Below are positions 1 to 64,000 of a stretch of 64,000 bases of DNA, in pieces. This DNA comes from Bacteroidales bacterium. GTDB lineage: Bacteria; Bacteroidota; Bacteroidia; Bacteroidales; P3. The stretch lies in the NCBI GenBank assembly GCA_022482545.1, contig JAKVOZ010000005.1:86617-150616 (forward strand). The letters run 5' to 3'. A program made the translations under genes and the position numbers. Positions within the stretch are counted from its first letter, which is position 1, and the number at the start of each line of letters is the position of its first letter. The notes beneath the pieces are model-generated. The model saw nothing but the letters and a program-made list of their open reading frames with translations. It did not search any database and was not told the DNA's origin.

Positions 1-666
1 AAGATAGCTTCTTATGCTCAAAGAAGAGATTATCATTATGTTATTAAAGAAAAATTGAATAAAATAATAAAGGTTTTACAGACTCAATACTCTTGTTTGC
101 AGGCTGTTGCTTTTGTTGATACTGCTCCTATAATGGAAAAAGAGTGGGCAGTTAGATGTGGTTTGGGATGGATAGGAAAAAATTCTCTTTTAACAACAAA
201 ACATTTTGGTAATAAAATATTTATTGGCGAGATAATTTGTAATTATTCTTCTGACTATACAAAAGAAATTAAGAACTATTGTGGTTCTTGTCATATTTGT
301 GTTGATTCTTGTCCTAATAAAGCCATAAAAAACAATAAAACAATTAATTCTAATCTGTGTATATCATATCAAACAATTGAAAACAAGGAAGATGTGAATA
401 CAGATATTGATTTAAATAACTATATTTATGGTTGTGATATTTGTCTTAATGCTTGTATTTGGAATAATAAAGCAATTAAGATCAATAATCAAGATGATGA
501 TGTTAAAAGACTTGTTTGCAGTGTATTGAACGGTGCAGACAATAATACATTTGATGAAAATATATTCAGACTATTAAGAAAAATATCACCAATGAATCGT
601 ATAAAGATTAGTAAATTAATATCTAATATTTCAATTGTAAATCAACAAGATAAAAAAACGACGTAA
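1..666 (+). CDS. queG: Epoxyqueuosine reductase, 3' part (start is outside the window)
   Basis: QueG reduces epoxyqueuosine to queuosine in tRNA, the last step of Q34 synthesis, using cobalamin and two [4Fe-4S] clusters. The frame is open from base 1; codons before the TTG at 55 still read as QueG (a Q-R-R-D-Y-H segment matching the family's G-R-D-Y-H), so the gene begins upstream. Visible are the substrate-domain stretch RCGLGWIGKNSLL, a ferredoxin motif CGSCHICVDSCP near 280-315 and a second cluster CDICLNAC near 433-456. The usual CPWN ending of that motif is CIWN here. The gene converges on nqrF, and its stop codon lies inside the shared terminator stem. Confidence 0.93.
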   Translation, partial: KIASYAQRRDYHYVIKEKLNKIIKVLQTQYSCLQAVAFVDTAPIMEKEWAVRCGLGWIGKNSLLTTKHFGNKIFIGEIICNYSSDYTKEIKNYCGSCHICVDSCPNKAIKNNKTINSNLCISYQTIENKEDVNTDIDLNNYIYGCDICLNACIWNNKAIKINNQDDDVKRLVCSVLNGADNNTFDENIFRLLRKISPMNRIKISKLISNISIVNQQDKKTT

Positions 667-709
667 TATTTTATTAAAATGAGAAGTTAACAAAATATTA
701 CGTCGTTTT
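655..709. terminator. Bidirectional terminator between queG and nqrF
   Basis: A perfect 18-bp inverted repeat (arms 655-672 and 692-709, 19-nt loop) has an A-run on its left side and T's on its right, so it can act on both strands. It overlaps the queG stop codon at 664-666. Confidence 0.85.
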
Positions 710-727
710 ATTGATTTATATTAAATA

Positions 728-1969
728 TTAATTTCCAAAATCATCATAAAGAATATTTTCTTTTGGAACACCAAGATTATCTAACATATTAACCACTGCA
801 TCAATCATAGGTTTCGGACCGCAAAGATAATATTCTATTTCTTCGGGTTCTTTATGATTCTTCAAATAATTATCATAAATAACTTGGTGAATAAATCCTG
901 TGTATCCAGTCCAATTATCTTCTGGTTGTGGGTCTGATAAAGCAATGTTGTATGAGAAGTTAGGATTATCTTTTTCTATTTGTTTAAACTCATCAACGTA
1001 GAATAATTCTCTTAATGAACGACCTCCATACCAGAATGTAGCTTTTCTTTTAGTATGTTTAGTTAAGAATAGGTCAAAAATATGACTACGCATTGGAGCC
1101 ATTCCAACTCCACCTCCAATAAACATCATTTCTTTGTCAGTGTCTTTTATGAAAAATTCTCCATAAGGTCCAGATACAGTTACTTTATCTCCTGGTTTTA
1201 ACGACCAAATATATGAAGAGCAAACACCTGGATTAACTTTCATCATTTGTCCTTTCTTTCTATCAAATGGAGGAGTAGCTATTCTAATATTCAACATTAT
1301 TATATTATTCTCTGAAGGTCTATTAGCCATAGAATATGCACGGAAAACAGGTTCTGGATTTTTCATAACCAAATCCCACATTTTCATTTTATACCAGTCT
1401 TTTTTATATTTATCATTAACGTCAATATCTGTCTTATAATTTATTGTACAAGCAGGAACATCAATCTGAATATAGCCACCACTGCGGAAATTAAGAGTTT
1501 CATTGTCTGGCAATTTAACAACAAATTGTTTTATAAATGTTGCAACGTTGTCATTACTTACCACCTCACATTCCCACTTCTTAATACCAAATATACTTTC
1601 AGGTATCTGTATTTTTAAATCGTTTTTAACTTTAACCTGACAGCCTAAACGATAATTATCTTGTATTTGTTTGCGAGAGAAATGTGGTAATTCTGTTGGA
1701 AGAATATCACCTCCACCTTCTAATACTTGACATTTGCACATACCACAACTACCTTTGCCTCCGCAAGCAGAAGGAAGATATATTTTTTGTTCGCTAAGAG
1801 TAGATAGAAGAGAACTTCCTGTTGAAACTATAAGTTCTTTTTTGTCATTAATATTTATTTTAACTTCACCTTGTGGAACAAGTTTTTTTCTAGCATAGAG
1901 TAGAATAGCTACCAAAAGAATAACTATTGATAGAAAGATTACTATACTTATTATTATTATTTTTATCAT
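728..1969 (-). CDS. nqrF: Na+-translocating NADH:quinone reductase subunit F
   Basis: NqrF takes electrons from NADH through FAD to a [2Fe-2S] centre and feeds the Na+ pump. The 413-residue protein has one N-terminal membrane anchor (residues 2-26), a plant-type ferredoxin domain with Cys69, Cys75, Cys78 and Cys110, the FAD-binding motif RAYSMAN (residues 210-216) and an NAD-binding GGGVGMAP segment near residue 285, ending in the ferredoxin-reductase-type tail. Length and domain order match the family. It is the last gene of the nqrABCDEF operon and ends at the bidirectional terminator shared with queG. Confidence 0.97.
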   Translation of the reverse strand: MIKIIIISIVIFLSIVILLVAILLYARKKLVPQGEVKININDKKELIVSTGSSLLSTLSEQKIYLPSACGGKGSCGMCKCQVLEGGGDILPTELPHFSRKQIQDNYRLGCQVKVKNDLKIQIPESIFGIKKWECEVVSNDNVATFIKQFVVKLPDNETLNFRSGGYIQIDVPACTINYKTDIDVNDKYKKDWYKMKMWDLVMKNPEPVFRAYSMANRPSENNIIMLNIRIATPPFDRKKGQMMKVNPGVCSSYIWSLKPGDKVTVSGPYGEFFIKDTDKEMMFIGGGVGMAPMRSHIFDLFLTKHTKRKATFWYGGRSLRELFYVDEFKQIEKDNPNFSYNIALSDPQPEDNWTGYTGFIHQVIYDNYLKNHKEPEEIEYYLCGPKPMIDAVVNMLDNLGVPKENILYDDFGN

Positions 1970-2017
1970 AAAAATGAATCTTTATTATTTTTGTTGTTAT
2001 TTGTTTATTTTTCACAA

Positions 2018-2635
2018 TTATAATTTAATGCCAAGAAAACTCATAAAAGCAATTGCCATTAAACCTGTTATTATAAAAGATATGCCTAATCCTCGTAAGG
2101 CAGGAGGAATATTAGAATATCGCAATTTTTCTTTTATGGCTGCAATACTCACAATAGCTAATAACCAACCTATTCCTGACCCAAAAGAAAAAGCAAATAC
2201 TTGTCCAATATTTGAATAATCTCTTTCTTGCATAAATAGAGAACAACCAAGAATAGCACAATTCACAGCTATTAATGGGAGAAATATTCCAAGTTGATTA
2301 TAAAGTGTTGGTGAAACTTTCTCAATAAACATCTCAACAAGTTGAACAATAGCAGCAATAACAGATATGAATATAATGAATGAAAGGAAACTTAAATCTA
2401 CTTCTGCAAATTTGGGGCTAATCCACGTTAATGCACCTTTTTGAAGTAAATAGTTATCTATTAAATAATTTACAGGAACAGTTATAATTAAAACAAAAAC
2501 TACTGCTATTCCTAATCCCATAGATGTTTTTACTGTCTTTGATACTGCCAAATAGGAACACATTCCTAAGAAAAAGGCAAATATCATATTATCAATAAAT
2601 ATTGATTTTATGAATATATTAAATATTTCTTGCAT
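2018..2635 (-). CDS. nqrE: Na+-translocating NADH:quinone reductase subunit E
   Basis: An integral membrane subunit of Na+-NQR, 205 residues with about six hydrophobic helices. It keeps the two conserved cysteines, Cys26 (LGMCSYLAV) and Cys126 (VNCAILG), that in the family coordinate an intramembrane iron centre with the matching pair in NqrD. It ends in the family's typical FMSFLG tail. It is 26 nt downstream of nqrD in the operon. It is homologous to RnfA, but its place in a full nqr operon fixes the assignment. Confidence 0.96.
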
Positions 2636-2661
2636 GATTTCTTATAATTTTTTATTTGTTT

Positions 2662-3333
2662 TTAATCTTTTTCGCATAAATCTTTATCTTTACTTCTATG
2701 AATCCATATAATAATTCCTAAAAGGATTAAAGCCATAGGAGGCATTATCATAAGACCATTATTTGAATATCCTGCATCATAAAAACTTTGAGGAATAATC
2801 TTGTATCCCCATAAAGTTCCGCTACCAAATAATTCTCTTATAAATCCAACAACGAAAAGAATTATAGCATATCCTAAACCATTACCAAAACCATCAATCA
2901 TTGAAGGAATAGGTTTGTGATTCATAGCAAAAGCTTCTAATCTTCCCATAACAATACAATTAGTTATTATCAAACCGACAAATACTGATAATTGTTTGCT
3001 CACATCATAAACAAAAGCTTTAAGCACTTGATCAACAATGATAACAAGTAATGAAACAATTATTAACTGTACTATTATTCTTATTCTTGGTGGAATAGTG
3101 TTTCTTATTAGAGAAATAATAAGATTAGAGAACATTACAACGACAGTTACTGATATTGCCATTACAACAGCAGGTTGCAATTTGGCAGTTACAGCAAGTG
3201 TTGAGCAAACTCCTAAAACTTGAACTAATATAGGGTTTTCCTTACTTAAAGGATTTTTTATTAGTTTCATATTCTTTGCACTAAACAAAGATTCTTTTTC
3301 TTTTTTATCATTATTATTCATAATCTCGCTCAT
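2662..3333 (-). CDS. nqrD: Na+-translocating NADH:quinone reductase subunit D
   Basis: A membrane subunit of Na+-NQR, 223 residues with six predicted helices after a charged N-terminal tail of about 30 residues. Cys43 (LGVCSTLAV) and Cys126 (TNCIVMGR) are the conserved iron-centre ligands paired with those of NqrE. The start codon at 3333 directly abuts the nqrC stop codon at 3334, which indicates translational coupling. It is homologous to RnfE but is embedded in nqrC-nqrE order. Confidence 0.96.
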   Translation of the reverse strand: MSEIMNNNDKKEKESLFSAKNMKLIKNPLSKENPILVQVLGVCSTLAVTAKLQPAVVMAISVTVVVMFSNLIISLIRNTIPPRIRIIVQLIIVSLLVIIVDQVLKAFVYDVSKQLSVFVGLIITNCIVMGRLEAFAMNHKPIPSMIDGFGNGLGYAIILFVVGFIRELFGSGTLWGYKIIPQSFYDAGYSNNGLMIMPPMALILLGIIIWIHRSKDKDLCEKD

Positions 3334-4068
3334 TTATTTTTTCATACTATTAAAATATGGTATATAAAATCTTAAACATTTATCAATCATATTTGAAACA
3401 CCTTTAGATGTTAATGTAGCACCACTAAGAGCATCAACTTTATGAGGATTATTCATATCAGCCCGCTTTTCTACTGTAACAGAAGTGAAATTGTTTTCTT
3501 CAAATATTGTCTTTCCTTTAAATTGATTTTGAAATTTGCTTGTTGTTATTTCAGCTCCAAGTCCTGGTGTTTCGCTTTTGTGATCAAAATTAACTCCAAC
3601 AATTGTTTTCATATCATCTTTTAATGCAACATTTCCCCATATTCCTCCCCAAAGACCATTGCCTATCATAGGAATAACATAATATTTCTGTCCATCTTTC
3701 TCACATTCATAAACAGGAAGACAAGCAGACATATCACCTTTTTTTATTTTCTCAAACTGATCTTTAATCACAATATCAAAAGGTCTTATTTTGCCATTTA
3801 ATTTACCATTAACATATGAGCTAACTATATCTCCTTTAATATTAATTGCATATTCTTTTGTGAAATATTTGTTATAAAGTTCTTCTGCATTCTTTGCGTT
3901 TGAAGAAATATTAACAGAAGACAATAATTGTTGTTTTTTCTCTACTCTTATGTTTTTTTCTTGGAAAGGTTTTAAACCAACAGCAGCCACAGCCAATATT
4001 ACTGCTGCAACTATTACCAAGACAGCAGAATAAATAAATATATATTTATTACTAAATTTAGTTTTCAT
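3334..4068 (-). CDS. nqrC: Na+-translocating NADH:quinone reductase subunit C
   Basis: NqrC carries covalently bound FMN on the periplasmic side of Na+-NQR. The 244-residue protein has one N-terminal membrane helix (residues 9-30) and, near the C-terminus, the ApbE flavinylation motif DALSGAT, with Thr218 as the expected FMN-bearing residue. The segment G-E/T-P-G-L-G-A typical of the FMN-binding fold is present (SETPGLGAEI). It lies 14 nt after nqrB. No apbE gene, needed for flavin attachment, is in the window. Confidence 0.96.
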   Translation of the reverse strand: MKTKFSNKYIFIYSAVLVIVAAVILAVAAVGLKPFQEKNIRVEKKQQLLSSVNISSNAKNAEELYNKYFTKEYAINIKGDIVSSYVNGKLNGKIRPFDIVIKDQFEKIKKGDMSACLPVYECEKDGQKYYVIPMIGNGLWGGIWGNVALKDDMKTIVGVNFDHKSETPGLGAEITTSKFQNQFKGKTIFEENNFTSVTVEKRADMNNPHKVDALSGATLTSKGVSNMIDKCLRFYIPYFNSMKK

Positions 4069-4082
4069 TTCTTTCTAATATT

Positions 4083-5234
4083 TTATTTGTTAATCAGTAA
4101 AGCTTTCTCTCTTTTCTTTCTATGGTTTATGTTTGCTTGAACGACATAATAATCAATAAGTGGAGCAAACACATTCATAAGTAGGATTGCTAACATCATA
4201 CCTTCTGGATATGCAGGATTAACAACACGAATCAATACTGTCATAGTTCCAATTAGAAAACCATAAATATATTTTCCTTTATTTGTTTGTGCGGCTGTAA
4301 CAGGGTCTGTCGCCATAAAAACAGCTCCAAAAGCAAATCCTCCCATTACGAAATGATAATAGAAAGGAAGTTGCATATAGTTGTTTGTTCCAAAGATATT
4401 AAATATTATGCCCATAACAGCACCGCCAACAAATACTGATAACATAACTCTCCATGAAGCCATATTTGTTATCAATAAAATGATTGCTCCTAAAAGTATT
4501 GCTATCAAAGATGTTTCTCCAACACTTCCAGGTATTAGTCCTGTCATCATATCAAATAAACTATTCGTTGGAACATTTGCTCCTGCCATCATTTGAGATA
4601 AAGGTGTTGCTCCTGAAAACGCATCAGATTTATCACATATCCAAACCATATCTCCACTCATCTGTGCAGGATAAGAAAAGAAAAGGAAAGCCCTTGCTAC
4701 TAATGCAGGATTAAGAAAATTCATTCCTGTTCCTCCAAAAACTTCCTTGCCGATAACAACAGCAAATGCAACAGCTATTGCTAATTGCCAAAGAGGTACA
4801 TCAGGTGGGCAAATAAGCGGTATAATAAATCCAGTTACAAGATAGCCTTCTGCAACTTCTTCACCTCTTATCTGTGCAAAAATAAATTCTATCGCAAGAC
4901 CAACAACATAAGAAACAATAATAAGTGGTAATATCTTCAAGAAACCATACCAAAACATTGTCCAAAAACTAACTACTTCTCCATGAGAAAGAAAATGTTG
5001 ATAGCCCACGTTAAACATACCAAACAACATTGCTGGTACTAATGCTATGACAACAATAATCATAGCCCTTTTCATATCTATTGCATCTCTAAAATGAGAA
5101 CCACTACTTGCCGTTCTATTACTAACAAATGCAAATGACTCAAACGCATCAAAAGTAGAACGTAACCAATGATACTTTCCTCCTTTTTCTACGTTGTGTC
5201 TTTGATTGTTAAAAAACTTTTCTACAAAATTCAT
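4083..5234 (-). CDS. nqrB: Na+-translocating NADH:quinone reductase subunit B
   Basis: The main membrane subunit of Na+-NQR, which holds a covalent FMN and riboflavin and is thought to form part of the Na+ path. The 383-residue protein has roughly ten hydrophobic helices. The flavinylation motif DAFSGAT, followed by PLS, is intact, and the quinone/riboflavin-side signatures F-L-N-P-A-L-V-A-R and MATDPVTAAQT are present. It lies 33 nt after nqrA in the operon. Its paralogue rnfD is at 26798-27757. Confidence 0.97.
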   Translation of the reverse strand: MNFVEKFFNNQRHNVEKGGKYHWLRSTFDAFESFAFVSNRTASSGSHFRDAIDMKRAMIIVVIALVPAMLFGMFNVGYQHFLSHGEVVSFWTMFWYGFLKILPLIIVSYVVGLAIEFIFAQIRGEEVAEGYLVTGFIIPLICPPDVPLWQLAIAVAFAVVIGKEVFGGTGMNFLNPALVARAFLFFSYPAQMSGDMVWICDKSDAFSGATPLSQMMAGANVPTNSLFDMMTGLIPGSVGETSLIAILLGAIILLITNMASWRVMLSVFVGGAVMGIIFNIFGTNNYMQLPFYYHFVMGGFAFGAVFMATDPVTAAQTNKGKYIYGFLIGTMTVLIRVVNPAYPEGMMLAILLMNVFAPLIDYYVVQANINHRKKREKALLINK

Positions 5235-5267
5235 ATCTTTTGTTTATCTTTTTAATCATTAACTATG

Positions 5268-6629
5268 TTATTCTCCCATTTCTTTACGCATCAATTCTAA
5301 TCCATTGCGTATTATTTCTTGAATATCTGTTTTGGAAACATCAATAACTTCACACAAAGCAAAATCTTCACTATCCACTTCATAAATACCAAGATTCTCC
5401 ATAAGGTCTATATCACCTACAATACATGCTTTAATGAGTTGAAGTGGGTAAATATCCATTGGCAAAACTTTTTCAAACTCTCCCGTAAATACAAATGCAC
5501 GTTTGCCGCCATGAATATTAGAATCAATACTAAAAGGTTTATTACAATGATTTATAAACAATCCACGAGGATAAGTATGAGAAAAACTAAACTTGTTTAA
5601 GCCTAATTTCAACCAACCTAATCCTTCATAATAATCACCTTCTTTTATTACTGTTATTTGATTGTCATAAAACGAAAGATAACCATCTTGTTCTATTTTA
5701 GTCCCTGTTAAAACATTGCCACTGATAAACCTTAAATGATTTTCCTTATTAACATTATCTTTAACAATGTTGTCAATAGATGTTCCTCTTTTAACTCTAT
5801 AATAACAAGGATTAAGTACTTGCTCTCCCGTTAAGGCAATTATTTTGTCAGCATCGTACTTTCCCTCCAAAAATAACTTACCTATCGTTTTCACATCTTG
5901 AATATTAACGTACCAAATCCTTTCTCCTTTATTTATTGGTGAGATTTTCTCGGCTTGAATAGAAACATTTCCATAAGGATGCTTGCCATAAAAAGTATTT
6001 ATCTCAACATTGTTAAGACTTAATATATCTTGACTTGTTATCTCTTTATTAACATTAAGATAAATTGGTACATCAACCATTTTTTTTAAAGCATCAATAC
6101 CTACTTGTAGCGATGCTTTTTCTCCTTGTAGCAATATATTGTAATCTGGTGCTAATGGAGAAGAATCAAACCCTGAAACAATGATATACTTTGGCTTTGA
6201 TTCTGTATTGGGAATAACAGAATAAGGTCGCTGACGAATAAGTGGCCAAACACCACTATCAATCATCTTATTCTTTATTTCTTCTGGGGATAAAGTAGCA
6301 ATACTCTCTGATTTATAATCAAGATAGGAGTCTTGCTTGTCGCTCTTTATCTTTATTTCTTGAATGATTCTTTTTTCACCTCTTTTTATTTCGGTTACTT
6401 CTCCGCTAATTGGTGAAACAAACTTTATGTTTGGCTTTTCTTTTGCATAGAATATAGGCGTTCCTATTTTAACCTTGTCTCCAATATCAACAAGAAGTTT
6501 TGGTGTAACGCCAATATAATCTAATGGTTTTAAAGCATAAGAATCTTCATTTATAGTTTTTATATCGTTTTTCGCTTGCCCATACAAGTGAATATCTAAA
6601 CCATTATGAATTTTAATAGCTTTTGACAT
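5268..6629 (-). CDS. nqrA: Na+-translocating NADH:quinone reductase subunit A
   Basis: A cytoplasmic, RnfC-like subunit that caps NqrB near the quinone site. The 453-residue protein opens with the family hallmark of a short strand followed by GLDIHLYG and a barrel-sandwich segment (G-D-K-V-K-I-G-T-P). It has no cysteine-rich ferredoxin motifs, which separates it from RnfC at 27795-29126. It is the first gene of nqrABCDEF. The 134 bp between it and the divergent exosortase gene must hold both promoters; I could not find a clear TAnnTTTG box on the minus strand. Confidence 0.96.
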   Translation of the reverse strand: MSKAIKIHNGLDIHLYGQAKNDIKTINEDSYALKPLDYIGVTPKLLVDIGDKVKIGTPIFYAKEKPNIKFVSPISGEVTEIKRGEKRIIQEIKIKSDKQDSYLDYKSESIATLSPEEIKNKMIDSGVWPLIRQRPYSVIPNTESKPKYIIVSGFDSSPLAPDYNILLQGEKASLQVGIDALKKMVDVPIYLNVNKEITSQDILSLNNVEINTFYGKHPYGNVSIQAEKISPINKGERIWYVNIQDVKTIGKLFLEGKYDADKIIALTGEQVLNPCYYRVKRGTSIDNIVKDNVNKENHLRFISGNVLTGTKIEQDGYLSFYDNQITVIKEGDYYEGLGWLKLGLNKFSFSHTYPRGLFINHCNKPFSIDSNIHGGKRAFVFTGEFEKVLPMDIYPLQLIKACIVGDIDLMENLGIYEVDSEDFALCEVIDVSKTDIQEIIRNGLELMRKEMGE

Positions 6630-6750
6630 ATATTTTATTATTAAATTTATTTTTATTCCTTTAAAATATCTGTCATATTAAAACTAATTTTGTGTCCTAA
6701 TTATTATAATAAAATGTTACTATTATTTAATAAGAAGCAATATTTTTTCT

Positions 6751-6758
6751 TACTTTTG
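6751..6758 (+). promoter_or_regulatory. Promoter -7 box (TACTTTTG) for the exosortase gene
   Basis: This matches the Bacteroidota -7 consensus TAnnTTTG. A near match to the -33 TTTG (TTTA at 6726-6729) lies about 21 bp upstream. The box ends only 5 nt before the ATG at 6764, so the transcript would start at or just before the start codon. Confidence 0.65.
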
Positions 6759-6763
6759 CAACC

Positions 6764-7387
6764 ATGAAAATTGTTGATAGAATAAAAACAGAGATAAATT
6801 ATATTAAGAATGATGATAGTCTAAGAAAGATTACCAAAGATGTTTTCTTATTATTTCTTGCCACAATAGCGTTTCACTTTCTTTATTGGACAACAGATAT
6901 GAATCATTGGATATTTGGACCATGGACAAGTGAGATATTTAATTTTTTTAGTAGCGTTGCATATAAATGTAGTTTGCCTTTGTGCCATGCTTTCATTGAT
7001 AAACCTTTTGTTGAGGTTCAAGACAGTTTCTTTTTCTATCAAACCAACAAGATGGGAGTAAGAATCTATGATAGCGTTATGAGAGTTGAGGCAGATTGTT
7101 CAGCAATAAAACAATTATTACAGTTTCTTCTTTTAATGATTCTTTGTTCTGGTATTTGGTGGCGAAAAATCATTTATTTTGTTTGTGGAAGCATCATCAT
7201 TTTGTTTTTCAATGTTGTAAGGATATTTCTTTTGACGTGGTTGTTTGCTGACAATCCTGATATGTTTCAATCAATCCACGATTGGATAGCAAGACCATTA
7301 ATGTATGTTGTCATCTTTTCTTTGTGGGGAATATGGATAACGTATTTTGCTTACAAGAAAAAGGACAGCCAAACTTCAAAAGAATAA
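6764..7387 (+). CDS. Exosortase/archaeosortase-family transpeptidase (orphan)
   Basis: A 207-residue multi-pass membrane protein with about five to six helices. The family's catalytic pattern is visible: Cys112 in DCSAIKQ, Arg153 in FNVVRIF and His172 in IHDWI. Exosortases cut C-terminal sorting tails of surface proteins at the membrane and pass them to an acceptor. No substrate with a PEP-CTERM-like tail is encoded nearby, and this organism also has T9SS cargo. It stands alone, divergent from nqrA and followed by a repeat array. The family assignment is secure from the triad and topology; subfamily and substrate are unknown. Confidence 0.82.
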   Translation: MKIVDRIKTEINYIKNDDSLRKITKDVFLLFLATIAFHFLYWTTDMNHWIFGPWTSEIFNFFSSVAYKCSLPLCHAFIDKPFVEVQDSFFFYQTNKMGVRIYDSVMRVEADCSAIKQLLQFLLLMILCSGIWWRKIIYFVCGSIIILFFNVVRIFLLTWLFADNPDMFQSIHDWIARPLMYVVIFSLWGIWITYFAYKKKDSQTSKE

Positions 7388-7458
7388 TAATCAATTAGCT
7401 AATTATCAAATTGTTTCATTAAGATACAAAATTATTTTAATGCTTTATAAGTATTATA

Positions 7459-7556
7459 ATGCCATTTTGTTAATAACATAATGCCATTCTATTGCAACAA
7501 AATGCCATTATGTTGTCATCATAATGCCATTCTATCACTAATATAATGCCATTTTG
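7459..7556 (+). repeat. Five direct repeats (~22 bp) with core ATGCCATT
   Basis: The 8-bp core ATGCCATT begins at 7459, 7481, 7502, 7524 and 7546, spaced 22, 21, 22 and 22 bp. Most units read A(T/A)AATGCCATT followed by CTAT or TTGT. The array fills the middle of the 321-bp gap 7388-7708. Two-helical-turn spacing puts all cores on one face of the DNA, as in iterons or operator arrays. Confidence 0.85.
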
Positions 7557-7676
7557 TTTTAATAGAATAAGAAAACAATTTATTGAAATCAAAAAATAAC
7601 TTACTCTTTCTTTGTTCTACACTAAATAAAACTAAGATTTATCTTCGTTTGACAGCATATTTTTAAAATAATATAT

Positions 7677-7684
7677 TACTTTTG
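7677..7684 (+). promoter_or_regulatory. Promoter -7 box (TACTTTTG) for the GldN-like pair
   Basis: This matches TAnnTTTG and lies 24 nt before the ATG at 7709. A TTTGACA stretch begins at 7648, but with a 25-bp spacer, longer than usual, so the upstream element is uncertain. Confidence 0.55.
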
Positions 7685-7708
7685 CATTGTTTTTTAAAGA
7701 ATAATAAT

Positions 7709-8713
7709 ATGAAAAAGCTGATACTGATTAGTTTAATGCTGATACCCTTTGCGGTTTTCTCTCAAAACAAACTGCTTACCAAGAAAATAGTTTATTCTGT
7801 GCCAATTGTACAGACAAATATTCATAATACGATTGGCAAAGACTCTATTTCCTATAATTATCTTGTTAATAGACGGTTTTGGTGGGAAGCAATAGACAAT
7901 GTTCTTCAACAAGCAAAGAACAAGACTATTGTTTTGCATAATTTTCATGGCGACACGATAGCGTATGATTCAATGATAAATAATCTTAATCGCCAATTGA
8001 CAAAAAGTTTTAAAAGAACGTTTTCTAAGAAAGAAATACAAGATGTGTTTGATAATGAAATCAGGGAGATAAAGTTTGAAGAGCAATGGACGTATAATAC
8101 AAACACTATGCTGATTGATAAAGTGGTAACAGCGTTTTGTCCAGTCATAACAAGGGATAGCGTTGCTTACTCTGACCAAGAGATAAAAGCCGAACATGGA
8201 TTTGCGTTTGATATTGGTTGGATTTACCCTAAGAGTAATAAGAACACAAACGATACTACTCTTATTTGCAGAAACATTCAGTATACAATACCTATATATA
8301 ATCAAAAGCCATATAAATGGTGGGATAACAATCTTGAAGCCGAGTATTCAATACCATATTTTTCTCTTATGCTATCAAAGGCAGAAAAAGGTGAGGTTTT
8401 AACGTTTGAAGACCCTAATTCTGCTGAGGCTTTTACTAAACCTAACGTAGTGAAAAGAAGAGAGATGAAAAAAGTTGTTCCTATCTATAAGACAGATAAA
8501 AATAATGAAGAACAGATTAATGATACAACGGTAGTGGTTCGTTATGAGGTTGAAAATATTGATTGTTTGCGTTTTGGGGAAGAAATATATTTTGATAAGA
8601 GTTCTTGTAATTTTATAAAGAATACAAATTATGTTGCTCCGGTAATACGTATTTATAGCGACAAAGGAGAGTTTAGAGGTTTTTATCCGCTTTATTATAT
8701 TAGAAAAAAGTAA
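7709..8713 (+). CDS. Secreted GldN-like protein, copy 1
   Basis: The start was set at 7709 because MKKLILISLMLIPFAVFSQ is a clear signal peptide; an in-frame ATG at 7682 would add nine unlikely residues. The mature protein (about 315 residues) has two similar halves. Each has a segment of the form E-x-W/I-x-(Y/F)-(D/N) then a basic strand ending A-x-C/V-P and a (W/L)-(I/Y)-Y-P/I motif (GWIYPKS; FYPLYYI). This resembles the repeated core of gliding/T9SS protein GldN/PorN, but similarity is weak and by eye. The 323-residue paralogue follows after 4 bp. Function unknown; likely periplasmic or envelope. Confidence 0.6.
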   Translation: MKKLILISLMLIPFAVFSQNKLLTKKIVYSVPIVQTNIHNTIGKDSISYNYLVNRRFWWEAIDNVLQQAKNKTIVLHNFHGDTIAYDSMINNLNRQLTKSFKRTFSKKEIQDVFDNEIREIKFEEQWTYNTNTMLIDKVVTAFCPVITRDSVAYSDQEIKAEHGFAFDIGWIYPKSNKNTNDTTLICRNIQYTIPIYNQKPYKWWDNNLEAEYSIPYFSLMLSKAEKGEVLTFEDPNSAEAFTKPNVVKRREMKKVVPIYKTDKNNEEQINDTTVVVRYEVENIDCLRFGEEIYFDKSSCNFIKNTNYVAPVIRIYSDKGEFRGFYPLYYIRKK

Positions 8714-8717
8714 AAAG

Positions 8718-9689
8718 ATGAAAAAGATTGTTTTATTAATATTAGCGTTTTTTGTGTTTGATGCAGTATATTCTCAAACGGAAACATATAGTATTGAATA
8801 TGAGACCCACAAAGTAGGAGTATTTAATCCTGAATGGGAGATTGAGCATATTCTTAACCCTAATAAATATGAGCATATCACCGGTTTCTTTCGTGAAGAG
8901 TTAGCAAAGACAATAGTTGATGCAGTTAAGACTAAGAGAGTTAAGATTTTTGACATACGAAAAAGGGAGATAACGCTTGATACTGTTGTTAAGAACATAA
9001 TAAACTTTGAAAGAGAAAATTTTAATCATATAATAGGAAAAGATAGTGCATTAACATATATCATTCCTTTCATTTCAGCATATGATTTTGAAGAAGCGGT
9101 AAGATATGATTACAAAAACCTTGGCATAGAAAAGAAAGTAACAGCCTATTGTCCATACATAGTAAGATATAAGCAGTTTAATGGAGAGAAGAATGATAGT
9201 GTGCAGATGCCTTTGTTTTGGATATTTCCCAAAGATACTGTAAAAATGCAACCAAATGAAAAAATTGAGGACAACATTGTTAGTATTCCTGACACGGTTA
9301 TAAGTGTTTTGGATTTAAAATATCCAGTTCAAATGCCGTTATCTACAAGTATATTTGAGAATGTTAAAGAAAAGAAAGTGAAAGTTTATCATAGTGATGG
9401 CAGTGAATTTAAGACACCAAAGGAGATAGATAATCTTTTTGTTATTTCTCATAAGATTACATTCACTATTGCTAATGAAGAAAGCGAAAAAGATACTACT
9501 CAAACAGTTTTTGATGATATTTTGCCAGAAGATATAATAGGATTAAGAATAGGAGAGAAGTGGGCAATAAATAAAAAGAATCTAATAATAAGTAAGAAGA
9601 TTGATTATTTTTTACCACTATTTAAATATGATGAGAATAATTCTCTTCAACTTGGAGTAAGAATATATAATTATCCAGCAAAGAACTAA
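8718..9689 (+). CDS. Secreted GldN-like protein, copy 2
   Basis: A paralogue of the preceding gene: signal peptide MKKIVLLILAFFVFDAVYSQ, the same two-half layout, the motif KKVTAYCPYIVRY matching KVVTAFCPVITRD of copy 1, and PLFWIFPKD, very like the LFWiYYP core of GldN. The second half repeats the pattern (IGEKWAINKK, DYFLPLF). With 4 bp between the genes they are surely co-transcribed and may form a complex. T9SS structural genes are not next to them, so a role in secretion is only a suggestion. Confidence 0.6.
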   Translation: MKKIVLLILAFFVFDAVYSQTETYSIEYETHKVGVFNPEWEIEHILNPNKYEHITGFFREELAKTIVDAVKTKRVKIFDIRKREITLDTVVKNIINFERENFNHIIGKDSALTYIIPFISAYDFEEAVRYDYKNLGIEKKVTAYCPYIVRYKQFNGEKNDSVQMPLFWIFPKDTVKMQPNEKIEDNIVSIPDTVISVLDLKYPVQMPLSTSIFENVKEKKVKVYHSDGSEFKTPKEIDNLFVISHKITFTIANEESEKDTTQTVFDDILPEDIIGLRIGEKWAINKKNLIISKKIDYFLPLFKYDENNSLQLGVRIYNYPAKN

Positions 9690-9704
9690 TAAATTTGTCT
9701 TAAT

Positions 9705-10241
9705 ATGAATACTAAATTGTCAATGGATTCTTTGAATAGAATATCAATCCAAGAATTTAAACAAAGTGAGAAAACTCCTATAACTATTATTCTTGACAAC
9801 ATAAGAAGTATGAATAATATTGGGTCAGTGTTTAGAACATCTGATGCTTTTAGAATAGAGAAGATATGGCTTTGTGGTATTACTGCAACGCCACCACATA
9901 GAGAAATAAATAAAACTGCTCTTGGTGCAACTGATAGTGTGGAATGGGAATATTGTTCTTCTTGTATTCAATGCGTAAATAATCTTAAAGAAAAGAACTA
10001 TAAGATATATTCTATTGAACAAACAACAGATAGTATTATGCTTGAAGATTTTCAAATCAAACAAACGCCAATAGCAATTGTTTTTGGCAATGAGGTTGAT
10101 GGCGTTGAGCAAGAAGTTATCAATGTTTCAGATGGAGTAATTGAGATACCACAGTTTGGAACAAAGCATAGCCTTAACATTTCTGTTTCTTGCGGAATAG
10201 TTGTTTGGGAATTATTTAAAAAAATACAACCAAAATATTAA
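9705..10241 (+). CDS. TrmH/SpoU-family RNA 2'-O-methyltransferase
   Basis: A 178-residue SPOUT-class methyltransferase that would 2'-O-methylate tRNA or rRNA. The three family motifs are present: N-x-G-x-x-x-R-T in NIGSVFRTSDAF (near residue 40), the SAM-knot strand IVFGNEVDGV (near residue 125) and IPQFGTKHSLNISVS (near residue 148), with the catalytic-type Asn/Arg in place. There is no extra RNA-binding domain, so it is a minimal member. The substrate cannot be told from sequence. Its stop lies 2 bp from that of convergent polA, with no room for a separate terminator. Confidence 0.88.
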   Translation: MNTKLSMDSLNRISIQEFKQSEKTPITIILDNIRSMNNIGSVFRTSDAFRIEKIWLCGITATPPHREINKTALGATDSVEWEYCSSCIQCVNNLKEKNYKIYSIEQTTDSIMLEDFQIKQTPIAIVFGNEVDGVEQEVINVSDGVIEIPQFGTKHSLNISVSCGIVVWELFKKIQPKY

Positions 10242-10243
10242 TC

Positions 10244-13003
10244 TTATTTTGCTTCTAACCAATTGTTACCAACACTACATTGTGCAAATACAGGTACATT
10301 AAGTTTTAGTGCATTTTGCATTTGAGTTGTTACTATTTCTTTTATTTGAGATAGTTCTTCTTTTTTAACATCAAAGATTAACTCGTCATGTATTTGAAGA
10401 ATCATCTTAGAAGTTAAGTTCTCTTCTTTTATTTGTTTAAAGATATTAACCATAGCAATCTTTATCATATCGGCAGAAGTACCTTGAATAGTCATATTAA
10501 CTGCATTACGATTATCAAAGTTTCTAAGGTTACCATTAGCAGAATTAATATTAGGTAAGTATCTTCTTCTATTGCAAAGAGTAATAGCATAGCCGTGTTT
10601 TTGACTAAACGCTATTCTGTCTTCAATGAATTGTTTTATATCAGGATAGGAAAGAAAATATTGGTCAATAAGATTTTGTGCTTCTGAGCGAGGAATATGT
10701 AATCCTTCTGCTAAGCCAAAAGCAGATATACCATATATAATACCAAAGTTCACACTCTTTGCATTTCTTCTCATATCTTTTGTTACTTCTTCTGGCGGAA
10801 GATGATAAATCTTTGAAGCAGTGGCAAGGTGAATATCTTTTCCTTCAATAAAATCATTACACATATGTTTGTCATTACTCAAAGATGCTATTATACGAAG
10901 TTCTATCTGTGAATAATCTGCTGAAAGCAATATATGGTTATCATCACTTGGAATGAAGGCTCGGCGAATTTCTTTTCCTCTTTCTGTACGTATTGGAATA
11001 TTTTGCAAGTTTGGATTAGTAGAAGATAGTCTTCCTGTTGCAGTTATAGCTTGGTTAAATGAGGTATGAATCTTGTTTGTTTTTTTATTTATAAGCAATG
11101 GAAGGGCATCAATATAAGTACTTTTCAATTTGGTTATCGAACGATATTCTAAAATTAATGGTATTATTGGATGAACATATAATAATTTTTCTAAAACTTC
11201 TTCAGAAGTAGAAAATTGTTTTGTTTTTGTTTTCTTTGCTTTTCTGCCATTGTTTATATCAAGGCGGTCAAAAAGTATTTCACCAAGTTGTTTAGGAGAA
11301 GAAATATTAAATTCAATTCCTGCTAAATCATATATCTTTTTTTCAATGCTTTCTTTTTCTTTTTGTAAGTCCAAAGAGAATTGTTTTAAAACATCAACAT
11401 CTATTCTTACCCCTTCTCTTTCCATTGAAGAAAGCACCTCAACAAGAGGCATCTCAACATCATAGAAAAGAAAATCTTCTTCATCTTCTTTTAATTTTGC
11501 TTTAAAGATAGGATATAATTGATAAATAATATCAGATTGTTCAATAAAGAAGTCTTTAATCACATTTATATCATTAGTCTTTTGAAGTATCTTTGCTTCA
11601 TAGTTTAGATATATTTGACTAAGGTCATCAATCTTACTCCTTTCTTCTGATGCAATTAAATAATGTGATAGCATAATATCAAAGACATTGCCACTTATTT
11701 CTATTCCATAATTTAAAAGACAGTTCCTATTTTTCTTTAAATCATAGCATATTTTATTTATTGAGTTATCTTCAAATAGTTGTTTGTATGGTTTTATTTG
11801 TTGTTTTGTTATTTCATCACTATCATTAAATGGTAAATAGAATCCTTTGTTTTTATCAACAACTATTGCTAATCCTTTAATCTTACTATCAATATTTTCT
11901 CCAACAATATTTAATGAGAATGCAAATTCATTGTTATTTCTTATTAATTCAATAATAGATTGTGTTTGAGTGTCTTCTTCAATAATAGAATAAGAGTGAG
12001 GAGTTGAATTAAGACAATTATAAGAAGAAAAAGAAAATAAACTATTATCTTCTTCTTTTGAATTATTATCAAAAAGAGAAGAGGTAGAAGATTGGTTTTC
12101 TTGTTGAGGTTGTTGATTTATCTTATAGAAAGAAAAGAATCTTTCAGAAAATTTCTTAAACTCTAACTCATCAAACAATCTTTTACATTCAATAAAGTTA
12201 GGTTTTTCCATTTGACATTCTTTTTCATTAAACTCTATTGGCACATCAAGTCTTATTGTTGCAAGTTCTTTACTGATAATTGCAGAATCCTTATTGTCTT
12301 CTATTGCTTTTCGTACTGAATTGTTTTCTATTTTATTAGTGTTGGCAAGAATATCTTCAATAGAATCAAAATCTTTCATTAATGCTTTTGCTTTCTTTTC
12401 GCCAATACCTTTAACACCAGGAATATTATCAGAACAATCACCCCAAAGACCAAGAATATCTATTACTTGACAAGGAGTTCTTATCTCAAATTTTTCTAAC
12501 ACTTCTTTTACTCCCATAATTTGTTCTGGATTTCCCATTCTTGGAAGTTTTAAAATAAAAATATTATCATCAACAAGTTGAGCATAATCTTTATCAGGCG
12601 TTACCATAAAGACATCAAAATTTTGTTTAGCTGCTTTTTTTGCTAATGTACCAATAACATCATCTGCTTCATATCCTTCTTTACTTATCATTGGTATATT
12701 CATAGCTTCTATTAATTTCTTTATGTAAGGAATTGAAGTGCGAATATCTTCTGGCATTGCTTCACGATTAGATTTATACTGCTCATATTCTTCATGACGA
12801 AAAGTAGGGGCTTGCAAATCAAAACAAATAGCAAGATGTGTTGGATTATGTTTTTGAATTATATCAAGCAAAGTATTAAAAAACCCAAGAATAGCAGAAG
12901 TATTTAATCCTTTACTATTTATTCTTGGATTTTTATTCAAAGCATAAAAAGAACGATAGATTAACGCCATTGCGTCAATAAGGTATAATTGATTTTTATT
13001 CAT
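10244..13003 (-). CDS. polA: DNA polymerase I
   Basis: A 919-residue family-A polymerase for Okazaki-fragment processing and repair. It has an N-terminal 5'-3' exonuclease/FEN domain (residues 1-290, with DKDYAQLVD and G-V-x-G-I-G-E-K-K-A), a middle 3'-5' exonuclease-like domain (about 340-520) and a polymerase domain with DYSQIELR, the RRNAKSVNFGIIYG helix and QIHDELIFD. The proofreading domain looks inactive: the DxE of exo motif I is replaced (FAFSLN, Ser363 and Asn365), although the later Asp positions (CYD; EQSDI) remain. It begins 7 bp after the M64 peptidase gene, so the two are probably co-transcribed. Confidence 0.96.
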   Translation of the reverse strand: MNKNQLYLIDAMALIYRSFYALNKNPRINSKGLNTSAILGFFNTLLDIIQKHNPTHLAICFDLQAPTFRHEEYEQYKSNREAMPEDIRTSIPYIKKLIEAMNIPMISKEGYEADDVIGTLAKKAAKQNFDVFMVTPDKDYAQLVDDNIFILKLPRMGNPEQIMGVKEVLEKFEIRTPCQVIDILGLWGDCSDNIPGVKGIGEKKAKALMKDFDSIEDILANTNKIENNSVRKAIEDNKDSAIISKELATIRLDVPIEFNEKECQMEKPNFIECKRLFDELEFKKFSERFFSFYKINQQPQQENQSSTSSLFDNNSKEEDNSLFSFSSYNCLNSTPHSYSIIEEDTQTQSIIELIRNNNEFAFSLNIVGENIDSKIKGLAIVVDKNKGFYLPFNDSDEITKQQIKPYKQLFEDNSINKICYDLKKNRNCLLNYGIEISGNVFDIMLSHYLIASEERSKIDDLSQIYLNYEAKILQKTNDINVIKDFFIEQSDIIYQLYPIFKAKLKEDEEDFLFYDVEMPLVEVLSSMEREGVRIDVDVLKQFSLDLQKEKESIEKKIYDLAGIEFNISSPKQLGEILFDRLDINNGRKAKKTKTKQFSTSEEVLEKLLYVHPIIPLILEYRSITKLKSTYIDALPLLINKKTNKIHTSFNQAITATGRLSSTNPNLQNIPIRTERGKEIRRAFIPSDDNHILLSADYSQIELRIIASLSNDKHMCNDFIEGKDIHLATASKIYHLPPEEVTKDMRRNAKSVNFGIIYGISAFGLAEGLHIPRSEAQNLIDQYFLSYPDIKQFIEDRIAFSQKHGYAITLCNRRRYLPNINSANGNLRNFDNRNAVNMTIQGTSADMIKIAMVNIFKQIKEENLTSKMILQIHDELIFDVKKEELSQIKEIVTTQMQNALKLNVPVFAQCSVGNNWLEAK

Positions 13004-13010
13004 AAGTTTT

Positions 13011-14279
13011 TTAATTACAATATATGTTTAACATATCTTTTATTACCTTTGTACATATAGGACAGAAAGGTTTAAGATCTCGCATCATACAATGTTGATA
13101 GGGACGATAGAATCCTTTATTTTTATATGCAGCCCCCTCAAAAACTCCTATCTTATTGTCATATTCTTTTGTACTTGGAGTTGGAATAGGGGTTGAATTA
13201 TCAATCATTGTCTTCCATTTTTTATTAAAATTTTTTAATGTAGTTATATTCTTTTCATAAGGTTCTGCTTTTTCAGAGGATAGTCCTGCATCAGAATCAT
13301 TATCTGAATATTCATCACCAAGACCTGCAAAAGAATGACTAAATTCATGAACAAGAACTTCTCTACTTCTTTCACCTACATAGCATGTCGCATAATAATT
13401 ATATATACCTCCACCACCATAAACATCACTATTGCACATTAAAATAACAGCATCATATGGAGTTTGATTTAAAACATCATTCAAATCCCACAATCTCTCT
13501 GTCATTATGTATCTTTCTGAACCAAAAGTATTATAATGTACTCCAAGTTCATTAACATCATTCTCTCTTCCTTTCAATCCAGGTATGCCACTCTTTTCAC
13601 AAAAATATTCAATACCAATAACATTTATCTTATCTTTCATTTCACTATAAGGAGCAATGCTAAAAAGATAATCATTGAAAGTTTTTAAATCTTTATTCAT
13701 TTTATCTCCTTCTTTTGAAGTATAACCTATTGGAAGAATAACAACATCAAGTCTTTTTTCAAGTGGTTTATTAACTTTATTTAATGGAATTATTTTCCTT
13801 GTTATGTTGTCATATAAGTCTTCAACTTGATTTTCTTCAAAATGAGTCCTTGTTATTTCTTGCCAATTATTTACACTATCTCTTGAATAAAAAACAATAT
13901 CAACATCAGTCTTTGGATATGGAATGATTAAAACCTCTTCAAAATTACCGCAAGTATTAGTTGCTTCTTTTGTTGAAAGCCATTCATTAAACAAAGAAGA
14001 AAATCCTTTTGAATAAATAATCTTTTTTTCTTTATTATCAAATAATGCAACTTTATATGCTCCATTGTTTGTAGAATCAATAAGAGATGTTTTACTACCA
14101 GCAAAAAAAGGTAGTTTTTGATAACGATTAATAGTGTAGTATTCTATTCCCACTCTTCCGCTATGGCTATAATCTATTCTAATACTTCCTTCTTGAAAAT
14201 ATTTTTCCCATTGACATAAGGCTAATAATGGGTTTAATATGAATATTGCAAGTAAAATCTTCTTAAAATCTTTAATCAT
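13011..14279 (-). CDS. Secreted M64-family (IgA peptidase type) metallopeptidase
   Basis: A 422-residue protein with an N-terminal signal peptide (residues 1-22). The zinc-binding motif HEFSHSFAGLGDEY is exactly the extended HExxH-x8-9-D/E pattern of peptidase family M64, whose founder is the Clostridium ramosum IgA protease. The family's N-terminal beta-domain precedes it, and four C-terminal cysteines (CMMRDLKPFCPIC) probably form disulfides. Many gut Bacteroidota carry M64 proteins whose substrates are unknown, so IgA cleavage should not be assumed. It lies immediately upstream of polA. Confidence 0.88.
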   Translation of the reverse strand: MIKDFKKILLAIFILNPLLALCQWEKYFQEGSIRIDYSHSGRVGIEYYTINRYQKLPFFAGSKTSLIDSTNNGAYKVALFDNKEKKIIYSKGFSSLFNEWLSTKEATNTCGNFEEVLIIPYPKTDVDIVFYSRDSVNNWQEITRTHFEENQVEDLYDNITRKIIPLNKVNKPLEKRLDVVILPIGYTSKEGDKMNKDLKTFNDYLFSIAPYSEMKDKINVIGIEYFCEKSGIPGLKGRENDVNELGVHYNTFGSERYIMTERLWDLNDVLNQTPYDAVILMCNSDVYGGGGIYNYYATCYVGERSREVLVHEFSHSFAGLGDEYSDNDSDAGLSSEKAEPYEKNITTLKNFNKKWKTMIDNSTPIPTPSTKEYDNKIGVFEGAAYKNKGFYRPYQHCMMRDLKPFCPICTKVIKDMLNIYCN

Positions 14280-14307
14280 TTCTTTATTTCTTATATGTTT
14301 TATTTTG

Positions 14308-14315
14308 CAAATCTA
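14308..14315 (-). promoter_or_regulatory. Promoter -7 box (TAGATTTG, minus strand) for M64-polA
   Basis: The plus strand reads CAAATCTA, giving TAGATTTG on the minus strand about 30 nt before the M64 start. A CTTG -33-like element lies 20 bp further upstream (14336-14339). Confidence 0.6.
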
Positions 14316-14369
14316 AGCATTTATTTTCATTCATACAAGATAAAAAAATAAATTTGAATTTAACTTAAT

Positions 14370-14405
14370 TAACTCTTCGTAAAAATTAATTATAATGAAG
14401 AGTTA
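14370..14405. repeat. Intergenic inverted repeat with dispersed 20-bp sequence
   Basis: Arms TAACTCTTC (14370-14378) and GAAGAGTTA (14397-14405). The first 20 bp (14370-14389) recur exactly at 20043-20062, between the GT4 and prenyl synthase genes. Confidence 0.7.
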
Positions 14406-14436
14406 TGAAAATATTTTGAAGTTTTTTTAATATTTC

Positions 14437-14468
14437 TTTGTATAATTATTTTTTTCTTTCTATTTTTG
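14437..14468 (+). promoter_or_regulatory. tnaA promoter (TTTG-N20-TATTTTTG)
   Basis: The -33 box TTTG (14437-14440) and -7 box TATTTTTG (14461-14468) are separated by 20 bp, a full match to the Bacteroidota vegetative promoter. The transcript would start near 14473, leaving a leader of about 190 nt before tnaA. Confidence 0.8.
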
Positions 14469-14489
14469 CAAAAAGGTAATTATTTTAAT

Positions 14490-14570
14490 ATGAAAGTTGC
14501 AACTCACATAAAGTTTATTTCTCATGAGTTCCTAAATATTAAGGAACGTGATAAATTTTTGTTCCTTTAA
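14490..14570 (+). CDS. Candidate leader peptide ORF upstream of tnaA (26 codons)
   Basis: A short ORF (ATG at 14490, TAA at 14568) begins just after the predicted transcript start. It contains no Trp codon, so it is not a close TnaC homologue. Its last codons overlap hairpin arms, so translating it would decide which hairpin forms. Coding is not proven; it could be chance in an AT-rich leader. Confidence 0.3.
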   Translation: MKVATHIKFISHEFLNIKERDKFLFL

Positions 14571-14574
14571 TATT
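14528..14574 (+). promoter_or_regulatory. Mutually exclusive hairpins in the tnaA leader
   Basis: Hairpin A pairs GTTCCT (14528-14533) with AGGAAC (14542-14547). Hairpin B pairs 14535-14547 with 14561-14574 (13 bp, one bulged T). They share 14542-14547, so only one can form. No U-tract follows B, so this is not a plain intrinsic terminator. Confidence 0.45.
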
Positions 14575-14661
14575 ATATTACATTTTATATCGTACAAATT
14601 ATTTCATTAATTACACACGTATTTTTATTAACAATAAATAAATTTAAAAAATTAAAATATT

Positions 14662-16038
14662 ATGGAATTACCATTTGCAGAATCTTGGAAAATCAAGATG
14701 GTTGAACCAATTAGAAAAAGTACACGCAGTGAACGTGAACAATGGTTAAAGGAAGCACATTATAATGTATTCCAATTAAAAGCAGAACAAGTTTATATAG
14801 ACCTTCTTACAGATAGTGGAACAGGTGCTATGAGCGATAGACAATGGTCTGCATTAATGTTAGGAGATGAAAGCTATGCAGGAGCTACATCTTTCTACAA
14901 ATTTGAATCAATGGTTCAAAAAATAACAGGTTTCAAACACGTTATCCCTACTCACCAAGGTAGAGCAGCAGAAAACGTATTGTTCTCTTATCTTGTAAAA
15001 GCAGGCAACGTTATCCCTGGTAACGCACACTTTGATACAACAAAAGGACATATTGAAAGCCGTAAAGCAAAAGCTATTGATGTTACAGTTGATGAAGCAA
15101 AAAATACTCAACTTGAAGTACCTTTTAAAGGAAACGTTAGCATTGAGAAACTTGAAAAAGTATTAAAAGAAAATAAAGGTAATGTTCCTTTTATGGTACT
15201 TACAGTTACTAACAACACTGTTGGCGGACAACCAGTAAGTATGCAAAACATTAAAGAAACAAGTGCTCTTTGCAAAAAATATAATGTGCCTATTGTAATG
15301 GATTCAGCACGTTTTGCAGAAAATGCTTATTTCATTAAGACAAGAGAAAAAGGTTATGAGAACAAAACAATAAAAGAAATAGCATTAGAGATGTTTTCTT
15401 ATGTTGATGGAATGACAATGAGTGCAAAGAAAGATGCAATCGTTAATATGGGTGGCTTCATTGCAACAAATAAAGACGATTGGTATGAAGGAGCTAAGAT
15501 GTTCTGTATTCCTTTTGAAGGATATATCACTTATGGTGGTTTAAACGGAAGAGACCTTAATGCACTTGCTGTTGGACTTGATGAAAACACAGAGTTTGAT
15601 ATGCTTGAAACACGTATTAAACAAGTACAATATTTAGCAAGTAAATTAGATGAATATCATATTCCTTATCAAAGACCAGCAGGTGGGCACGCTATCTTTG
15701 TTGATGCAGATAAAGTATTAGACTGCGTACCAAAAGAAGAATTTCCTGCTCAAACTCTTACATGCGAATTATATTTAGAGGCTGGTGTTAGAGCTTGTGA
15801 AATAGGTTATATATTAGCAGATAGGGACCCTGTTACAAGAGAGAATCGTTTTGGTGGATTAGACCTTCTTAGAATGGCTATACCAAGAAGAGTTTATACT
15901 AATAATCACATGGACGTTATTGCTGCTGCATTAAAGAACGTTTATGAAAGAAGAGAAACAGTTAAACATGGTGTTGCTATTGAATGGGAAGCTCCACTTA
16001 TGAGACACTTTACTGTTAAACTAAAAAGATTAGGATAA
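14662..16038 (+). CDS. tnaA: Tryptophanase
   Basis: A PLP enzyme that splits L-tryptophan to indole, pyruvate and ammonia. The 458-residue protein matches the tryptophanase/tyrosine phenol-lyase family end to end, with the PLP lysine in MSAKKDA. Two specificity positions favour tryptophanase: FDTTKGH carries the Asp found in TnaA where phenol-lyases have Thr, and ACEIGY lacks the Arg phenol-lyases use for tyrosine (MERG). Other landmarks are PTHQGRAAE, DSARFAENAYF and the C-terminal R-H-F-T. It is a single-gene transcript with a leader of about 190 nt and a terminator at 16066-16098; no tryptophan permease is adjacent. Confidence 0.95.
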   Translation: MELPFAESWKIKMVEPIRKSTRSEREQWLKEAHYNVFQLKAEQVYIDLLTDSGTGAMSDRQWSALMLGDESYAGATSFYKFESMVQKITGFKHVIPTHQGRAAENVLFSYLVKAGNVIPGNAHFDTTKGHIESRKAKAIDVTVDEAKNTQLEVPFKGNVSIEKLEKVLKENKGNVPFMVLTVTNNTVGGQPVSMQNIKETSALCKKYNVPIVMDSARFAENAYFIKTREKGYENKTIKEIALEMFSYVDGMTMSAKKDAIVNMGGFIATNKDDWYEGAKMFCIPFEGYITYGGLNGRDLNALAVGLDENTEFDMLETRIKQVQYLASKLDEYHIPYQRPAGGHAIFVDADKVLDCVPKEEFPAQTLTCELYLEAGVRACEIGYILADRDPVTRENRFGGLDLLRMAIPRRVYTNNHMDVIAAALKNVYERRETVKHGVAIEWEAPLMRHFTVKLKRLG

Positions 16039-16065
16039 TATTCTTTTAATATATTTAACAATAAT

Positions 16066-16098
16066 AAAGGGTTATCTTTAATAATAAGATAACCCTTT
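16066..16098. terminator. Bidirectional terminator between tnaA and the lipoprotein gene
   Basis: A perfect 13-bp stem (16066-16078 and 16086-16098) with a 7-nt loop, followed by T's on the plus strand. It lies between two convergent genes. Confidence 0.85.
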
Positions 16099-16109
16099 TT
16101 GTTATTCCT

Positions 16110-16463
16110 CTATTTCTTTTTCAAATCCCAAACAACATTACCTTTATATGATAGTTTCAACTCTTTCTCATTTAATGTTGTGATGTCATAGGTCATTGTA
16201 TCCATAAATTCATTCCCATTACCAATACTTTTTGAAACAAGTTTAAGTTTATTACCTTCTTTTATATACGACTTAATAACAAGTGTTGCCATATTTATTG
16301 ATTTAGCTGAACCATCTTTATTAAATTCTATGCCTTGTTTTTTTCCTACTTGACCAACAATAGGTTCAGTCCATATACCAATAATATCTTTATTCTTAGT
16401 TTGACATCCTGCTATTAAACAACTTAATCCTGCAATGATAATTATTCTTTTATTTATTCTCAT
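16110..16463 (-). CDS. Lipocalin-like lipoprotein
   Basis: A 117-residue protein with a lipoprotein signal peptide: charged MRINKR, hydrophobic core and lipobox LIAGC (Cys20). The mature part begins with an I-I-G-I-W-T-E segment and a G-I-E-F-N-K-D-G-S-A-K turn, the start of the small lipocalin-like domains common in Bacteroidota lipoproteins, and ends with V-V-W-D-L. About eight beta strands are expected. It is one of the few genes here ending in TAG. It lies 15 bp after the prenyl synthase gene, perhaps on the same transcript. Ligand unknown. Confidence 0.7.
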   Translation of the reverse strand: MRINKRIIIIAGLSCLIAGCQTKNKDIIGIWTEPIVGQVGKKQGIEFNKDGSAKSINMATLVIKSYIKEGNKLKLVSKSIGNGNEFMDTMTYDITTLNEKELKLSYKGNVVWDLKKK

Positions 16464-16478
16464 AATCTTAATATTTTT

Positions 16479-17453
16479 TTATCGACTTCTATCTATTAAT
16501 TTATTAGCAAAAGTTCTTAGATTTTCTTTCTTTTTATCTTCTACACTTACTTTATCTAATGCAGAAAGAGCTTTGTCTGTATAATCTTTTATCATCTTCT
16601 CAATATCTTCTTTAACTGAATATTTCTCAAAAATATCCCTTACTGTTTTTTGTTTCTTTTGAAAATCTATTGTCTTAGTTAAATATTCATTAAGAAGTAT
16701 TTGTTTATCCTTTTCATCTGCTTTCTCTATCGCAGTAAGATAAAGTATTGTTTTTTTGTTGTCAGCAATGTCAGTTCCTGTTACTTTTCCAAAATCTTTT
16801 AAGTTGCTCCAACAATCAAGTACATCATCTTGTAATTGAAAAGCTATTCCAATATTTAAACCAAATTCTGATAAAAGATTCATATCTTCTGCTTCTGCTT
16901 TTGATATTATTGCTCCCATCTTTAATGCCCCTGCAAGAAGTACTCCTGTTTTTAAACTTATCATACCAATATACTCTTTCTTTGTTACATCATGACGGTT
17001 CTCAAAATCCATATCATATGCCTGCCCTTGACAGATATTTATCAAAACAGCAGTCATTGTTTTAGTTAAAGATGGAATGAATTCTTTATCACAATTAAGA
17101 ATATATTGATAAGCCAACGCAAACATAGCATCTCCTGAAAGTATTGCTTTGTTAGTCCCATATTTCTGATAAACAGTAGGCTTGCCTCTTCTTAATGGAG
17201 AAGCGTCCATAATATCATCATGCAAAAGAGTAAAATTGTGTAAAACCTCAATTGCAATTGCAGCATTATATGCTTTCTCTATTTCACAATCAAACATATC
17301 TGCTACAACCAAAGTAAGCATTGGACGAATACGCTTGCCACCTTGATGTAAGGAATAGTCAATAGGTTCATATAAAGTAATAGGATTAAAATCATATTTT
17401 TCATTTTCCACTATTTCTATTGCTTTCTTTTGTAATTGCTCAAAACTATACAT
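16479..17453 (-). CDS. Short-chain polyprenyl diphosphate synthase (FPP/GGPP type)
   Basis: A trans-prenyltransferase of 324 residues that would condense IPP onto allylic diphosphates. The first aspartate-rich motif is DDIMD (in LLHDDIMDASPLRRG) and the second is DDVLD (in FQLQDDVLDCW), with the G-K-R-I-R-P substrate loop near residue 40. The fifth residue before the first motif is Phe, which in this family usually limits products to C15-C20. This contrasts with Ala in the paralogue at 20196-21173, so the two probably divide short- and long-chain synthesis. It follows wecB by 74 bp. Confidence 0.88.
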   Translation of the reverse strand: MYSFEQLQKKAIEIVENEKYDFNPITLYEPIDYSLHQGGKRIRPMLTLVVADMFDCEIEKAYNAAIAIEVLHNFTLLHDDIMDASPLRRGKPTVYQKYGTNKAILSGDAMFALAYQYILNCDKEFIPSLTKTMTAVLINICQGQAYDMDFENRHDVTKKEYIGMISLKTGVLLAGALKMGAIISKAEAEDMNLLSEFGLNIGIAFQLQDDVLDCWSNLKDFGKVTGTDIADNKKTILYLTAIEKADEKDKQILLNEYLTKTIDFQKKQKTVRDIFEKYSVKEDIEKMIKDYTDKALSALDKVSVEDKKKENLRTFANKLIDRSR

Positions 17454-17527
17454 AATTATTGTTTTTTTATTAATTCTTATTCTTATACCATATTGATAAT
17501 CAATAGTTGTTATCTTTTAATCTTGAT

Positions 17528-18661
17528 TTATTTTATTGTTTTGATTATCTTATCACAAATAAACTCTGCTGCTTTTCCATCACCAAATATTTGAGGAAAA
17601 TCCTTTGGAGTTTCTTTTAGAAATGCTTTTGCTGATGAAATAATCTTGTCTTTATCTGTATCTGCTACAACAGCATTGCCCGTATTCACTATCTCAATCC
17701 ATTCTGTTTGCTTGCGAAGTATTATACTTGGTTTTTTCAAATAATATGCTTCCTTTTGAACTCCACCACTATCTGTTACAATTAACTTGCTTTTTGCTTC
17801 CAAATATATCATATCAAGAAAACTTACTGGCTCTATTATCTTTATGTTAGTATTCTTTTCAAGGCGTTTAACGAAGTCTTCTCCAAGCATAAGAGGCATC
17901 ATCTTTCTTGTCCTTGGATGTAAAGGCAATATGATTTTGTTGTCTTTGCTCATATCTTCAAGTGCAGAAAAGATATTAGTTAAACGTTCTTTATCATCAG
18001 TATTAGTATTGCGATGAATAGTACAAAGAATGAAATCTTTCCCAAACTTCTCTATACTATCTATTTTATTAATGGCATACTTATAAAAAAAGAGTGTGTT
18101 ATCATACATAATATCTCCACAATGATAAATATTAGGGCAGTTAAATGTTGGTTTATCTGACAAAGTAGAAGAAAAACCTTCGTGAATTAAATTATCATAG
18201 CCTGCTTGTGTGGGAGTAAAAAGAAGTGTAGATACGTGGTCAGAAAGAATACGATTAATCTCTTCTGGCATTGTCTTATCAAAAGAACGAAGACCTGCTT
18301 CAATATGAATAACTTTAATTTGCATCTTACTTGCCGCAATAGCACCTGCAAGAGTTGAGTTTGTATCTCCATAAATAATCATTGCATCAGGTTTTTCTTT
18401 TGTTAGAATATCTTCAAGTTTTATTATCATTTTGCCTGTTTGTTCGCCATGAGAGCCACTTCCAACACCAAGATTGTATTTTGGCTTAGGAATATTTAGT
18501 TCAGAGAAGAATACTTCGGACATATTTTCATCATAATGTTGCCCTGTATGAACAATTACTTCTGTTATATTTTTGCTAAACGAGGTTTTTATTGCACGAG
18601 AAAGTGCAGATGCTTTAATTATTTGAGGTCTTGCACCTATTATTGTCAGTAGTTTTATCAT
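17528..18661 (-). CDS. wecB: UDP-N-acetylglucosamine 2-epimerase (non-hydrolysing)
   Basis: Converts UDP-GlcNAc to UDP-ManNAc for surface polysaccharide. The 377-residue protein has the family's N-terminal GARPQIIKAS (G-x-R-P-x-x-I-K), a H-T-G-Q-H-Y-D-x-x-M-S stretch, the nucleotide-binding E-A-G-L-R-S-F-D and E-E-I-N-R loops, and the C-terminal SGGVQKEAYYL and R-x-x-T-E-W. It lies 11 bp after the GT4 gene, so both are probably part of one glycan pathway. No UDP-ManNAc dehydrogenase is present here. Confidence 0.93.
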   Translation of the reverse strand: MIKLLTIIGARPQIIKASALSRAIKTSFSKNITEVIVHTGQHYDENMSEVFFSELNIPKPKYNLGVGSGSHGEQTGKMIIKLEDILTKEKPDAMIIYGDTNSTLAGAIAASKMQIKVIHIEAGLRSFDKTMPEEINRILSDHVSTLLFTPTQAGYDNLIHEGFSSTLSDKPTFNCPNIYHCGDIMYDNTLFFYKYAINKIDSIEKFGKDFILCTIHRNTNTDDKERLTNIFSALEDMSKDNKIILPLHPRTRKMMPLMLGEDFVKRLEKNTNIKIIEPVSFLDMIYLEAKSKLIVTDSGGVQKEAYYLKKPSIILRKQTEWIEIVNTGNAVVADTDKDKIISSAKAFLKETPKDFPQIFGDGKAAEFICDKIIKTIK

Positions 18662-18672
18662 TTCTTTTCTCT

Positions 18673-19914
18673 TTATTCTTTTTTCTTATCTATTATACTT
18701 TGTAAGACAACGTAAAAATCCTCTGCTATGGTATCTCTGTTAAAGTTATCTCTTGCATATATTAGTCCATTTTCTCCCATTTGTTGAGCCTTTTCTTTAT
18801 TATTATATATGTACTCTATCTTATCTACTAAATCTTCACTATCTTCTGGAATAAAACTAACACCACACTTGCCTTGTTCTATGAAAAGTTCTTTTGCTTC
18901 ACCTTCTAAACCAAGAATGATAGGCTTTTTCAAGGCAAGATTTTCAAATATCTTAGATGGTATTGCCCCTTTAAACAAATCTAATCGTTTAAGTGGAATG
19001 ATTGTTGCATTCATCTCCATTATTATCTCTTGCATCTTACTCTTAGCAACTGCATCAAAGAAAAAGACATTGTTTATCTTCATATCTTCTTTCATATTCA
19101 AAAGTCTTTCCTTTTCTGGTCCGCTTCCCAAAAGCACAAACTTCATCTTATTGTTCTTTTCTAAACTCTTAGCTGCTTTAAGTATTACTTCCAACCCTTG
19201 TGCATAACCAATAATGCCTCCATAAAAAAGAATAAAATCATCTTCTTTAAATCCGTTGCTTTTACGAAAAGAAAGATTTAGTTGTTTATTTACATCATAG
19301 AAGTTAATATCTACTCCATTTTTTAGCCAATAGACTCTTTTGTTTGGAAACCTTGTTTTAATATTTTTTACTATACCTTGTGTTTGTCCACTTACTAATG
19401 CAGATTTCTTATACAAAAACTCCTCCAAAAGAGTTGCCATACGAAGAAGAAACTTATTATGAATAATATCTAACTTCTCAGCGCTCTCAGGCCAAAGGTC
19501 AGAAACATTGAAAACCATCTTAGCTCCTTTTAAACGTGATAAAATAAAAGCAGTAATTCCTAAAAAAAGCGGTGGGCTTTCTACCATAAGTACATCTTTT
19601 CTTCCTACTTTCCAAATGCCATACCAAAGAGAAGAAAACATAAATGAAAAATAATTCCTTAATCTTTTTACTATTGTCTTATCTTTTGAAACATAAATCC
19701 TTGTACGTTTTACTTTCAGCCCTTCAATCTCTTGTTCCACATAATTTTTACCTTTATATCCTTCCATTATTTCCATCTTTGGATAATTGGGCATAGCAGT
19801 TAAAACCTCAACATCTATTCCTTTTTTCTTTAATCTTAGAGCCAACTCAAAAAGACGATTTTGTGGTGCTCCAACTTCGGGAGGAAAATATTGCGTAAGT
19901 ATCAATAATTTCAT
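18673..19914 (-). CDS. GT4-family glycosyltransferase (WbuB/WcaI-like)
   Basis: A 413-residue GT-B glycosyltransferase that would add a sugar to a surface polysaccharide or lipid-linked glycan. The N-terminal half opens with ILTQYFPPEVGAPQNRLFELA, the signature of the WbuB/WcaI subgroup. The C-terminal half has FYGGIIGYAQGLEVIL, LGSGPEKERL and a PSKIFENLALKKPI donor-binding segment with E-x7-E spacing. It is the first gene of a minus-strand unit with wecB; sugar donor and acceptor are unknown. Confidence 0.88.
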   Translation of the reverse strand: MKLLILTQYFPPEVGAPQNRLFELALRLKKKGIDVEVLTAMPNYPKMEIMEGYKGKNYVEQEIEGLKVKRTRIYVSKDKTIVKRLRNYFSFMFSSLWYGIWKVGRKDVLMVESPPLFLGITAFILSRLKGAKMVFNVSDLWPESAEKLDIIHNKFLLRMATLLEEFLYKKSALVSGQTQGIVKNIKTRFPNKRVYWLKNGVDINFYDVNKQLNLSFRKSNGFKEDDFILFYGGIIGYAQGLEVILKAAKSLEKNNKMKFVLLGSGPEKERLLNMKEDMKINNVFFFDAVAKSKMQEIIMEMNATIIPLKRLDLFKGAIPSKIFENLALKKPIILGLEGEAKELFIEQGKCGVSFIPEDSEDLVDKIEYIYNNKEKAQQMGENGLIYARDNFNRDTIAEDFYVVLQSIIDKKKE

Positions 19915-19944
19915 AATTGTGTTTTATTATGGTTTAATTTTTTA

Positions 19945-19952
19945 CAAAAATA
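19945..19952 (-). promoter_or_regulatory. Promoter -7 box (TATTTTTG, minus strand) for GT4-wecB
   Basis: The plus strand reads CAAAAATA, 30 nt before the GT4 start. An ATTG -33-like element lies 18 bp upstream (19971-19974). Confidence 0.6.
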
Positions 19953-20025
19953 CAATAAATTTTCTTTATTCAATAATCTAAATTTTATTCTTTAATAATC
20001 AACATATTACAAACACAATAAAAAA

Positions 20026-20100
20026 ACGAAGAGATTTTTCACTAACTCTTCGTAAAAATTAAATATATCTTCGTTTTATCAATAAAAAGGCGAAGACTTA
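20026..20100. repeat. GAAGA/TCTTC intergenic repeat cluster
   Basis: Arms ACGAAGAG (20026-20033) and CTCTTCGT (20046-20053), followed by further CTTCGTTTT and GCGAAG words. It shares 20 bp with 14370-14389. It lies between divergent promoters, so it could be regulatory or a mobile intergenic repeat. Confidence 0.6.
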
Positions 20101-20144
20101 TTTTTTACACTTCTTTTATTGATTAAAAATTATAGTAAAGAAAT

Positions 20145-20174
20145 TTTGTGAAATAAAAAAAATATGTACTTTTG
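20145..20174 (+). promoter_or_regulatory. Promoter (TTTG-N18-TACTTTTG) for the long-chain prenyl synthase operon
   Basis: TTTG at 20145-20148 and TACTTTTG at 20167-20174, 21 nt before the ATG at 20196. Spacing is 1-2 bp short of the consensus. Confidence 0.7.
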
Positions 20175-20195
20175 CATACTTAAATTAATTCATTA

Positions 20196-21173
20196 ATGAA
20201 TAAAGACTTAACACAAATAACAAAATGTATAAAAGACGAGTTGAATATTTTTGAAAAATGTTTTGAAGATATATTCAATGATGACTACCCTTTTCTAAAT
20301 AATATATTATCATACAATTATTCGCAGAAAGGAAAACATATTCGTCCCATACTATCAATACTTATTGCTAAAACTTATGGCGATGTTACCGAAAACACAT
20401 ATAGAGCTTGCGTTATATTAGAGCTTTTGCATACTGCATCTTTGCTTCATGATGATGTTATTGACGATAGTAACAAAAGAAGAGATAAGGAAACTATTAA
20501 TTCTAAATATGGGGATAAAACTGCGATACTTCTTGGTGATTATCTTTATGGCAAATGTCTTTCCATTATTAAGACACAAGAAGATTTTAATTTAATACCT
20601 ATTTATGCTAAGGTAGGATTAAACTTACCAAAAGGAGAAATAAAAGAAAAAATATTTAGTGAGAAATTAGATTCAAAAATAGAGAGTTATCTTTCAATGA
20701 TAGATGATAAAACAGTAGCATTAATTGAGGCCGCAACAAAAATAGGTGGGTTGACATGCAAGAATAGTGATATTGATATTAGTGTTGTTGGTGATTTTGG
20801 AGTAAATATTGGTAGAGCATTTCAAATAAAAGATGATATATTGGATTATTCAATAGATAATAAATTAGATAAAGAAGTTGGAAATGATATTAAAGAAAAG
20901 AAAATAACTATTCCTCTTATTTATTATTTAGATTCATTAAATAAAAACGATAGAGAAGATGTATTGAAATTTATTGCCGAAGATGATAAACGACAACAAG
21001 ATATAAATGATTTGATTGTTAAGGTTAGTAATAGTCAAGCGATGAAAAAAGTTGAGGATATTTTAAATTCATATAGCAATAAAGCAATAGAAAATATTAA
21101 TCTTATGCCAAATAATATTTATTCTGAAACATTAAAAGATTTGGTACAATATTTGATATATAGGAATAAGTAA
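20196..21173 (+). CDS. Long-chain polyprenyl diphosphate synthase (IspB/HepT type)
   Basis: A 325-residue trans-prenyltransferase with GKHIRPIL, first motif DDVID (LLHDDVIDDSNKRR) and second motif DDILD (FQIKDDILDYS). The fifth residue before the first motif is Ala, leaving the elongation cavity open, which in this family goes with long products (C30-C40) such as quinone side chains. That fits the quinone needs of the Nqr complex in this window, but the exact chain length cannot be read. It is 38 bp upstream of the TlpA gene, possibly on one transcript. Confidence 0.88.
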   Translation: MNKDLTQITKCIKDELNIFEKCFEDIFNDDYPFLNNILSYNYSQKGKHIRPILSILIAKTYGDVTENTYRACVILELLHTASLLHDDVIDDSNKRRDKETINSKYGDKTAILLGDYLYGKCLSIIKTQEDFNLIPIYAKVGLNLPKGEIKEKIFSEKLDSKIESYLSMIDDKTVALIEAATKIGGLTCKNSDIDISVVGDFGVNIGRAFQIKDDILDYSIDNKLDKEVGNDIKEKKITIPLIYYLDSLNKNDREDVLKFIAEDDKRQQDINDLIVKVSNSQAMKKVEDILNSYSNKAIENINLMPNNIYSETLKDLVQYLIYRNK

Positions 21174-21211
21174 AGACGAGAAAATTATACAAACAAAAAA
21201 ATAAAAAAGAA

Positions 21212-21712
21212 ATGAAAAAATTAGGAGTACTCTTAGCAACAATAGCAATGTGCTTAACAGTCAATGCACAGAATGCTAAGATAGCAAATGTTAATGTAAA
21301 AGATATTAACGAGAAAGTTGTTAATACAACAAGTTTTAGTAATGATGGTAAGCCTTTTGTTGTTTGTTTTTGGGCAACATGGTGTCATCCTTGTTTGGAA
21401 GAACTAAATACAATGAGCGAATCTTATGCTGATTGGCAAAAAGAAACAGGTATAAAGATTTATGCTGTTTCTATTGATGACACAAGAACAAAGAGTAAAG
21501 TTAAACCTCTTGTAAAAAGTAGCGAATGGGGATATGAAGTAATCCTTGATGAAAATAGTGCATTCAAAAGAGCTATGGGTGTAAATAATCCTCCTCATAC
21601 ATTTATTATAGATGCTGACGGAACAATACTTTGGCAACATGCAGGATATAGCCAAGGAGATGAAGAAACAATGATTGCTAAATATAAAGAGATAATAAAG
21701 AATAAAAAATAA
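21212..21712 (+). CDS. TlpA-like periplasmic thioredoxin
   Basis: A 166-residue protein with a signal peptide (MKKLGVLLATIAMCLTVNAQ) and a thioredoxin fold carrying the redox motif WCHPC in FWATWCHPCLEEL, followed by the cis-Pro region PPHTFIIDADG. It would reduce or isomerise disulfides in exported proteins. It is 6 bp from a DUF6029 barrel gene and in the same unit as an Omp28 gene that itself has a CxxC motif, suggesting a redox partnership (inferred from context). Confidence 0.88.
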   Translation: MKKLGVLLATIAMCLTVNAQNAKIANVNVKDINEKVVNTTSFSNDGKPFVVCFWATWCHPCLEELNTMSESYADWQKETGIKIYAVSIDDTRTKSKVKPLVKSSEWGYEVILDENSAFKRAMGVNNPPHTFIIDADGTILWQHAGYSQGDEETMIAKYKEIIKNKK

Positions 21713-21718
21713 AATAAT

Positions 21719-23410
21719 ATGAAAAAAATAATATTGTTAGTAGCAACATTATCTTTAAGTATTGTTGGAGCTTATTCGCAAGGTATTTTAGGAGGAAAGG
21801 TAACAGGAAACTTTCAGGTAGATGTTCAAGCATCAAAAGAAGATTCAAGTATTGGAGCAAATAAAGTTAAAGAGAAACTTCTTAATAATGCTTTTGCTAA
21901 TATTCTTTATACTAATGGAGATTTCACAGCAGGTTTTCGTTATGAAGCATATTTAAATCCTATTCTTGGATTTGACGCACAATATAAAGGAGCAGGTATT
22001 CCTTATCGTTTTGCATCATATAAGAAAGATTTTCTTGAAGTAACGGTAGGAAACTATTATGAACAATTTGGTAGTGGTTTAATATTCCGTTCTTATGAAG
22101 AGAGAAATCTTGGATTAGATAATGCGATGGACGGAGTAAAGATAGTTGCAAAACCATATAGTGGTATAGTATTAAAAGGAGTCGTTGGTAAACAAAGATA
22201 TTATTGGGAAGATATTTGGCAGAATGATAATGGACTTGTTAGAGGTATGGATGCAGATATTAATCTTAATGATGTTGGACTATTGAGTTCGTATTCTAAT
22301 ATACGTTTATCAATAGGCGGTAGCTTTGTTAGTGTTTATCAAGAAGCTGAGAACAGATATATAACAAATAATGGAGTTTTTTATAAAATGAATATTCCAG
22401 AAAATATAGGAGCAGGAGCAGCAAGAATGAATTTTGCATATAAAGATTTTTCTTTAAGTGGAGAATATGCGATGAAAGGACAAGACCCTAATGCTACCAA
22501 TGGATATATTTATAGAAAAGGCCAAGCATTACTTCTTACAGCAGGATATTCTATTGCTGGACTTGGTGTTCAAGTACAGGCAAAAAGAATAGATAATATG
22601 AGTTTTAAAAGTAAAAGAACAGAAACAGGTAATATGCTTAATGTAAATTATCTTCCTGCAATAACAAGACAACATTCTTATTCTTTGATGAGTATGTATT
22701 CTTATGCCACACAAATAAATGGAGAGATGGGATTACAAGCAGACATTATGTACAAGATACCAAAACATACATTTCTTGGTGGAAAATATGGAACAGATGT
22801 TAAATTAAATTATTCTCGTATCAATGCTATTGATAAAACAGCGATAGATGGTTATAAACTTAATCAAGAAGGAACAAAAGGATATAATTCAAATTTCTTT
22901 AAAGTAGGTGATGAAGAATATTGGGAAGAGATTAATCTTGAAGTAAATAAAAAATTCTCAAAAGATTACAAAATGAACTTTATGTATTCTTATCAAACAT
23001 TTAATCCTATTGCTTTTGGACATGAAGGCAATCCTTTTATTTATGCTCATATCTTTGTTGTTGATGGAACATATAAACTTTCTACACATAATTCTCTTCG
23101 TGGAGAAGTAGAATGGTTGCTTACTAAACAAGATTATGATGAATTTGCAAAAGGTAATTGGTTACAAGGAACATTAGAATATAATCTTCTTGGAAGATGG
23201 TTTTTTGCAGCATCAGATCAATGGAACTATGGAACAGAACAAGGAGATAAAATACATTATTATAATTTATCTGTTGGTTGTACATATAATACAACAAGAG
23301 TATCTATTTCTTATGGCAAACAAAGACAAGGTATTCTTTGTATAGGAGGAGTTTGTAGAGAGGTGCCAGCATCTAATGGTTTGTTTGCAACAATAACAAG
23401 TAGTTTTTAA
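21719..23410 (+). CDS. DUF6029-family outer-membrane protein
   Basis: A 563-residue protein with a signal peptide ending AYSQ. The rest is a run of amphipathic strands rich in Tyr, Gly and aromatic ends (for example NYYEQFGSGLIFRSYEERNLGLDNAMDG, shortened here to its key GSGLIFRSYEER), as in a beta-barrel ending in F. It resembles the Bacteroidota DUF6029 family, whose function is not established. It lies between TlpA and Omp28 genes with gaps of 6 and 23 bp, so the three are likely to act together in the outer membrane. Confidence 0.78.
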   Translation: MKKIILLVATLSLSIVGAYSQGILGGKVTGNFQVDVQASKEDSSIGANKVKEKLLNNAFANILYTNGDFTAGFRYEAYLNPILGFDAQYKGAGIPYRFASYKKDFLEVTVGNYYEQFGSGLIFRSYEERNLGLDNAMDGVKIVAKPYSGIVLKGVVGKQRYYWEDIWQNDNGLVRGMDADINLNDVGLLSSYSNIRLSIGGSFVSVYQEAENRYITNNGVFYKMNIPENIGAGAARMNFAYKDFSLSGEYAMKGQDPNATNGYIYRKGQALLLTAGYSIAGLGVQVQAKRIDNMSFKSKRTETGNMLNVNYLPAITRQHSYSLMSMYSYATQINGEMGLQADIMYKIPKHTFLGGKYGTDVKLNYSRINAIDKTAIDGYKLNQEGTKGYNSNFFKVGDEEYWEEINLEVNKKFSKDYKMNFMYSYQTFNPIAFGHEGNPFIYAHIFVVDGTYKLSTHNSLRGEVEWLLTKQDYDEFAKGNWLQGTLEYNLLGRWFFAASDQWNYGTEQGDKIHYYNLSVGCTYNTTRVSISYGKQRQGILCIGGVCREVPASNGLFATITSSF

Positions 23411-23433
23411 TTAAAAGATAGGGAGTAAAAGAA

Positions 23434-24288
23434 ATGAAAAAAATAATAATAACATTGTTTGCAATTTTACCTTTGATATTTTTGTCTTGTGATAATTATA
23501 ATGAAGATGAGTTTTTAACTAAACTTGAAGGAGAAACAAGCGAACAAACAGAGATTACTAAAACTCAAACAAAACAAACGGTATTGTTAGAAGATTATAC
23601 AGGGTGGCAATGTACTAATTGTACGGCAGCGGCAGCATTAATAAAAACTTTATCAGAAAAATATGGAGATCAATTATTGGCAATGGCTGTTCATGCAGGT
23701 CCTTTTGCAAAGCCAAGTGCTAATAATAATAATCTTGATTTAAGAACAGATTATGGTACAAAATGGAACAAAGATTTTGGAATACCTTCTTATCCATCTG
23801 GATTGATAAATAGGGTAGGTAGTTCTTCTTCAAGAGCTTTCCAAAAAGACGATTGGGACAAAGAGATACAAAGACAATTATCTTCTTTGACTCATTATGT
23901 TAATATTAACTTAGGAGCAAAAACAGATAACACAAACAAAAGATTTATTATAAGCGTTAAAGCAGATTTTGTTGCTAATGTTGATTTTACTACATCTATT
24001 AGTGTGGTTATTTTAGAAGATAGTATTGTTGGTGTGCAAAAGAATGGATTGTCAGAATATGGGGTAACACCTCAAATAGACAATTATGTATTCAATCATG
24101 TTCTTCGTACAAATGGTAGAATAGATTTGCCTTTTTCTTCTTCATCAACATCATCAGGTATAACAATATCTAAGAACTATTTCATTGATATGTCATCTTC
24201 TTGGAATAAATCACATTGTAAGGCATTAGTGTTTATAACTAATGATAAAACAAAAGAGATTATTCAAAGTAATGAGATAGATTTATAA
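23434..24288 (+). CDS. Omp28-family lipoprotein with thioredoxin-like CxxC
   Basis: A 284-residue protein with a lipoprotein signal (core LPLIFLSC, Cys19). The domain begins L-L-E-D-Y-T-G-W-Q-C-T-N-C, the hallmark of Omp28-related proteins first described in Porphyromonas gingivalis, a thioredoxin-like fold with a CxxC pair. An H-A-G-P-F segment and a C-terminal Ig-like region follow. It is third in the TlpA-DUF6029-Omp28 unit, closed by the terminator at 24298-24340. Confidence 0.82.
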   Translation: MKKIIITLFAILPLIFLSCDNYNEDEFLTKLEGETSEQTEITKTQTKQTVLLEDYTGWQCTNCTAAAALIKTLSEKYGDQLLAMAVHAGPFAKPSANNNNLDLRTDYGTKWNKDFGIPSYPSGLINRVGSSSSRAFQKDDWDKEIQRQLSSLTHYVNINLGAKTDNTNKRFIISVKADFVANVDFTTSISVVILEDSIVGVQKNGLSEYGVTPQIDNYVFNHVLRTNGRIDLPFSSSSTSSGITISKNYFIDMSSSWNKSHCKALVFITNDKTKEIIQSNEIDL

Positions 24289-24297
24289 GAAAAATAA

Positions 24298-24340
24298 AAG
24301 GAATTTTTAATTTTTTATTAAATTTAATTAAAAATTCCTT
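24298..24340 (+). terminator. Terminator after the Omp28 gene
   Basis: A perfect 15-bp inverted repeat (24298-24312 and 24326-24340, 13-nt loop) followed by a T-rich stretch. Its right end abuts the -33 box of the next promoter. Confidence 0.8.
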
Positions 24341-24369
24341 TGTTGTTTTTTTAAAACGTTGTATATTTG
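24339..24369 (+). promoter_or_regulatory. Promoter (TTTG-N19-TATATTTG)
   Basis: TTTG at 24339-24342 and TATATTTG at 24362-24369, a full consensus match, 30 nt before the ATG at 24400. Confidence 0.78.
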
Positions 24370-24399
24370 CAAATTAAAATTAATAAAAGGGAGAAAAAG

Positions 24400-25116
24400 A
24401 TGAAGAAATTATATTTGTTTTTAGTATTAGCCTTAGGAATTATTACTATTCAAGCACAAAATTTCACGTTTAGTAATAATGGAGTAGCTTTTACGAATGA
24501 GTTAAATGTTTCTCTAAATGGTAAAGGAGATACAGCCGTTTTTGTTCATTTCACGAACGTAACACAAAACGAAATTAAATATAAAGTACAATTAGTTAAA
24601 ATGCAAATGTCTGAAGAAGCAAATGCTTTAATGTGTTTTGAGGATACAGGTTGTTTGTCAGATACAATAACAAGTGAACGTACAATAGTAGCAGGTGGAA
24701 CTTTTGAAGGATTTGATTTATTATACCAATATTCTTCTTTAGATTTATCTATTGTAAAAGTTAATTTCTTGAATAGTACAACAGGAGAAGTTCTTCAATC
24801 TTTTAATGCTAATTTTGCAGAACAATTTTCTAATCCTGTAATATTAGAGAAATCTATTCCACTTTCTCTTTCTGCATATCCTAATCCAGCAACAAATTAT
24901 TCAACAATAAAATATTCTATACCATCAAGATATTCTAATGCTAAAATTGTTGTTAGAAATACATTAGGTGCTGTTATTAAAACAATGATAGTAAAAGGTG
25001 GAACGACAGGAAGAGTTAGCGTTAATGCTTCTGATTTAAATAATGGAGTATATTTTTATTCTATAATAGCAGATGGAACAACTCTTTCAACTAAGAAACT
25101 TGTTGTTAAACATTAA
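24400..25116 (+). CDS. Small T9SS-secreted protein (type A sorting domain)
   Basis: The start was set at 24400, where MKKLYLFLVLALGIITIQAQ forms a signal peptide; an in-frame TTG further upstream lies inside the promoter box. The mature protein is about 218 residues: an N-terminal beta domain with one cysteine pair (ALMCFEDTGC) and a C-terminal type A T9SS sorting domain from AYPNPATNYSTI to TTLSTKKLVVKH. T9SS would export it and either anchor it to the surface or release it. Function unknown. It is monocistronic, with its own promoter and terminator. Confidence 0.85.
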   Translation: MKKLYLFLVLALGIITIQAQNFTFSNNGVAFTNELNVSLNGKGDTAVFVHFTNVTQNEIKYKVQLVKMQMSEEANALMCFEDTGCLSDTITSERTIVAGGTFEGFDLLYQYSSLDLSIVKVNFLNSTTGEVLQSFNANFAEQFSNPVILEKSIPLSLSAYPNPATNYSTIKYSIPSRYSNAKIVVRNTLGAVIKTMIVKGGTTGRVSVNASDLNNGVYFYSIIADGTTLSTKKLVVKH

Positions 25117-25139
25117 GAACATTTAATATAAATATAAAG

Positions 25140-25178
25140 ATAAGAGCTATGAGTAGATTGTAGCTCTTATTTTTTTTC
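25140..25178 (+). terminator. Terminator after the small T9SS-cargo gene
   Basis: Perfect 10-bp arms (25140-25149 and 25161-25170) and an 11-nt loop, followed by a run of eight T's. Confidence 0.88.
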
Positions 25179-25263
25179 TTGTTTTATATTATTTCGTAAT
25201 ACTTATTATCTTTAAAGAATTTTATCTTTGTTTTCTATCTAATGTTTATACTTCTTTATTAAT

Positions 25264-25389
25264 TCTTTATTCTATTTTAATGGAATAAAGAACTATTTTA
25301 TTAACTCTTCATTCTATTTTAATGAAACGAAGAACTATTTTATTAACTCTTCATTCTATTTTAATGAAATAAAGAATTATATAATAAAG
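25264..25389. repeat. Three tandem 42-bp repeats
   Basis: Units at 25264-25305, 25306-25347 and 25348-25389; the first two differ at only a few positions, the third diverges at its end. Each holds TCTTCATTCTATTTTAATG then GAACTATTTTATTA. Together with the flanking terminators this accounts for most of the 452-bp gap 25117-25568. Confidence 0.88.
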
Positions 25390-25500
25390 CCATTTATTAT
25401 AAATAATGATGTAGTGAAGTATAAAACAGAAAGCATATACAAAATACTAAAAACTACGACAAAATAAATTTAGATAAAAGTATTTAAGTGTCAATAATAT

Positions 25501-25532
25501 AAAAAAAGGATACTAATTTCTTTTTAGTATCC
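25501..25532 (-). terminator. Terminator of the rnf operon
   Basis: Minus-strand stem of 9 bp (25524-25532 and 25508-25516, 7-nt loop) followed by seven T's (A-run at 25501-25507 on the plus strand). It marks the end of the operon without an rnfA gene. Confidence 0.85.
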
Positions 25533-25568
25533 CTTTATATTTATATAGTTATTTTATTAATTGAATTT

Positions 25569-26162
25569 TTATTTCTGATATTTGGCTTTAATTCTATTTA
25601 CTATTGCTATTAAGTAACCAAGAACAATGAAAGCACCTGGAGGAAGAATGAATATAAGTATTCCATCATTATTCCCAATGAATTTCATGCCAAAAATAGA
25701 GCCAGCACCAAGGATTTCTCTAACAATGCCTAAAACAGTAAGAGCCATTGTAAATCCTAATCCTATACCTATTCCATCTAATAAAGAATCAAAAACATTA
25801 TGTTTGCTTGCAAAAGATTCTGCACGAGCAAGAATAATACAGTTAACAACTATCAATGGAATATATATACCTAAGCTTTGGTTAAGAGCAGGAAGATAAG
25901 CTTCCATAAATAATTGTAAGATTGTAACAAATGTTGCGATTACAACAACAAATATTGGAATACGAACTTTATCTGGTACTATGTTTTTTATTGCTGCAAT
26001 TGCTGCATTTGAGCACATTAAGACAAACATTGTGCATAATCCCATACTCATTCCGTTTATTGCTGATGTTGTTGTGGCAAGAGTAGCACACATGCCAAGT
26101 AATAAACAAAATGTTGGATTTTCTTGTATTATTCCGTTAAGTATTATTTTAAAACCTTTCAT
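25569..26162 (-). CDS. rnfE: Rnf electron transport complex subunit E
   Basis: A six-helix membrane subunit of the Rnf ferredoxin:NAD+ oxidoreductase. The start was placed at 26162 (MKGFKIILNGI), 13 nt after rnfG; a longer frame back to 26219 would overlap rnfG. The protein of 197 residues has LLGMCATLA and VNCIILARAESF, the paired cysteines that bind the intramembrane iron centre with RnfA, and the RnfE-type LPPGAFI near the C-terminus. It is the last gene of the operon; the partner rnfA, which usually follows, is absent. Confidence 0.94.
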   Translation of the reverse strand: MKGFKIILNGIIQENPTFCLLLGMCATLATTTSAINGMSMGLCTMFVLMCSNAAIAAIKNIVPDKVRIPIFVVVIATFVTILQLFMEAYLPALNQSLGIYIPLIVVNCIILARAESFASKHNVFDSLLDGIGIGLGFTMALTVLGIVREILGAGSIFGMKFIGNNDGILIFILPPGAFIVLGYLIAIVNRIKAKYQK

Positions 26163-26175
26163 CTTTATTCCTCCT

Positions 26176-26775
26176 TTATTTGTTGTTTGCTTGTTTTTGA
26201 TATTGTAAGAAAGCATCATATGCTGATTGAACAGCTTTAAGAAATGCTCTTGAAGTTATTGTTGAAGCAGTTATTGCATCAATATCACCACCATCTTTTG
26301 TCGGTTTGAATTTTAATTTTCCAGGATTTTTACCTCTAATATCATGTTTTGTTCCATTAGCCTTAAACCATTCTCCAGCTTTCTGTCCTAAACCTGGAGT
26401 CTCTCCTGAGGTAAGTATTGAATAATTTGATATATTACCTTCTTTGTCTAATCCGACCATGATAGATATTGTTCCACCATAACCTTCATTAGAATAAGTT
26501 TGAATAGCAGCACCTATTAATTCATTATTAACTGTTGCTGGATAAACAACAAAAGGGTCTGTAAATCCTTTTAGATTAATATTAACAGGCTTTCCAACCT
26601 GAGCTTGTTTGTTTGGTAATACTTCTTTTATTGCATTATCTTGATTAATTTTTGCAGTATTTTCTATTGGTTTTTTAGTCAAGACATAGGCTCCTGCAAG
26701 TAAGGCAGAGGCTGCTAGTGCGATAAATGTCAAAGACATTACCATATTTTTCATTGTTGATTCTAATTTTGCCAT
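26176..26775 (-). CDS. rnfG: Rnf electron transport complex subunit G
   Basis: A 199-residue periplasm-facing flavoprotein with one N-terminal helix (residues 8-30). The ApbE flavinylation motif is DAITAST, giving Thr as the covalent FMN site, and the upstream GETPGLGQKA segment belongs to the FMN-binding domain shared with NqrC. It lies between rnfD (22-bp gap) and rnfE. Confidence 0.95.
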   Translation of the reverse strand: MAKLESTMKNMVMSLTFIALAASALLAGAYVLTKKPIENTAKINQDNAIKEVLPNKQAQVGKPVNINLKGFTDPFVVYPATVNNELIGAAIQTYSNEGYGGTISIMVGLDKEGNISNYSILTSGETPGLGQKAGEWFKANGTKHDIRGKNPGKLKFKPTKDGGDIDAITASTITSRAFLKAVQSAYDAFLQYQKQANNK

Positions 26776-26797
26776 ATCTGTTGATATTTAATTTTTT

Positions 26798-27757
26798 TTA
26801 ATATCCAAATCTTGTTGGTTTAATATTCTTATCAATTAAAGGAGTAACGCCATTCATAATAAGTATTGCAAAAGAAACGCCTTCTGGCATAGGACCGAAA
26901 CAACGGAAAATTATTGTTAAGAGCCCACAACCTGCTCCAAAAATCAGCTGACCTTTATGAGTAATTGGAGAAGTAACCATATCAGTGGCCATAAATATAG
27001 CACCTAACATCATACCGCCACTAAGTATATGATAAAAAGGATTAATATATTCTTGTGGATTACACATCCAAAGTATTCCAGAAAAGATAAATGCAGTACC
27101 AATAAAAGCAACTGGAATATGCCATGATATAACTTTTTTGCATAACATGAATAAACCACCTAAAATTATTGCTATTGCAGAAACCTCACCTAATGAACCA
27201 CCTGTTTGACCAAGAAACATATTCATTAAATCTGGTAGTTGGCCACCATGCTTAATAATACTTAAAGGTGTTGGTCCTGTGATTGCATCAGAAACTGCAT
27301 TGCTAAACATTGGATGTGGCATTGGCCAAGAACTCATAGCCATCTTTGTTGGAAAAGATAAGAAAAGAAAAACTCTACCTACTAATGCAGGGTTGAAAGG
27401 ATTTTTTCCTAAACCTCCAAATGTCATTTTTCCTACGCCTATTGCTACTAAACTTCCTAAAATAACTATCCATAAAGGAATATTTGCTGGAAGATTAAAT
27501 GCTAAAAGGATACCAGTTACAACAGCAGAACCATCGCAAGTGGTGTTTTCTCCTTTAAGTATATATTTTTGTATTAAGTATTCAAATAACAAGCATGATG
27601 CAACAGATACTAATGTTATTAATAAAACTGAAAATCCAAAATAGTATATTCCTACAAGTAAAGCAGGAAGTAATGCTATTACCACATTCCACATTATATT
27701 ATTTGTGGACGTTTTGCTTTGAACGTGTGGTGAACCTGAAACAGTAAGTAACCCCAT
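26798..27757 (-). CDS. rnfD: Rnf electron transport complex subunit D
   Basis: A 319-residue membrane subunit with about nine to ten helices, homologous to NqrB. The flavinylation motif is DAITGPT followed by PLS. Family landmarks KNPFNPALVGRVFL and FMATDMVTSP are present. It begins MGLLTVSGSPHVQSKTS, the usual S-P-H start of RnfD. It lies 37 bp after rnfC. Confidence 0.95.
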   Translation of the reverse strand: MGLLTVSGSPHVQSKTSTNNIMWNVVIALLPALLVGIYYFGFSVLLITLVSVASCLLFEYLIQKYILKGENTTCDGSAVVTGILLAFNLPANIPLWIVILGSLVAIGVGKMTFGGLGKNPFNPALVGRVFLFLSFPTKMAMSSWPMPHPMFSNAVSDAITGPTPLSIIKHGGQLPDLMNMFLGQTGGSLGEVSAIAIILGGLFMLCKKVISWHIPVAFIGTAFIFSGILWMCNPQEYINPFYHILSGGMMLGAIFMATDMVTSPITHKGQLIFGAGCGLLTIIFRCFGPMPEGVSFAILIMNGVTPLIDKNIKPTRFGY

Positions 27758-27794
27758 AATTACTATATTTTTTTAATTTAATTTATTACTAATT

Positions 27795-29126
27795 TTATTT
27801 TTTTGTTCTTGCTCTTCTTATAGCTCCAATATTATTTTTTGCTACACGAATTAAATCTAAAAGAGGCCTTCCCGCAGGACAAGTGAATAAGCAACAACCG
27901 CATTCAATGCAGTCCATTGCACATTCTTTTTCTGCATCTTCCCATCTATTTTGATGAGCAAGAGAAGCTAAAAGCATAGGTTCTAATCCCATAGGACAAG
28001 CTTCAATACATTTTCCACAACGAATACAAGCAGTTTCTTTCTTTCTAAAAGACTCTTCTTTGCTAATTACTAATATGCTTGATGTTGTTTTAACTGTCGG
28101 AGCAGAAGTATCCATAATAGCTTTACCCATCATAGGCCCACCATTAATAAGTTTGCCAGTATCTTCAGGTACCCCTCCACAATAATCTATTATTGATTGT
28201 AAAGGAGTGCCTACTCTTACTTGAAGATTTTTGTTGTTTGTAACTTTCTTTCCAGTAAATGTAAGAACATTATCAATCAATGGACGATTCTTTTGAACAG
28301 CATAATATATTGCTAACGCAGTACCAACATTATCAACAACACAACCAACTTCTATTGGTAATTTACCACTTGGGACTTCTCTTTTAGTTAAAGCATTGAT
28401 AAGTTGTTTTTCTGCTCCTTGTGGATATTTCATCTTTAAAGGAACAACCTTTGTGCCATTATAATTTTTAGCCATATCACTCATTATTTTAATAGCTTCT
28501 GGCTTATTTTCTTCTATACCAATTAATGCTGTAGAAACATTTAAGGCTTTTTTCATAATTTCTATACCTATAAATATTTCTTCTGTATTTTCTATCATTA
28601 TTCTATTGTCAGAAGTAAGATAAGGTTCACATTCAACTCCATTAATAATAAGGTATTCGGCTTTTTTACCTTCAGGTATCATATATTTAATATGAGTAGG
28701 AAAAGATGCACCGCCTAAACCTACAATACCTTTTTCTTTTATCTTATCAATGATTTGTTTAGAATCAAGTTTTATTTCACGAATAATATCATTACTTTTA
28801 TCAATATCTTCTTCCCACTCATCACCTTCTACATCAATATAAAAGGCTGGCTTTTGAAAACCATTAAAATCTTTTGCAAGATCTATTTTTGTTATTGTTC
28901 CTGAATATGGAGAATGTAAATTAGCACAAATGAATGCATCTGCTTTTGCAATTAATTGTCCTACTTTAACTTTATCACCTTTTTCTACAACTGGAGTAGA
29001 AGGTGCTCCTAAATGTTGGGAAACAAAAACAACAGCTTTCTCTGGAAGTGGAAATTGTTCTATTTTATTATTTTTTGCTATCTTATTCTCTTCTGGGTGA
29101 ACCCCTCCTTTATGAAATGTTGTCAT
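27795..29126 (-). CDS. rnfC: Rnf electron transport complex subunit C
   Basis: A 443-residue peripheral subunit expected to be the NADH-reacting side of Rnf. The N-terminus has the F-H-K-G-G-V-H-P start of RnfC, then a nucleotide/FMN-binding segment GLGGASFPTHIKY and a SLBB-type region. Near the C-terminus are two [4Fe-4S] motifs, CIRCGKCIEACP and CIECGCCLFTCP. It lacks the long C-terminal Ala/Lys-rich extension of the E. coli protein. It is 4 bp after rnfB. Confidence 0.95.
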   Translation of the reverse strand: MTTFHKGGVHPEENKIAKNNKIEQFPLPEKAVVFVSQHLGAPSTPVVEKGDKVKVGQLIAKADAFICANLHSPYSGTITKIDLAKDFNGFQKPAFYIDVEGDEWEEDIDKSNDIIREIKLDSKQIIDKIKEKGIVGLGGASFPTHIKYMIPEGKKAEYLIINGVECEPYLTSDNRIMIENTEEIFIGIEIMKKALNVSTALIGIEENKPEAIKIMSDMAKNYNGTKVVPLKMKYPQGAEKQLINALTKREVPSGKLPIEVGCVVDNVGTALAIYYAVQKNRPLIDNVLTFTGKKVTNNKNLQVRVGTPLQSIIDYCGGVPEDTGKLINGGPMMGKAIMDTSAPTVKTTSSILVISKEESFRKKETACIRCGKCIEACPMGLEPMLLASLAHQNRWEDAEKECAMDCIECGCCLFTCPAGRPLLDLIRVAKNNIGAIRRARTKK

Positions 29127-29130
29127 ATCT

Positions 29131-30030
29131 TTATTCTTGTTTTAGAAGGTTTTCTTTATTTTCATTTTGTGAATTATTTTCTTGTTGAGGTTGCTCTACA
29201 ACTATTTTTTTCTCTGGAAAATTTACAGCATGTATTGCACCTGTTGGGCAAACTTCTACGCACTTTCTACACATCTTACATTTATTATAGTCAATATAAG
29301 AAAGATTGTTCTCTATTGTTATAGCTCCAAAAGGACAAGTTTTTTCACATTTACCACAACCAATACAAGCAACATCACAATTTTTCTTTGCATTTGCTCC
29401 TTTTTCTTTATTAACACAAGAAACAAAAACTCTTTTATCTTTTAAGCCTTTTTTTCTAAGCTCTATAACTTTTCTTGGGCAAACTTTTACGCAAGCACCA
29501 CAACCAACACATTTATCTTGATTGACTTCTGCAAGAGAAGTTTCTGGATTTATTCTTAATGCATCAAATTTGCATGCACTAACACAAGTTCCACAACCTA
29601 AACAACCAAAAGCACAACCACTTTCTCCTGCAAAATTTTGATTAGCAGATACGCAATCCATTACGCCATCATATTGTACTTTCTTTTTTGTATTACAACT
29701 TCCACCATTACAACGAACAACAGCAATCATAGGTTCTGATTCACCAGCTTCTATACCCATAATTCCTGCTATTTGTTTCATTACAGGATCGCCTCCAACA
29801 GGACATGCTTTGTTTTCAAGATTTCCTGCTTTAACTATTTCTTCTGCTAAATTTCTGCAACCAGCGAAACCACATCCTCCACAATTAGCCCCTGGAAGTT
29901 TTTCAACGACTTGGTCTATACGAGGATCTTCTATTATTTTAAATTTCTGTGCAACCACATATAAAATTAATGCTAAAACTGCTCCTGCTATTGTCATAGC
30001 AATGATAGCATAAATCACGATAGTTCCCAT
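29131..30030 (-). CDS. rnfB: Rnf electron transport complex subunit B
   Basis: A 299-residue ferredoxin-like electron entry subunit. It has an N-terminal membrane helix (residues 3-27), the Fe-S domain with CGGCGFAGC, then four further four-cysteine motifs: CLGCGTCVSAC, CVGCGACVKVCP, CIGCGKCEKTCP and CKMCRKCVEVCP. The C-terminal 25 residues are Gln/Asn-rich and low-complexity. It is the first gene of the operon rnfB-C-D-G-E. Confidence 0.95.
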   Translation of the reverse strand: MGTIVIYAIIAMTIAGAVLALILYVVAQKFKIIEDPRIDQVVEKLPGANCGGCGFAGCRNLAEEIVKAGNLENKACPVGGDPVMKQIAGIMGIEAGESEPMIAVVRCNGGSCNTKKKVQYDGVMDCVSANQNFAGESGCAFGCLGCGTCVSACKFDALRINPETSLAEVNQDKCVGCGACVKVCPRKVIELRKKGLKDKRVFVSCVNKEKGANAKKNCDVACIGCGKCEKTCPFGAITIENNLSYIDYNKCKMCRKCVEVCPTGAIHAVNFPEKKIVVEQPQQENNSQNENKENLLKQE

Positions 30031-30065
30031 TTCTTTATTTCTATTAGTTTATAAAAATTTAAATG

Positions 30066-30073
30066 CAAAATTA
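30066..30073 (-). promoter_or_regulatory. Promoter -7 box (TAATTTTG, minus strand) for the rnf operon
   Basis: The plus strand reads CAAAATTA, 36 nt before the rnfB start. No clear -33 box is visible. Confidence 0.6.
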
Positions 30074-30137
30074 GTAACTTTTTTTTATTTATTGTCTATT
30101 TTTTGTAAGTATTTTCATTATTTTTTTAAAATACAGT

Positions 30138-30166
30138 TTTGTTTTAATGATAATTTTGTATTTTTG
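30138..30166 (+). promoter_or_regulatory. ssb promoter (TTTG-N17-TATTTTTG)
   Basis: TTTG at 30138-30141 and TATTTTTG at 30159-30166, 26 nt before the ssb ATG. The spacer is slightly short. Confidence 0.65.
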
Positions 30167-30192
30167 CAACAAATTTTATAAATTATAAAAAA

Positions 30193-30678
30193 ATGATAGG
30201 AGTTAATAAAGTAATTTTAATAGGAAATTTAGGTAAAGATCCAGAAATTGTGATGTTTGACAATGTAAAGAAAGCATCATTTCCATTAGCAACCACAGAA
30301 CAATACAAGAATCGTGAAGGCGTTAAAGTAGATGAAACAGAATGGCATAATATAGTATGTTGGAGAGGACTTGCTGATGTTGCGGATAAATTTTTAAAGA
30401 AAAGTATGCAAGTTTATATTGAAGGGAAATTAAAATCTCGTCAATGGGAAGACAAAGAAGGTAATAAGAGAAGAACAGTAGAAGTTGTTGCTGAAAACTT
30501 TAAAATATTGACAAGAAATTATTCGGCACAAAATAATAACATTGATCAAAATATTCAATCAAATACTTCATTAGATGATTTTTCAACAGATGATTTTAAT
30601 TTGGATACAGATACAAATCTTTCAAATATATCATCTGAAGATATAGAACATAAAAAACCATCTGATTTACCTTTTTAA
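30193..30678 (+). CDS. ssb: Single-stranded DNA-binding protein
   Basis: A 161-residue SSB that coats ssDNA in replication and repair. It has an N-terminal OB fold (residues 1-108) with the start M-I-G-V-N-K-V-I-L-I-G-N-L-G-K-D-P-E, W-H-N-I-V-C-W and V-Y-I-E-G-K-L-K-S-R-Q-W, then an acidic Asn/Asp-rich linker and the terminal DLPF tip that recruits partner proteins. The first residues fit the ATG at 30193. Confidence 0.95.
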   Translation: MIGVNKVILIGNLGKDPEIVMFDNVKKASFPLATTEQYKNREGVKVDETEWHNIVCWRGLADVADKFLKKSMQVYIEGKLKSRQWEDKEGNKRRTVEVVAENFKILTRNYSAQNNNIDQNIQSNTSLDDFSTDDFNLDTDTNLSNISSEDIEHKKPSDLPF

Positions 30679-30718
30679 TTTATTTTAATTTAAAAGAGTA
30701 CATTATAAATAATATATT

Positions 30719-31393
30719 ATGAAAAAAACAATTTTATGTGTTGTTACATTATTCTTGTTATGTATTAGCACAAACATTAAAGCACAAACAAATGATAATT
30801 GGAATAATTATATTAAATTTCAATTTGTTCAACCAATAGGAGAATATAGCGATTATTATCATGCAGGTGTTGGATTAGAGTATGGTAGAATGTTTCCATT
30901 TAATTTTGATATAGCAAATGGACTTCTAAAACCGGGTTTAGATATAACTTTTATTCAAACAACACTTAATACAGGAAAAGAACACACTTATTATTCTGAT
31001 TACAATACAAAGGGAGGTTTTCTTTGGAATTTTGGTATAAAGTTAGGGCCTATGATGAGTATTAATATTGTTGATGAATTAAAAGGAGATTTTGCTCTAC
31101 AATATGCACCTACATTAATAATGGGATATCGTAAAGGCTTATCATCAATAGAAGATAGAGAAGATTATACAACAACCTCTTCAATATCTTTTGCTCATAG
31201 GCTTTCAATGAAAGCAGATATTCGTTATCAGCATTTCTTATTTGGAATGGAGTTATTGTTTGGGCAAGCAACACTTAATTATGGTAAGAGCATTATACCT
31301 TATTATAATAATACAACAAATGCTGTTGCACTTAAAGATAAAAAAGATTTAGGCTTAAATACTTTATTGCTTAATTTTGGATTTGCATTCTAA
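30719..31393 (+). CDS. Outer-membrane beta-barrel protein
   Basis: A 224-residue protein with a signal peptide ending IKAQ. The mature part is a series of alternating strands with aromatic ends (GVGLEYGRMFPF, FLWNFGIKLGPMM, FLFGMELLFGQATL), finishing LLLNFGFAF with a terminal Phe, as outer-membrane barrels do. About eight to ten strands fit the length. It is 40 bp downstream of ssb and has its own terminator. No specific family recognised; function unknown. Confidence 0.72.
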   Translation: MKKTILCVVTLFLLCISTNIKAQTNDNWNNYIKFQFVQPIGEYSDYYHAGVGLEYGRMFPFNFDIANGLLKPGLDITFIQTTLNTGKEHTYYSDYNTKGGFLWNFGIKLGPMMSINIVDELKGDFALQYAPTLIMGYRKGLSSIEDREDYTTTSSISFAHRLSMKADIRYQHFLFGMELLFGQATLNYGKSIIPYYNNTTNAVALKDKKDLGLNTLLLNFGFAF

Positions 31394-31464
31394 ATTTTAA
31401 TAAAAACTATATAAAAAAATATTTAAGTTCTTATTAGGAGTTAAAAATCAAGAGATATTTCATT

Positions 31465-31505
31465 AAAGTGAAGAGATAATTAAAAAACTCTTCACTTTTT
31501 TTTAT
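31465..31505 (+). terminator. Terminator after the beta-barrel gene
   Basis: A perfect 11-bp stem (31465-31475 and 31488-31498, 12-nt loop) running into a T-tract. Confidence 0.88.
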
Positions 31506-31568
31506 TCATTAATTATTAAATAGTTATAAATATTATTTTTTTGTTAAATAAAAAAATATTAAAAAAAA

Positions 31569-31600
31569 TTTGTTTATTTCATATAAAATTCGTTAATTTG
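31569..31600 (+). promoter_or_regulatory. Promoter (TTTG-N20-TTAATTTG) for the giant surface protein
   Basis: TTTG at 31569-31572, 20-bp spacer, then TTAATTTG at 31593-31600, one base off TAnnTTTG. It predicts a 5' leader of about 50 nt before the ATG at 31659. Confidence 0.65.
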
Positions 31601-31658
31601 CGGTGTTCAAAAAGGACAAAATTATTAAATAAATTAAAATAACTAAATTTTTAAAAAA

Positions 31659-34600
31659 ATGAAGAAAAAATGGTACTTTTTGCTAATGGCTGTTATAATG
31701 GCTATTAGTGGTTTCTCGCAAACAACGTTAAATCTCACGGTAGGAAACGGAACAGCAACGAATAGTTATGTCCCGTCGAATACGTATTATAATTATAGCT
31801 TATCAGAAGCTATTTACAAACAATCAGAGATAGGTATTGATGGTACAATAAATTCTTTGAGTTATTATGCCACAAGTAGTGATGCTACAAATAGACATTT
31901 AATTGTTTATATGGCAGAAAAATCAAAAGCAAGTTTTTCATCAACAACAGATTATGTTGCTTTAACAGACTTGCATAGGGTATTTACTGGTGATGTATCA
32001 TTTACAGAAAACTCTTGGACGACTGTGAATTTAACTACTCCATTTCAATATCAAGATACTGCAAATTTAATTATTGTAGTTGTTGATAGTACAGGAGATT
32101 ATACTGAAAACAGTTCTAGTTATCAATCCACAACAACAACTGATAAGAGTTGTATATATTTCTATCAAGATGGTGGGTATATAAATCCATCATCTCCAAC
32201 TGCATATTATTATGGAACATTAAAAAATAGAGCAAATATTAAGTTAAATATTACAACTACAAGCCAATATTGTGCCGCACCAAGTAATTTAAAAACTTCT
32301 AATATATCTATGAATGGAGCAACAGTTTCTTGGGCTGGAGTAACAGGAGGAAAGTATAAATTAGAATATAAACCTTCTTCTGACACAAACTGGGCAGATG
32401 CAACAATTGTTAATAACATAACAGATACTTTTTCTGTTTTATCATCATTAACACAAGCAACTTATTATGATGTACGAGTACAAAATGTTTGTTCATCAAC
32501 AAGTTCATCTTCATATGTAATAGGAAAATTCCGTACAGATTCTCCTCATATAACAACATTCCCATATAATCAAGATTTTGAAGATTCAACAAATACACAA
32601 GAATGGACATTTACTTCTGATGTAGCAAATCAAGGTTGGTTTATTGGTTCAGCAACAGGTAATACAGGAAACTCTATGTACATTTCAAATGATAATGGAG
32701 TAACTAATGCTTATAATACAAGCACTGTAAATTATTCTTATGCATATATTAATGTAGATTTTGGTTCAGCATCAGAATATGATTTATCATTTGATTGGAA
32801 AGGATATGGAGAAAGTTCATCTTATGATTATCTAAGTGTTTATACATTAAATGATACCATATTAGTCCCAACAACAGGATTCCCAAATTCTAATGATACT
32901 ATTGGGGTTAAATTATTAGGAAAGTTTAATATGGATTCTACATGGAAGCATAAAACAATTTCTTTATCAGGTGATGTTTATTCAAATACAGTAAAGAAAA
33001 TATTATTTGTTTGGTGGAATGATGGTGGTAGTGGATATCAACCACCAATAGCAGTAGATAATGTTTCAATAGTTGAAACAGAATGTGTTAAACCAACAAA
33101 TTTAAGCGTTGATAACATTACAACTACAAATGCAACTATTCATTGGTCAACAAGAGGAACAACTGCAACATCATGGACAGTATATTATAAATCTTCTTCT
33201 GATGCTTCATGGAATCAAACCAATGTATCTGATATATTAGCAGATTTAGGAGATAATTTACATCCAAGTTTAGCATATAAAGCATTTGTTGTAGCAGACT
33301 GTGGGTCTATTGCAAGTGATACAATATTATTTAATACATCATGTGGAGTTATTACAAACTTACCTTGGGTAGAAGATTTTGAATCAGGAAGTTGGACAGC
33401 AGCAGTAGCACCAGGAAATGCACAAGCACCTAATTGTTGGATGAATTATAATGGAGGAGTTTCTGGTTATTCTTCTTATAATTGGGAACGTACAACATAT
33501 TCAGGTCATAGTGGAAGTTCTTGTGCGTCTTTTAGTACTGGATATTCTTCATTAACTTCAAGTCATAATGATTGGTTAATTACACCGCAAATAACTCTTA
33601 CAGGAAATCAAAGATTTAGTTTCTATGCATCGAATAGTGATGACGAAAATGCAGATAATTTATCTGTTTGGATTTCTTACCCAGACTCAACAATTTCAGC
33701 ACCTGCAACAGTTAATGATACATTAAGAGCTTTTCATAAAATATACACTGCAACAATTCCAGCAGGTGATGCTTGGACTAAATTTGAAATACCTCTTACT
33801 GATTATACAGGGACTTATAATATAGCAATTGTTAAAACAACTTTACCGAGTGGAGATTATAATAATCTTTATGTAGATGATATTTCTGTTAGTGACATGC
33901 CTTCTTGCAGAAAAGTCTCAAATGTTGTTGTTAATAATATAACAGAAACAGAAGCACAAGTTACTTGGACAAAAGGAGATGAAAGTGATAGCCAATGGAA
34001 AATTTATTGTATTTCTTCAACAACAGGAGATACCACTATTACAACAGTAATGGATACAACATATACTCTTACATCACTTACTACTTCTTCTCAATATTCT
34101 GTTTATGTAACAACAGATTGTGGAGGAGTTGAATCAGAACTTCCAACACAAGGTAATGTTTCATTCTATACTCAATGTGGTAATGTTTCAGCATTTACAC
34201 AAGGATTTGAAACAGGATTCTTACCTAACGTTGTTTCTCCTTCTAATACACAAGCACCTCTTTGTTGGTTAAACTTTGATGGAGGATATACAAGTTCTTA
34301 TGGAGGTTACAAATGGGAAATATCAACATCAACTAAACATTCTGGTAATAATTCTGCTATTTTAAGCAATTATTCAAATAACTCAAGTGATTGGTTAGTA
34401 ACACCAATATTAACATTAGACGGAACACAATCTATAAGTTTCTGGGCAAAAGGATATAGTGGATATAATCCTAAACTTGCAGTAAAGATTTATGATGTAA
34501 CAACTAATGGAGATATTGCATCAATTAATGATACTACAATGTTTACAACACTTATGCCTGCAACATCAGTAAATAATGCTAATGTTACATTCCATAAATA

Positions 34601-37600
34601 TGAAATAAATCTATCACAATACACTACTGGAAATTATCGTATTGCTTTTGTAGCACAAGGTAATTCAAATAATTTATATCTTGATGATATAGTTCTTGGA
34701 CCAAAATCAACATGTCCAGATGTTTATGGATTAACAGCAAATGCTGCTACAACAACATCTATATCAACAACTGTATCAACATTAAATACAAATAATGAAG
34801 GAGGATATGTATTCTATTATGGTCAAGATTCTTCTCTAACAACAAAAGATTCAATAGTTGTAGTATCTGATGCTAATTTACCAGCTATTATTCCTAATTT
34901 AACAGCAGGTTCAACTTATTATGTAACAGCAAAGAGAGCATGTGGAGCAATATCATTAGATACAATTAAGGTTATTCTTCCTTCTATTGCTTATCTTATA
35001 CCTTATAATCAAGATTTTGAAGATTCTTTATCAGCAGCACAACAATATACATTCTCTTCTAATTTAACAACACAAGGTTGGTTTATTGGCTCAGCAACAG
35101 GTAATACTGGAAATTCAATGTATATTTCAAAAGATAATGGAGCAACAAATACTTATAATATGGGGGCATCAAATTATTCTTATGCTTCAATACCAATAGA
35201 ATTTGGAGATTCTTATGGTTATAAGTTATCATTTGATTGGAAGGCTAATGGTGAAGGTAGTTGGGATAATGTTAGAGTTTATATATTACCATTAAGTACA
35301 GTTATTCCAACAAATGATTTGCCAGCGGTTAATCCATTAGGAGGAGATTATATGGCATCAAGCTCAACATGGCAACATAAGTCATACACTCTTTCTGCAT
35401 CAAAATATGCAAACACAATACAAAAATTAGTATTTGTTTGGAAAAATGATGGAGGTGGTGGCTCAAATCCACCTGCAGCAATAGATAATATTTCTTTTGT
35501 TGGAATAAGTTGTCCAGCAGTAGAAAATACATCTGTATCATCAATAACAACAACAAATGCAACAATTTCTTGGCAAGAGAAAGGTGGAGCAACAAGTTGG
35601 TGGTTATATTACAGACCTTTGGGAGCAACTAATTATGATAGTATTGCTTCAACAGCTACAACAAAAGATTTTGGTGATTCATTATTATCAGGAACAACAT
35701 ATCAATATTATGTAAAAGCAAATTGTGTTGATTCATTATCTGCTCCAACAAATATTTCTACATTTACAACAAAATGTCAAACAATAACATCATTACCATT
35801 TACTGCTAATTTTGATAATAATCAAGCAGGCTCATTACCTAATTGTTGGTTAGCTCCAGTAACTTATTCAAGTTATCCATCAGTAGTTGCATATTCAGCT
35901 AATTCAGGAACTAATTCATTAGTATTTGCCTCACAATCAAATTCAAAACCTATTTATGCAGTTCTTCCTCAAATAGCAGTTAATACTCATGATATGAGAA
36001 TATCATTCTGGGGGAAAGCAGAGTATTCTGGGTATCCAGGTAAAATAGAAATAGGAGTTATGTCAGATGCTAACGATACTTCAACATTTGAACTTGTTTC
36101 TTCATTTGTTCCAACAAATGAAGATTATACTCAATACACTGTAGGATTTGGAACAACAACATTAACAGGAACTACTAATTATATAGCATTTAGATATCGT
36201 AATTCTCAATATTATTATACATATAATATTGATGATATAATAGTAGATTCATTACCTGCATGTTCTGCTCCTCAACAATTACAAGTATCTAATACAACAG
36301 CAACAACTGCTTCTTTAAAATGGAGTAAAGGACACACAACAGATAATAGTTGGACTATTTATTATAGAGATGTAAATGCAACAACATGGGATAGTTTAGT
36401 AGTATCAGCAGATACTAATACAATACCAAATCTACTTGCATCTCATAATTATGTATGTTATGTAAAAACTAATTGTAGTGGAGAATCAGCATCAAATCAA
36501 GTATATTTTGCTACATCATGCGGAGAAATAACATCAGTACCTTATGTTGAAACATTTGATTATTATGGTTCAAAATCATATCCAACATGTTGGAGTAAAT
36601 TATCAAATGATGAAGATCCTTATTTGACAAACTATAATTCATATTCAGATAAATCATTAGAAATGTCTACTTCTTCTAGTTATGGTACACTTTATTCTTA
36701 TGTTATAACTCCTGCAATAAGTACAACAATACCTATTAATTCGTTAATGGTTCGTTTTAGAGCAAAAGTAAGTACAGATTCTATACCTGTTGAGGTTGGT
36801 ATTATGACTAATACAACAGATACAGCAACATTTACTAATGTTGGTATAGTTTATCCTACGCAAACAGCATATAATGAGTATGAGGTTTCATTAGCAGGAT
36901 ATCAAGGAACAGGGAACTATGTAGCAATACGAGTAATTAATCAAGGTGATTATGAAGATACATATATTGATAATGTTATTATAAAGACAATACCAGCATG
37001 TGTAAGGCCTATATCAAATTCTTTGGCAGTAGCAGGTGTTACATCAACATCAGCAAGTGTTTCATTTAATGATACAGTTCTTAATCATATATTATGGAAT
37101 ATCTATTATAGACCTTATGGAACAACAACATATTCTCATTTAACAGTAGGAGCAATGACAGATACAATAACAGGATTAACTCCAAATACGTTATATGAAG
37201 TTTATGTTACAGCAAGTTGTGGTTCTTCAACAGAAAGTGAAGAAACAGACCCTGTAAGTTTCAGAACATTACAAATTCCAGCAACTGCACCTTATACAAC
37301 AGCATTTAATACAACAAATGATAATAGTTCATGGACACTATTAAGCAATGTTGCAACTAATCGTTGGATAATAGGTACAAATGTAAATAATAGTACAGAT
37401 GCAACAAGTGGAGCATTATATGTTACAAATAATACATCTGGAACTTATGGAGCATCAGCAACACAATGTTTCTTATATGCTTATCGTGATATTACTTTTG
37501 GTAATGCAGAAGCAAACTATACATTAACATTTGACTATAAGACATCTGGTTCTATAAATGGAACAAGTGTTTATTCAGGTCTTGCAGTATTTGTTGTTAA

Positions 37601-39437
37601 TACTAATGATAGCATACCATCAAATAGTTTGCCAGCATTTGTTAACAATGAATCTAATAGATTAGCATTACTTTATGGACAAAATGAATGGAAGAAAGAT
37701 ACTGTATATTTTGATGCAGCCGGTACAAAGAGATTATTATTCTTAACATGGGGATACAACTCTACTGGTGCAACAGCAGTACCTGCCGCAATAGATAATA
37801 TTAATATTGCAGCTCCAACTTGCCAACGTCCAATGAGTTTAGTAGCTAATAATTTAACAACGACAACAGCTCATCTATCTTGGGTAGGGACAGCAAGTGC
37901 TTATAAGATTCGTTATAGAGCAACAACTGATACAGTATATACATACCAAACAGTAACAACAAACTCTGCAACATTAACAGGTTTAACATCACCTACAAAT
38001 TATGTAGTAAGTGTTGCTTCAATATGTGGAGCAGGAGATACTTCTGTTTATAGTACATCAGTAGCATTTAAGACTCCTTGTTATGATGCAGCCATTTCAA
38101 CATTCCCTTATTTAGAAGGATTTGAAAGTGGATTATCTTGCTGGAATCAACAATATGTTATTGGAACAGATAATTGGATTGATACAACTATTTATCATGA
38201 TAGTGAGCAAACAGTAGGAATTCCAGAAGGAACACATATGGCATATATCTTTTCACAAGATAGAGGAAATACAACAAGACTTGTTTCTCCAGTATTTAAC
38301 ATAACTTCATTGATTAGTCCTTATTTATCATTTAAACATATTCAAAAATTATGGTCAGGTGATCAAGATTCATTACAAGTATTATATAGAACATCTGATA
38401 CAAGTAGTTGGATTAAGATAGGTTCATACAATGGAAACATCGCAACATGGAAACTTGACTCAGTTGCTTTACCTTCTGCTTCTGCAAATTATCAGATAGC
38501 ATTCCAAGGTGTATTAACTTATGGTTATGGAATAGGAATTGATGATGTTAAAGTTTATGGTCTTGGAGTAGTTCCAATAGTAACAACAGGAAGCTCAACA
38601 GATGTTAGTCAAACATCAGCAACATTGAGTGGAAATGTTACAGTAGGTAGTGAAACAATAACAGAACAAGGATTTGAATGGAAAGCAGTAAGTGATGCTA
38701 ACTTCACAGCTCTTCCTGTAACTGGAACAACATTAACAGCGACATTAAATACATTAACTCCAAATACACAATATGTATATAGAGCTTATGCAATAACAGA
38801 GAGTGGTACTTATCGTGGTTATGATTCAACATTCACAACGCTTCAAGGTACTGTAGTAGTAACAGACAGTATATCTACACAAGAAGCGAGCAATGTAGAA
38901 GCAACGACAGCGACATTAAATGGTAAGATAGAGAGAATGGGAAGTACAGTAAGCAATGTAACAGTTGGATTTGTACTATCAACTCAAAACGATCCAGAAT
39001 TAACGACAGCCGGAGTAATAAATAATCCAGTAACATATACAGAAGGGATGACAACATTCAATCATATAACAAGTGGATTACAGTCAGCTACAGCATATTT
39101 CTATCGTGCATATATAACAAATAATGGCACGACAACATATGGAGCAAGCAAGACATTTACAACAAAGAGTGGTTTGTTAGAAGTAGATAACAACAGAATG
39201 AAAGTAACAATCTATCCAAATCCGACAGAAGGTAATACAACATTATCAATAGAAGGATTGAAAGAGAATGCAAAGGTTATAATGACAGATGTACAAGGGA
39301 GAGTAGTAAGCAGTCAAGCAATGACAGCAGGACAAAAGACTTTGACAATAAGCAGAAATAACCTAAGAGCAGGAGTATATTATGTAAGAGTTATAACAGA
39401 TAATCAAACTCGCACAGAGAAATTGATAATCAAATAA
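31659..39437 (+). CDS. Giant T9SS-secreted surface protein with Fn3 and adhesin-type repeats
   Basis: A 2592-residue exported protein: signal peptide MKKKWYFLLMAVIMAISGFSQ, then about eight composite repeats of roughly 270 residues. Each repeat has a fibronectin-III-like module opening with Cys (near residues 204, 475, 749, 1018, 1284, 1534, 1780 and 2054; typical motif T-T-N-A-T-I-S-W) and a jelly-roll/choice-of-anchor-J or cleaved-adhesin-like module (C-W followed by W-L-I-T-P or a Y-L-D-D strand). Two Ig-like modules occupy about 2303-2500. The last 85 residues from IYPNPTEGN are a type A T9SS sorting domain. Thr, Ser and Asn are strongly enriched and there is no obvious enzyme domain. Probably an adhesin or S-layer-like surface fibre. 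Confidence 0.85.
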   Translation: MKKKWYFLLMAVIMAISGFSQTTLNLTVGNGTATNSYVPSNTYYNYSLSEAIYKQSEIGIDGTINSLSYYATSSDATNRHLIVYMAEKSKASFSSTTDYVALTDLHRVFTGDVSFTENSWTTVNLTTPFQYQDTANLIIVVVDSTGDYTENSSSYQSTTTTDKSCIYFYQDGGYINPSSPTAYYYGTLKNRANIKLNITTTSQYCAAPSNLKTSNISMNGATVSWAGVTGGKYKLEYKPSSDTNWADATIVNNITDTFSVLSSLTQATYYDVRVQNVCSSTSSSSYVIGKFRTDSPHITTFPYNQDFEDSTNTQEWTFTSDVANQGWFIGSATGNTGNSMYISNDNGVTNAYNTSTVNYSYAYINVDFGSASEYDLSFDWKGYGESSSYDYLSVYTLNDTILVPTTGFPNSNDTIGVKLLGKFNMDSTWKHKTISLSGDVYSNTVKKILFVWWNDGGSGYQPPIAVDNVSIVETECVKPTNLSVDNITTTNATIHWSTRGTTATSWTVYYKSSSDASWNQTNVSDILADLGDNLHPSLAYKAFVVADCGSIASDTILFNTSCGVITNLPWVEDFESGSWTAAVAPGNAQAPNCWMNYNGGVSGYSSYNWERTTYSGHSGSSCASFSTGYSSLTSSHNDWLITPQITLTGNQRFSFYASNSDDENADNLSVWISYPDSTISAPATVNDTLRAFHKIYTATIPAGDAWTKFEIPLTDYTGTYNIAIVKTTLPSGDYNNLYVDDISVSDMPSCRKVSNVVVNNITETEAQVTWTKGDESDSQWKIYCISSTTGDTTITTVMDTTYTLTSLTTSSQYSVYVTTDCGGVESELPTQGNVSFYTQCGNVSAFTQGFETGFLPNVVSPSNTQAPLCWLNFDGGYTSSYGGYKWEISTSTKHSGNNSAILSNYSNNSSDWLVTPILTLDGTQSISFWAKGYSGYNPKLAVKIYDVTTNGDIASINDTTMFTTLMPATSVNNANVTFHKYEINLSQYTTGNYRIAFVAQGNSNNLYLDDIVLGPKSTCPDVYGLTANAATTTSISTTVSTLNTNNEGGYVFYYGQDSSLTTKDSIVVVSDANLPAIIPNLTAGSTYYVTAKRACGAISLDTIKVILPSIAYLIPYNQDFEDSLSAAQQYTFSSNLTTQGWFIGSATGNTGNSMYISKDNGATNTYNMGASNYSYASIPIEFGDSYGYKLSFDWKANGEGSWDNVRVYILPLSTVIPTNDLPAVNPLGGDYMASSSTWQHKSYTLSASKYANTIQKLVFVWKNDGGGGSNPPAAIDNISFVGISCPAVENTSVSSITTTNATISWQEKGGATSWWLYYRPLGATNYDSIASTATTKDFGDSLLSGTTYQYYVKANCVDSLSAPTNISTFTTKCQTITSLPFTANFDNNQAGSLPNCWLAPVTYSSYPSVVAYSANSGTNSLVFASQSNSKPIYAVLPQIAVNTHDMRISFWGKAEYSGYPGKIEIGVMSDANDTSTFELVSSFVPTNEDYTQYTVGFGTTTLTGTTNYIAFRYRNSQYYYTYNIDDIIVDSLPACSAPQQLQVSNTTATTASLKWSKGHTTDNSWTIYYRDVNATTWDSLVVSADTNTIPNLLASHNYVCYVKTNCSGESASNQVYFATSCGEITSVPYVETFDYYGSKSYPTCWSKLSNDEDPYLTNYNSYSDKSLEMSTSSSYGTLYSYVITPAISTTIPINSLMVRFRAKVSTDSIPVEVGIMTNTTDTATFTNVGIVYPTQTAYNEYEVSLAGYQGTGNYVAIRVINQGDYEDTYIDNVIIKTIPACVRPISNSLAVAGVTSTSASVSFNDTVLNHILWNIYYRPYGTTTYSHLTVGAMTDTITGLTPNTLYEVYVTASCGSSTESEETDPVSFRTLQIPATAPYTTAFNTTNDNSSWTLLSNVATNRWIIGTNVNNSTDATSGALYVTNNTSGTYGASATQCFLYAYRDITFGNAEANYTLTFDYKTSGSINGTSVYSGLAVFVVNTNDSIPSNSLPAFVNNESNRLALLYGQNEWKKDTVYFDAAGTKRLLFLTWGYNSTGATAVPAAIDNINIAAPTCQRPMSLVANNLTTTTAHLSWVGTASAYKIRYRATTDTVYTYQTVTTNSATLTGLTSPTNYVVSVASICGAGDTSVYSTSVAFKTPCYDAAISTFPYLEGFESGLSCWNQQYVIGTDNWIDTTIYHDSEQTVGIPEGTHMAYIFSQDRGNTTRLVSPVFNITSLISPYLSFKHIQKLWSGDQDSLQVLYRTSDTSSWIKIGSYNGNIATWKLDSVALPSASANYQIAFQGVLTYGYGIGIDDVKVYGLGVVPIVTTGSSTDVSQTSATLSGNVTVGSETITEQGFEWKAVSDANFTALPVTGTTLTATLNTLTPNTQYVYRAYAITESGTYRGYDSTFTTLQGTVVVTDSISTQEASNVEATTATLNGKIERMGSTVSNVTVGFVLSTQNDPELTTAGVINNPVTYTEGMTTFNHITSGLQSATAYFYRAYITNNGTTTYGASKTFTTKSGLLEVDNNRMKVTIYPNPTEGNTTLSIEGLKENAKVIMTDVQGRVVSSQAMTAGQKTLTISRNNLRAGVYYVRVITDNQTRTEKLIIK

Positions 39438-39461
39438 ATCTTAAAGAATAAATAAGTAAAG

Positions 39462-39492
39462 GGTGGCAATTATATATTGCCACCTTTTTTTT
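39462..39492 (+). terminator. Terminator after the giant gene
   Basis: A 9-bp stem (39462-39470 and 39476-39484, 5-nt loop), extendable past a bulged G, followed by eight T's. Confidence 0.88.
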
Positions 39493-39531
39493 ATGTATTA
39501 TTGTTTTGTAAAAATAGTTCTTTAATCCAGT

Positions 39532-39712
39532 AAAATAGAATCAAGAACTATTTTATTATCTTTTGATTCTATTTTATTATAATAGCGATTCATTTTTTAG
39601 TATAAAGCAATGATAAAAATAAAACGAAGAAATAATTCAATAAAACGAAGATTCAGTCAAATATTTCTTCGCTTTATTCAAATAGAATAAAGAACTAATT
39701 TTTTAGAATAAA
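39532..39712. repeat. Intergenic repeat cluster (CTTCGTTT / AACTATTTTATTA family)
   Basis: A 13-bp inverted repeat (39532-39544 and 39563-39575) surrounds AACTATTTTATTATC. The 24-bp stretch 39546-39569 recurs exactly at 48615-48638 and resembles the 42-bp repeats at 25264-25389. AAAACGAAG words and their complement CTTCGCTTT follow. It fills most of the 365-bp gap 39438-39802. Confidence 0.8.
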
Positions 39713-39802
39713 AAGATAGTAAAAGATATAAAGAAATAGTGATAAGAATAGTACTTTGTAATGATATAAATTTATTTATAATTAATAGTTTTTATCTTGT
39801 TA

Positions 39803-41193
39803 CTAAGTGTATATCCAACTATCGGAAAGATATGCGTTTAAAAGATATGCTGTCCAAAGAATATTAAGTGCAATTGTTATGAAAAGTAATACATATATTG
39901 CTTTGTTAGAAAGATAACGATGGAAAAAAACCAACGTTGATGTAAGTATAAAAAGGTATATTCCAAAGCCATTATAATTTGTTAATGAATTACGACAAAG
40001 AAAGATAGCAATAAATGCAATAGCACAATAAATGTATTGCCATTTCTTATTCCTGTTTTGAATAGTTGTTTGAAAAAGTAAGAAAACAAAAAATGGATTA
40101 CAAAAGATATATCTTGCAAGTGAATTTAATGAGCCTTTCTGTGTTAATATTGCTACTAAAATATTACCTACAACATAAAACATTGAAAGATATTTGACAT
40201 AAAGGTAAGTATTTGGTGTATTCTCTTTGTGTTTTATTCCTTTTATAAAATCCCTTATTAAGATAATTATCATTGGGATTAAGAATATATAAACAAAAGG
40301 AAAGGTAATTGAACGTCCTTCATTAGACCAATCACTAAAAGGTATTTTAGGTAATGAGAATTCTTTTCCCCATAGTTTTTGTGCATTGATGAAGGAGAAC
40401 CAACTATCTGCCCCTTGAATCTTTTGATACAACATAACAAAGAACACTCCTAAAACAATTGGCATAAGCCTTTTTGATATCTCAATAATAAACTTCTTAA
40501 ATGAAAAATTTGAACTATTGATAAGTATTTCTGTACAAATGAATGCAATAATAAATATACTTGCAGAACTTTTTGTCATTGAAGCAAGCATAAAACCAAT
40601 GAAATAAATCCAATATTTTTGTTTTATTATGCCATATAAACCTATTGAAATAGTTAGAAAAACAATGCTTCCGTGTATGGTATAAGATAAACTACAAGCA
40701 TAGGAATGCAAAGCGTTAAAAAGAAAACCCATTTTGGAACCTTATCTTTAAACATCTTAATAAAAAGAATCATACCCAAACAAAAAAGAGCATAATTAAA
40801 AAGAGTGATACCAAAAGAAGATAAGGTTGTTAGTCGCCATATTACAGGGAAAAGCGGGAAAAATGCAAAAGAATATTTACTGTCTTTATCTTTATATAAA
40901 TAATCTTTTATTCTTTTATAATGGTCTCCGTCCCAAACAGAATACGAGTCATTCTTTATCTCAACGAAAGGTTTCTTTTCTTGTTTTACATCTTTTGAAC
41001 CGTCTTCTTTATATACATTAGTATAATTCTTTATTATTGGAGAAAAATACCTATATATTCTTTGTTTTTGCAAAAGATAATCAGTAGTAAATACTAAACT
41101 ACAAAACATTACCATAGCGACCAAAAACAAAAAAACAAATTTATTATTTTCTTTTATTGATGCTATCATTATTGTGTTTTTATGAGACTTCAA
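39803..41193 (-). pseudogene. Membrane GT-C-type glycosyltransferase, split by a frameshift
   Basis: Two overlapping frames together make one multi-pass protein of about 460 residues. The first part (41193 to 40654, 179 residues) has a WDGDHYKRI motif in the first extracytoplasmic loop and FAFFPLFPVIWR, typical of GT-C/PIG-V-like mannosyltransferases. It stops just after IPYTEALFF, where family members continue with more helices. That continuation (LTISIGLYGII and on) lies in the other frame (to 39803). Adding one T to the T5 run complementary to 40658-40662 joins the frames cleanly. This may be a real mutation, a slippage site or an assembly error. It is 3 nt after nadB and ends in TAG. Confidence 0.75.
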
Positions 41194-41196
41194 ACT

Positions 41197-42762
41197 TTAT
41201 TTCTTTGGCGGATAATCTATGTTATAATTAAGTCCAACACTCTCTTTTCTCTCCATTGCCATCTTAATAATAAGATAAGCATTAGCAATAAGGTTTCTTA
41301 ACTCGCATAGTTGAGGAGTAAGAACAGAACGAGAATATAGCTCTTCTGTCTCTTTGTTTATTAAACCTGTTCTAATAAAAGCTCTCTGCAAACGAAGATC
41401 AGAGCGAACGATGCCAACATAATTAGACATTATTTGTTGTAATTCTTTTTGTGTTTGAGTAATAAGACTCATCTCTTCATTAAATATCATTCCTTCTGCA
41501 TTCCAATCAGGTATCTGATTACAAAAATCAATATCTTTTATAGCTTCTTTTGAATCCAAAGCAGCTCTACGAGAATAAACTAATGCTTCTAAAAGAGAAT
41601 TTGATGCTAAACGGTTAGCTCCATGTAGTCCAGTACAAGAACATTCTCCTGTTGCATAAAGATGTTTTATTGTTGTCCTTGCATATTCATCAACAACAAT
41701 ACCACCGCAACCATAATGTGCAGTAGGAACAACAGGAATCATATCCTTAGTTATATTTATCCCTATCTCTAAACATTTTGCATAGATATGAGGAAAATGA
41801 TGCATTATTTCTTCCTTGGATATTTCTCTACAATCTAAAAATACGTGATCATCTCCACTTTTTGCCATCTCAGTATTTATTGATCTTGCAACAATATCTC
41901 TTGGAGCAAGCGAACCACGAGAATCATATTTAGACATAAATGCTTCTCCGTTCATATTCTTTAATATTGCTCCAGCTCCACGCATTGCTTCCGTTATAAG
42001 AAAAGAAGGTTTTTCTATCGGATTATATAAGGCTGTTGGGTGAAATTGAACAAACTCCATATTCTTTAACCAACCTTTTGCTCTATGTACCATTGCTTGT
42101 CCGTCTCCAGTTGCAACAACAGGTGATGTAGTTGCACTATAAACATTACCATTGCTACCGGTAGCAATCATTATAACTTTTGCAAGATAAGTATCAATCG
42201 TATTAGTATTTTTATTCAACACATAGGCACCATAACATTCAACATTATCCATATGTCTATTTGCTTCTTTGCCTAAATGATGTTGAGTAAGAAGGTCTAT
42301 TGTAAATTGATATTCTTTAAGTTCTATATTTTTATTTTTTCTTACTGCTTCTAAAAGAGCTCGTTCTATTTCTGCACCTGTATTATCTTGATGATGGAAA
42401 ATACGATGTTCTGAATGTCCTCCTTCTCTTGCTAAATCATAAACGCCAGTACTTGTTTTGTCAAATTTAGCTCCCCATGCAATAAGTTCTTTTATTCTAT
42501 CTGTTGATTCAGTTATTGTTATTCTTACACTTTTTTCATCACATAAACCAGCACCAGCTATTAATGTATCATGAATATGTTTCTCATAAGTATCAGGACT
42601 ATACATTACTGCTGCAATACCTCCTTGGGCATATTTAGTAGAACTTTCTACTGCTTCTGCCTTTGTTAATATTGTAACTTTGCCATATTTAGATACTTCC
42701 AATGCATAACTAAGTCCTGCTATTCCAGAACCTATTACAAGAAAATCTACTTTATATCGCAT
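41197..42762 (-). CDS. nadB: L-aspartate oxidase
   Basis: A flavoenzyme oxidising L-aspartate to iminoaspartate for NAD synthesis. The 521-residue protein has the FAD Rossmann start GSGIAGLSYALEVSKYG, the substrate-loop segment REGGHSEHRIFHHQDNTG, and GEC-S-C-T-G-L-H-G-A-N-R-L-A-S-N-S-L-L-E-style FAD motif (GECSCTGLHGANRLASNS), which with its length favours NadB over succinate dehydrogenase flavoprotein. nadA and nadC are not adjacent. It lies 20 bp downstream of atpG, so it is probably expressed with the ATPase genes. Confidence 0.95.
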   Translation of the reverse strand: MRYKVDFLVIGSGIAGLSYALEVSKYGKVTILTKAEAVESSTKYAQGGIAAVMYSPDTYEKHIHDTLIAGAGLCDEKSVRITITESTDRIKELIAWGAKFDKTSTGVYDLAREGGHSEHRIFHHQDNTGAEIERALLEAVRKNKNIELKEYQFTIDLLTQHHLGKEANRHMDNVECYGAYVLNKNTNTIDTYLAKVIMIATGSNGNVYSATTSPVVATGDGQAMVHRAKGWLKNMEFVQFHPTALYNPIEKPSFLITEAMRGAGAILKNMNGEAFMSKYDSRGSLAPRDIVARSINTEMAKSGDDHVFLDCREISKEEIMHHFPHIYAKCLEIGINITKDMIPVVPTAHYGCGGIVVDEYARTTIKHLYATGECSCTGLHGANRLASNSLLEALVYSRRAALDSKEAIKDIDFCNQIPDWNAEGMIFNEEMSLITQTQKELQQIMSNYVGIVRSDLRLQRAFIRTGLINKETEELYSRSVLTPQLCELRNLIANAYLIIKMAMERKESVGLNYNIDYPPKK

Positions 42763-42782
42763 TACTTATTTTTATTATCTTT

Positions 42783-43658
42783 TTAGCTTAAAGCATTGGC
42801 ACCACTACATATTTCTATGATTTCATTAGTGATAGCTGCTTGTCTTTCTTTATTATATGTCAATCTTAATTCTTTCAAAAGTGATTGAGCATTATCCGTT
42901 GCCTTATTCATACTACTCATTCTTGCTCCATGTTCAGAAGTAAATGAATCTAAGAAACATTTATACATCTGAGTATGTAAAGCTTGAGGTACTACACTTT
43001 CTATTATTTCATTCTTACTTGGCTCAAAGATATAATCAACTAAAACATTATTCTTATTAGTATCTGTTTGTTCATTTAATGTTATAGGAAGAAAAGTTTC
43101 TGTTGTAATTATTTGAGTGGCTGCATTTTTAAACTTGTTGTATATTATCTCAATCCTATCATATTTCTTATTAATGAAATCTTGCATTATCTTTTCTGCT
43201 ATATCATTAATAGTATTAAAATTAAGATTATCCCATACTTCGTCTTTACTTCCTAAATAATCTATATCTTTTATCCTTTTAAACATTACATCTCCTCTCT
43301 TACCAAAAGAGAGAAGATGCACTGTTTCTTTTTTTTCTTTATATAAAGTTATCCTATTTATAGTTGTTTTTATTATAGAAGAGTTAAATGTTGAACACAA
43401 CCCTTTATTTGAAGTCAATGCTATAATTAAGACATCTTTTTCTTGTTTTTCTTTTCTGGCATAAGGCATATCTGCTGAAGAACTACTTCCAAGTTTATCC
43501 ATAATCTCTGTCATCTTAGTTGAATAAGGACGCAATTTCATAATAGCAGTTTGTGATTTACGTAGTTTAGCTGCTGAAACCATTTTCATTGCAGATGTTA
43601 TCTGCTGAGTAGAAGCAACAGAAGCTATTCTATTACGTATTTCTTTTAAGTTTGCCAT
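42783..43658 (-). CDS. atpG: F-type ATP synthase gamma subunit
   Basis: The central rotor stalk of F1. The 291-residue protein shows the conserved ends: MANLKEIRNRIASVASTQQI with SAMKMVSAAKLRK at the N-terminus and SSMNKATDNAQSLL with YNKERQAAITNEIIEI at the C-terminus, which form the coiled coil. The gene follows atpA after 7 bp. In most Bacteroidota atpG closes this gene cluster; here nadB follows. Confidence 0.95.
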   Translation of the reverse strand: MANLKEIRNRIASVASTQQITSAMKMVSAAKLRKSQTAIMKLRPYSTKMTEIMDKLGSSSSADMPYARKEKQEKDVLIIALTSNKGLCSTFNSSIIKTTINRITLYKEKKETVHLLSFGKRGDVMFKRIKDIDYLGSKDEVWDNLNFNTINDIAEKIMQDFINKKYDRIEIIYNKFKNAATQIITTETFLPITLNEQTDTNKNNVLVDYIFEPSKNEIIESVVPQALHTQMYKCFLDSFTSEHGARMSSMNKATDNAQSLLKELRLTYNKERQAAITNEIIEICSGANALS

Positions 43659-43665
43659 AGCTTAT

Positions 43666-45252
43666 TTATTTTTTAATAGTATATTTATTACTTACTTCAA
43701 TAGCTACTTTATGTAACTTTTCAAGAATATCGTCATTTATCTTACCATTTCTTAATTCTTCAAGAAGTGGTTTTTCTTTCATCTCTAAATAATTCAAATA
43801 TTCTTTTTCAAAATCTTGAACTTTATTAATTGGAATATTTTGTAACCAATCTTTTGTTCCACATGCAATGATAGCTATTTGATTTTCTACTGGCATTGGA
43901 GAATATTGTGGTTGTTTAAGAATCTCAACATTTCTTTTACCTTTTTCAAGTACCATCTTAGTTGCAGCATCAAGGTCTGAACCAAACTTAGAGAATGCTT
44001 CCAACTCACGATATTGTGCTTGATCAAGTTTCAATGTACCAGATATCTTCTTCATTGATTTAATCTGAGCTTTTCCCCCAACTCTTGATACTGAGATACC
44101 AACATTAATTGCAGGACGAATACCAGAATTGAATAAATTTGCTTCCAAGAATATTTGACCATCAGTAATTGAAATAACATTAGTAGGAATATATGCAGAA
44201 ACATCTCCTGCTTGTGTTTCAATGATAGGAAGTGCTGTTAATGAACCACCACCTTTTACTTTGTCCTTTAAACTTTCTGGCAAATCATTCATATTCTTTG
44301 CAACTTCGTCTTCATCAATAACCTTGCAAGCTCTTTCCAAAAGACGAGAATGAAGATAGAATACATCTCCTGGATAAGCCTCACGCCCTGGTGGACGACG
44401 AAGTAATAAAGACACTTCACGATATGCTACTGCTTGTTTGCTTAAATCATCATAAATAACAAGAGCTGAACGCCCAGTATCTCTAAAATATTCTCCTATT
44501 GCTGCTCCTGCAAATGGTGCATAATATTGCATTGCTGCTGGGTCTGATGCTGTTGCTGCAAGAACAATAGTATATTTCATAGCTCCTTTTTCTTCCAAAG
44601 TCTTAACAAGTGTTGCAACTGTTGAGCCTTTTTGTCCACAAGCTACATAAATACAATATACAGGATTACCTTTATCGTAGTATTGTTTTTGATTAATTAT
44701 AGTATCTATTGCAATAGCTGTCTTTCCTGTTTGTCTATCTCCAATAATCAACTCTCTTTGTCCTCTTCCTATTGGTATCATAGAGTCAATAGCTTTCAAT
44801 CCTGTTTGCAAAGGTTCTTCTACTGGTTGACGAAAGATAACTCCTGGAGCTTTTCTTTCCAAAGGCATTTCAAAAGTCTCTCCTTCTACTGCTCCTTTTC
44901 CATCTATTGTTTGTCCTATTGTATTGATTACTCTTCCAACTAAACCTTCTCCAACTTTTATTGATGCTATTAATTTTGTCCTTTTAACAGAATCTCCTTC
45001 ATTTATTGACTCAGAATCTCCTAAAAGCACAATACCAACATTATCTTCTTCAAGGTTCTGAACTATTCCCTGCACTCCATTAGCAAATTCTACTAATTCG
45101 CCAGATTGTGCATTCATCAGTCCATACACACGTGCAATACCATCTCCTACTGATAACACTGTCCCTATTTCTTCTAAGGAAGTATCTAAATCAGCATTAG
45201 ATAACTGCTGTCTTAATATTGCCGTAACTTCTGATGGTTTAATATCTGCCAT
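43666..45252 (-). CDS. atpA: F-type ATP synthase alpha subunit
   Basis: The non-catalytic nucleotide-binding subunit of F1, 528 residues. Present are the P-loop [25 protein letters not shown], the [17 protein letters not shown]alker B region and the alpha signature [14 protein letters not shown]. It keeps the alpha-type Gln of GQKGSTV. It lies 42 bp after atpH, the widest gap among atpF-H-A-G. The catalytic beta subunit (atpD) is not in the window. Confidence 0.97.
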
Positions 45253-45294
45253 ATTACGTTATTTTTTATTTTTATTTATCCTTTAATATCTTGT

Positions 45295-45852
45295 TTAACT
45301 TACTTTCTCACAAAAATCTTTTGCAAACATTTTCTTTAATTTAATAAGCTTATTCAAAAAGCTTGCATCATATTGTTTTCCTTCTAATGTAAGACAAAAG
45401 CCCCCTATAAGTTTTGGATTTACTCTTATTTGCAAATCAATATCACTATTAAGTTCTTTCTTCAACTGTTCTTTTATTTGAGAAATTATATCTTGACTAA
45501 GCGTTTGAGCTGTTATCAATTCTGTTGTCTTAATATTATTTGCTTTCTTATATATCTCTAAATATCTTTCACATATTCCAAGTAAATAAATATCTCTTCT
45601 TTTCTTTACTATAAGAGAAAGAAAACTTATTGTTAGTTCTTGGCATCTATCTTTAAATATTTTTTCTAATATAGATTTTTTATCCAAAGGTTTAATGATA
45701 GGGTTTTTAAGTATAACTTGAAATTCATGATTTTCTTGGCATACCTTTTTTATCATTGACATATCATCAAAGACTTCTTTGGTTTTATTATCTTCTTTTG
45801 CCAAATCAAACAATGATTGAGCATAACGAGTCTGTAATTTAAATTCGTCCAT
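45295..45852 (-). CDS. atpH: F-type ATP synthase delta subunit
   Basis: The peripheral-stalk subunit that joins F1 to the b dimer. The 185-residue protein begins with the helical N-terminal domain (RYAQSLFDLAKEDN) and has the C-terminal signature strand IGGFCLTLEGKQYDASFLNKL, a form of the delta/OSCP motif. It is highly charged and helical throughout. It starts 2 bp after atpF. Confidence 0.92.
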   Translation of the reverse strand: MDEFKLQTRYAQSLFDLAKEDNKTKEVFDDMSMIKKVCQENHEFQVILKNPIIKPLDKKSILEKIFKDRCQELTISFLSLIVKKRRDIYLLGICERYLEIYKKANNIKTTELITAQTLSQDIISQIKEQLKKELNSDIDLQIRVNPKLIGGFCLTLEGKQYDASFLNKLIKLKKMFAKDFCEKVS

Positions 45853-45854
45853 AA

Positions 45855-46349
45855 TTAATTCAAATTAATTTTTTCCATTTCTTTGGAAATTATTTCCTCG
45901 CTTTTCTTTTTGTCAGATACTTCTGCTTGCAAAACTTTTTCTGCTATCTCAATTGAAAGATTTGCTACTTCTTTTTTCAATTCAGTCATAGCTTTTATTT
46001 TCTCATTATTTATACTTTCTTTTGCAGAAGTTATGATTTTTGAAGCTTCATCTTGTGCTTGTTGTTTTGCTTGATTAATCATATTATCTTTTATTTCTCT
46101 TGCTTGTTTAAGTATATCATCTCTTTCTTGTTGAGCTTTTCTTAATAGTTCTTCATTTCCAGAAGTAAGTTTAGCCATTTCTTCTTTAGCTTGTTCTGCT
46201 TTTTCAAGAGATTCTTTTATTGCTTGTTCTCTTTTCTTTAATCCCTTTATAATTACTGGCCAACCCCACTTTCCAAGAATAATCAATATTATCAAGAAAG
46301 TTAATGTCATCCAAAAGATTAATCCTATGCCTGGCGTTAATAAACTCAT
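45855..46349 (-). CDS. atpF: F-type ATP synthase b subunit
   Basis: The peripheral-stalk subunit, 164 residues. It has a single N-terminal helix (residues 5-25: LTPGIGLIFWMTLTFLI region) followed by a long charged coiled coil rich in Lys, Glu and Ala with KKREQAIKESLEKAEQAKEE. The start L-L-T-P-G-I-G-L-I-F-W is the usual Bacteroidota AtpF N-terminus. A strong hairpin lies between it and atpE. Confidence 0.94.
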   Translation of the reverse strand: MSLLTPGIGLIFWMTLTFLIILIILGKWGWPVIIKGLKKREQAIKESLEKAEQAKEEMAKLTSGNEELLRKAQQERDDILKQAREIKDNMINQAKQQAQDEASKIITSAKESINNEKIKAMTELKKEVANLSIEIAEKVLQAEVSDKKKSEEIISKEMEKINLN

Positions 46350-46423
46350 ATCTTAATTTATTTCTTCGTTTTATTTAATTATATCCTTAATATAATCTAT
46401 TATTTCTTTGTTTTATTTTAATA

Positions 46424-46468
46424 AATGAATAGCAAATCTTAACCTATCGTTACTATTTGCTATTCATT
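46424..46468 (-). promoter_or_regulatory. Hairpin between atpE and atpF
   Basis: A perfect 14-bp inverted repeat (46424-46437 and 46455-46468, 17-nt loop) in the 146-bp atpE-atpF gap. No strong U-tract follows on the minus strand, so it looks more like a partial terminator or an RNA-stability element for the high-copy c-subunit mRNA than a complete stop. Confidence 0.6.
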
Positions 46469-46495
46469 CTCATTTACCATTATGTTTTCTAAAAA

Positions 46496-46759
46496 TTATT
46501 TAGTCAAAATAACAAGTAAACAAACAACATTAGCAAACAAAGCTACTGCCTCAACCAATGCTGCTGCAACAATCATATTAGAACGAATGTCGTTAGTTGC
46601 TTCTGGTTGGCGAGCTATTGATTCCATAGCGTTCTTACCAATGTTTCCAATACCAATACCTGCACCTATTGCTGCAAGTCCGGCTCCAATTCCTGCTAAT
46701 CCATATCCATAAGGTGCAAGATTAGCTACTGCTTGTAATAATACCATTAATGATGTCAT
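46496..46759 (-). CDS. atpE: F-type ATP synthase c subunit
   Basis: The membrane-rotor subunit, 87 residues, two helices with the polar loop ARQPEA between them and the ion-carrying Glu in VAAALVEAVALF on helix 2. Positions that in Na+-type c subunits hold Gln (helix 1) and Ser/Thr after the Glu are Ile (GIGIGNIG) and Ala here, which argues for H+ rather than Na+. It appears first in this cluster, because atpB (subunit a), normally just upstream, is replaced by divergent tRNA genes. Confidence 0.95.
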   Translation of the reverse strand: MTSLMVLLQAVANLAPYGYGLAGIGAGLAAIGAGIGIGNIGKNAMESIARQPEATNDIRSNMIVAAALVEAVALFANVVCLLVILTK

Positions 46760-46979
46760 CTTTTCAATAATGTTTTTTAGTTTATATAAATTTTTTTTAT
46801 TCCAAAATCTTGTTATTTTCTCAAAATTTGGAAACTCAAAAATATAAAATAATCTTTAATCTTCAATAATTTTTTAGAATTATTTTTATTTTTATTTTTT
46901 AATCAACTATATTTCAAATGAATAAAATTAATCTTAAAAATTTTTCTTTCTTTTATTTTCTCAATTAATAACAAAATAG

Positions 46980-46987
46980 TATCTTTG
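46980..46987 (+). promoter_or_regulatory. Promoter -7 box (TATCTTTG) for tRNA-Lys, tRNA-Thr and the amidohydrolase
   Basis: This matches TAnnTTTG, 37 nt before tRNA-Lys. The -33 region is only T-rich. It is the only clear promoter before the tRNA pair and the M20 gene. The rest of 46760-47024 shows nothing else recognisable. Confidence 0.6.
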
Positions 46988-47024
46988 CAACCTGAAATTT
47001 AAGTGTTCTTTTAAAGAAAACAAT

Positions 47025-47097
47025 GTCTTTGTAGCTCAGATGGTAGAGCAATTGACTCTTAATCAATGGGTCCAGGGTTCGAGTCCCTGCAAGGACA
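47025..47097 (+). tRNA. tRNA-Lys (anticodon CTT)
   Basis: A full 73-nt cloverleaf: acceptor GTCTTTG with CAAGGAC, D stem GCTC/GAGC, anticodon stem ATTGA/TCAAT with loop CTCTTAA, T arm CAGGG-TTCGAGT-CCCTG and discriminator A. CCA is not encoded. Confidence 0.95.
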
Positions 47098-47109
47098 CTT
47101 TTTTCAACC

Positions 47110-47182
47110 GCCACCTTAGCTCAGTTGGTAGAGCAACTCATTCGTAATGAGTAGGTCTGCGGTTCAAGTCCGCAATGTGGCT
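47110..47182 (+). tRNA. tRNA-Thr (anticodon CGT)
   Basis: A 73-nt cloverleaf: acceptor GCCACCT with ATGTGGC (one C-T mismatch), D stem GCTC/GAGC, anticodon stem ACTCA/TGAGT with loop TTCGTAA and T loop TTCAAGT. Only 12 nt separate it from tRNA-Lys, and a protein-coding ATG starts 2 nt after it. Confidence 0.94.
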
Positions 47183-47184
47183 CT

Positions 47185-48372
47185 ATGATTAACAAAGATA
47201 CCATAAAAGATTTAGTTAATGAAGAATTTGACGAGATAGTTTCTATTCGCCGTCATCTTCATAAGTATCCAGAACTTTCTAAACAAGAAAAAGAAACCTC
47301 AAAATTTATTTGCAACGAATTAGATAAGATAGGCATAAAATATTGTAATGATATATATGGCTATGGTATTTATGGCTTTATTGACGGTAAAGACCCGCAA
47401 ACAAAATGTGTTGCTATCCGTGCAGATATGGATGCTTTGCCAATAGACGAACAAACATCTTTGGATTTTAAGTCTGTTAATAAAGGAGTGATGCATGCTT
47501 GCGGACACGATATTCATATGTCTTCTCTTTTAGGAACAATAAAGATTTTGAATAAACTAAAAGATTCTTTTATAGGTAGAGTAATGTTTATCTTTCAACC
47601 TTCAGAGGAAGAATATCCAGGAGGAGCTATCTCAATGATTAAGGCAGGCATCTTCAACAAAGTTAAACCTTCATCAATCTTTGCTTTTCATTCTACTCCG
47701 GAAATGGAATGTGGCACTGTTGGAATGAAAGAAGGCGAACTGATGGCATCAACTGATGAGATATATATTACAATTAAAGGAAAAGGAGGGCATGGAGCAA
47801 CTCCTCATCTTGATATTGACCCAATAGTTACTGCTTGCCATGTTGTTACTGCTTTGCAAACTATTGTTTCTCGCAATGCTAAGCCAACAATGCCAACAAC
47901 TTTTTCTGTTGGGAAGTTTATTGCTAACGGTAGAACAAACATCATTCCAAGCGAAGTTAAGATGGAATGTATTATAAGGACGTTTGACGAAAGTTGGAGA
48001 AAAGAATGCCACAACCTTATTCATCGTATAGCAGAGAATACCGCAAAAGCATTTGGTGCAGAGGCAGAAGTGTTTATTGATCCTGGCTATCCGTTTGTGT
48101 ATAACGATATAGATCTAACTCGTAAGGCTGAAACATATGCCAAAGAGTTTCTTCCAAAAGATGCTGTTAAACAAGCAGAGATGCGAATGACATCAGAAGA
48201 TTTTTCATATTTTGCTCAAATCATTCCAGCATGCTATTTCCGTCTTGGCACTCATATAAAAAACGAGCCAATAGCAAATCTTCATACAGCATATTTTAAT
48301 GCAGATGAAAATGTTTTAAAGACTTCTATTGGGCTTTGCTCATATCTTGCAATAAAAACATTAGAAGAATAA
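47185..48372 (+). CDS. M20-family amidohydrolase (N-acyl-amino-acid hydrolase)
   Basis: A 395-residue metal-dependent hydrolase of the M20D/aminoacylase group, which removes acyl groups from N-acyl amino acids. The N-terminus E-I-V-S-I-R-R-H-L-H-K-Y-P-E-L-S is the family start; the metal site shows HACGHDIHM, QPSEE and FAFHSTPEM, with GKGGHGATPH of the dimerisation/lid domain. The ATG at 47185 is the only start giving the full N-terminus, and it lies 2 nt after tRNA-Thr, so the gene is presumably co-transcribed with the two tRNAs and its mRNA trimmed to a nearly leaderless form. Confidence 0.93.
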   Translation: MINKDTIKDLVNEEFDEIVSIRRHLHKYPELSKQEKETSKFICNELDKIGIKYCNDIYGYGIYGFIDGKDPQTKCVAIRADMDALPIDEQTSLDFKSVNKGVMHACGHDIHMSSLLGTIKILNKLKDSFIGRVMFIFQPSEEEYPGGAISMIKAGIFNKVKPSSIFAFHSTPEMECGTVGMKEGELMASTDEIYITIKGKGGHGATPHLDIDPIVTACHVVTALQTIVSRNAKPTMPTTFSVGKFIANGRTNIIPSEVKMECIIRTFDESWRKECHNLIHRIAENTAKAFGAEAEVFIDPGYPFVYNDIDLTRKAETYAKEFLPKDAVKQAEMRMTSEDFSYFAQIIPACYFRLGTHIKNEPIANLHTAYFNADENVLKTSIGLCSYLAIKTLEE

Positions 48373-48598
48373 TATAAAACAAGAAAGGCGAGAAAAATAC
48401 TTGTTCGTCTAAAAATTAAACTGCGATAACGCCTCATACGTTCAATCTTTGCAACAACTTATAACTGTTACGTGATTTTTGAAAGCATACAGAGTTGAAA
48501 TTGTTCTATTTTTCCTAAAATTATGCGATATTTGGGTAAAAAGTGTTCTAAAAGGACAAAAATCAGTGGTTTTATCACCAAAATCTTTTGCTAATCTA

Positions 48599-48672
48599 AT
48601 GAAATAGAATAAAAAACTATTTTATTATCTTTTGATTCCATTGAAATAGTTCTTCGTTTCATTTCAACAGAG
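48599..48672. repeat. Intergenic repeat copy (AACTATTTTATTATC family)
   Basis: 48615-48638 equals 39546-39569 (24 bp). It lies in the 425-bp gap 48373-48797 between the convergent M20 and aroA genes; I see no gene or clear terminator in the rest of that gap. Confidence 0.75.
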
Positions 48673-48797
48673 TTAAAAAAGATGAAAATATCTCCTAAAA
48701 GCACTAAAATTTTGTGAGCACTTATCATCAAAAAGTGAATACTAAGAAAAGTGATGTTTCGTCTAAAGATAGCGAAATGGGAGAGAGGTATAATTTT

Positions 48798-50042
48798 TTA
48801 TTGAATGTAAAAAATATTAGCAATATCTGCCCAAAAATTTGGATAAGATTTTTGAACGCAGTCCTTGTTATCTATTGTTATCTCATTGAAAACAAGAGCC
48901 ATAATGCTCATAGCCATTGCTATTCTGTGGTCATCGTAAGAGCAGATTTTAAGTTTTTGATTTGTATTCATCTGTCCTTGTTCAACAATGAAATTATCGT
49001 CAACAATTTTGCATCTTTTTTCAATATTGTTTATCTCTTCTGTGATGTTTTTCAGCCTATTAGATTCTTTAAAATATAAAGTATGCAAATTCTTTATCTC
49101 AAAATTCTTATTCAAAAGAAAACACGTAACAGCCAAAGTAGGAAAAACATCAGGATTATCACATAAGTCAAATGTAATTATCTTATTTGCAGACAATAAA
49201 TTCTTATCATAAGATAGTAAAGCACCATTTGGAAGAAATTTTGTTTGAACTCCAAGTGTTTCATATATATCTTTAATCCTGTAATCACCTTGTAAAATAC
49301 TTGTTTGCAGTGAATTAATAAAAATATTTTTTAATTGTCCAACGCAAGTTAAAGCATAGAAAAAGCAAGCAGAAGACCAATCTTGTTCAACTATTGTTTG
49401 ATGAAAATCATAGTGTGAAGTACTGCAAATTAATTTGTTATCGTGTTTTTTAATCTTAGCACCATATCTATTTGTAAGCGAAAGAGTCATATCAATATAT
49501 GGCATTGAAGGTTGATTTTGAGGAAGATTTATTATTAATCCATTTTTTATGTATGGAGAGATAAGAAGTAATGCACTGATTATTTGACTTGTAAGACTGT
49601 TATCAAAAAATATTTCTTCTCTACTTGCTAATTCTTTTCCTTTAATAATAATTGGAAAAATCTTATCTTCATTTTTTTGAGATATATCTGCACCAAGACT
49701 ATTTAAAATGTTGATTAAAGGCAAAATAGGTCGCTCATTCATTCTATCATCTGCATCAACAATCCAAGTGCCTTTTGTTATTGAAAGCAAGGCAATTAGA
49801 AATCTTGTAGTTGTTCCAGCATTCTTGCAATAGAAATGATTATTTGTTTGATTTTCTATTTGATTGAGAAAGTTTTTAAGAAGAACGGTATCATCAGAAT
49901 TTGAAAGATTAGAAATTTTTTGATGATTTTTTGAAAGAAATCTAATGATTAACAGTCTATTACTAATACTTTTAGATGAGTTTAGTTTAATATTTATTTC
50001 TTGATTAAAATCTTGTCGTTTTGAAAGAACAATCTTATTCAT
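48798..50042 (-). CDS. aroA: 3-phosphoshikimate 1-carboxyvinyltransferase (EPSP synthase)
   Basis: The sixth step of the shikimate pathway, joining PEP to shikimate-3-phosphate. The 414-residue protein has the substrate Lys/Ser/Arg start SKSISNRLLI, NAGTTTRFLIALLS in place of the canonical LGNAGTAMRPL, the S3P segment SLTSQIISALLL and the PEP-side motifs KESNRLKNI and DDHRIAMAMS. It is somewhat divergent, as usual in Bacteroidota. It is the last gene of the unit PLD, sigma-54 activator, aroA. Confidence 0.93.
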   Translation of the reverse strand: MNKIVLSKRQDFNQEINIKLNSSKSISNRLLIIRFLSKNHQKISNLSNSDDTVLLKNFLNQIENQTNNHFYCKNAGTTTRFLIALLSITKGTWIVDADDRMNERPILPLINILNSLGADISQKNEDKIFPIIIKGKELASREEIFFDNSLTSQIISALLLISPYIKNGLIINLPQNQPSMPYIDMTLSLTNRYGAKIKKHDNKLICSTSHYDFHQTIVEQDWSSACFFYALTCVGQLKNIFINSLQTSILQGDYRIKDIYETLGVQTKFLPNGALLSYDKNLLSANKIITFDLCDNPDVFPTLAVTCFLLNKNFEIKNLHTLYFKESNRLKNITEEINNIEKRCKIVDDNFIVEQGQMNTNQKLKICSYDDHRIAMAMSIMALVFNEITIDNKDCVQKSYPNFWADIANIFYIQ

Positions 50043-50052
50043 CTTTTATTTA

Positions 50053-51249
50053 TTATTCAAGATTATAATCATTAATCTTTCTATACAATGTTCTTTCGCT
50101 TATTCCCAATTCTTTTGCTGCCAAAGCCCTTTTGCCATTATGTCTTTTCAAAGCCTCCACAATAGCATTCTTTTCCATATCTGCTAATGTTAAAGGTTGA
50201 TTATTGTCTTCTATTTCAATGATTTCTTGTGATTTTTCATCATTAACATCTTCGCTAATATCTTCTACTTCTTTTTCATTCTCGTCAATATGCGGATTAA
50301 TAAGCAATGGCTTTTGTGGGTTGATTATGCTATTAAGGACATTCTTTATCGTTTCAACATCTTCTTTTAATTCCTTAATATCTTTTTTGTTTTGAAAAAC
50401 AGTCATCAACACTTTGTCTTTGTCATTTATGTTTTCTGTTTCTCCAACAATAACTGGCAAAGTAGAAATAGGTGGTATATATGATTTAAGTCTATCAACA
50501 TCAATATCTCTATCTTTTTCTATTATAGATATTTGCTCTGCTATATTTTTTAATTGACGAATATTCCCCTGCCAAGGATAATTCATAAGATATTCTTTTG
50601 CTTTATCAGTAAGAGAAACTGTTGGCATATGATATTTCTCTGCTTGCTCAACAGCAAAACGGCGAAAAAGTAAATAAATATCCTCTTTTCTGTTTCTTAG
50701 AGGTGGTATTGTGATAGATATTTGATTAAGACGATAATAGAGGTCTTCACGAAATGTTCCTTTTTCAATTGCTTGTAATAGATTTACGTTGGTTGCTGCA
50801 ACTATTCTAACATCTGCATGCAAAGGTTTTGAAGAGCCAACAGGAAGAAACTCACCAGACTCCAAAACTCTTAGCAATTTAACCTGCATACTCATTGGTA
50901 ATTCTCCAACTTCATCAAGAAACAATGTGCCTTTATCTGCTTCTGCAAAATAGCCTTTACGGTCTCTATCTGCATTAGTAAAAGCCCCTTTAACATGTCC
51001 AAAAAGTTCGCTCTCTATTGTTCCTTCTGGTATTGCACCACAATTCACTGCTATATATTTATTATGTTTTCTTTGACTGTTTTGATGAATAATTTTAGAA
51101 AAAACTTCTTTTCCAACACCACTCTCTCCTATAACTAACACACTCATATCAGTTACCGCAACTTGAACAGCAACCTCAATAGCATGATTAAGTTTATCAT
51201 TATTGCCTATTATACCAAATCTATTTTTTATTGACTGTATATCTATCAT
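50053..51249 (-). CDS. Sigma-54-dependent transcriptional activator (AAA+, no receiver domain)
   Basis: A 398-residue bacterial enhancer-binding protein. The AAA+ domain starts almost at the N-terminus: Walker A GESGVGKE (near residue 41), the sigma-54-contacting loop as GAFTNAD instead of GAFTGAD, Walker B GTLFLDEVGELP and sensor VRIVAATN. An acidic linker of about 80 residues follows (rich in Glu/Asp), then a Fis-type helix-turn-helix ending AAKELGISERTLYRKI. With no input domain, activity must be set by expression or a partner. Its target is not apparent; it lies between PLD and aroA genes (gaps of 12 and 10 bp). Confidence 0.92.
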   Translation of the reverse strand: MIDIQSIKNRFGIIGNNDKLNHAIEVAVQVAVTDMSVLVIGESGVGKEVFSKIIHQNSQRKHNKYIAVNCGAIPEGTIESELFGHVKGAFTNADRDRKGYFAEADKGTLFLDEVGELPMSMQVKLLRVLESGEFLPVGSSKPLHADVRIVAATNVNLLQAIEKGTFREDLYYRLNQISITIPPLRNRKEDIYLLFRRFAVEQAEKYHMPTVSLTDKAKEYLMNYPWQGNIRQLKNIAEQISIIEKDRDIDVDRLKSYIPPISTLPVIVGETENINDKDKVLMTVFQNKKDIKELKEDVETIKNVLNSIINPQKPLLINPHIDENEKEVEDISEDVNDEKSQEIIEIEDNNQPLTLADMEKNAIVEALKRHNGKRALAAKELGISERTLYRKINDYNLE

Positions 51250-51261
51250 CTTTTATTTCTT

Positions 51262-52335
51262 TTACATTAAATATCTAAACGGTAAAAGGATTGTTTCTAT
51301 TATCTTTTCTATCTTAGAACGGTTCTTCCAACTTTCATAGTCAAAACTACGACACAATTGAAGCGTATATTCAAAATGGTCTTTCAATTGATTTATTATT
51401 GTTTGCTCTGTTCCAATCAAAGCGATCTCATATTGATAACGAAAACTGCGATAATCAAAATTTGCTGATGATATTGAGAATATTTTATTGTCTATCATAA
51501 TACTTTTAGCGTGCAAATTACCAGCAGCATAAAAATGAAGTTCTACGCCAGATTCATGAAGCAAACCTAAATAATGCCTACGGATAATATCAACTACATG
51601 AACGTCTGAGTTATATGGAATAAGAATCATTACTTTTACTCCTCTTTGGCAAGCGTCCATCAAGCATTTTCTTAGAACGTGTCCAGGTAAAAAATAAGGT
51701 GTTTCTACAATAACTTCTTCTTTTGCATTGGAAATAAGACGTTCATATTTTTCTTTAATCTTTTGACGATATGGGTCGGGATAATCTTGAATAAAAGTCC
51801 AATCATCAAAATGGTAACTCTTACTTGAGCCAACCTTTAACATATTATATTTATTGAAAGATCTAAAACTATCGCTGAAAGAAAGACGAAACATTTTTAA
51901 AAGTTCTTTGTCTGTTGTTCTTAGGTTTAGTTCTCTCCATGAAAGAGAATAAGCCGTGATGTTAGAAGAGCCTATGTATGCTATCTCTGAGTCAATGATG
52001 ATGATTTTTCTATGGTTACGACAATGATTTTTAGCAAGGAATCCTCGCGCTATTTTCATTTTCCTATATATCCTTACTTCTACGCCATTGTTTATTAGTC
52101 CTGAAAAAAAAGATTCATCAGCGCCAGTACCCCACGCATCAACAAGAATTTTTATTGATAATCCTTCTTTTGCTTTTTGATATAAAGCTAAACGAAACTT
52201 TTGTCCCATTGCATCTTTACCAAAACGAAAAATCTCAATCCACACACTACGTTTTGCAGATTTAATATCATTTAAGATTTTTTCATAAAGCCTTAAATTG
52301 TCATCAATAATAGCATATCTTTCATTCATAAACAA
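51262..52335 (-). CDS. Phospholipase-D-family enzyme (cardiolipin synthase-like)
   Basis: A 357-residue protein with two HKD motifs, NHRKIIIID then GSSNIT (first half) and HAKSIMID then SSANFDYRS (second half), in the spacing of bacterial cardiolipin synthases. The usual N-terminal membrane helices are missing, so it is either a soluble phosphatidyltransferase or another PLD-type hydrolase. It is the first gene of a unit with the sigma-54 activator and aroA. Confidence 0.87.
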   Translation of the reverse strand: MFMNERYAIIDDNLRLYEKILNDIKSAKRSVWIEIFRFGKDAMGQKFRLALYQKAKEGLSIKILVDAWGTGADESFFSGLINNGVEVRIYRKMKIARGFLAKNHCRNHRKIIIIDSEIAYIGSSNITAYSLSWRELNLRTTDKELLKMFRLSFSDSFRSFNKYNMLKVGSSKSYHFDDWTFIQDYPDPYRQKIKEKYERLISNAKEEVIVETPYFLPGHVLRKCLMDACQRGVKVMILIPYNSDVHVVDIIRRHYLGLLHESGVELHFYAAGNLHAKSIMIDNKIFSISSANFDYRSFRYQYEIALIGTEQTIINQLKDHFEYTLQLCRSFDYESWKNRSKIEKIIETILLPFRYLM

Positions 52336-52368
52336 TATCGTATTTCTTTATTCTGTAACTTTAAGTAG

Positions 52369-52376
52369 CAAAGATA
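52369..52376 (-). promoter_or_regulatory. Promoter -7 box (TATCTTTG, minus strand) for PLD-activator-aroA
   Basis: The plus strand reads CAAAGATA, 34 nt before the PLD start. No -33 match is seen at the right distance. The remainder of the 314-bp gap 52336-52649 holds the tRNA-Ser promoter and AT-rich sequence only. Confidence 0.55.
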
Positions 52377-52598
52377 GACATTTTTTATAAGATTTTAAAA
52401 TTTTATTAACAAAAACTATAATAACAATTTTATGTAAGTGTGTTTTGAATCATTTTATTTTTTCTTATTTAATAGATAAGAGTATATGATATATAAAACC
52501 ATATAAAAATAGTAACAAACTAAAATGTTAATAATCAATACTTAAAGTAATTAAAACTAAGATATAATATTTAAAAAGATAAAAAAAAGATAAAAAAA

Positions 52599-52629
52599 TT
52601 TGCTATCAATTAAAAAATTTGTAATTTTG
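52599..52629 (+). promoter_or_regulatory. tRNA-Ser promoter (TTTG-N19-TAATTTTG)
   Basis: TTTG at 52599-52602, 19-bp spacer, TAATTTTG at 52622-52629: a full consensus match, 20 nt before tRNA-Ser. Confidence 0.8.
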
Positions 52630-52649
52630 CAATCCCAATTCAGCTAAAA

Positions 52650-52739
<90 letters not shown>

Positions 52740-52783
52740 AGCAAATTAAGAGATTAATTTACTGAATTGGGGGAAGAAGGAAA

Positions 52784-52858
52784 CGGGGTATAGCGTAGTC
52801 CGGTTATCGCGCCTGCTTTGGGAGCAGGAGGTCGTAAGTTCGAATCTTACTACCCCGA
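52784..52858 (+). tRNA. tRNA-Pro (anticodon TGG)
   Basis: A 75-nt cloverleaf: acceptor CGGGGTA/TACCCCG, anticodon stem CCTGC/GCAGG with loop TTTGGGA, T loop TTCGAAT and discriminator A. Confidence 0.94.
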
Positions 52859-52859
52859 C

Positions 52860-52888
52860 AAAGGGAATCAAATAAGGGTTCCTTTTTT
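52860..52888 (+). terminator. Terminator-like hairpin after tRNA-Pro
   Basis: An 8-bp stem with one G-U pair (52860-52867 with 52879-52886, 11-nt loop) ending in a run of six T's. It may separate tRNA-Pro from tRNA-Arg. Confidence 0.55.
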
Positions 52889-52917
52889 AATAATCAGGAA
52901 ACTGAAAATATTAAAAT

Positions 52918-52991
52918 GGTCTAATAGCTCAGCTGGATAGAGCGACTGCCTTCTAAGCAGTAGGTCGAAGGTTCGAATCCTTCTTAGATCA
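52918..52991 (+). tRNA. tRNA-Arg (anticodon TCT)
   Basis: A 74-nt cloverleaf: acceptor GGTCTAA/TTAGATC (one G-T pair), anticodon stem ACTGC/GCAGT with loop CTTCTAA and T loop TTCGAAT. It forms the boundary with the accessory island and is a plausible insertion site. Confidence 0.94.
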
Positions 52992-53028
52992 CTTCCAAAT
53001 ACTGTAAATCAAATAGTTAAATATTTTT

Positions 53029-53052
53029 AGGTGCTGTTTTAGGTGCTATTTT
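53029..53052. repeat. Tandem 12-bp repeat next to tRNA-Arg
   Basis: AGGTGCTGTTTT (53029-53040) followed by AGGTGCTATTTT (53041-53052), one mismatch, 38 bp after tRNA-Arg. Short repeats of this kind next to a tRNA 3' end often mark integrase arm sites; no integrase is seen here. Confidence 0.6.
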
Positions 53053-53330
53053 GGAATTTAATTTAATTTCTATATATAAAAATGGCATTAAATTAATGCG
53101 AATTTAATTTTATAAAAAATATAAAATCATACAATATTTTTTATAAATATAAATTATAGATATTTTACTAGTTTTATTTCAAATATTATTGATTCCATTT
53201 ATTTATTATCAACTATCAAAAAGAAATTGCTATCTGTCTTATACTCCTTTATTCCTAATTTATTAAATATGTACTACTAAAATAAAGGAAATTAAGTTAT
53301 AATACTCTCCTATAAATATTCATCTAATGT

Positions 53331-53486
53331 TTATTTACTGTCATATTGTTTGATAATAGATTTATTAATATCTTTTAGCGATTTTTCTTCCACAAATTCA
53401 TCGTAACTAAACAAATAAAATACACATTTATTCCTATTCTTATCTAGATATTCATGTATTCCTAACATGTATTTCTTGTGATTCAT
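53331..53486 (-). CDS. Putative 51-residue small protein
   Basis: An ATG-to-TAA frame with protein-like composition: charged, Lys/Tyr/Asp-rich, with a short hydrophobic patch CVFYLFSYDEFVEE and no signal peptide or membrane helix. It is the only plausible coding frame in the 1058-bp gap 52992-54049. No family recognised and no clear promoter. It may be a small island gene, a remnant, or chance. Confidence 0.3.
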   Translation of the reverse strand: MNHKKYMLGIHEYLDKNRNKCVFYLFSYDEFVEEKSLKDINKSIIKQYDSK

Positions 53487-53898
53487 AATATTATTGATTT
53501 TTTATTATATATTTTAATATTTTTACAGGAGATTACTACTTTTTTAGCTAATATTACACTATCACTAATTATCAAATGATTAAAATATTATCTTTAAATA
53601 GTATGTAAATGTACACACCAATCCTATTAGAAATAAATATGTATGTACCAATAATATACAAATAATAATTATTTGTGTAGTGATTTATTCTTTTATTAAT
53701 ATTTTTTCAGTAAAATAATACTCCTCCAAAACAATTTATATAATAAAACTCTCTTGTAAATTAATTATTTATATTTAATTTTTATAAGAGAATATTAATA
53801 ACTTCAAATACTAAATACTTGTAAAAAACAAAGAAGGTGGGTATAAGTAATAACTATTCTCTCGTCATATAGTCTATTTATCAACTTTATATATAAAA

Positions 53899-53934
53899 GT
53901 TCCTAATAAAATTCCTAATAGAGTTCCTAATAAA
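53899..53934. repeat. Three tandem 12-bp repeats (GTTCCTAATAAA)
   Basis: Units at 53899-53910, 53911-53922 and 53923-53934; the middle one differs at two or three positions. They lie in the AT-rich non-coding zone downstream (on the minus strand) of the DUF5131 gene. The rest of 52992-54049 holds only the 12-bp pair, the small ORF and AT-rich sequence. Confidence 0.75.
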
Positions 53935-54049
53935 ATAGAATTAAATATTTATAATAAATATAATACTCGAAATGTTTTATCTATTATTGATAGCTCAATA
54001 TTTCTGCAATAGATATTAATAAAAAGATAAGTTATAAGGGGAAGTTAAA

Positions 54050-54775
54050 TTATAGTGGCATTTGTTGGTAAATCTTACCATTTAATAATTTGCCATTTTC
54101 ATGTTTATTCCTCTTTATACCATCATTGCCCCATGTTCCCCATTGTTTGAAAAAAAATATTTTCTTTTGTTCTTTTACTTGTCTTTGAATAGATAAAATC
54201 CATTCTTCTTTCATTTGTCTTGCTTTTACTCCACTTTCGCCACCAACAATAATCCAATCTATTCCTTGTAAATTTAAAATTCCTAAATCATTTAATAATG
54301 GTTCACATGATAAGAATTTAATATGAGCCTTTAAATTTCTTATTAAATCAATTCTACCTTTTTCTTCTTTACATTCTACTGTCGTACCCACCCAGATATT
54401 ATTTGGTATTTCTCTTGTTGAGAAGTACTCGTTCATTATGTTAGCTCTTTTTGTTAGAATTTGATAATTGTGTTGAGGCGTCTTTCTTATAACATCTAAG
54501 ACTTTATCAATAAATTCAAATGGAACATCTTTATTAAATAAATCACTCATTGAACATACAAATACATTATGAGGCTTCCTCCATGCTAATGGTTCTTGAA
54601 GAGAATTTTCATGTAGGGTTAAAAGAAAATTATTTCTGTATTTTATTTGTCCCATAGCATATAAACGCCTTGACATAGTTTCAGCATAACAGTTTTGACA
54701 ACCTGCTGAAATTTTTGTACACCCTGTAATAGGATTCCATGTTTTATCTGTCCATTCAATCTTTGTTGTTCCCAT
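54050..54775 (-). CDS. DUF5131 / phage Gp37-Gp68-like three-Cys-motif protein
   Basis: A 241-residue protein. The N-terminus I-E-W-T-D-K-T-W-N-P-I-T-G-C with C26 and C29 (Cys19-x6-Cys26-x2-Cys29, then YAE) is the hallmark of the phage Gp37/Gp68 (DUF5131) family, which resembles a radical-SAM core but with altered cysteine spacing. Further blocks VFVCSMSDLF, ILTKRA, NIWVGTTVE and WIIVGGESG match the family. It is 2 bp downstream of a TcmP gene, the usual partner. Biochemical function is unknown; the pair occurs on phages and accessory islands. Confidence 0.88.
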   Translation of the reverse strand: MGTTKIEWTDKTWNPITGCTKISAGCQNCYAETMSRRLYAMGQIKYRNNFLLTLHENSLQEPLAWRKPHNVFVCSMSDLFNKDVPFEFIDKVLDVIRKTPQHNYQILTKRANIMNEYFSTREIPNNIWVGTTVECKEEKGRIDLIRNLKAHIKFLSCEPLLNDLGILNLQGIDWIIVGGESGVKARQMKEEWILSIQRQVKEQKKIFFFKQWGTWGNDGIKRNKHENGKLLNGKIYQQMPL

Positions 54776-54777
54776 TA

Positions 54778-55677
54778 TTATTTAATAATTTGCGATGCTA
54801 TTTTTTTTGCTACTCCATTATTTGAAGCAAAAGCTAAATGATAAATTGGTACATTATTAGAATTACGTAAAATCAAAGGTGATTCAGTAACATATTTCCA
54901 TATAGTATTTAACTGCTTAATGTATAGTTTTGCTATTTTCTGTATTGGTTTTTCCACTTTCCGTGCTTTTATTTCGGTTTCATTAAAAAGATTAGTTTCT
55001 TTATGTTCATTATAAAAATACTCTTTTATTTCTGCTTCTTGCAATCCAAAAAAGGTTTCTAATTTGTCTATGTACATTAATTTCATATTTCTATCTAATA
55101 ATCTATTTATTATTACTCCTGTAGGAATAAGAATCCACATATCTGTTCTCGTGTCTTTTAATTGTTCTATACTCTTCCAATTTATTTGCATTCCAAATGG
55201 ATCTAAAAAAACTAAAGCTGCATAGTTATTTGTTTTCATTGCTTCGGCAAGTTTAAGAATTTGTATATTAGCATCACAGCAACGGAATTCTAACTTATAA
55301 TCATTATTTTCAAAATTTTTTAATTTATTTTTTAATTTATCAATAGAATCCTTGTTACTATCAATAAAATAATAATAATTAAACTTATTTTCTATGTTCA
55401 GTACTCTTTCTGCAGCACCTTCATATACTATTATATCTTTTTCTTCTATGTTGTATTCTTTAAACGTATGAAATAAATTATTGTTATTATATTTAATATT
55501 GTCACTCAAACCTCTGTCTCCACAACCAACAAATCCATCAAAATAAATAGTTTCCCATTTATTTTGATTTTTGTATTTATTAATAATAGTTAAATATGCT
55601 TCTACATATTTAGTAAAAGCTAATAATTTCTTCTCTGTCCAATCACCACCCCATAGTTTGTTTTGTGTATTAGTCAT
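54778..55677 (-). CDS. Three-Cys-motif partner protein TcmP
   Basis: A 299-residue protein opening with W-T-E-K-K-L and the family motif IYFDGFVGCG near residues 45-52, and with VFLDPFGMQINW near the middle, a strand-loop like the catalytic region of Rossmann methyltransferases. The C-terminal third is probably a winged-helix segment. It is named for its constant pairing with the three-Cys DUF5131 protein, encoded 2 bp downstream here. The function of the pair is unknown; position next to a restriction-like module is consistent with, but does not prove, a defence or counter-defence role. Confidence 0.85.
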   Translation of the reverse strand: MTNTQNKLWGGDWTEKKLLAFTKYVEAYLTIINKYKNQNKWETIYFDGFVGCGDRGLSDNIKYNNNNLFHTFKEYNIEEKDIIVYEGAAERVLNIENKFNYYYFIDSNKDSIDKLKNKLKNFENNDYKLEFRCCDANIQILKLAEAMKTNNYAALVFLDPFGMQINWKSIEQLKDTRTDMWILIPTGVIINRLLDRNMKLMYIDKLETFFGLQEAEIKEYFYNEHKETNLFNETEIKARKVEKPIQKIAKLYIKQLNTIWKYVTESPLILRNSNNVPIYHLAFASNNGVAKKIASQIIK

Positions 55678-55700
55678 TATTTATATAATTATATAATTTG

Positions 55701-55708
55701 CAAACTTA
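55701..55708 (-). promoter_or_regulatory. Promoter -7 box (TAAGTTTG, minus strand) for tcmP-DUF5131
   Basis: The plus strand reads CAAACTTA, 24 nt before the TcmP start. The 394-bp divergent gap 55678-56071 otherwise holds AT-rich sequence and the helicase promoter. Confidence 0.55.
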
Positions 55709-56049
55709 CAAAAAATATTTTATTCCATTTATATAAAAACAACAAAAATAAGACAAAATACACTTTTAAATTGGGAACATTAAAATCAATTATAACTTAA
55801 CTATCGTACTTTTGCTTTTAATTTTATTTGTACTTTTTTTATAATTATTACACATTGTATTTATATCTTTTTATACATTGTTACATTAAGTCTAATTTAT
55901 CTATTAACTTTTGTACTTTACTATGATCCATTCTTTATTTTTTACACATAACATTATATATCAATATTTCAAGTATAATTCGAATTATTAAATAGAATAA
56001 AATATTTTATAATATTATATTGAAATTCAATTATAAAAAATATTTTTTG

Positions 56050-56057
56050 TAATTTTG
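56050..56057 (+). promoter_or_regulatory. Promoter -7 box (TAATTTTG) for the helicase-methyltransferase unit
   Basis: This matches TAnnTTTG, 15 nt before the ATG at 56072. The -33 region is poorly matched (TTG at 56020-56022). Confidence 0.55.
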
Positions 56058-56071
56058 AAAACAAAAAGAAT

Positions 56072-59000
56072 ATGAGTACTACAAAATTTTTTAACAATAA
56101 TGATGGTAATACATTATTTGAGAAGATAAAAGGTATCTGCAATGATATGACTTCGTTGTATGAGTTTTGTGCTGCCACTGCTTATTTTAGGAGTTCAGGA
56201 TATTATAAAATAGATAATGAATTAAAATCTGTATCTAAAATACGAATACTTGTTGGGATTAATATAGACTATTTATTAAAAAAATATAAAACACCGACTA
56301 ATAATAAATTAAACGATGCTCCAATATATGAACAAGCTAAAGTTATTTATGATAAAGAATATAATAATGATATTCAAGAAGCCAATTATAATAAAGAGGT
56401 AGAAAGTGGTATAAAGAAATTATGTAAAGATATAATTGATAAAAGGGTTGAATTAAGAATACATCCCTCAAAAAACCTACATGCAAAATTCTATCTTTTT
56501 TTACCTCAATTACATACAGAGAATAGTGATGGTTGGGTTATTATGGGTTCAAGTAACCTATCTGATGCTGGATTAGGTACAAACCCATCGTCAAGGTATG
56601 AATTAAATGTGGCAATGAAAGATTATGATGATGTCGCTTTTTGTAAAAATGAATTTGAGAATTTATGGGAACAATCTATAGAAATAACAAAAGACGATAT
56701 AGTTAAATTTAATCAACATAATCATATATATCAAAAAATAACCCCTTATGAACTCTATATTAAATTATTAATTGATTTTTACGGCGAGCAAATTGAAGAT
56801 GATTTTAATATAGAATTGCCCAATGATATTATAGATTTAAAGTATCAAAAAGATGCTGTCAATCAAGGGTATCAAATGCTGTTAAAGCATAATGGTTTTA
56901 TACTTGCTGATGTTGTTGGACTTGGTAAGACAATGATTGCTACAATGATTGCCAAACGTTTTATAGAGGCTAATGGGAGAAACTCTAAAATTTTAGTCAT
57001 TTACCCTCCTACAATAGAACAGAATTGGAAAGATACCTTTAAAAAATTTAATATAACAAAATATACAGATTTTATATCTAATGGTAGTCTAAATAAAATC
57101 ATAGAGGAAAAAGGTAATTATAGAAATAAAGAAGAATATGATTTAATATTAGTTGATGAAGCACATAAATTCAAAAATGATACATCTGGCATGTATGATA
57201 GCCTACAACAGATATGTAAAGCTGAACGAGAAAATAAAGGAGATAGAATACATTCAAAAGAAAAGAAGGTCATACTTATATCAGCGACGCCATTAAACAA
57301 CAGACCAGATGACTTGTATAATCTACTACAATTATTCCAAGATAGAAGAAATTCAAATATAGATGGCATACCTAATCTTCAAAATTATTTTGCTCCTAAA
57401 ATTAAAGAATATAAAGATATTATAAAATCTGAGCATACAAAAGAGGATACAAAAAAGATTGATAAACTTTATGCTGATGTTAGAGAAAAAGTAATAGACC
57501 AGATAACTGTTAGAAGAACACGTAATAATATAACTAACAATCCAGAATATAGAAAAGACCTTGAAATACAAAATATTAAATTTCCTAATATAGAGCAACC
57601 GATAGAAATAAATTATGAATTAGATGATAGATTATCTTCACTATTTGGCGAAACGATGAGGATATTAACTGAAGATTTACAATATTCAAGATACCAAGCG
57701 ATTGGCAATTTAAAAGACGAGATCAGGAAAAAACATTATCCAACTGCAATACACACTTCTCTTTTACTAGCAAATATATATAAAACACTTATGGTAAAAA
57801 GGTTGGAAAGCAGTTTCTACGCATTCGAAAAATCTTTAGAAAATTTAAAAAATGTCACAGGTGGAATGATAGAGATGTTCAATCAAGATAAAATCATAAT
57901 AGCCCCAGAATTAAATGTAGGATATTTACAATCTAAAGGGCTTGATATAGATGAAATTATTGAGTTGGGTACTGATAAAATGAATACAGAAAAATCCAAT
58001 TTTGTTTTCACTTCTAAAGATTTTGAAGATGGCTTTTATAAAGCACTCATAGAAGATGTTGACATATTAGATAAATTAATTAAACAATGGAAAGAAATTA
58101 AAATAGACCCTAAATTAAATAAGTTTATTGATTGTTTTAATGAACAAATTATAGATAAAGAAAAAAATCCAAGTCAGAAATTGATAATCTTTACAGAGAG
58201 TAAAGATACATTATCATATTTATATGATGAATTAACAAAAAAATTAAAAAGAAAAGATATTTTGCATGTATCTTCTATAACAAAAAAACAATGTGCTCCT
58301 ATTATTCAAGAGAATTTTGATGCTAATTATGATAAGACAAAACAAAAGAATGACTTCAATATACTAATAACTACTGATGTGTTAGCAGAAGGAATTAATC
58401 TTCATAGGGCAAATGTTATAATGAATTATGATACTCCTTGGAATTCTACAAAACTAATTCAACGAATAGGGCGATTAAATAGAATAGGCTCAACTGCAAA
58501 ATCTATAATTAATTATATGTTTTACCCTTCTTCTCAAGGCAATAAGCAAATACATTTATACAAAAATGCTTTAACTAAACTACAAGGTTTTCATTCTGCT
58601 TTTGGTGAAGATAGTCAAATATATTCAAAAGAAGAGATTGTCCAAGATTTTAAATTATACAATACTCAAGTGGCTGACAATGTAGATAAATCATTAGAGT
58701 TATTAAGATTTATAAGAGCATTCAAAAGTAACTATCCTAATGATTATAATAGAATAAAAAAATTACCTTTAAAATCCCGTACTATTAGAAATATTAAGAA
58801 TATCAATAAACAAGGAATAATACCTCAAACTACTATTACGTACATAGCTTCTAATGAGAAAAAAGAATTCTATAAAATAGAAAAAGATAAAATAGAAGCC
58901 ATTAATTTTTTAGAAGCCATTGATATTTTTAAGGCAGAAAAAACAGAAGAGTCTATGAATATTGATATACCAGAAGAACATTATAATCAAGTATCTTTGG

Positions 59001-59365
59001 CTCAAAAACAATTTGACGAAGATACAACACAAGAACTTATTAATGGCTCTAATACCGCATCTTCAACGAAAGATTCTAAAACTGCTACTGCTTTAAAAAT
59101 ATTGCGTGAAATAGAACGCTATGATGACTCTTTAAAAGAAGATTGTGATAGATTATCTTCTTATATTGATAATGGGACATATAATAACTTAACAAGAGAG
59201 ATTAACAAATTAAATAAAAGAAATATTACAATAGAAACCAAGACTAATACAATAAAAGGACTTGCTTCTCAATACAATAGTTCAATCAAAAAAGATAAAA
59301 CTAAACAAGGTAAAAAGGAACAAGATTATAAAGCCAAAATTATTCTTGCTGAAACTTTTTTATAA
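56072..59365 (+). CDS. SNF2-type helicase with N-terminal PLD-like nuclease domain
   Basis: A 1097-residue, two-part protein. Residues about 1-200 form a single-HKD phospholipase-D-like domain, with His137 and Lys139 in NLHAKFYLF and GSSNLSDAGL following; the usual Asp of HxKx4D is not kept. Residues about 250-850 are an SF2/SNF2 helicase: Walker A DVVGLGKT (near 280), DEAH (362), motif III SATPLNNRP and motif VI QRIGRLNRIG (near 797). The C-terminal 200 residues are charged and coiled-coil-like. It starts a two-gene unit, 25 bp before an Eco57I-type methyltransferase. I infer an ATP-driven restriction effector that translocates on DNA and cuts with the PLD domain. Confidence 0.88.
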   Translation: MSTTKFFNNNDGNTLFEKIKGICNDMTSLYEFCAATAYFRSSGYYKIDNELKSVSKIRILVGINIDYLLKKYKTPTNNKLNDAPIYEQAKVIYDKEYNNDIQEANYNKEVESGIKKLCKDIIDKRVELRIHPSKNLHAKFYLFLPQLHTENSDGWVIMGSSNLSDAGLGTNPSSRYELNVAMKDYDDVAFCKNEFENLWEQSIEITKDDIVKFNQHNHIYQKITPYELYIKLLIDFYGEQIEDDFNIELPNDIIDLKYQKDAVNQGYQMLLKHNGFILADVVGLGKTMIATMIAKRFIEANGRNSKILVIYPPTIEQNWKDTFKKFNITKYTDFISNGSLNKIIEEKGNYRNKEEYDLILVDEAHKFKNDTSGMYDSLQQICKAERENKGDRIHSKEKKVILISATPLNNRPDDLYNLLQLFQDRRNSNIDGIPNLQNYFAPKIKEYKDIIKSEHTKEDTKKIDKLYADVREKVIDQITVRRTRNNITNNPEYRKDLEIQNIKFPNIEQPIEINYELDDRLSSLFGETMRILTEDLQYSRYQAIGNLKDEIRKKHYPTAIHTSLLLANIYKTLMVKRLESSFYAFEKSLENLKNVTGGMIEMFNQDKIIIAPELNVGYLQSKGLDIDEIIELGTDKMNTEKSNFVFTSKDFEDGFYKALIEDVDILDKLIKQWKEIKIDPKLNKFIDCFNEQIIDKEKNPSQKLIIFTESKDTLSYLYDELTKKLKRKDILHVSSITKKQCAPIIQENFDANYDKTKQKNDFNILITTDVLAEGINLHRANVIMNYDTPWNSTKLIQRIGRLNRIGSTAKSIINYMFYPSSQGNKQIHLYKNALTKLQGFHSAFGEDSQIYSKEEIVQDFKLYNTQVADNVDKSLELLRFIRAFKSNYPNDYNRIKKLPLKSRTIRNIKNINKQGIIPQTTITYIASNEKKEFYKIEKDKIEAINFLEAIDIFKAEKTEESMNIDIPEEHYNQVSLAQKQFDEDTTQELINGSNTASSTKDSKTATALKILREIERYDDSLKEDCDRLSSYIDNGTYNNLTREINKLNKRNITIETKTNTIKGLASQYNSSIKKDKTKQGKKEQDYKAKIILAETFL

Positions 59366-59390
59366 TAAATCATATTAATAATTCAATAAA

Positions 59391-62300
59391 ATGACAAAAG
59401 AAGAATTACAAAAGATATTTCAATCAAAATATGATAGAAATAATTATATAAAAATATTAGAAGATATTTTTAGTGTATCAACAATATTAAATAATCCTAT
59501 AACATTAGAGGGTAAAGATGAAAACGAGATTAAAGGAGTTGAACTTGTTGATGAATATAAGCCAGACAATCATCTAATAGGCTTTTATGAGTATGATTTA
59601 AATAATACTAAAATAAAAATAGAACTTAACAGAGTCGGATTAAGGAATTATGTTCATGGTCTTCTAAAATATAATGTAGATGCTGCTATTGTTGTTTTCC
59701 ATAAAGATAATATATGGAGACTAACATTCGCATGTGATTTAAAAGGTGAAGAAACTGATGCAAAACGTTTTTCTTTTGTTTTTGGAGATAATGATGAAAC
59801 ATATCGTACTGCTTGTGATAGGTTTCTTGATTTACAAGAAAAAGGTGTTACATATAAAAGTATTAATGATGCTTTTTCTGTCGAGGCTTTATCTGATGAC
59901 TTCTTCTATAGATACAAGGAGGTTTATACAGATTTCTGTAATTATATGGTTGATAATCAAAAAGATTTTAAAGACTTTTTTATTATTGATAGTACAGGAA
60001 AAGCAGTTAGAGATTATGTAAAGAAAATGATGGGACGTTTAACTTTCCTATATTTTCTCCAAAAGAAGGGTTGGCTTAATAATAGAAAAGACTATCTACA
60101 AAATCTTTTTAAAAATTCAAAATACCAAGATGATTATTTAGATAAAGTATTAGAACCTCTTTTTTTTGGTGTTCTAAACACAAAAGAAGAAAATAGAAGA
60201 AAATTATTTGAAGATAAAGGATATGATTTATCATTATTAAAAGAATGGAAAAACATTCCTTATCTCAATGGTGGTTTGTTTGAACAAGATGAATTAGACA
60301 AACCTGATTCTAAATTCCCAAAAGAATATTTTGAACGATTATTCGATTTTTTTGCACAATATAATTTTACTATAGATGAAAATGACCCTAATGATGCAGA
60401 AGTTGGGGTCAATCCAGAGATGTTAGGGCGTATATTTGAAAACTTATTGGAAGATAATAAAGATAAAGGTGCTTTCTATACTCCACAAAAGATTGTTGAA
60501 TATATGTGTAAAGAAAGTCTTATTCAATATTTAAAAACAAAAATCCCAAATATATCTATTCATAATTCTATTACTACACTTATTAAAAATCATAAATTAG
60601 AAAAAGACATACAAAAGAAAGATATTCTAACTGATATTAATAATGCGTTAAAAAATGTAAAAATATGTGATCCTGCCATTGGCTCTGGTGCCTTTCCTAT
60701 GGGATTATTAAATGAGATTTTTTATATTCGTACATTGATAATGCCTTTTATTGATAAAGAAGAAAATATAAATTCAGTTGAATTAAAGAAACAAATAATA
60801 CAGAATAATATTTATGGTGTGGATATTGAAAAAGGGGCTGTTGATATTGCACGACTTCGTTTTTGGTTATCTCTTATTGTAGATGAAGATACACCGAAAA
60901 CTTTACCTAACCTTGATTATAAGATTGTTCAAGGCAATTCTTTACTTGAACGTTTTGAAGATATAGATCTTGATTTTAGTAAAATAAATCTTAATTCTAA
61001 TGAAAAAAAACTGCAAAAAAATCTTTTTAATGAAGTAGAAAATACTCAATTAACAATAGAATTTAAAAAACAATCTATTAATGAACTTAATAATCTAATT
61101 AAAGAATATTTTGAAGAAAATGACCACGAAATAAAAGAAGATAATAAAAATAGAATAGAAGAAATTATAAATGAGGCTATTAAAGAATGTTTTAATAGGA
61201 CAAAGAAAGATTATAAAAAAAGAATTAATAATTTAATTCCATTATCTGTAAAAACCAAAAAGATAGAAAAAGAGATAGAAAATTTAAATAATAAATTAAA
61301 TGAATTAGATTCTAAACTTTTAAAATTAGAAAACATAAAAAAAGATAATAAACCTTATTTTTTATGGAATTTATATTTTAAAGATGTTTTTGATAATGGT
61401 GGCTTTGATATAGTTATAGGCAATCCTCCTTATATACAATTACAAAAAGATATAGGTGATGGGAAAACTAAATTAGGTGATTTATATAAAGATTGTGATT
61501 TTGAGACTTTTGAAAGGATGGGCGATATATATTGCTTATTTTATGATAAAGGATTGTCTATTCTAAAAGAAAAAGGCTGTATTATTTATATTACATCTAA
61601 CAAATGGATGAGAGCTGCATATGGAGAAAAGATTAGAAACTTCTTTTTAGGATATAATCCATCTCTACTTATTGATTTAGGTAGTGGTGTTTTTGAAAAT
61701 GCAACTGTTGATACTAATATATTAATGATAACTAAACAACATTCTAATAAAGATATATCATTAAACGCCACAAAAATACAAGAGAATATTAAAGATGTTA
61801 ATCTTAATAATATTACTTTTCAATCTGTGAAAATTAAGCCTGATGAAATATGGACAATACTTTCTCCTATTGAATACTCTATTAAACAAAAAATAGAATC
61901 TGTTGGTACACCATTGAAAGATTGGGATATAAAGATAAATTATGGCATTAAGACAGGTTATAATGAAGCTTTTATCATAACAAAAGAAAAGAGAGAAGAA
62001 ATATTAAATAATTGTAAAGATGAAGATGAACGCAAAAGGTCTGCCGAATTAATAAGACCTATTTTACGTGGCAGAGATATAAAAAGATATTCTTATGATT
62101 GGGCAAATTTGTACTTAATTAATACACATAATGATATCAAAGAAAAAGGTATAAACCCAATAGATATAAGCGATTATCCTGCCATTAAAGAACATCTTGA
62201 TAAGTATTATCAAAAATTAGAAAAAAGAGACGATAAAGGAGTAACACCATACAATTTAAGGAACTGTGCATATATGGAGGAATTTTTTAAACCAAAAATA

Positions 62301-62480
62301 TTATGGAAAATTATTGGATGTAATATAAATTTCTGTTATGATAATAATATGATGTTTTGTAATAATGCTGTTAATATATTAACTGGAAATAAAAATAATT
62401 TATTACAGTTTATTGGATTAATGAATAGCAAATTATTTAATTGGTATTTAAAATTAACAACGGAAGCCGAAGTTCAATGA
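59391..62480 (+). CDS. Eco57I/PglX-like N6-adenine DNA methyltransferase, current form cut short by TGA
   Basis: As read, 1029 residues. Motif I DPAIGSGAF is near residue 427, the acidic motif II GVDIEKGAVDIARLRFW follows, and the catalytic NPPY is at about residue 678; a Lys/Glu-rich coiled region lies between. The core ends at RPILRGRDIKRY, the usual junction to the target-recognition domain (TRD), and this is exactly where the 49-bp inverted repeat lies. The TRD beyond it (62105 on) is the exchangeable cassette. Translation stops at TGA 62478-62480 after EAEVQ, where relatives read EAEVQGGG; the same frame continues 63 codons to TAA at 62670-62672. Confidence 0.9.
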   Translation: MTKEELQKIFQSKYDRNNYIKILEDIFSVSTILNNPITLEGKDENEIKGVELVDEYKPDNHLIGFYEYDLNNTKIKIELNRVGLRNYVHGLLKYNVDAAIVVFHKDNIWRLTFACDLKGEETDAKRFSFVFGDNDETYRTACDRFLDLQEKGVTYKSINDAFSVEALSDDFFYRYKEVYTDFCNYMVDNQKDFKDFFIIDSTGKAVRDYVKKMMGRLTFLYFLQKKGWLNNRKDYLQNLFKNSKYQDDYLDKVLEPLFFGVLNTKEENRRKLFEDKGYDLSLLKEWKNIPYLNGGLFEQDELDKPDSKFPKEYFERLFDFFAQYNFTIDENDPNDAEVGVNPEMLGRIFENLLEDNKDKGAFYTPQKIVEYMCKESLIQYLKTKIPNISIHNSITTLIKNHKLEKDIQKKDILTDINNALKNVKICDPAIGSGAFPMGLLNEIFYIRTLIMPFIDKEENINSVELKKQIIQNNIYGVDIEKGAVDIARLRFWLSLIVDEDTPKTLPNLDYKIVQGNSLLERFEDIDLDFSKINLNSNEKKLQKNLFNEVENTQLTIEFKKQSINELNNLIKEYFEENDHEIKEDNKNRIEEIINEAIKECFNRTKKDYKKRINNLIPLSVKTKKIEKEIENLNNKLNELDSKLLKLENIKKDNKPYFLWNLYFKDVFDNGGFDIVIGNPPYIQLQKDIGDGKTKLGDLYKDCDFETFERMGDIYCLFYDKGLSILKEKGCIIYITSNKWMRAAYGEKIRNFFLGYNPSLLIDLGSGVFENATVDTNILMITKQHSNKDISLNATKIQENIKDVNLNNITFQSVKIKPDEIWTILSPIEYSIKQKIESVGTPLKDWDIKINYGIKTGYNEAFIITKEKREEILNNCKDEDERKRSAELIRPILRGRDIKRYSYDWANLYLINTHNDIKEKGINPIDISDYPAIKEHLDKYYQKLEKRDDKGVTPYNLRNCAYMEEFFKPKILWKIIGCNINFCYDNNMMFCNNAVNILTGNKNNLLQFIGLMNSKLFNWYLKLTTEAEVQ
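62056..62104 (+). repeat. Left 49-bp inverted repeat (recombination site)
   Basis: A perfect inverted copy of 63258-63306. It lies inside the methyltransferase gene and encodes RPILRGRDIKRYSYDW plus the first two bases of an Ala codon. An imperfect dyad (ATAT-aaaaag-ATAT) in its centre could be the crossover site. Identity ends abruptly at both edges. Confidence 0.97.
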
Positions 62481-62672
62481 GGAGGCATTCAATTATATGT
62501 TACTACATTAGAAAAAACTCTTTTAAAATTAGATTTTGATAATAGTTTCTCAACTATTGTTGAAAAATATTCTAATGGAGATACAGATATAACAGACAAT
62601 ATGATTGATAATGAAATCTATCGCTTATATAATTTAACAGAAGAAGAAAAAAACTATATACTTTCAATATAA
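62481..62672 (+). pseudogene. Untranslated tail of TRD cassette 1 after the in-frame TGA
   Basis: 63 codons plus TAA in the same frame as the methyltransferase, beginning GGIQLYVTTLEK and ending in the helical EIYRLYNLTEEEKNYIL tail typical of Eco57I-type enzymes. A single GGA-to-TGA change would explain the interruption. Confidence 0.8.
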
Positions 62673-63304
62673 TTAATTTCTTCTGTACTTAATTTATAAA
62701 TATCAAATATCATTGTATCTATTTTTTTTATATCTGAGTCAGTAATATTTTTAAGTTGTGCTATATGAGAAAATTCTTCTTTAAAAATAAATTCGATTTC
62801 ATTAGTTGGTAATAAAACTGGTATTTTAATAAAAAATATTTTACTTAATTCTCTGCCTTTTTCACCTAAAGTTGGGAAATTATTGGAAAAACAAAATCTA
62901 AATAGTTTTGAATTTAAAAAAGCTGTTAAAAAATACAATTTATCACCTGTAATAATAAAACATTTTTGATTCGTCATAAACTTTTTATTGTCTAAATAAA
63001 ATGGAAAATATTCTGTCATATTTGCATATACAATTTTTTGCTTATTAAATTCCTCCCAATAGCTTATACTATCTTGTGTCTCAAACCATTTATTATTTGT
63101 CTTTTTTCTTGCTTTAACTTCTTGTTTATTAATTATATACCTTTTGCCCGTTTGTTCTAATCTCTCAATTCCAAAAGATAATAAATATTCTTTTATTGAT
63201 GGATATTCTTCTATATCAATATTAACAGAAGGGAATGTCGCTATTAAATATAGTCCAGCCCAATCATAAGAATATCTTTTTATATCTCTGCCACGTAAAA
63301 TAGG
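62654..63304 (-). CDS. Silent, inverted TRD cassette 2 for the methyltransferase
   Basis: An open frame of 216 residues with no start of its own: a TGA (63307-63305) precedes it immediately outside the repeat and the first ATG is internal (63019). It opens with the repeat-encoded core junction, then DWAGLYLIATFPSV, a long new TRD including FETQDSISYWEEFNKQKIVY, FLNSKLFRF and a closing DIYKLSTEEINYIESI tail, all typical of type IIG/PglX-like specificity domains. It differs strongly from cassette 1. After inversion it would complete a 1105-residue methyltransferase (904 core codons plus 201). It ends in TAG. Confidence 0.88.
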   Translation of the reverse strand, partial: PILRGRDIKRYSYDWAGLYLIATFPSVNIDIEEYPSIKEYLLSFGIERLEQTGKRYIINKQEVKARKKTNNKWFETQDSISYWEEFNKQKIVYANMTEYFPFYLDNKKFMTNQKCFIITGDKLYFLTAFLNSKLFRFCFSNNFPTLGEKGRELSKIFFIKIPVLLPTNEIEFIFKEEFSHIAQLKNITDSDIKKIDTMIFDIYKLSTEEINYIESI

Positions 63305-63306
63305 TC
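63258..63306 (-). repeat. Right 49-bp inverted repeat (recombination site)
   Basis: The reverse complement equals 62056-62104 at all 49 positions. It lies between silent cassette 2 and the invertase gene. Confidence 0.97.
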
Positions 63307-63347
63307 AAATAAAATTATTAATTTTGGTATAAAAAAAACATAAAATT

Positions 63348-63944
63348 ATGATATACGGATATATAAGAGTAAGCAGCGACAAGCAGACGGTTGAAAACCA
63401 AAGATTTGAAATAAATAATTTCTGCCATAACAAGGAAATGTTTATTGATAAATGGATTGAAGAAACTATTTCAGGGACAAAAGATGTAAATGAAAGAAAA
63501 CTCGGCAAATTACTAAAAAGAATGCGAAAAGATGACGTGTTAATTTGTAGCGAATTATCAAGGTTAGGAAGAAATCTTTTGATGATAATGGGCATATTGA
63601 ATGAATGTATGAAAAATGATATTCAAGTATGGACAATAAAAGATAATTATAGATTGGGAAGTGATATAAATTCAAAGGTATTAGCATTTGCTTTTGGATT
63701 GAGTGCAGAAATAGAAAGAAATCTTATAAGCCAGAGAACAAAAGAAGCTCTTGCAAGAAAAAAAGCAGAAGGAGTAATCCTTGGAAGACCAAAGGGAAGA
63801 AAGTCAAGCAAAAAGAAACTTACAGGACTTGAAATAAAAATAAAAAAATTAAGAGAAGATAGAGTGTCTTATTCGGCTATAGCAAGAATATTAAAAGTTA
63901 ATCGTGCAACAGTAACTAATTTTGTAAAAGAGAATAATTTATAA
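63348..63944 (+). CDS. Serine site-specific recombinase, Mpi-like DNA invertase
   Basis: A 198-residue small serine recombinase. The catalytic Ser is in YIRVSSDKQT (Ser9 or Ser10), with Arg-rich SELSRLGRN and the GLSAEIERNLISQRTKEAL E-helix, then a C-terminal resolvase helix-turn-helix (YSAIARILKVNRATVTNFVK). By recollection it closely resembles the Bacteroides fragilis master invertase Mpi, which flips capsule promoters. Here it sits 41 bp outside the right inverted repeat, making it the obvious enzyme for the cassette inversion. A TAATTTTG box at 63319-63326 may be its promoter. Confidence 0.93.
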   Translation: MIYGYIRVSSDKQTVENQRFEINNFCHNKEMFIDKWIEETISGTKDVNERKLGKLLKRMRKDDVLICSELSRLGRNLLMIMGILNECMKNDIQVWTIKDNYRLGSDINSKVLAFAFGLSAEIERNLISQRTKEALARKKAEGVILGRPKGRKSSKKKLTGLEIKIKKLREDRVSYSAIARILKVNRATVTNFVKENNL

Positions 63945-64000
63945 AATAAAACATAAATACAATTCTTTTAATAACTATTTTTTGGTAATTACTAATTTTG

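What the first reader, a model, noticed from the sequence alone, without database searches (positions are those of the whole stretch)
62056..63306. Invertible specificity cassette swaps the recognition domain of an Eco57I/PglX-like methyltransferase
Perfect 49-bp inverted repeats flank two different TRD cassettes facing each other. The left repeat is inside the methyltransferase gene at the conserved core-TRD junction, and both cassettes read in the same frame through the repeat. Flipping converts a 1029-residue enzyme into an 1105-residue one with a different TRD. Type I hsdS shufflons and BREX pglX inversions are established precedents, but here the partner is a PLD-SNF2 helicase rather than HsdR or BREX genes.
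Basis: partly seen in the sequence, partly recalled or inferred. Interest (0 to 1): 0.93.

Follow-up and report, generated by a model that had tools for sequence, protein, structure and literature searches.

The report
Invertible DNA-recognition cassette in a methyltransferase
A bacterial gene for a predicted DNA-methylating enzyme carries two alternative target-recognition ends facing each other between identical 49-base repeats, beside a gene for a predicted DNA-flipping enzyme, so flipping this segment would likely change which DNA sequence the cell marks and defends.

Summary
Observation confirmed. Perfect 49-bp inverted repeats (62056-62104 / 63258-63306) code RPILRGRDIKRYSYDWA at the methylase-TRD junction; inversion turns the 1029-codon ORF into a 1105-codon one. 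The same assembly also holds the flipped junction at the end of a second contig, so both orientations probably occurred in the sample. The present orientation carries a stop codon where its four closest relatives have a sense codon, so it may be the impaired state. The module recurs: 43 of 79 related genome loci have a facing TRD pair, 42 of them with an invertase, either with a PLD-SNF2 helicase, as here, or as one-chain Type IIG enzymes. Two further signatures: a codon-embedded site (Arg codon CGA at 94 of 102 invertase-near sites, background 12.5%), and a second in-frame repeat in mid-TRD in 20 of 43 loci, which would allow 2x2 half-TRD shuffling. Filed as a new variant of phase-variable R-M. 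Recombination, methylation and restriction are untested; two key surveys (Milman 2023, Chanin 2024) could not be read.

The parts
56072..59365 (+). PLD-SNF2 fusion protein, 1097 aa: PLDc_2, SNF2-rel_dom, Helicase_C; partner gene 25 bp upstream of the methyltransferase
   Evidence: Pfam; best PADLOC hit C3a139 'HKD+Snf2'; found next to the methyltransferase in relatives
59391..62480 (+). Eco57I-family N6-adenine DNA methyltransferase ORF, present orientation (state A), 1029 aa, ends at TGA 62478-62480
   Evidence: Pfam PF07669, PF12950; GNPPY motif in sequence; model aligns to BrxX, DrdV, TaqI
62056..62104 (+). left arm of the 49-bp inverted repeat, coding RPILRGRDIKRYSYDWA; starts with GACC
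63258..63306 (-). right arm of the 49-bp inverted repeat
   Evidence: alternative joint on contig C19
62105..62672 (+). TRD1 cassette (currently joined to the core); interrupted by TGA at 62478-62480, frame open again to 62672
62654..63257 (-). TRD2 cassette (silent in this orientation), stop at 62654-62656; would become the enzyme C-terminus after inversion
   Evidence: 62% identical to the active TRD of the Bacteroides pyogenes enzyme (G119:C13:16287-16913)
63348..63944 (+). serine recombinase, 198 aa, Mpi-family DNA invertase; likely acts on the repeats
   Evidence: Pfam Resolvase; NCBIfam NF009949 341.5 bits, cut-off 272; no other homologue found in the genome apart from the overlapping copy on C19
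62276..62285 (+). weak second site inside TRD1 (10 bp exact, GGAGGAATTT)
63047..63056 (-). weak second site inside TRD2 (partner of 62276-62285)
52918..52992 (+). tRNA-Arg, inferred integration site of the element carrying the system
52981..52997 (+). 17-bp direct repeat (putative attL) that recurs beyond an integrase gene on contig C19

Best explanation
This is a two-state DNA switch in which inversion between two identical 49-bp repeats, likely catalysed by the adjacent Mpi-family serine invertase, would swap the target recognition domain of an Eco57I-type adenine methyltransferase that is predicted to work with the PLD-SNF2 protein encoded just upstream. Shown by sequence: the repeats, the open reading frame through both cassettes, the invertase gene, a flipped junction on a second contig of the same assembly, and the same layout in dozens of other genomes. 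Inferred: that the invertase recombines these repeats, that the crossover lies in the GACC edge, that the two forms methylate different motifs, and that the PLD-SNF2 protein restricts unmodified DNA. Today's orientation ends at a stop codon about 64 residues early, so in this genome the switch may act as impaired/intact as well as specificity A/B.
For: Repeats and frame. Invertase 41 bp outside the right arm; no other homologue in a 94%-complete genome except its overlapping copy on C19. Flipped junction: contig C19 ends with invertase-repeat-TRD1 (73 bp of TRD1, identical), overlapping the C5 end at 742 of 743 bp. C5 and C19 fit one integrative element: a 17-bp repeat at the tRNA-Arg 3' end on C5 recurs beyond an integrase gene on C19. 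Recurrence: 43 of 79 genome loci have a facing pair, 42 of the 43 with an invertase. In 38 of 43 measured loci (38 of the 79 plus the window and four others) both orientations give a C-terminal tail of at least 190 aa. DNA-level constraint: the Arg codon at the repeat edge is CGA at 94 of 102 invertase-near sites against 12.5% of 2763 Arg codons in the cores, and its third base is the same in both arms in 41 of the 41 loci that could be aligned, of 48 tried. The silent S. copri TRD has an active counterpart in another protein (P0121: core 90%, TRD 88%).
Against: No reads were examined; both orientations are inferred from contigs, and a misassembly over a 49-bp repeat is possible. The flipped protein was not found in the databases (best full-length hit 51% identical). 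State A is broken by a stop. The window's own Arg codon is AGA, and only GACC is shared at the upstream edge. CGA is also found at 26 of 31 boundary sites with no invertase nearby; 27 of these 31 lie within 2.5 kb of a sequence end, so an invertase may be cut off, but the contrast with non-invertible enzymes is weak (9 of 14 unpaired loci looked at have CGA). 15 of 79 loci have the boundary and longer flank (about 0.8-10 kb) but no pair. The invertase family is known to me for acting on promoters (recalled), so substrate use is inferred.
Confidence: 0.87

Rival explanations
1. On/off switch: in this genome inversion mainly turns an impaired enzyme (truncated TRD1) into a complete one (TRD2), rather than exchanging two working specificities.
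For: TGA in TRD1 at a position where the four closest relatives have a sense codon; flipped ORF is intact at 1105 aa.
Against: In 38 of 43 loci both orientations are long, so the module as a whole looks like a specificity switch; the TGA may be recent or an error in the assembly.
Confidence: 0.3
2. The silent cassette is a donor used by homologous recombination or gene conversion; the invertase is incidental.
For: Some arms are long (exact runs up to 261 bp) and TRDs are mosaic across strains.
Against: In six loci the longest exact run at the junction is only 14-20 bp; 42 of 43 paired loci carry the invertase; the CGA bias marks a DNA-level constraint.
Confidence: 0.07
3. Assembly artefact or decayed duplicate: the facing cassette and the C19 junction result from misassembly or a dead copy.
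For: Contig ends lie at the locus; C19 holds only 73 bp of TRD1.
Against: Same layout in 43 of 79 other loci; silent frame open for 216 codons; Markov sequences give no repeat over 16 bp.
Confidence: 0.04
4. The switch serves gene regulation (a phasevarion) more than phage defence; PLD-SNF2 does not restrict DNA.
For: Specificity switching in Type I systems has regulatory effects (PMC7394358, passages read).
Against: PADLOC's nearest models for both proteins are defence or R-M components; the module lies on an inferred integrative element with a DarT/macro-domain pair.
Confidence: 0.25

Closest known systems
Inverting Type I hsdS loci (for example SpnD39III; Bacteroides fragilis hsdS shufflon)
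   Same: TRD exchange by inversion between in-gene repeats, with a locus-encoded recombinase; two repeat pairs give combinatorial alleles (PMC7394358, PMC3090145, passages read)
   Different: Here the TRD is part of the methyltransferase chain, there is no HsdS/HsdM/HsdR, the recombinase is a serine invertase of the Mpi family (the B. fragilis ones are tyrosine integrases), and the partner is PLD-SNF2
BREX PglX/BrxX
   Different: NCBIfam PglX scores far below cut-off; no PglZ or BrxC hit among the five genes scanned with PADLOC
Type IIG restriction-methylation enzymes (Eco57I, DrdV, BpuSI kind)
   Same: Eco57I methylase plus TaqI_C specificity domain; one sister locus scanned is a full-length Type IIG model match with the same switch (L184: PDLC03612, 1017 bits)
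   Different: The window enzyme shows no DUF7149/DUF7814, which the three helicase-free members scanned carry at the N-terminus
Prevotella intermedia 17F Pin17FIII system (PMC5608340; passages and second half of the Type II section read)
   Same: Two Type IIG-like genes downstream of an SNF2/RAD54 helicase; one gives GGYGAB, the other alone gives nothing; GGNYAG and CCNYAG unexplained
Prevotella nigrescens FDAARGOS_1486 locus (L264)
   Same: PLD-SNF2, methyltransferase, two silent cassettes, Mpi-family invertase
   Different: Repeat lies before the GNPPY motif, 47 nt at 96%, starting GACC; inversion would give 1054 instead of 1112 codons

Membership tests
Phase-variable (inverting) R-M system | inverted repeats inside the specificity-determining gene | tested here: met
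Phase-variable (inverting) R-M system | both orientations encode an enzyme with a different TRD, in frame | tested here: met
   state A is truncated by a stop
Phase-variable (inverting) R-M system | both orientations present in a population | tested here: inconclusive
   two alternative joints on contigs C5 and C19; no reads
Phase-variable (inverting) R-M system | methylation motif changes with orientation | not testable with these tools
   needs modification sequencing
Mpi-family DNA invertase | score above the curated NCBIfam cut-off | tested here: met
   NF009949 341.5 bits against 272
Type I R-M (hsdS shufflon) | separate HsdS subunit with HsdM and HsdR | tested here: not met
   TRD in the methylase chain; no specificity-subunit or HsdR family among the hits of five neighbouring proteins
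BREX | PglX above cut-off | tested here: not met
   PglX 85 of 500 bits
BREX | PglZ and BrxC in the cluster | tested here: not met
   no such hit in the five genes scanned with PADLOC nor, with Pfam only, in seven ORFs of the C19 side
DISARM | DrmD above cut-off | tested here: not met
   155.8 of 610 bits
Type IIG R-M | nuclease, methylase and TRD in one chain | tested here: inconclusive
   no N-terminal DUF7149/DUF7814 or other nuclease family in the window enzyme, though both are present in 3 of 3 helicase-free members scanned. That DUF7149 is the nuclease is an assumption; PADLOC's best models for the window enzyme are Type IIG
Eco57I-type methyltransferase with TaqI-like specificity domain | PF07669 and PF12950 above gathering scores | tested here: met
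   119.5/25.3 and 46/26.5 bits

The most novel reading that the evidence does not exclude
A cross-phylum family of single-gene specificity shufflons: one Mpi-family invertase works on recombination sites hidden in conserved codons, at the methylase-TRD junction and again in mid-TRD, so that one active and one silent cassette can give four enzymes (2 N-halves x 2 C-halves). The same switch has been fitted to one-chain Type IIG enzymes and to PLD-SNF2 methylase pairs, and it would explain published unassigned motif sets such as GGYGAB, GGNYAG and CCNYAG of Prevotella intermedia 17F as half-TRD recombinants.
Probability: 0.5. Interest if true: 0.82.

Novelty: new variant of a known kind. Interest (0 to 1): 0.72.

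Why it matters
If true, cells of one clone can change the DNA motif that they protect and restrict, or regulate by methylation, without new DNA. That would keep phages and plasmids from adapting to one pattern, and it would complicate genetic work in gut, rumen and oral Bacteroidales, where many of the loci were found. It offers a concrete cause for methylomes with more motifs than methylase genes. The codon-embedded site and the half-TRD repeat are directly testable, and the natural set of interchangeable half-TRDs (24 combinations of 4 N-half and 15 C-half families among 163 proteins) is a ready resource for reading the code between TRD sequence and DNA motif.

Tried and rejected

A control that came out weak: CGA at the boundary is also common in loci where I found no pair. 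Of 14 such loci read, 9 have CGA, 4 another codon (L210, L214, L222, L251) and in L247 the motif was not matched. Four of the nine (L216, L233, L238, L248) have tails under 150 aa and may be decayed; L189, L205, L237 and L256 are cut off about 1.0-1.3 kb on; L187 has full flank and an intact tail, and is a plain counter-example.

Papers. Searches whose listings show no description of an invertible TRD in an Eco57I/Type IIG or PLD-SNF2 system: (listings and abstract starts only). Passages read: PMC5903667, PMC10939037, PMC11892184, PMC3090145, PMC12707154, PMC7394358, PMC10333322; PMC5608340: passages and the second half of its Type II section. Not held: Milman 2023 (PMC9881135) and Chanin 2024. 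Milman is, by its title, a systematic survey of gene-altering inversions and may already list this family, so no claim of first report is made.

Dropped rows. Of 79 loci, 43 had a facing pair, 21 without pair end less than 700 bp after the boundary, 15 without pair have longer flank (the 43 and the 42 with invertase counted by hand). Five of the 43 were left out of the flip test: L204 and L226 (no exact repeat of 12 bp or more), L211, L217 and L228 (methylase not in range). The window and L166, L050, L051, L098 were added, which again makes 43. L065, another viral-collection locus with the layout, was not added. The flip test fails, or is short on one side, in five: L230, L235, L252, the window, L050.
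Full report
What is in the window. ORF 59391-62480 (+) is an Eco57I-family methyltransferase with a TaqI_C specificity domain matched from residue 890. The left repeat arm, 62056-62104, codes residues 889-905 (RPILRGRDIKRYSYDWA). The right arm is 63258-63306. The arms are identical over 49 bp and no longer. Between them lie two cassettes facing each other: TRD1, read with the core today, and TRD2 on the other strand. Inverting the segment in silico gives 1105 codons instead of 1029. From residue 881 on the two forms are 42% identical over 154 aa, the shared repeat included. No other inverted repeat within 5 kb in the 64 kb is as long; ten Markov sequences give 15-16 bp.

Forty-one bp beyond the right arm starts a 198-aa serine recombinase (63348-63944), which passes NCBIfam's cut-off for the Mpi-family DNA invertases (341.5 against 272 bits). 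Apart from its overlapping copy on contig C19, no second homologue was found in the genome. Between arm and gene stands TAATTTTG (63319-63326), which fits the Bacteroidota -7 box TAnnTTTG as I recall it; no call tested that.

Both orientations in one assembly. The 49-mer occurs three times in the genome, the third near the end of contig C19. There it joins the invertase to the first 73 bp of TRD1, which is the junction expected after inversion. C19 and the end of C5, where the window ends, overlap by 743 bp with one mismatch. A 17-bp direct repeat at the 3' end of tRNA-Arg (window 52981-52997) recurs on C19 beyond an integrase gene. By my arithmetic C5 and C19 then form one integrative element of about 16.7 kb that also carries a DarT and a macro-domain gene and a replication-like gene. 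A second genomic copy is therefore the less likely reading of C19. This is contig evidence, not read evidence.

State A carries a stop. TRD1 ends at a TGA; the frame then stays open for 63 codons, and the four closest relatives have a sense codon at that place (L209, L192, L240, L205). It is the only TGA stop among the 46 ORFs of at least 150 aa in the window. State B is intact. So here the flip may also be impaired/intact. A sequencing error is not excluded.

Recurrence. Searching 393 genomes of the order with each TRD showed facing pairs in several, and fetched stretches showed the invertase beside them. Of these 79, 43 have a facing pair (42 with an invertase); 21 without a pair end less than 700 bp beyond the boundary, where an assembly could break at a repeat; 15 have longer flank and no pair. 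Named isolates with the pair include Segatella copri, Hallella multisaccharivorax, Bacteroides oleiciplenus, Alloprevotella tannerae, Prevotella denticola and Chryseobacterium sp. Leaf404; Prevotella lacticifex has the pair, but its methylase core is interrupted (L212). Records labelled Kiritimatiellae, Verrucomicrobia, Planctomycetaceae, Ignavibacteriae and Anaerolineales, all MAGs whose labels I did not check, also carry it. In the viral collection 4 of 59 invertase loci carry the module.

Flip test. In 43 loci with a measurable repeat (38 of the 79, the window, and L166, L050, L051, L098), inversion keeps both tails at 190 aa or more in 38. The exceptions are L230, L235, L252, L050 and the window. 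PLD-SNF2 was found in 32 of 43; some of the other 11 are cut short by contig ends. The invertase points towards the silent cassette in 27, away in 15 (as here), and is missing in one.

Two flavours. Three helicase-free members scanned (L184, L208, L198) carry DUF7149-DUF7814 at the N-terminus, and the one scanned against PADLOC is a full-length Type IIG model match (L184, 1017 bits). Three members with PLD-SNF2 lack these domains at threshold (one has a sub-threshold DUF7814 trace), as does the window enzyme. So the same TRD switch seems to serve two restriction designs. That the PLD part is the nuclease is inference.

A recombination site hidden in codons. Both arms could be aligned on the RP codons in 41 of 48 loci tried. 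GACC is identical in both arms in 41 of 41. Three of these four letters are largely fixed by the amino acids; the informative one is the third base of the Arg codon, free to vary yet A in 98% of arms. The Arg codon is CGA at 94 of 102 invertase-near sites; CGA makes up 12.5% of 2763 Arg codons in the same cores. Sites are related by descent, so this is not 102 independent events. Sites without an invertase in reach also have CGA in 26 of 31, of which 27 of the 31 lie within 2.5 kb of a sequence end; among 14 unpaired loci read one by one, 9 have CGA, 4 have another codon and one was unreadable. So CGA marks this boundary type, while the contrast with truly fixed enzymes is weak. In the window the codon is AGA, and the perfect repeat begins exactly at GACC. 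In P. nigrescens (L264) the repeat sits at another place, before the GNPPY motif, yet it too starts with GACC, and there are two silent cassettes. I take GACC as the crossover region; that is inference.

A second site. In 28 of 43 loci both cassettes have the mid-TRD peptide [ED]DFxKPKI or a close form; in 20 of 43 the DNA there is an exact in-frame repeat of at least 16 bp, and in 20 of these 20 all four combinations of the two flips keep open tails of at least 180 aa. Between arms, identity is 0.79-1.00 from -1 to +22 and mostly falls to about half or less just outside; the Pro codon there is CCA in 44 of 49, against 28% of 1778 (29 loci). Among 259 collected proteins, 163 have both landmarks and fall into 4 N-half and 15 C-half families in 24 combinations; one C-half occurs with all four N-halves. 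These proteins are the top hits of three queries, so they are not an even sample. P0134 reads by eye as a mosaic of the two S. copri cassettes that changes over at this peptide; its whole TRD is also 78% identical to the silent B. pyogenes one. The window has only 10 bp of this site, so in this genome the second switch is doubtful.

Silent cassettes are real TRDs. The silent S. copri TRD is 88% identical to the active TRD of P0121, whose core is 90% identical. The window's TRD2 is 62% identical to the active TRD of B. pyogenes.

Structure. The model (mean pLDDT 71) aligns to BrxX over about 166-901 with rmsd 3.7-3.8, and to LlaGI, DrdV and TaqI methylases; CamA ranks first by Z but with rmsd over 12. 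The repeat, residues 889-905, therefore lies where the methylase part ends. The TRD itself is modelled too poorly to say more.

A published puzzle that fits. In P. intermedia 17F a helicase-linked pair of Type IIG-like genes in a 7.6-kb locus accounts for GGYGAB, while GGNYAG and CCNYAG stayed unassigned; the second gene alone methylates nothing (PMC5608340). A helicase, a methyltransferase and a silent cassette add up to about this length, and the three motifs read as GG or CC joined to YGAB or NYAG, which is what half-TRD shuffling would give. The paper also tells that both genes expressed together gave no further motif, which the idea has to meet by inversion in the native host. I could not obtain the sequence, so this is a prediction.

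Place among known systems. It works like an hsdS shufflon, but is not one: no HsdS, HsdM or HsdR. It is not BREX or DISARM by curated cut-offs. It is a new variant of phase-variable R-M. Ten literature searches showed no description in their listings (see Tried and rejected), but two key surveys could not be read.

Noticed in passing
window 54050-55677 (-): DUF5131/radical-SAM-like gene next to a TcmP (three-Cys-motif partner) gene; both match PADLOC candidate defence models (PDC-M41A, PDC-M30B/M41B), inside the same inferred element.
   Followed up: no
L034 (G000:C19) 13662-17721: Tyrosine integrase (13662-14909 +) and a DarT and macro-domain pair (16056-17721 -, DarTG-like toxin-antitoxin) on the contig that continues the element.
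   Followed up: partly
L264 (Prevotella nigrescens NZ_CP082843.1) 5860-13990: Three-cassette version with the repeat before the GNPPY motif, an AAA/DUF4143 gene between the two silent cassettes, Mpi-family invertase at the end.
   Followed up: partly
L167, L175, L166: In the layout with the invertase pointing at the cassette, the silent cassette has its own ATG overlapping or just after the invertase stop, so the silent TRD could be translated as a free polypeptide.
   Followed up: no
L035 (G068:C17) 8072-8905: Remnant: open invertase gene followed by a TRD1-like start cut off after about 75 codons.
   Followed up: no
L265 (Bacteroides finegoldii plasmid NZ_OY725960.1), L233, L238: Very similar boundary peptides with tails of only about 140 aa and no second boundary motif in the stretch read; L265 is 8.3 kb of a 15.5-kb plasmid.
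   Followed up: no
L187: PLD-SNF2 plus methyltransferase with CGA at the boundary, an intact 206-residue tail and full flank, but no facing cassette or inverted 14-mer found: a fixed relative or one that lost its switch.
   Followed up: no
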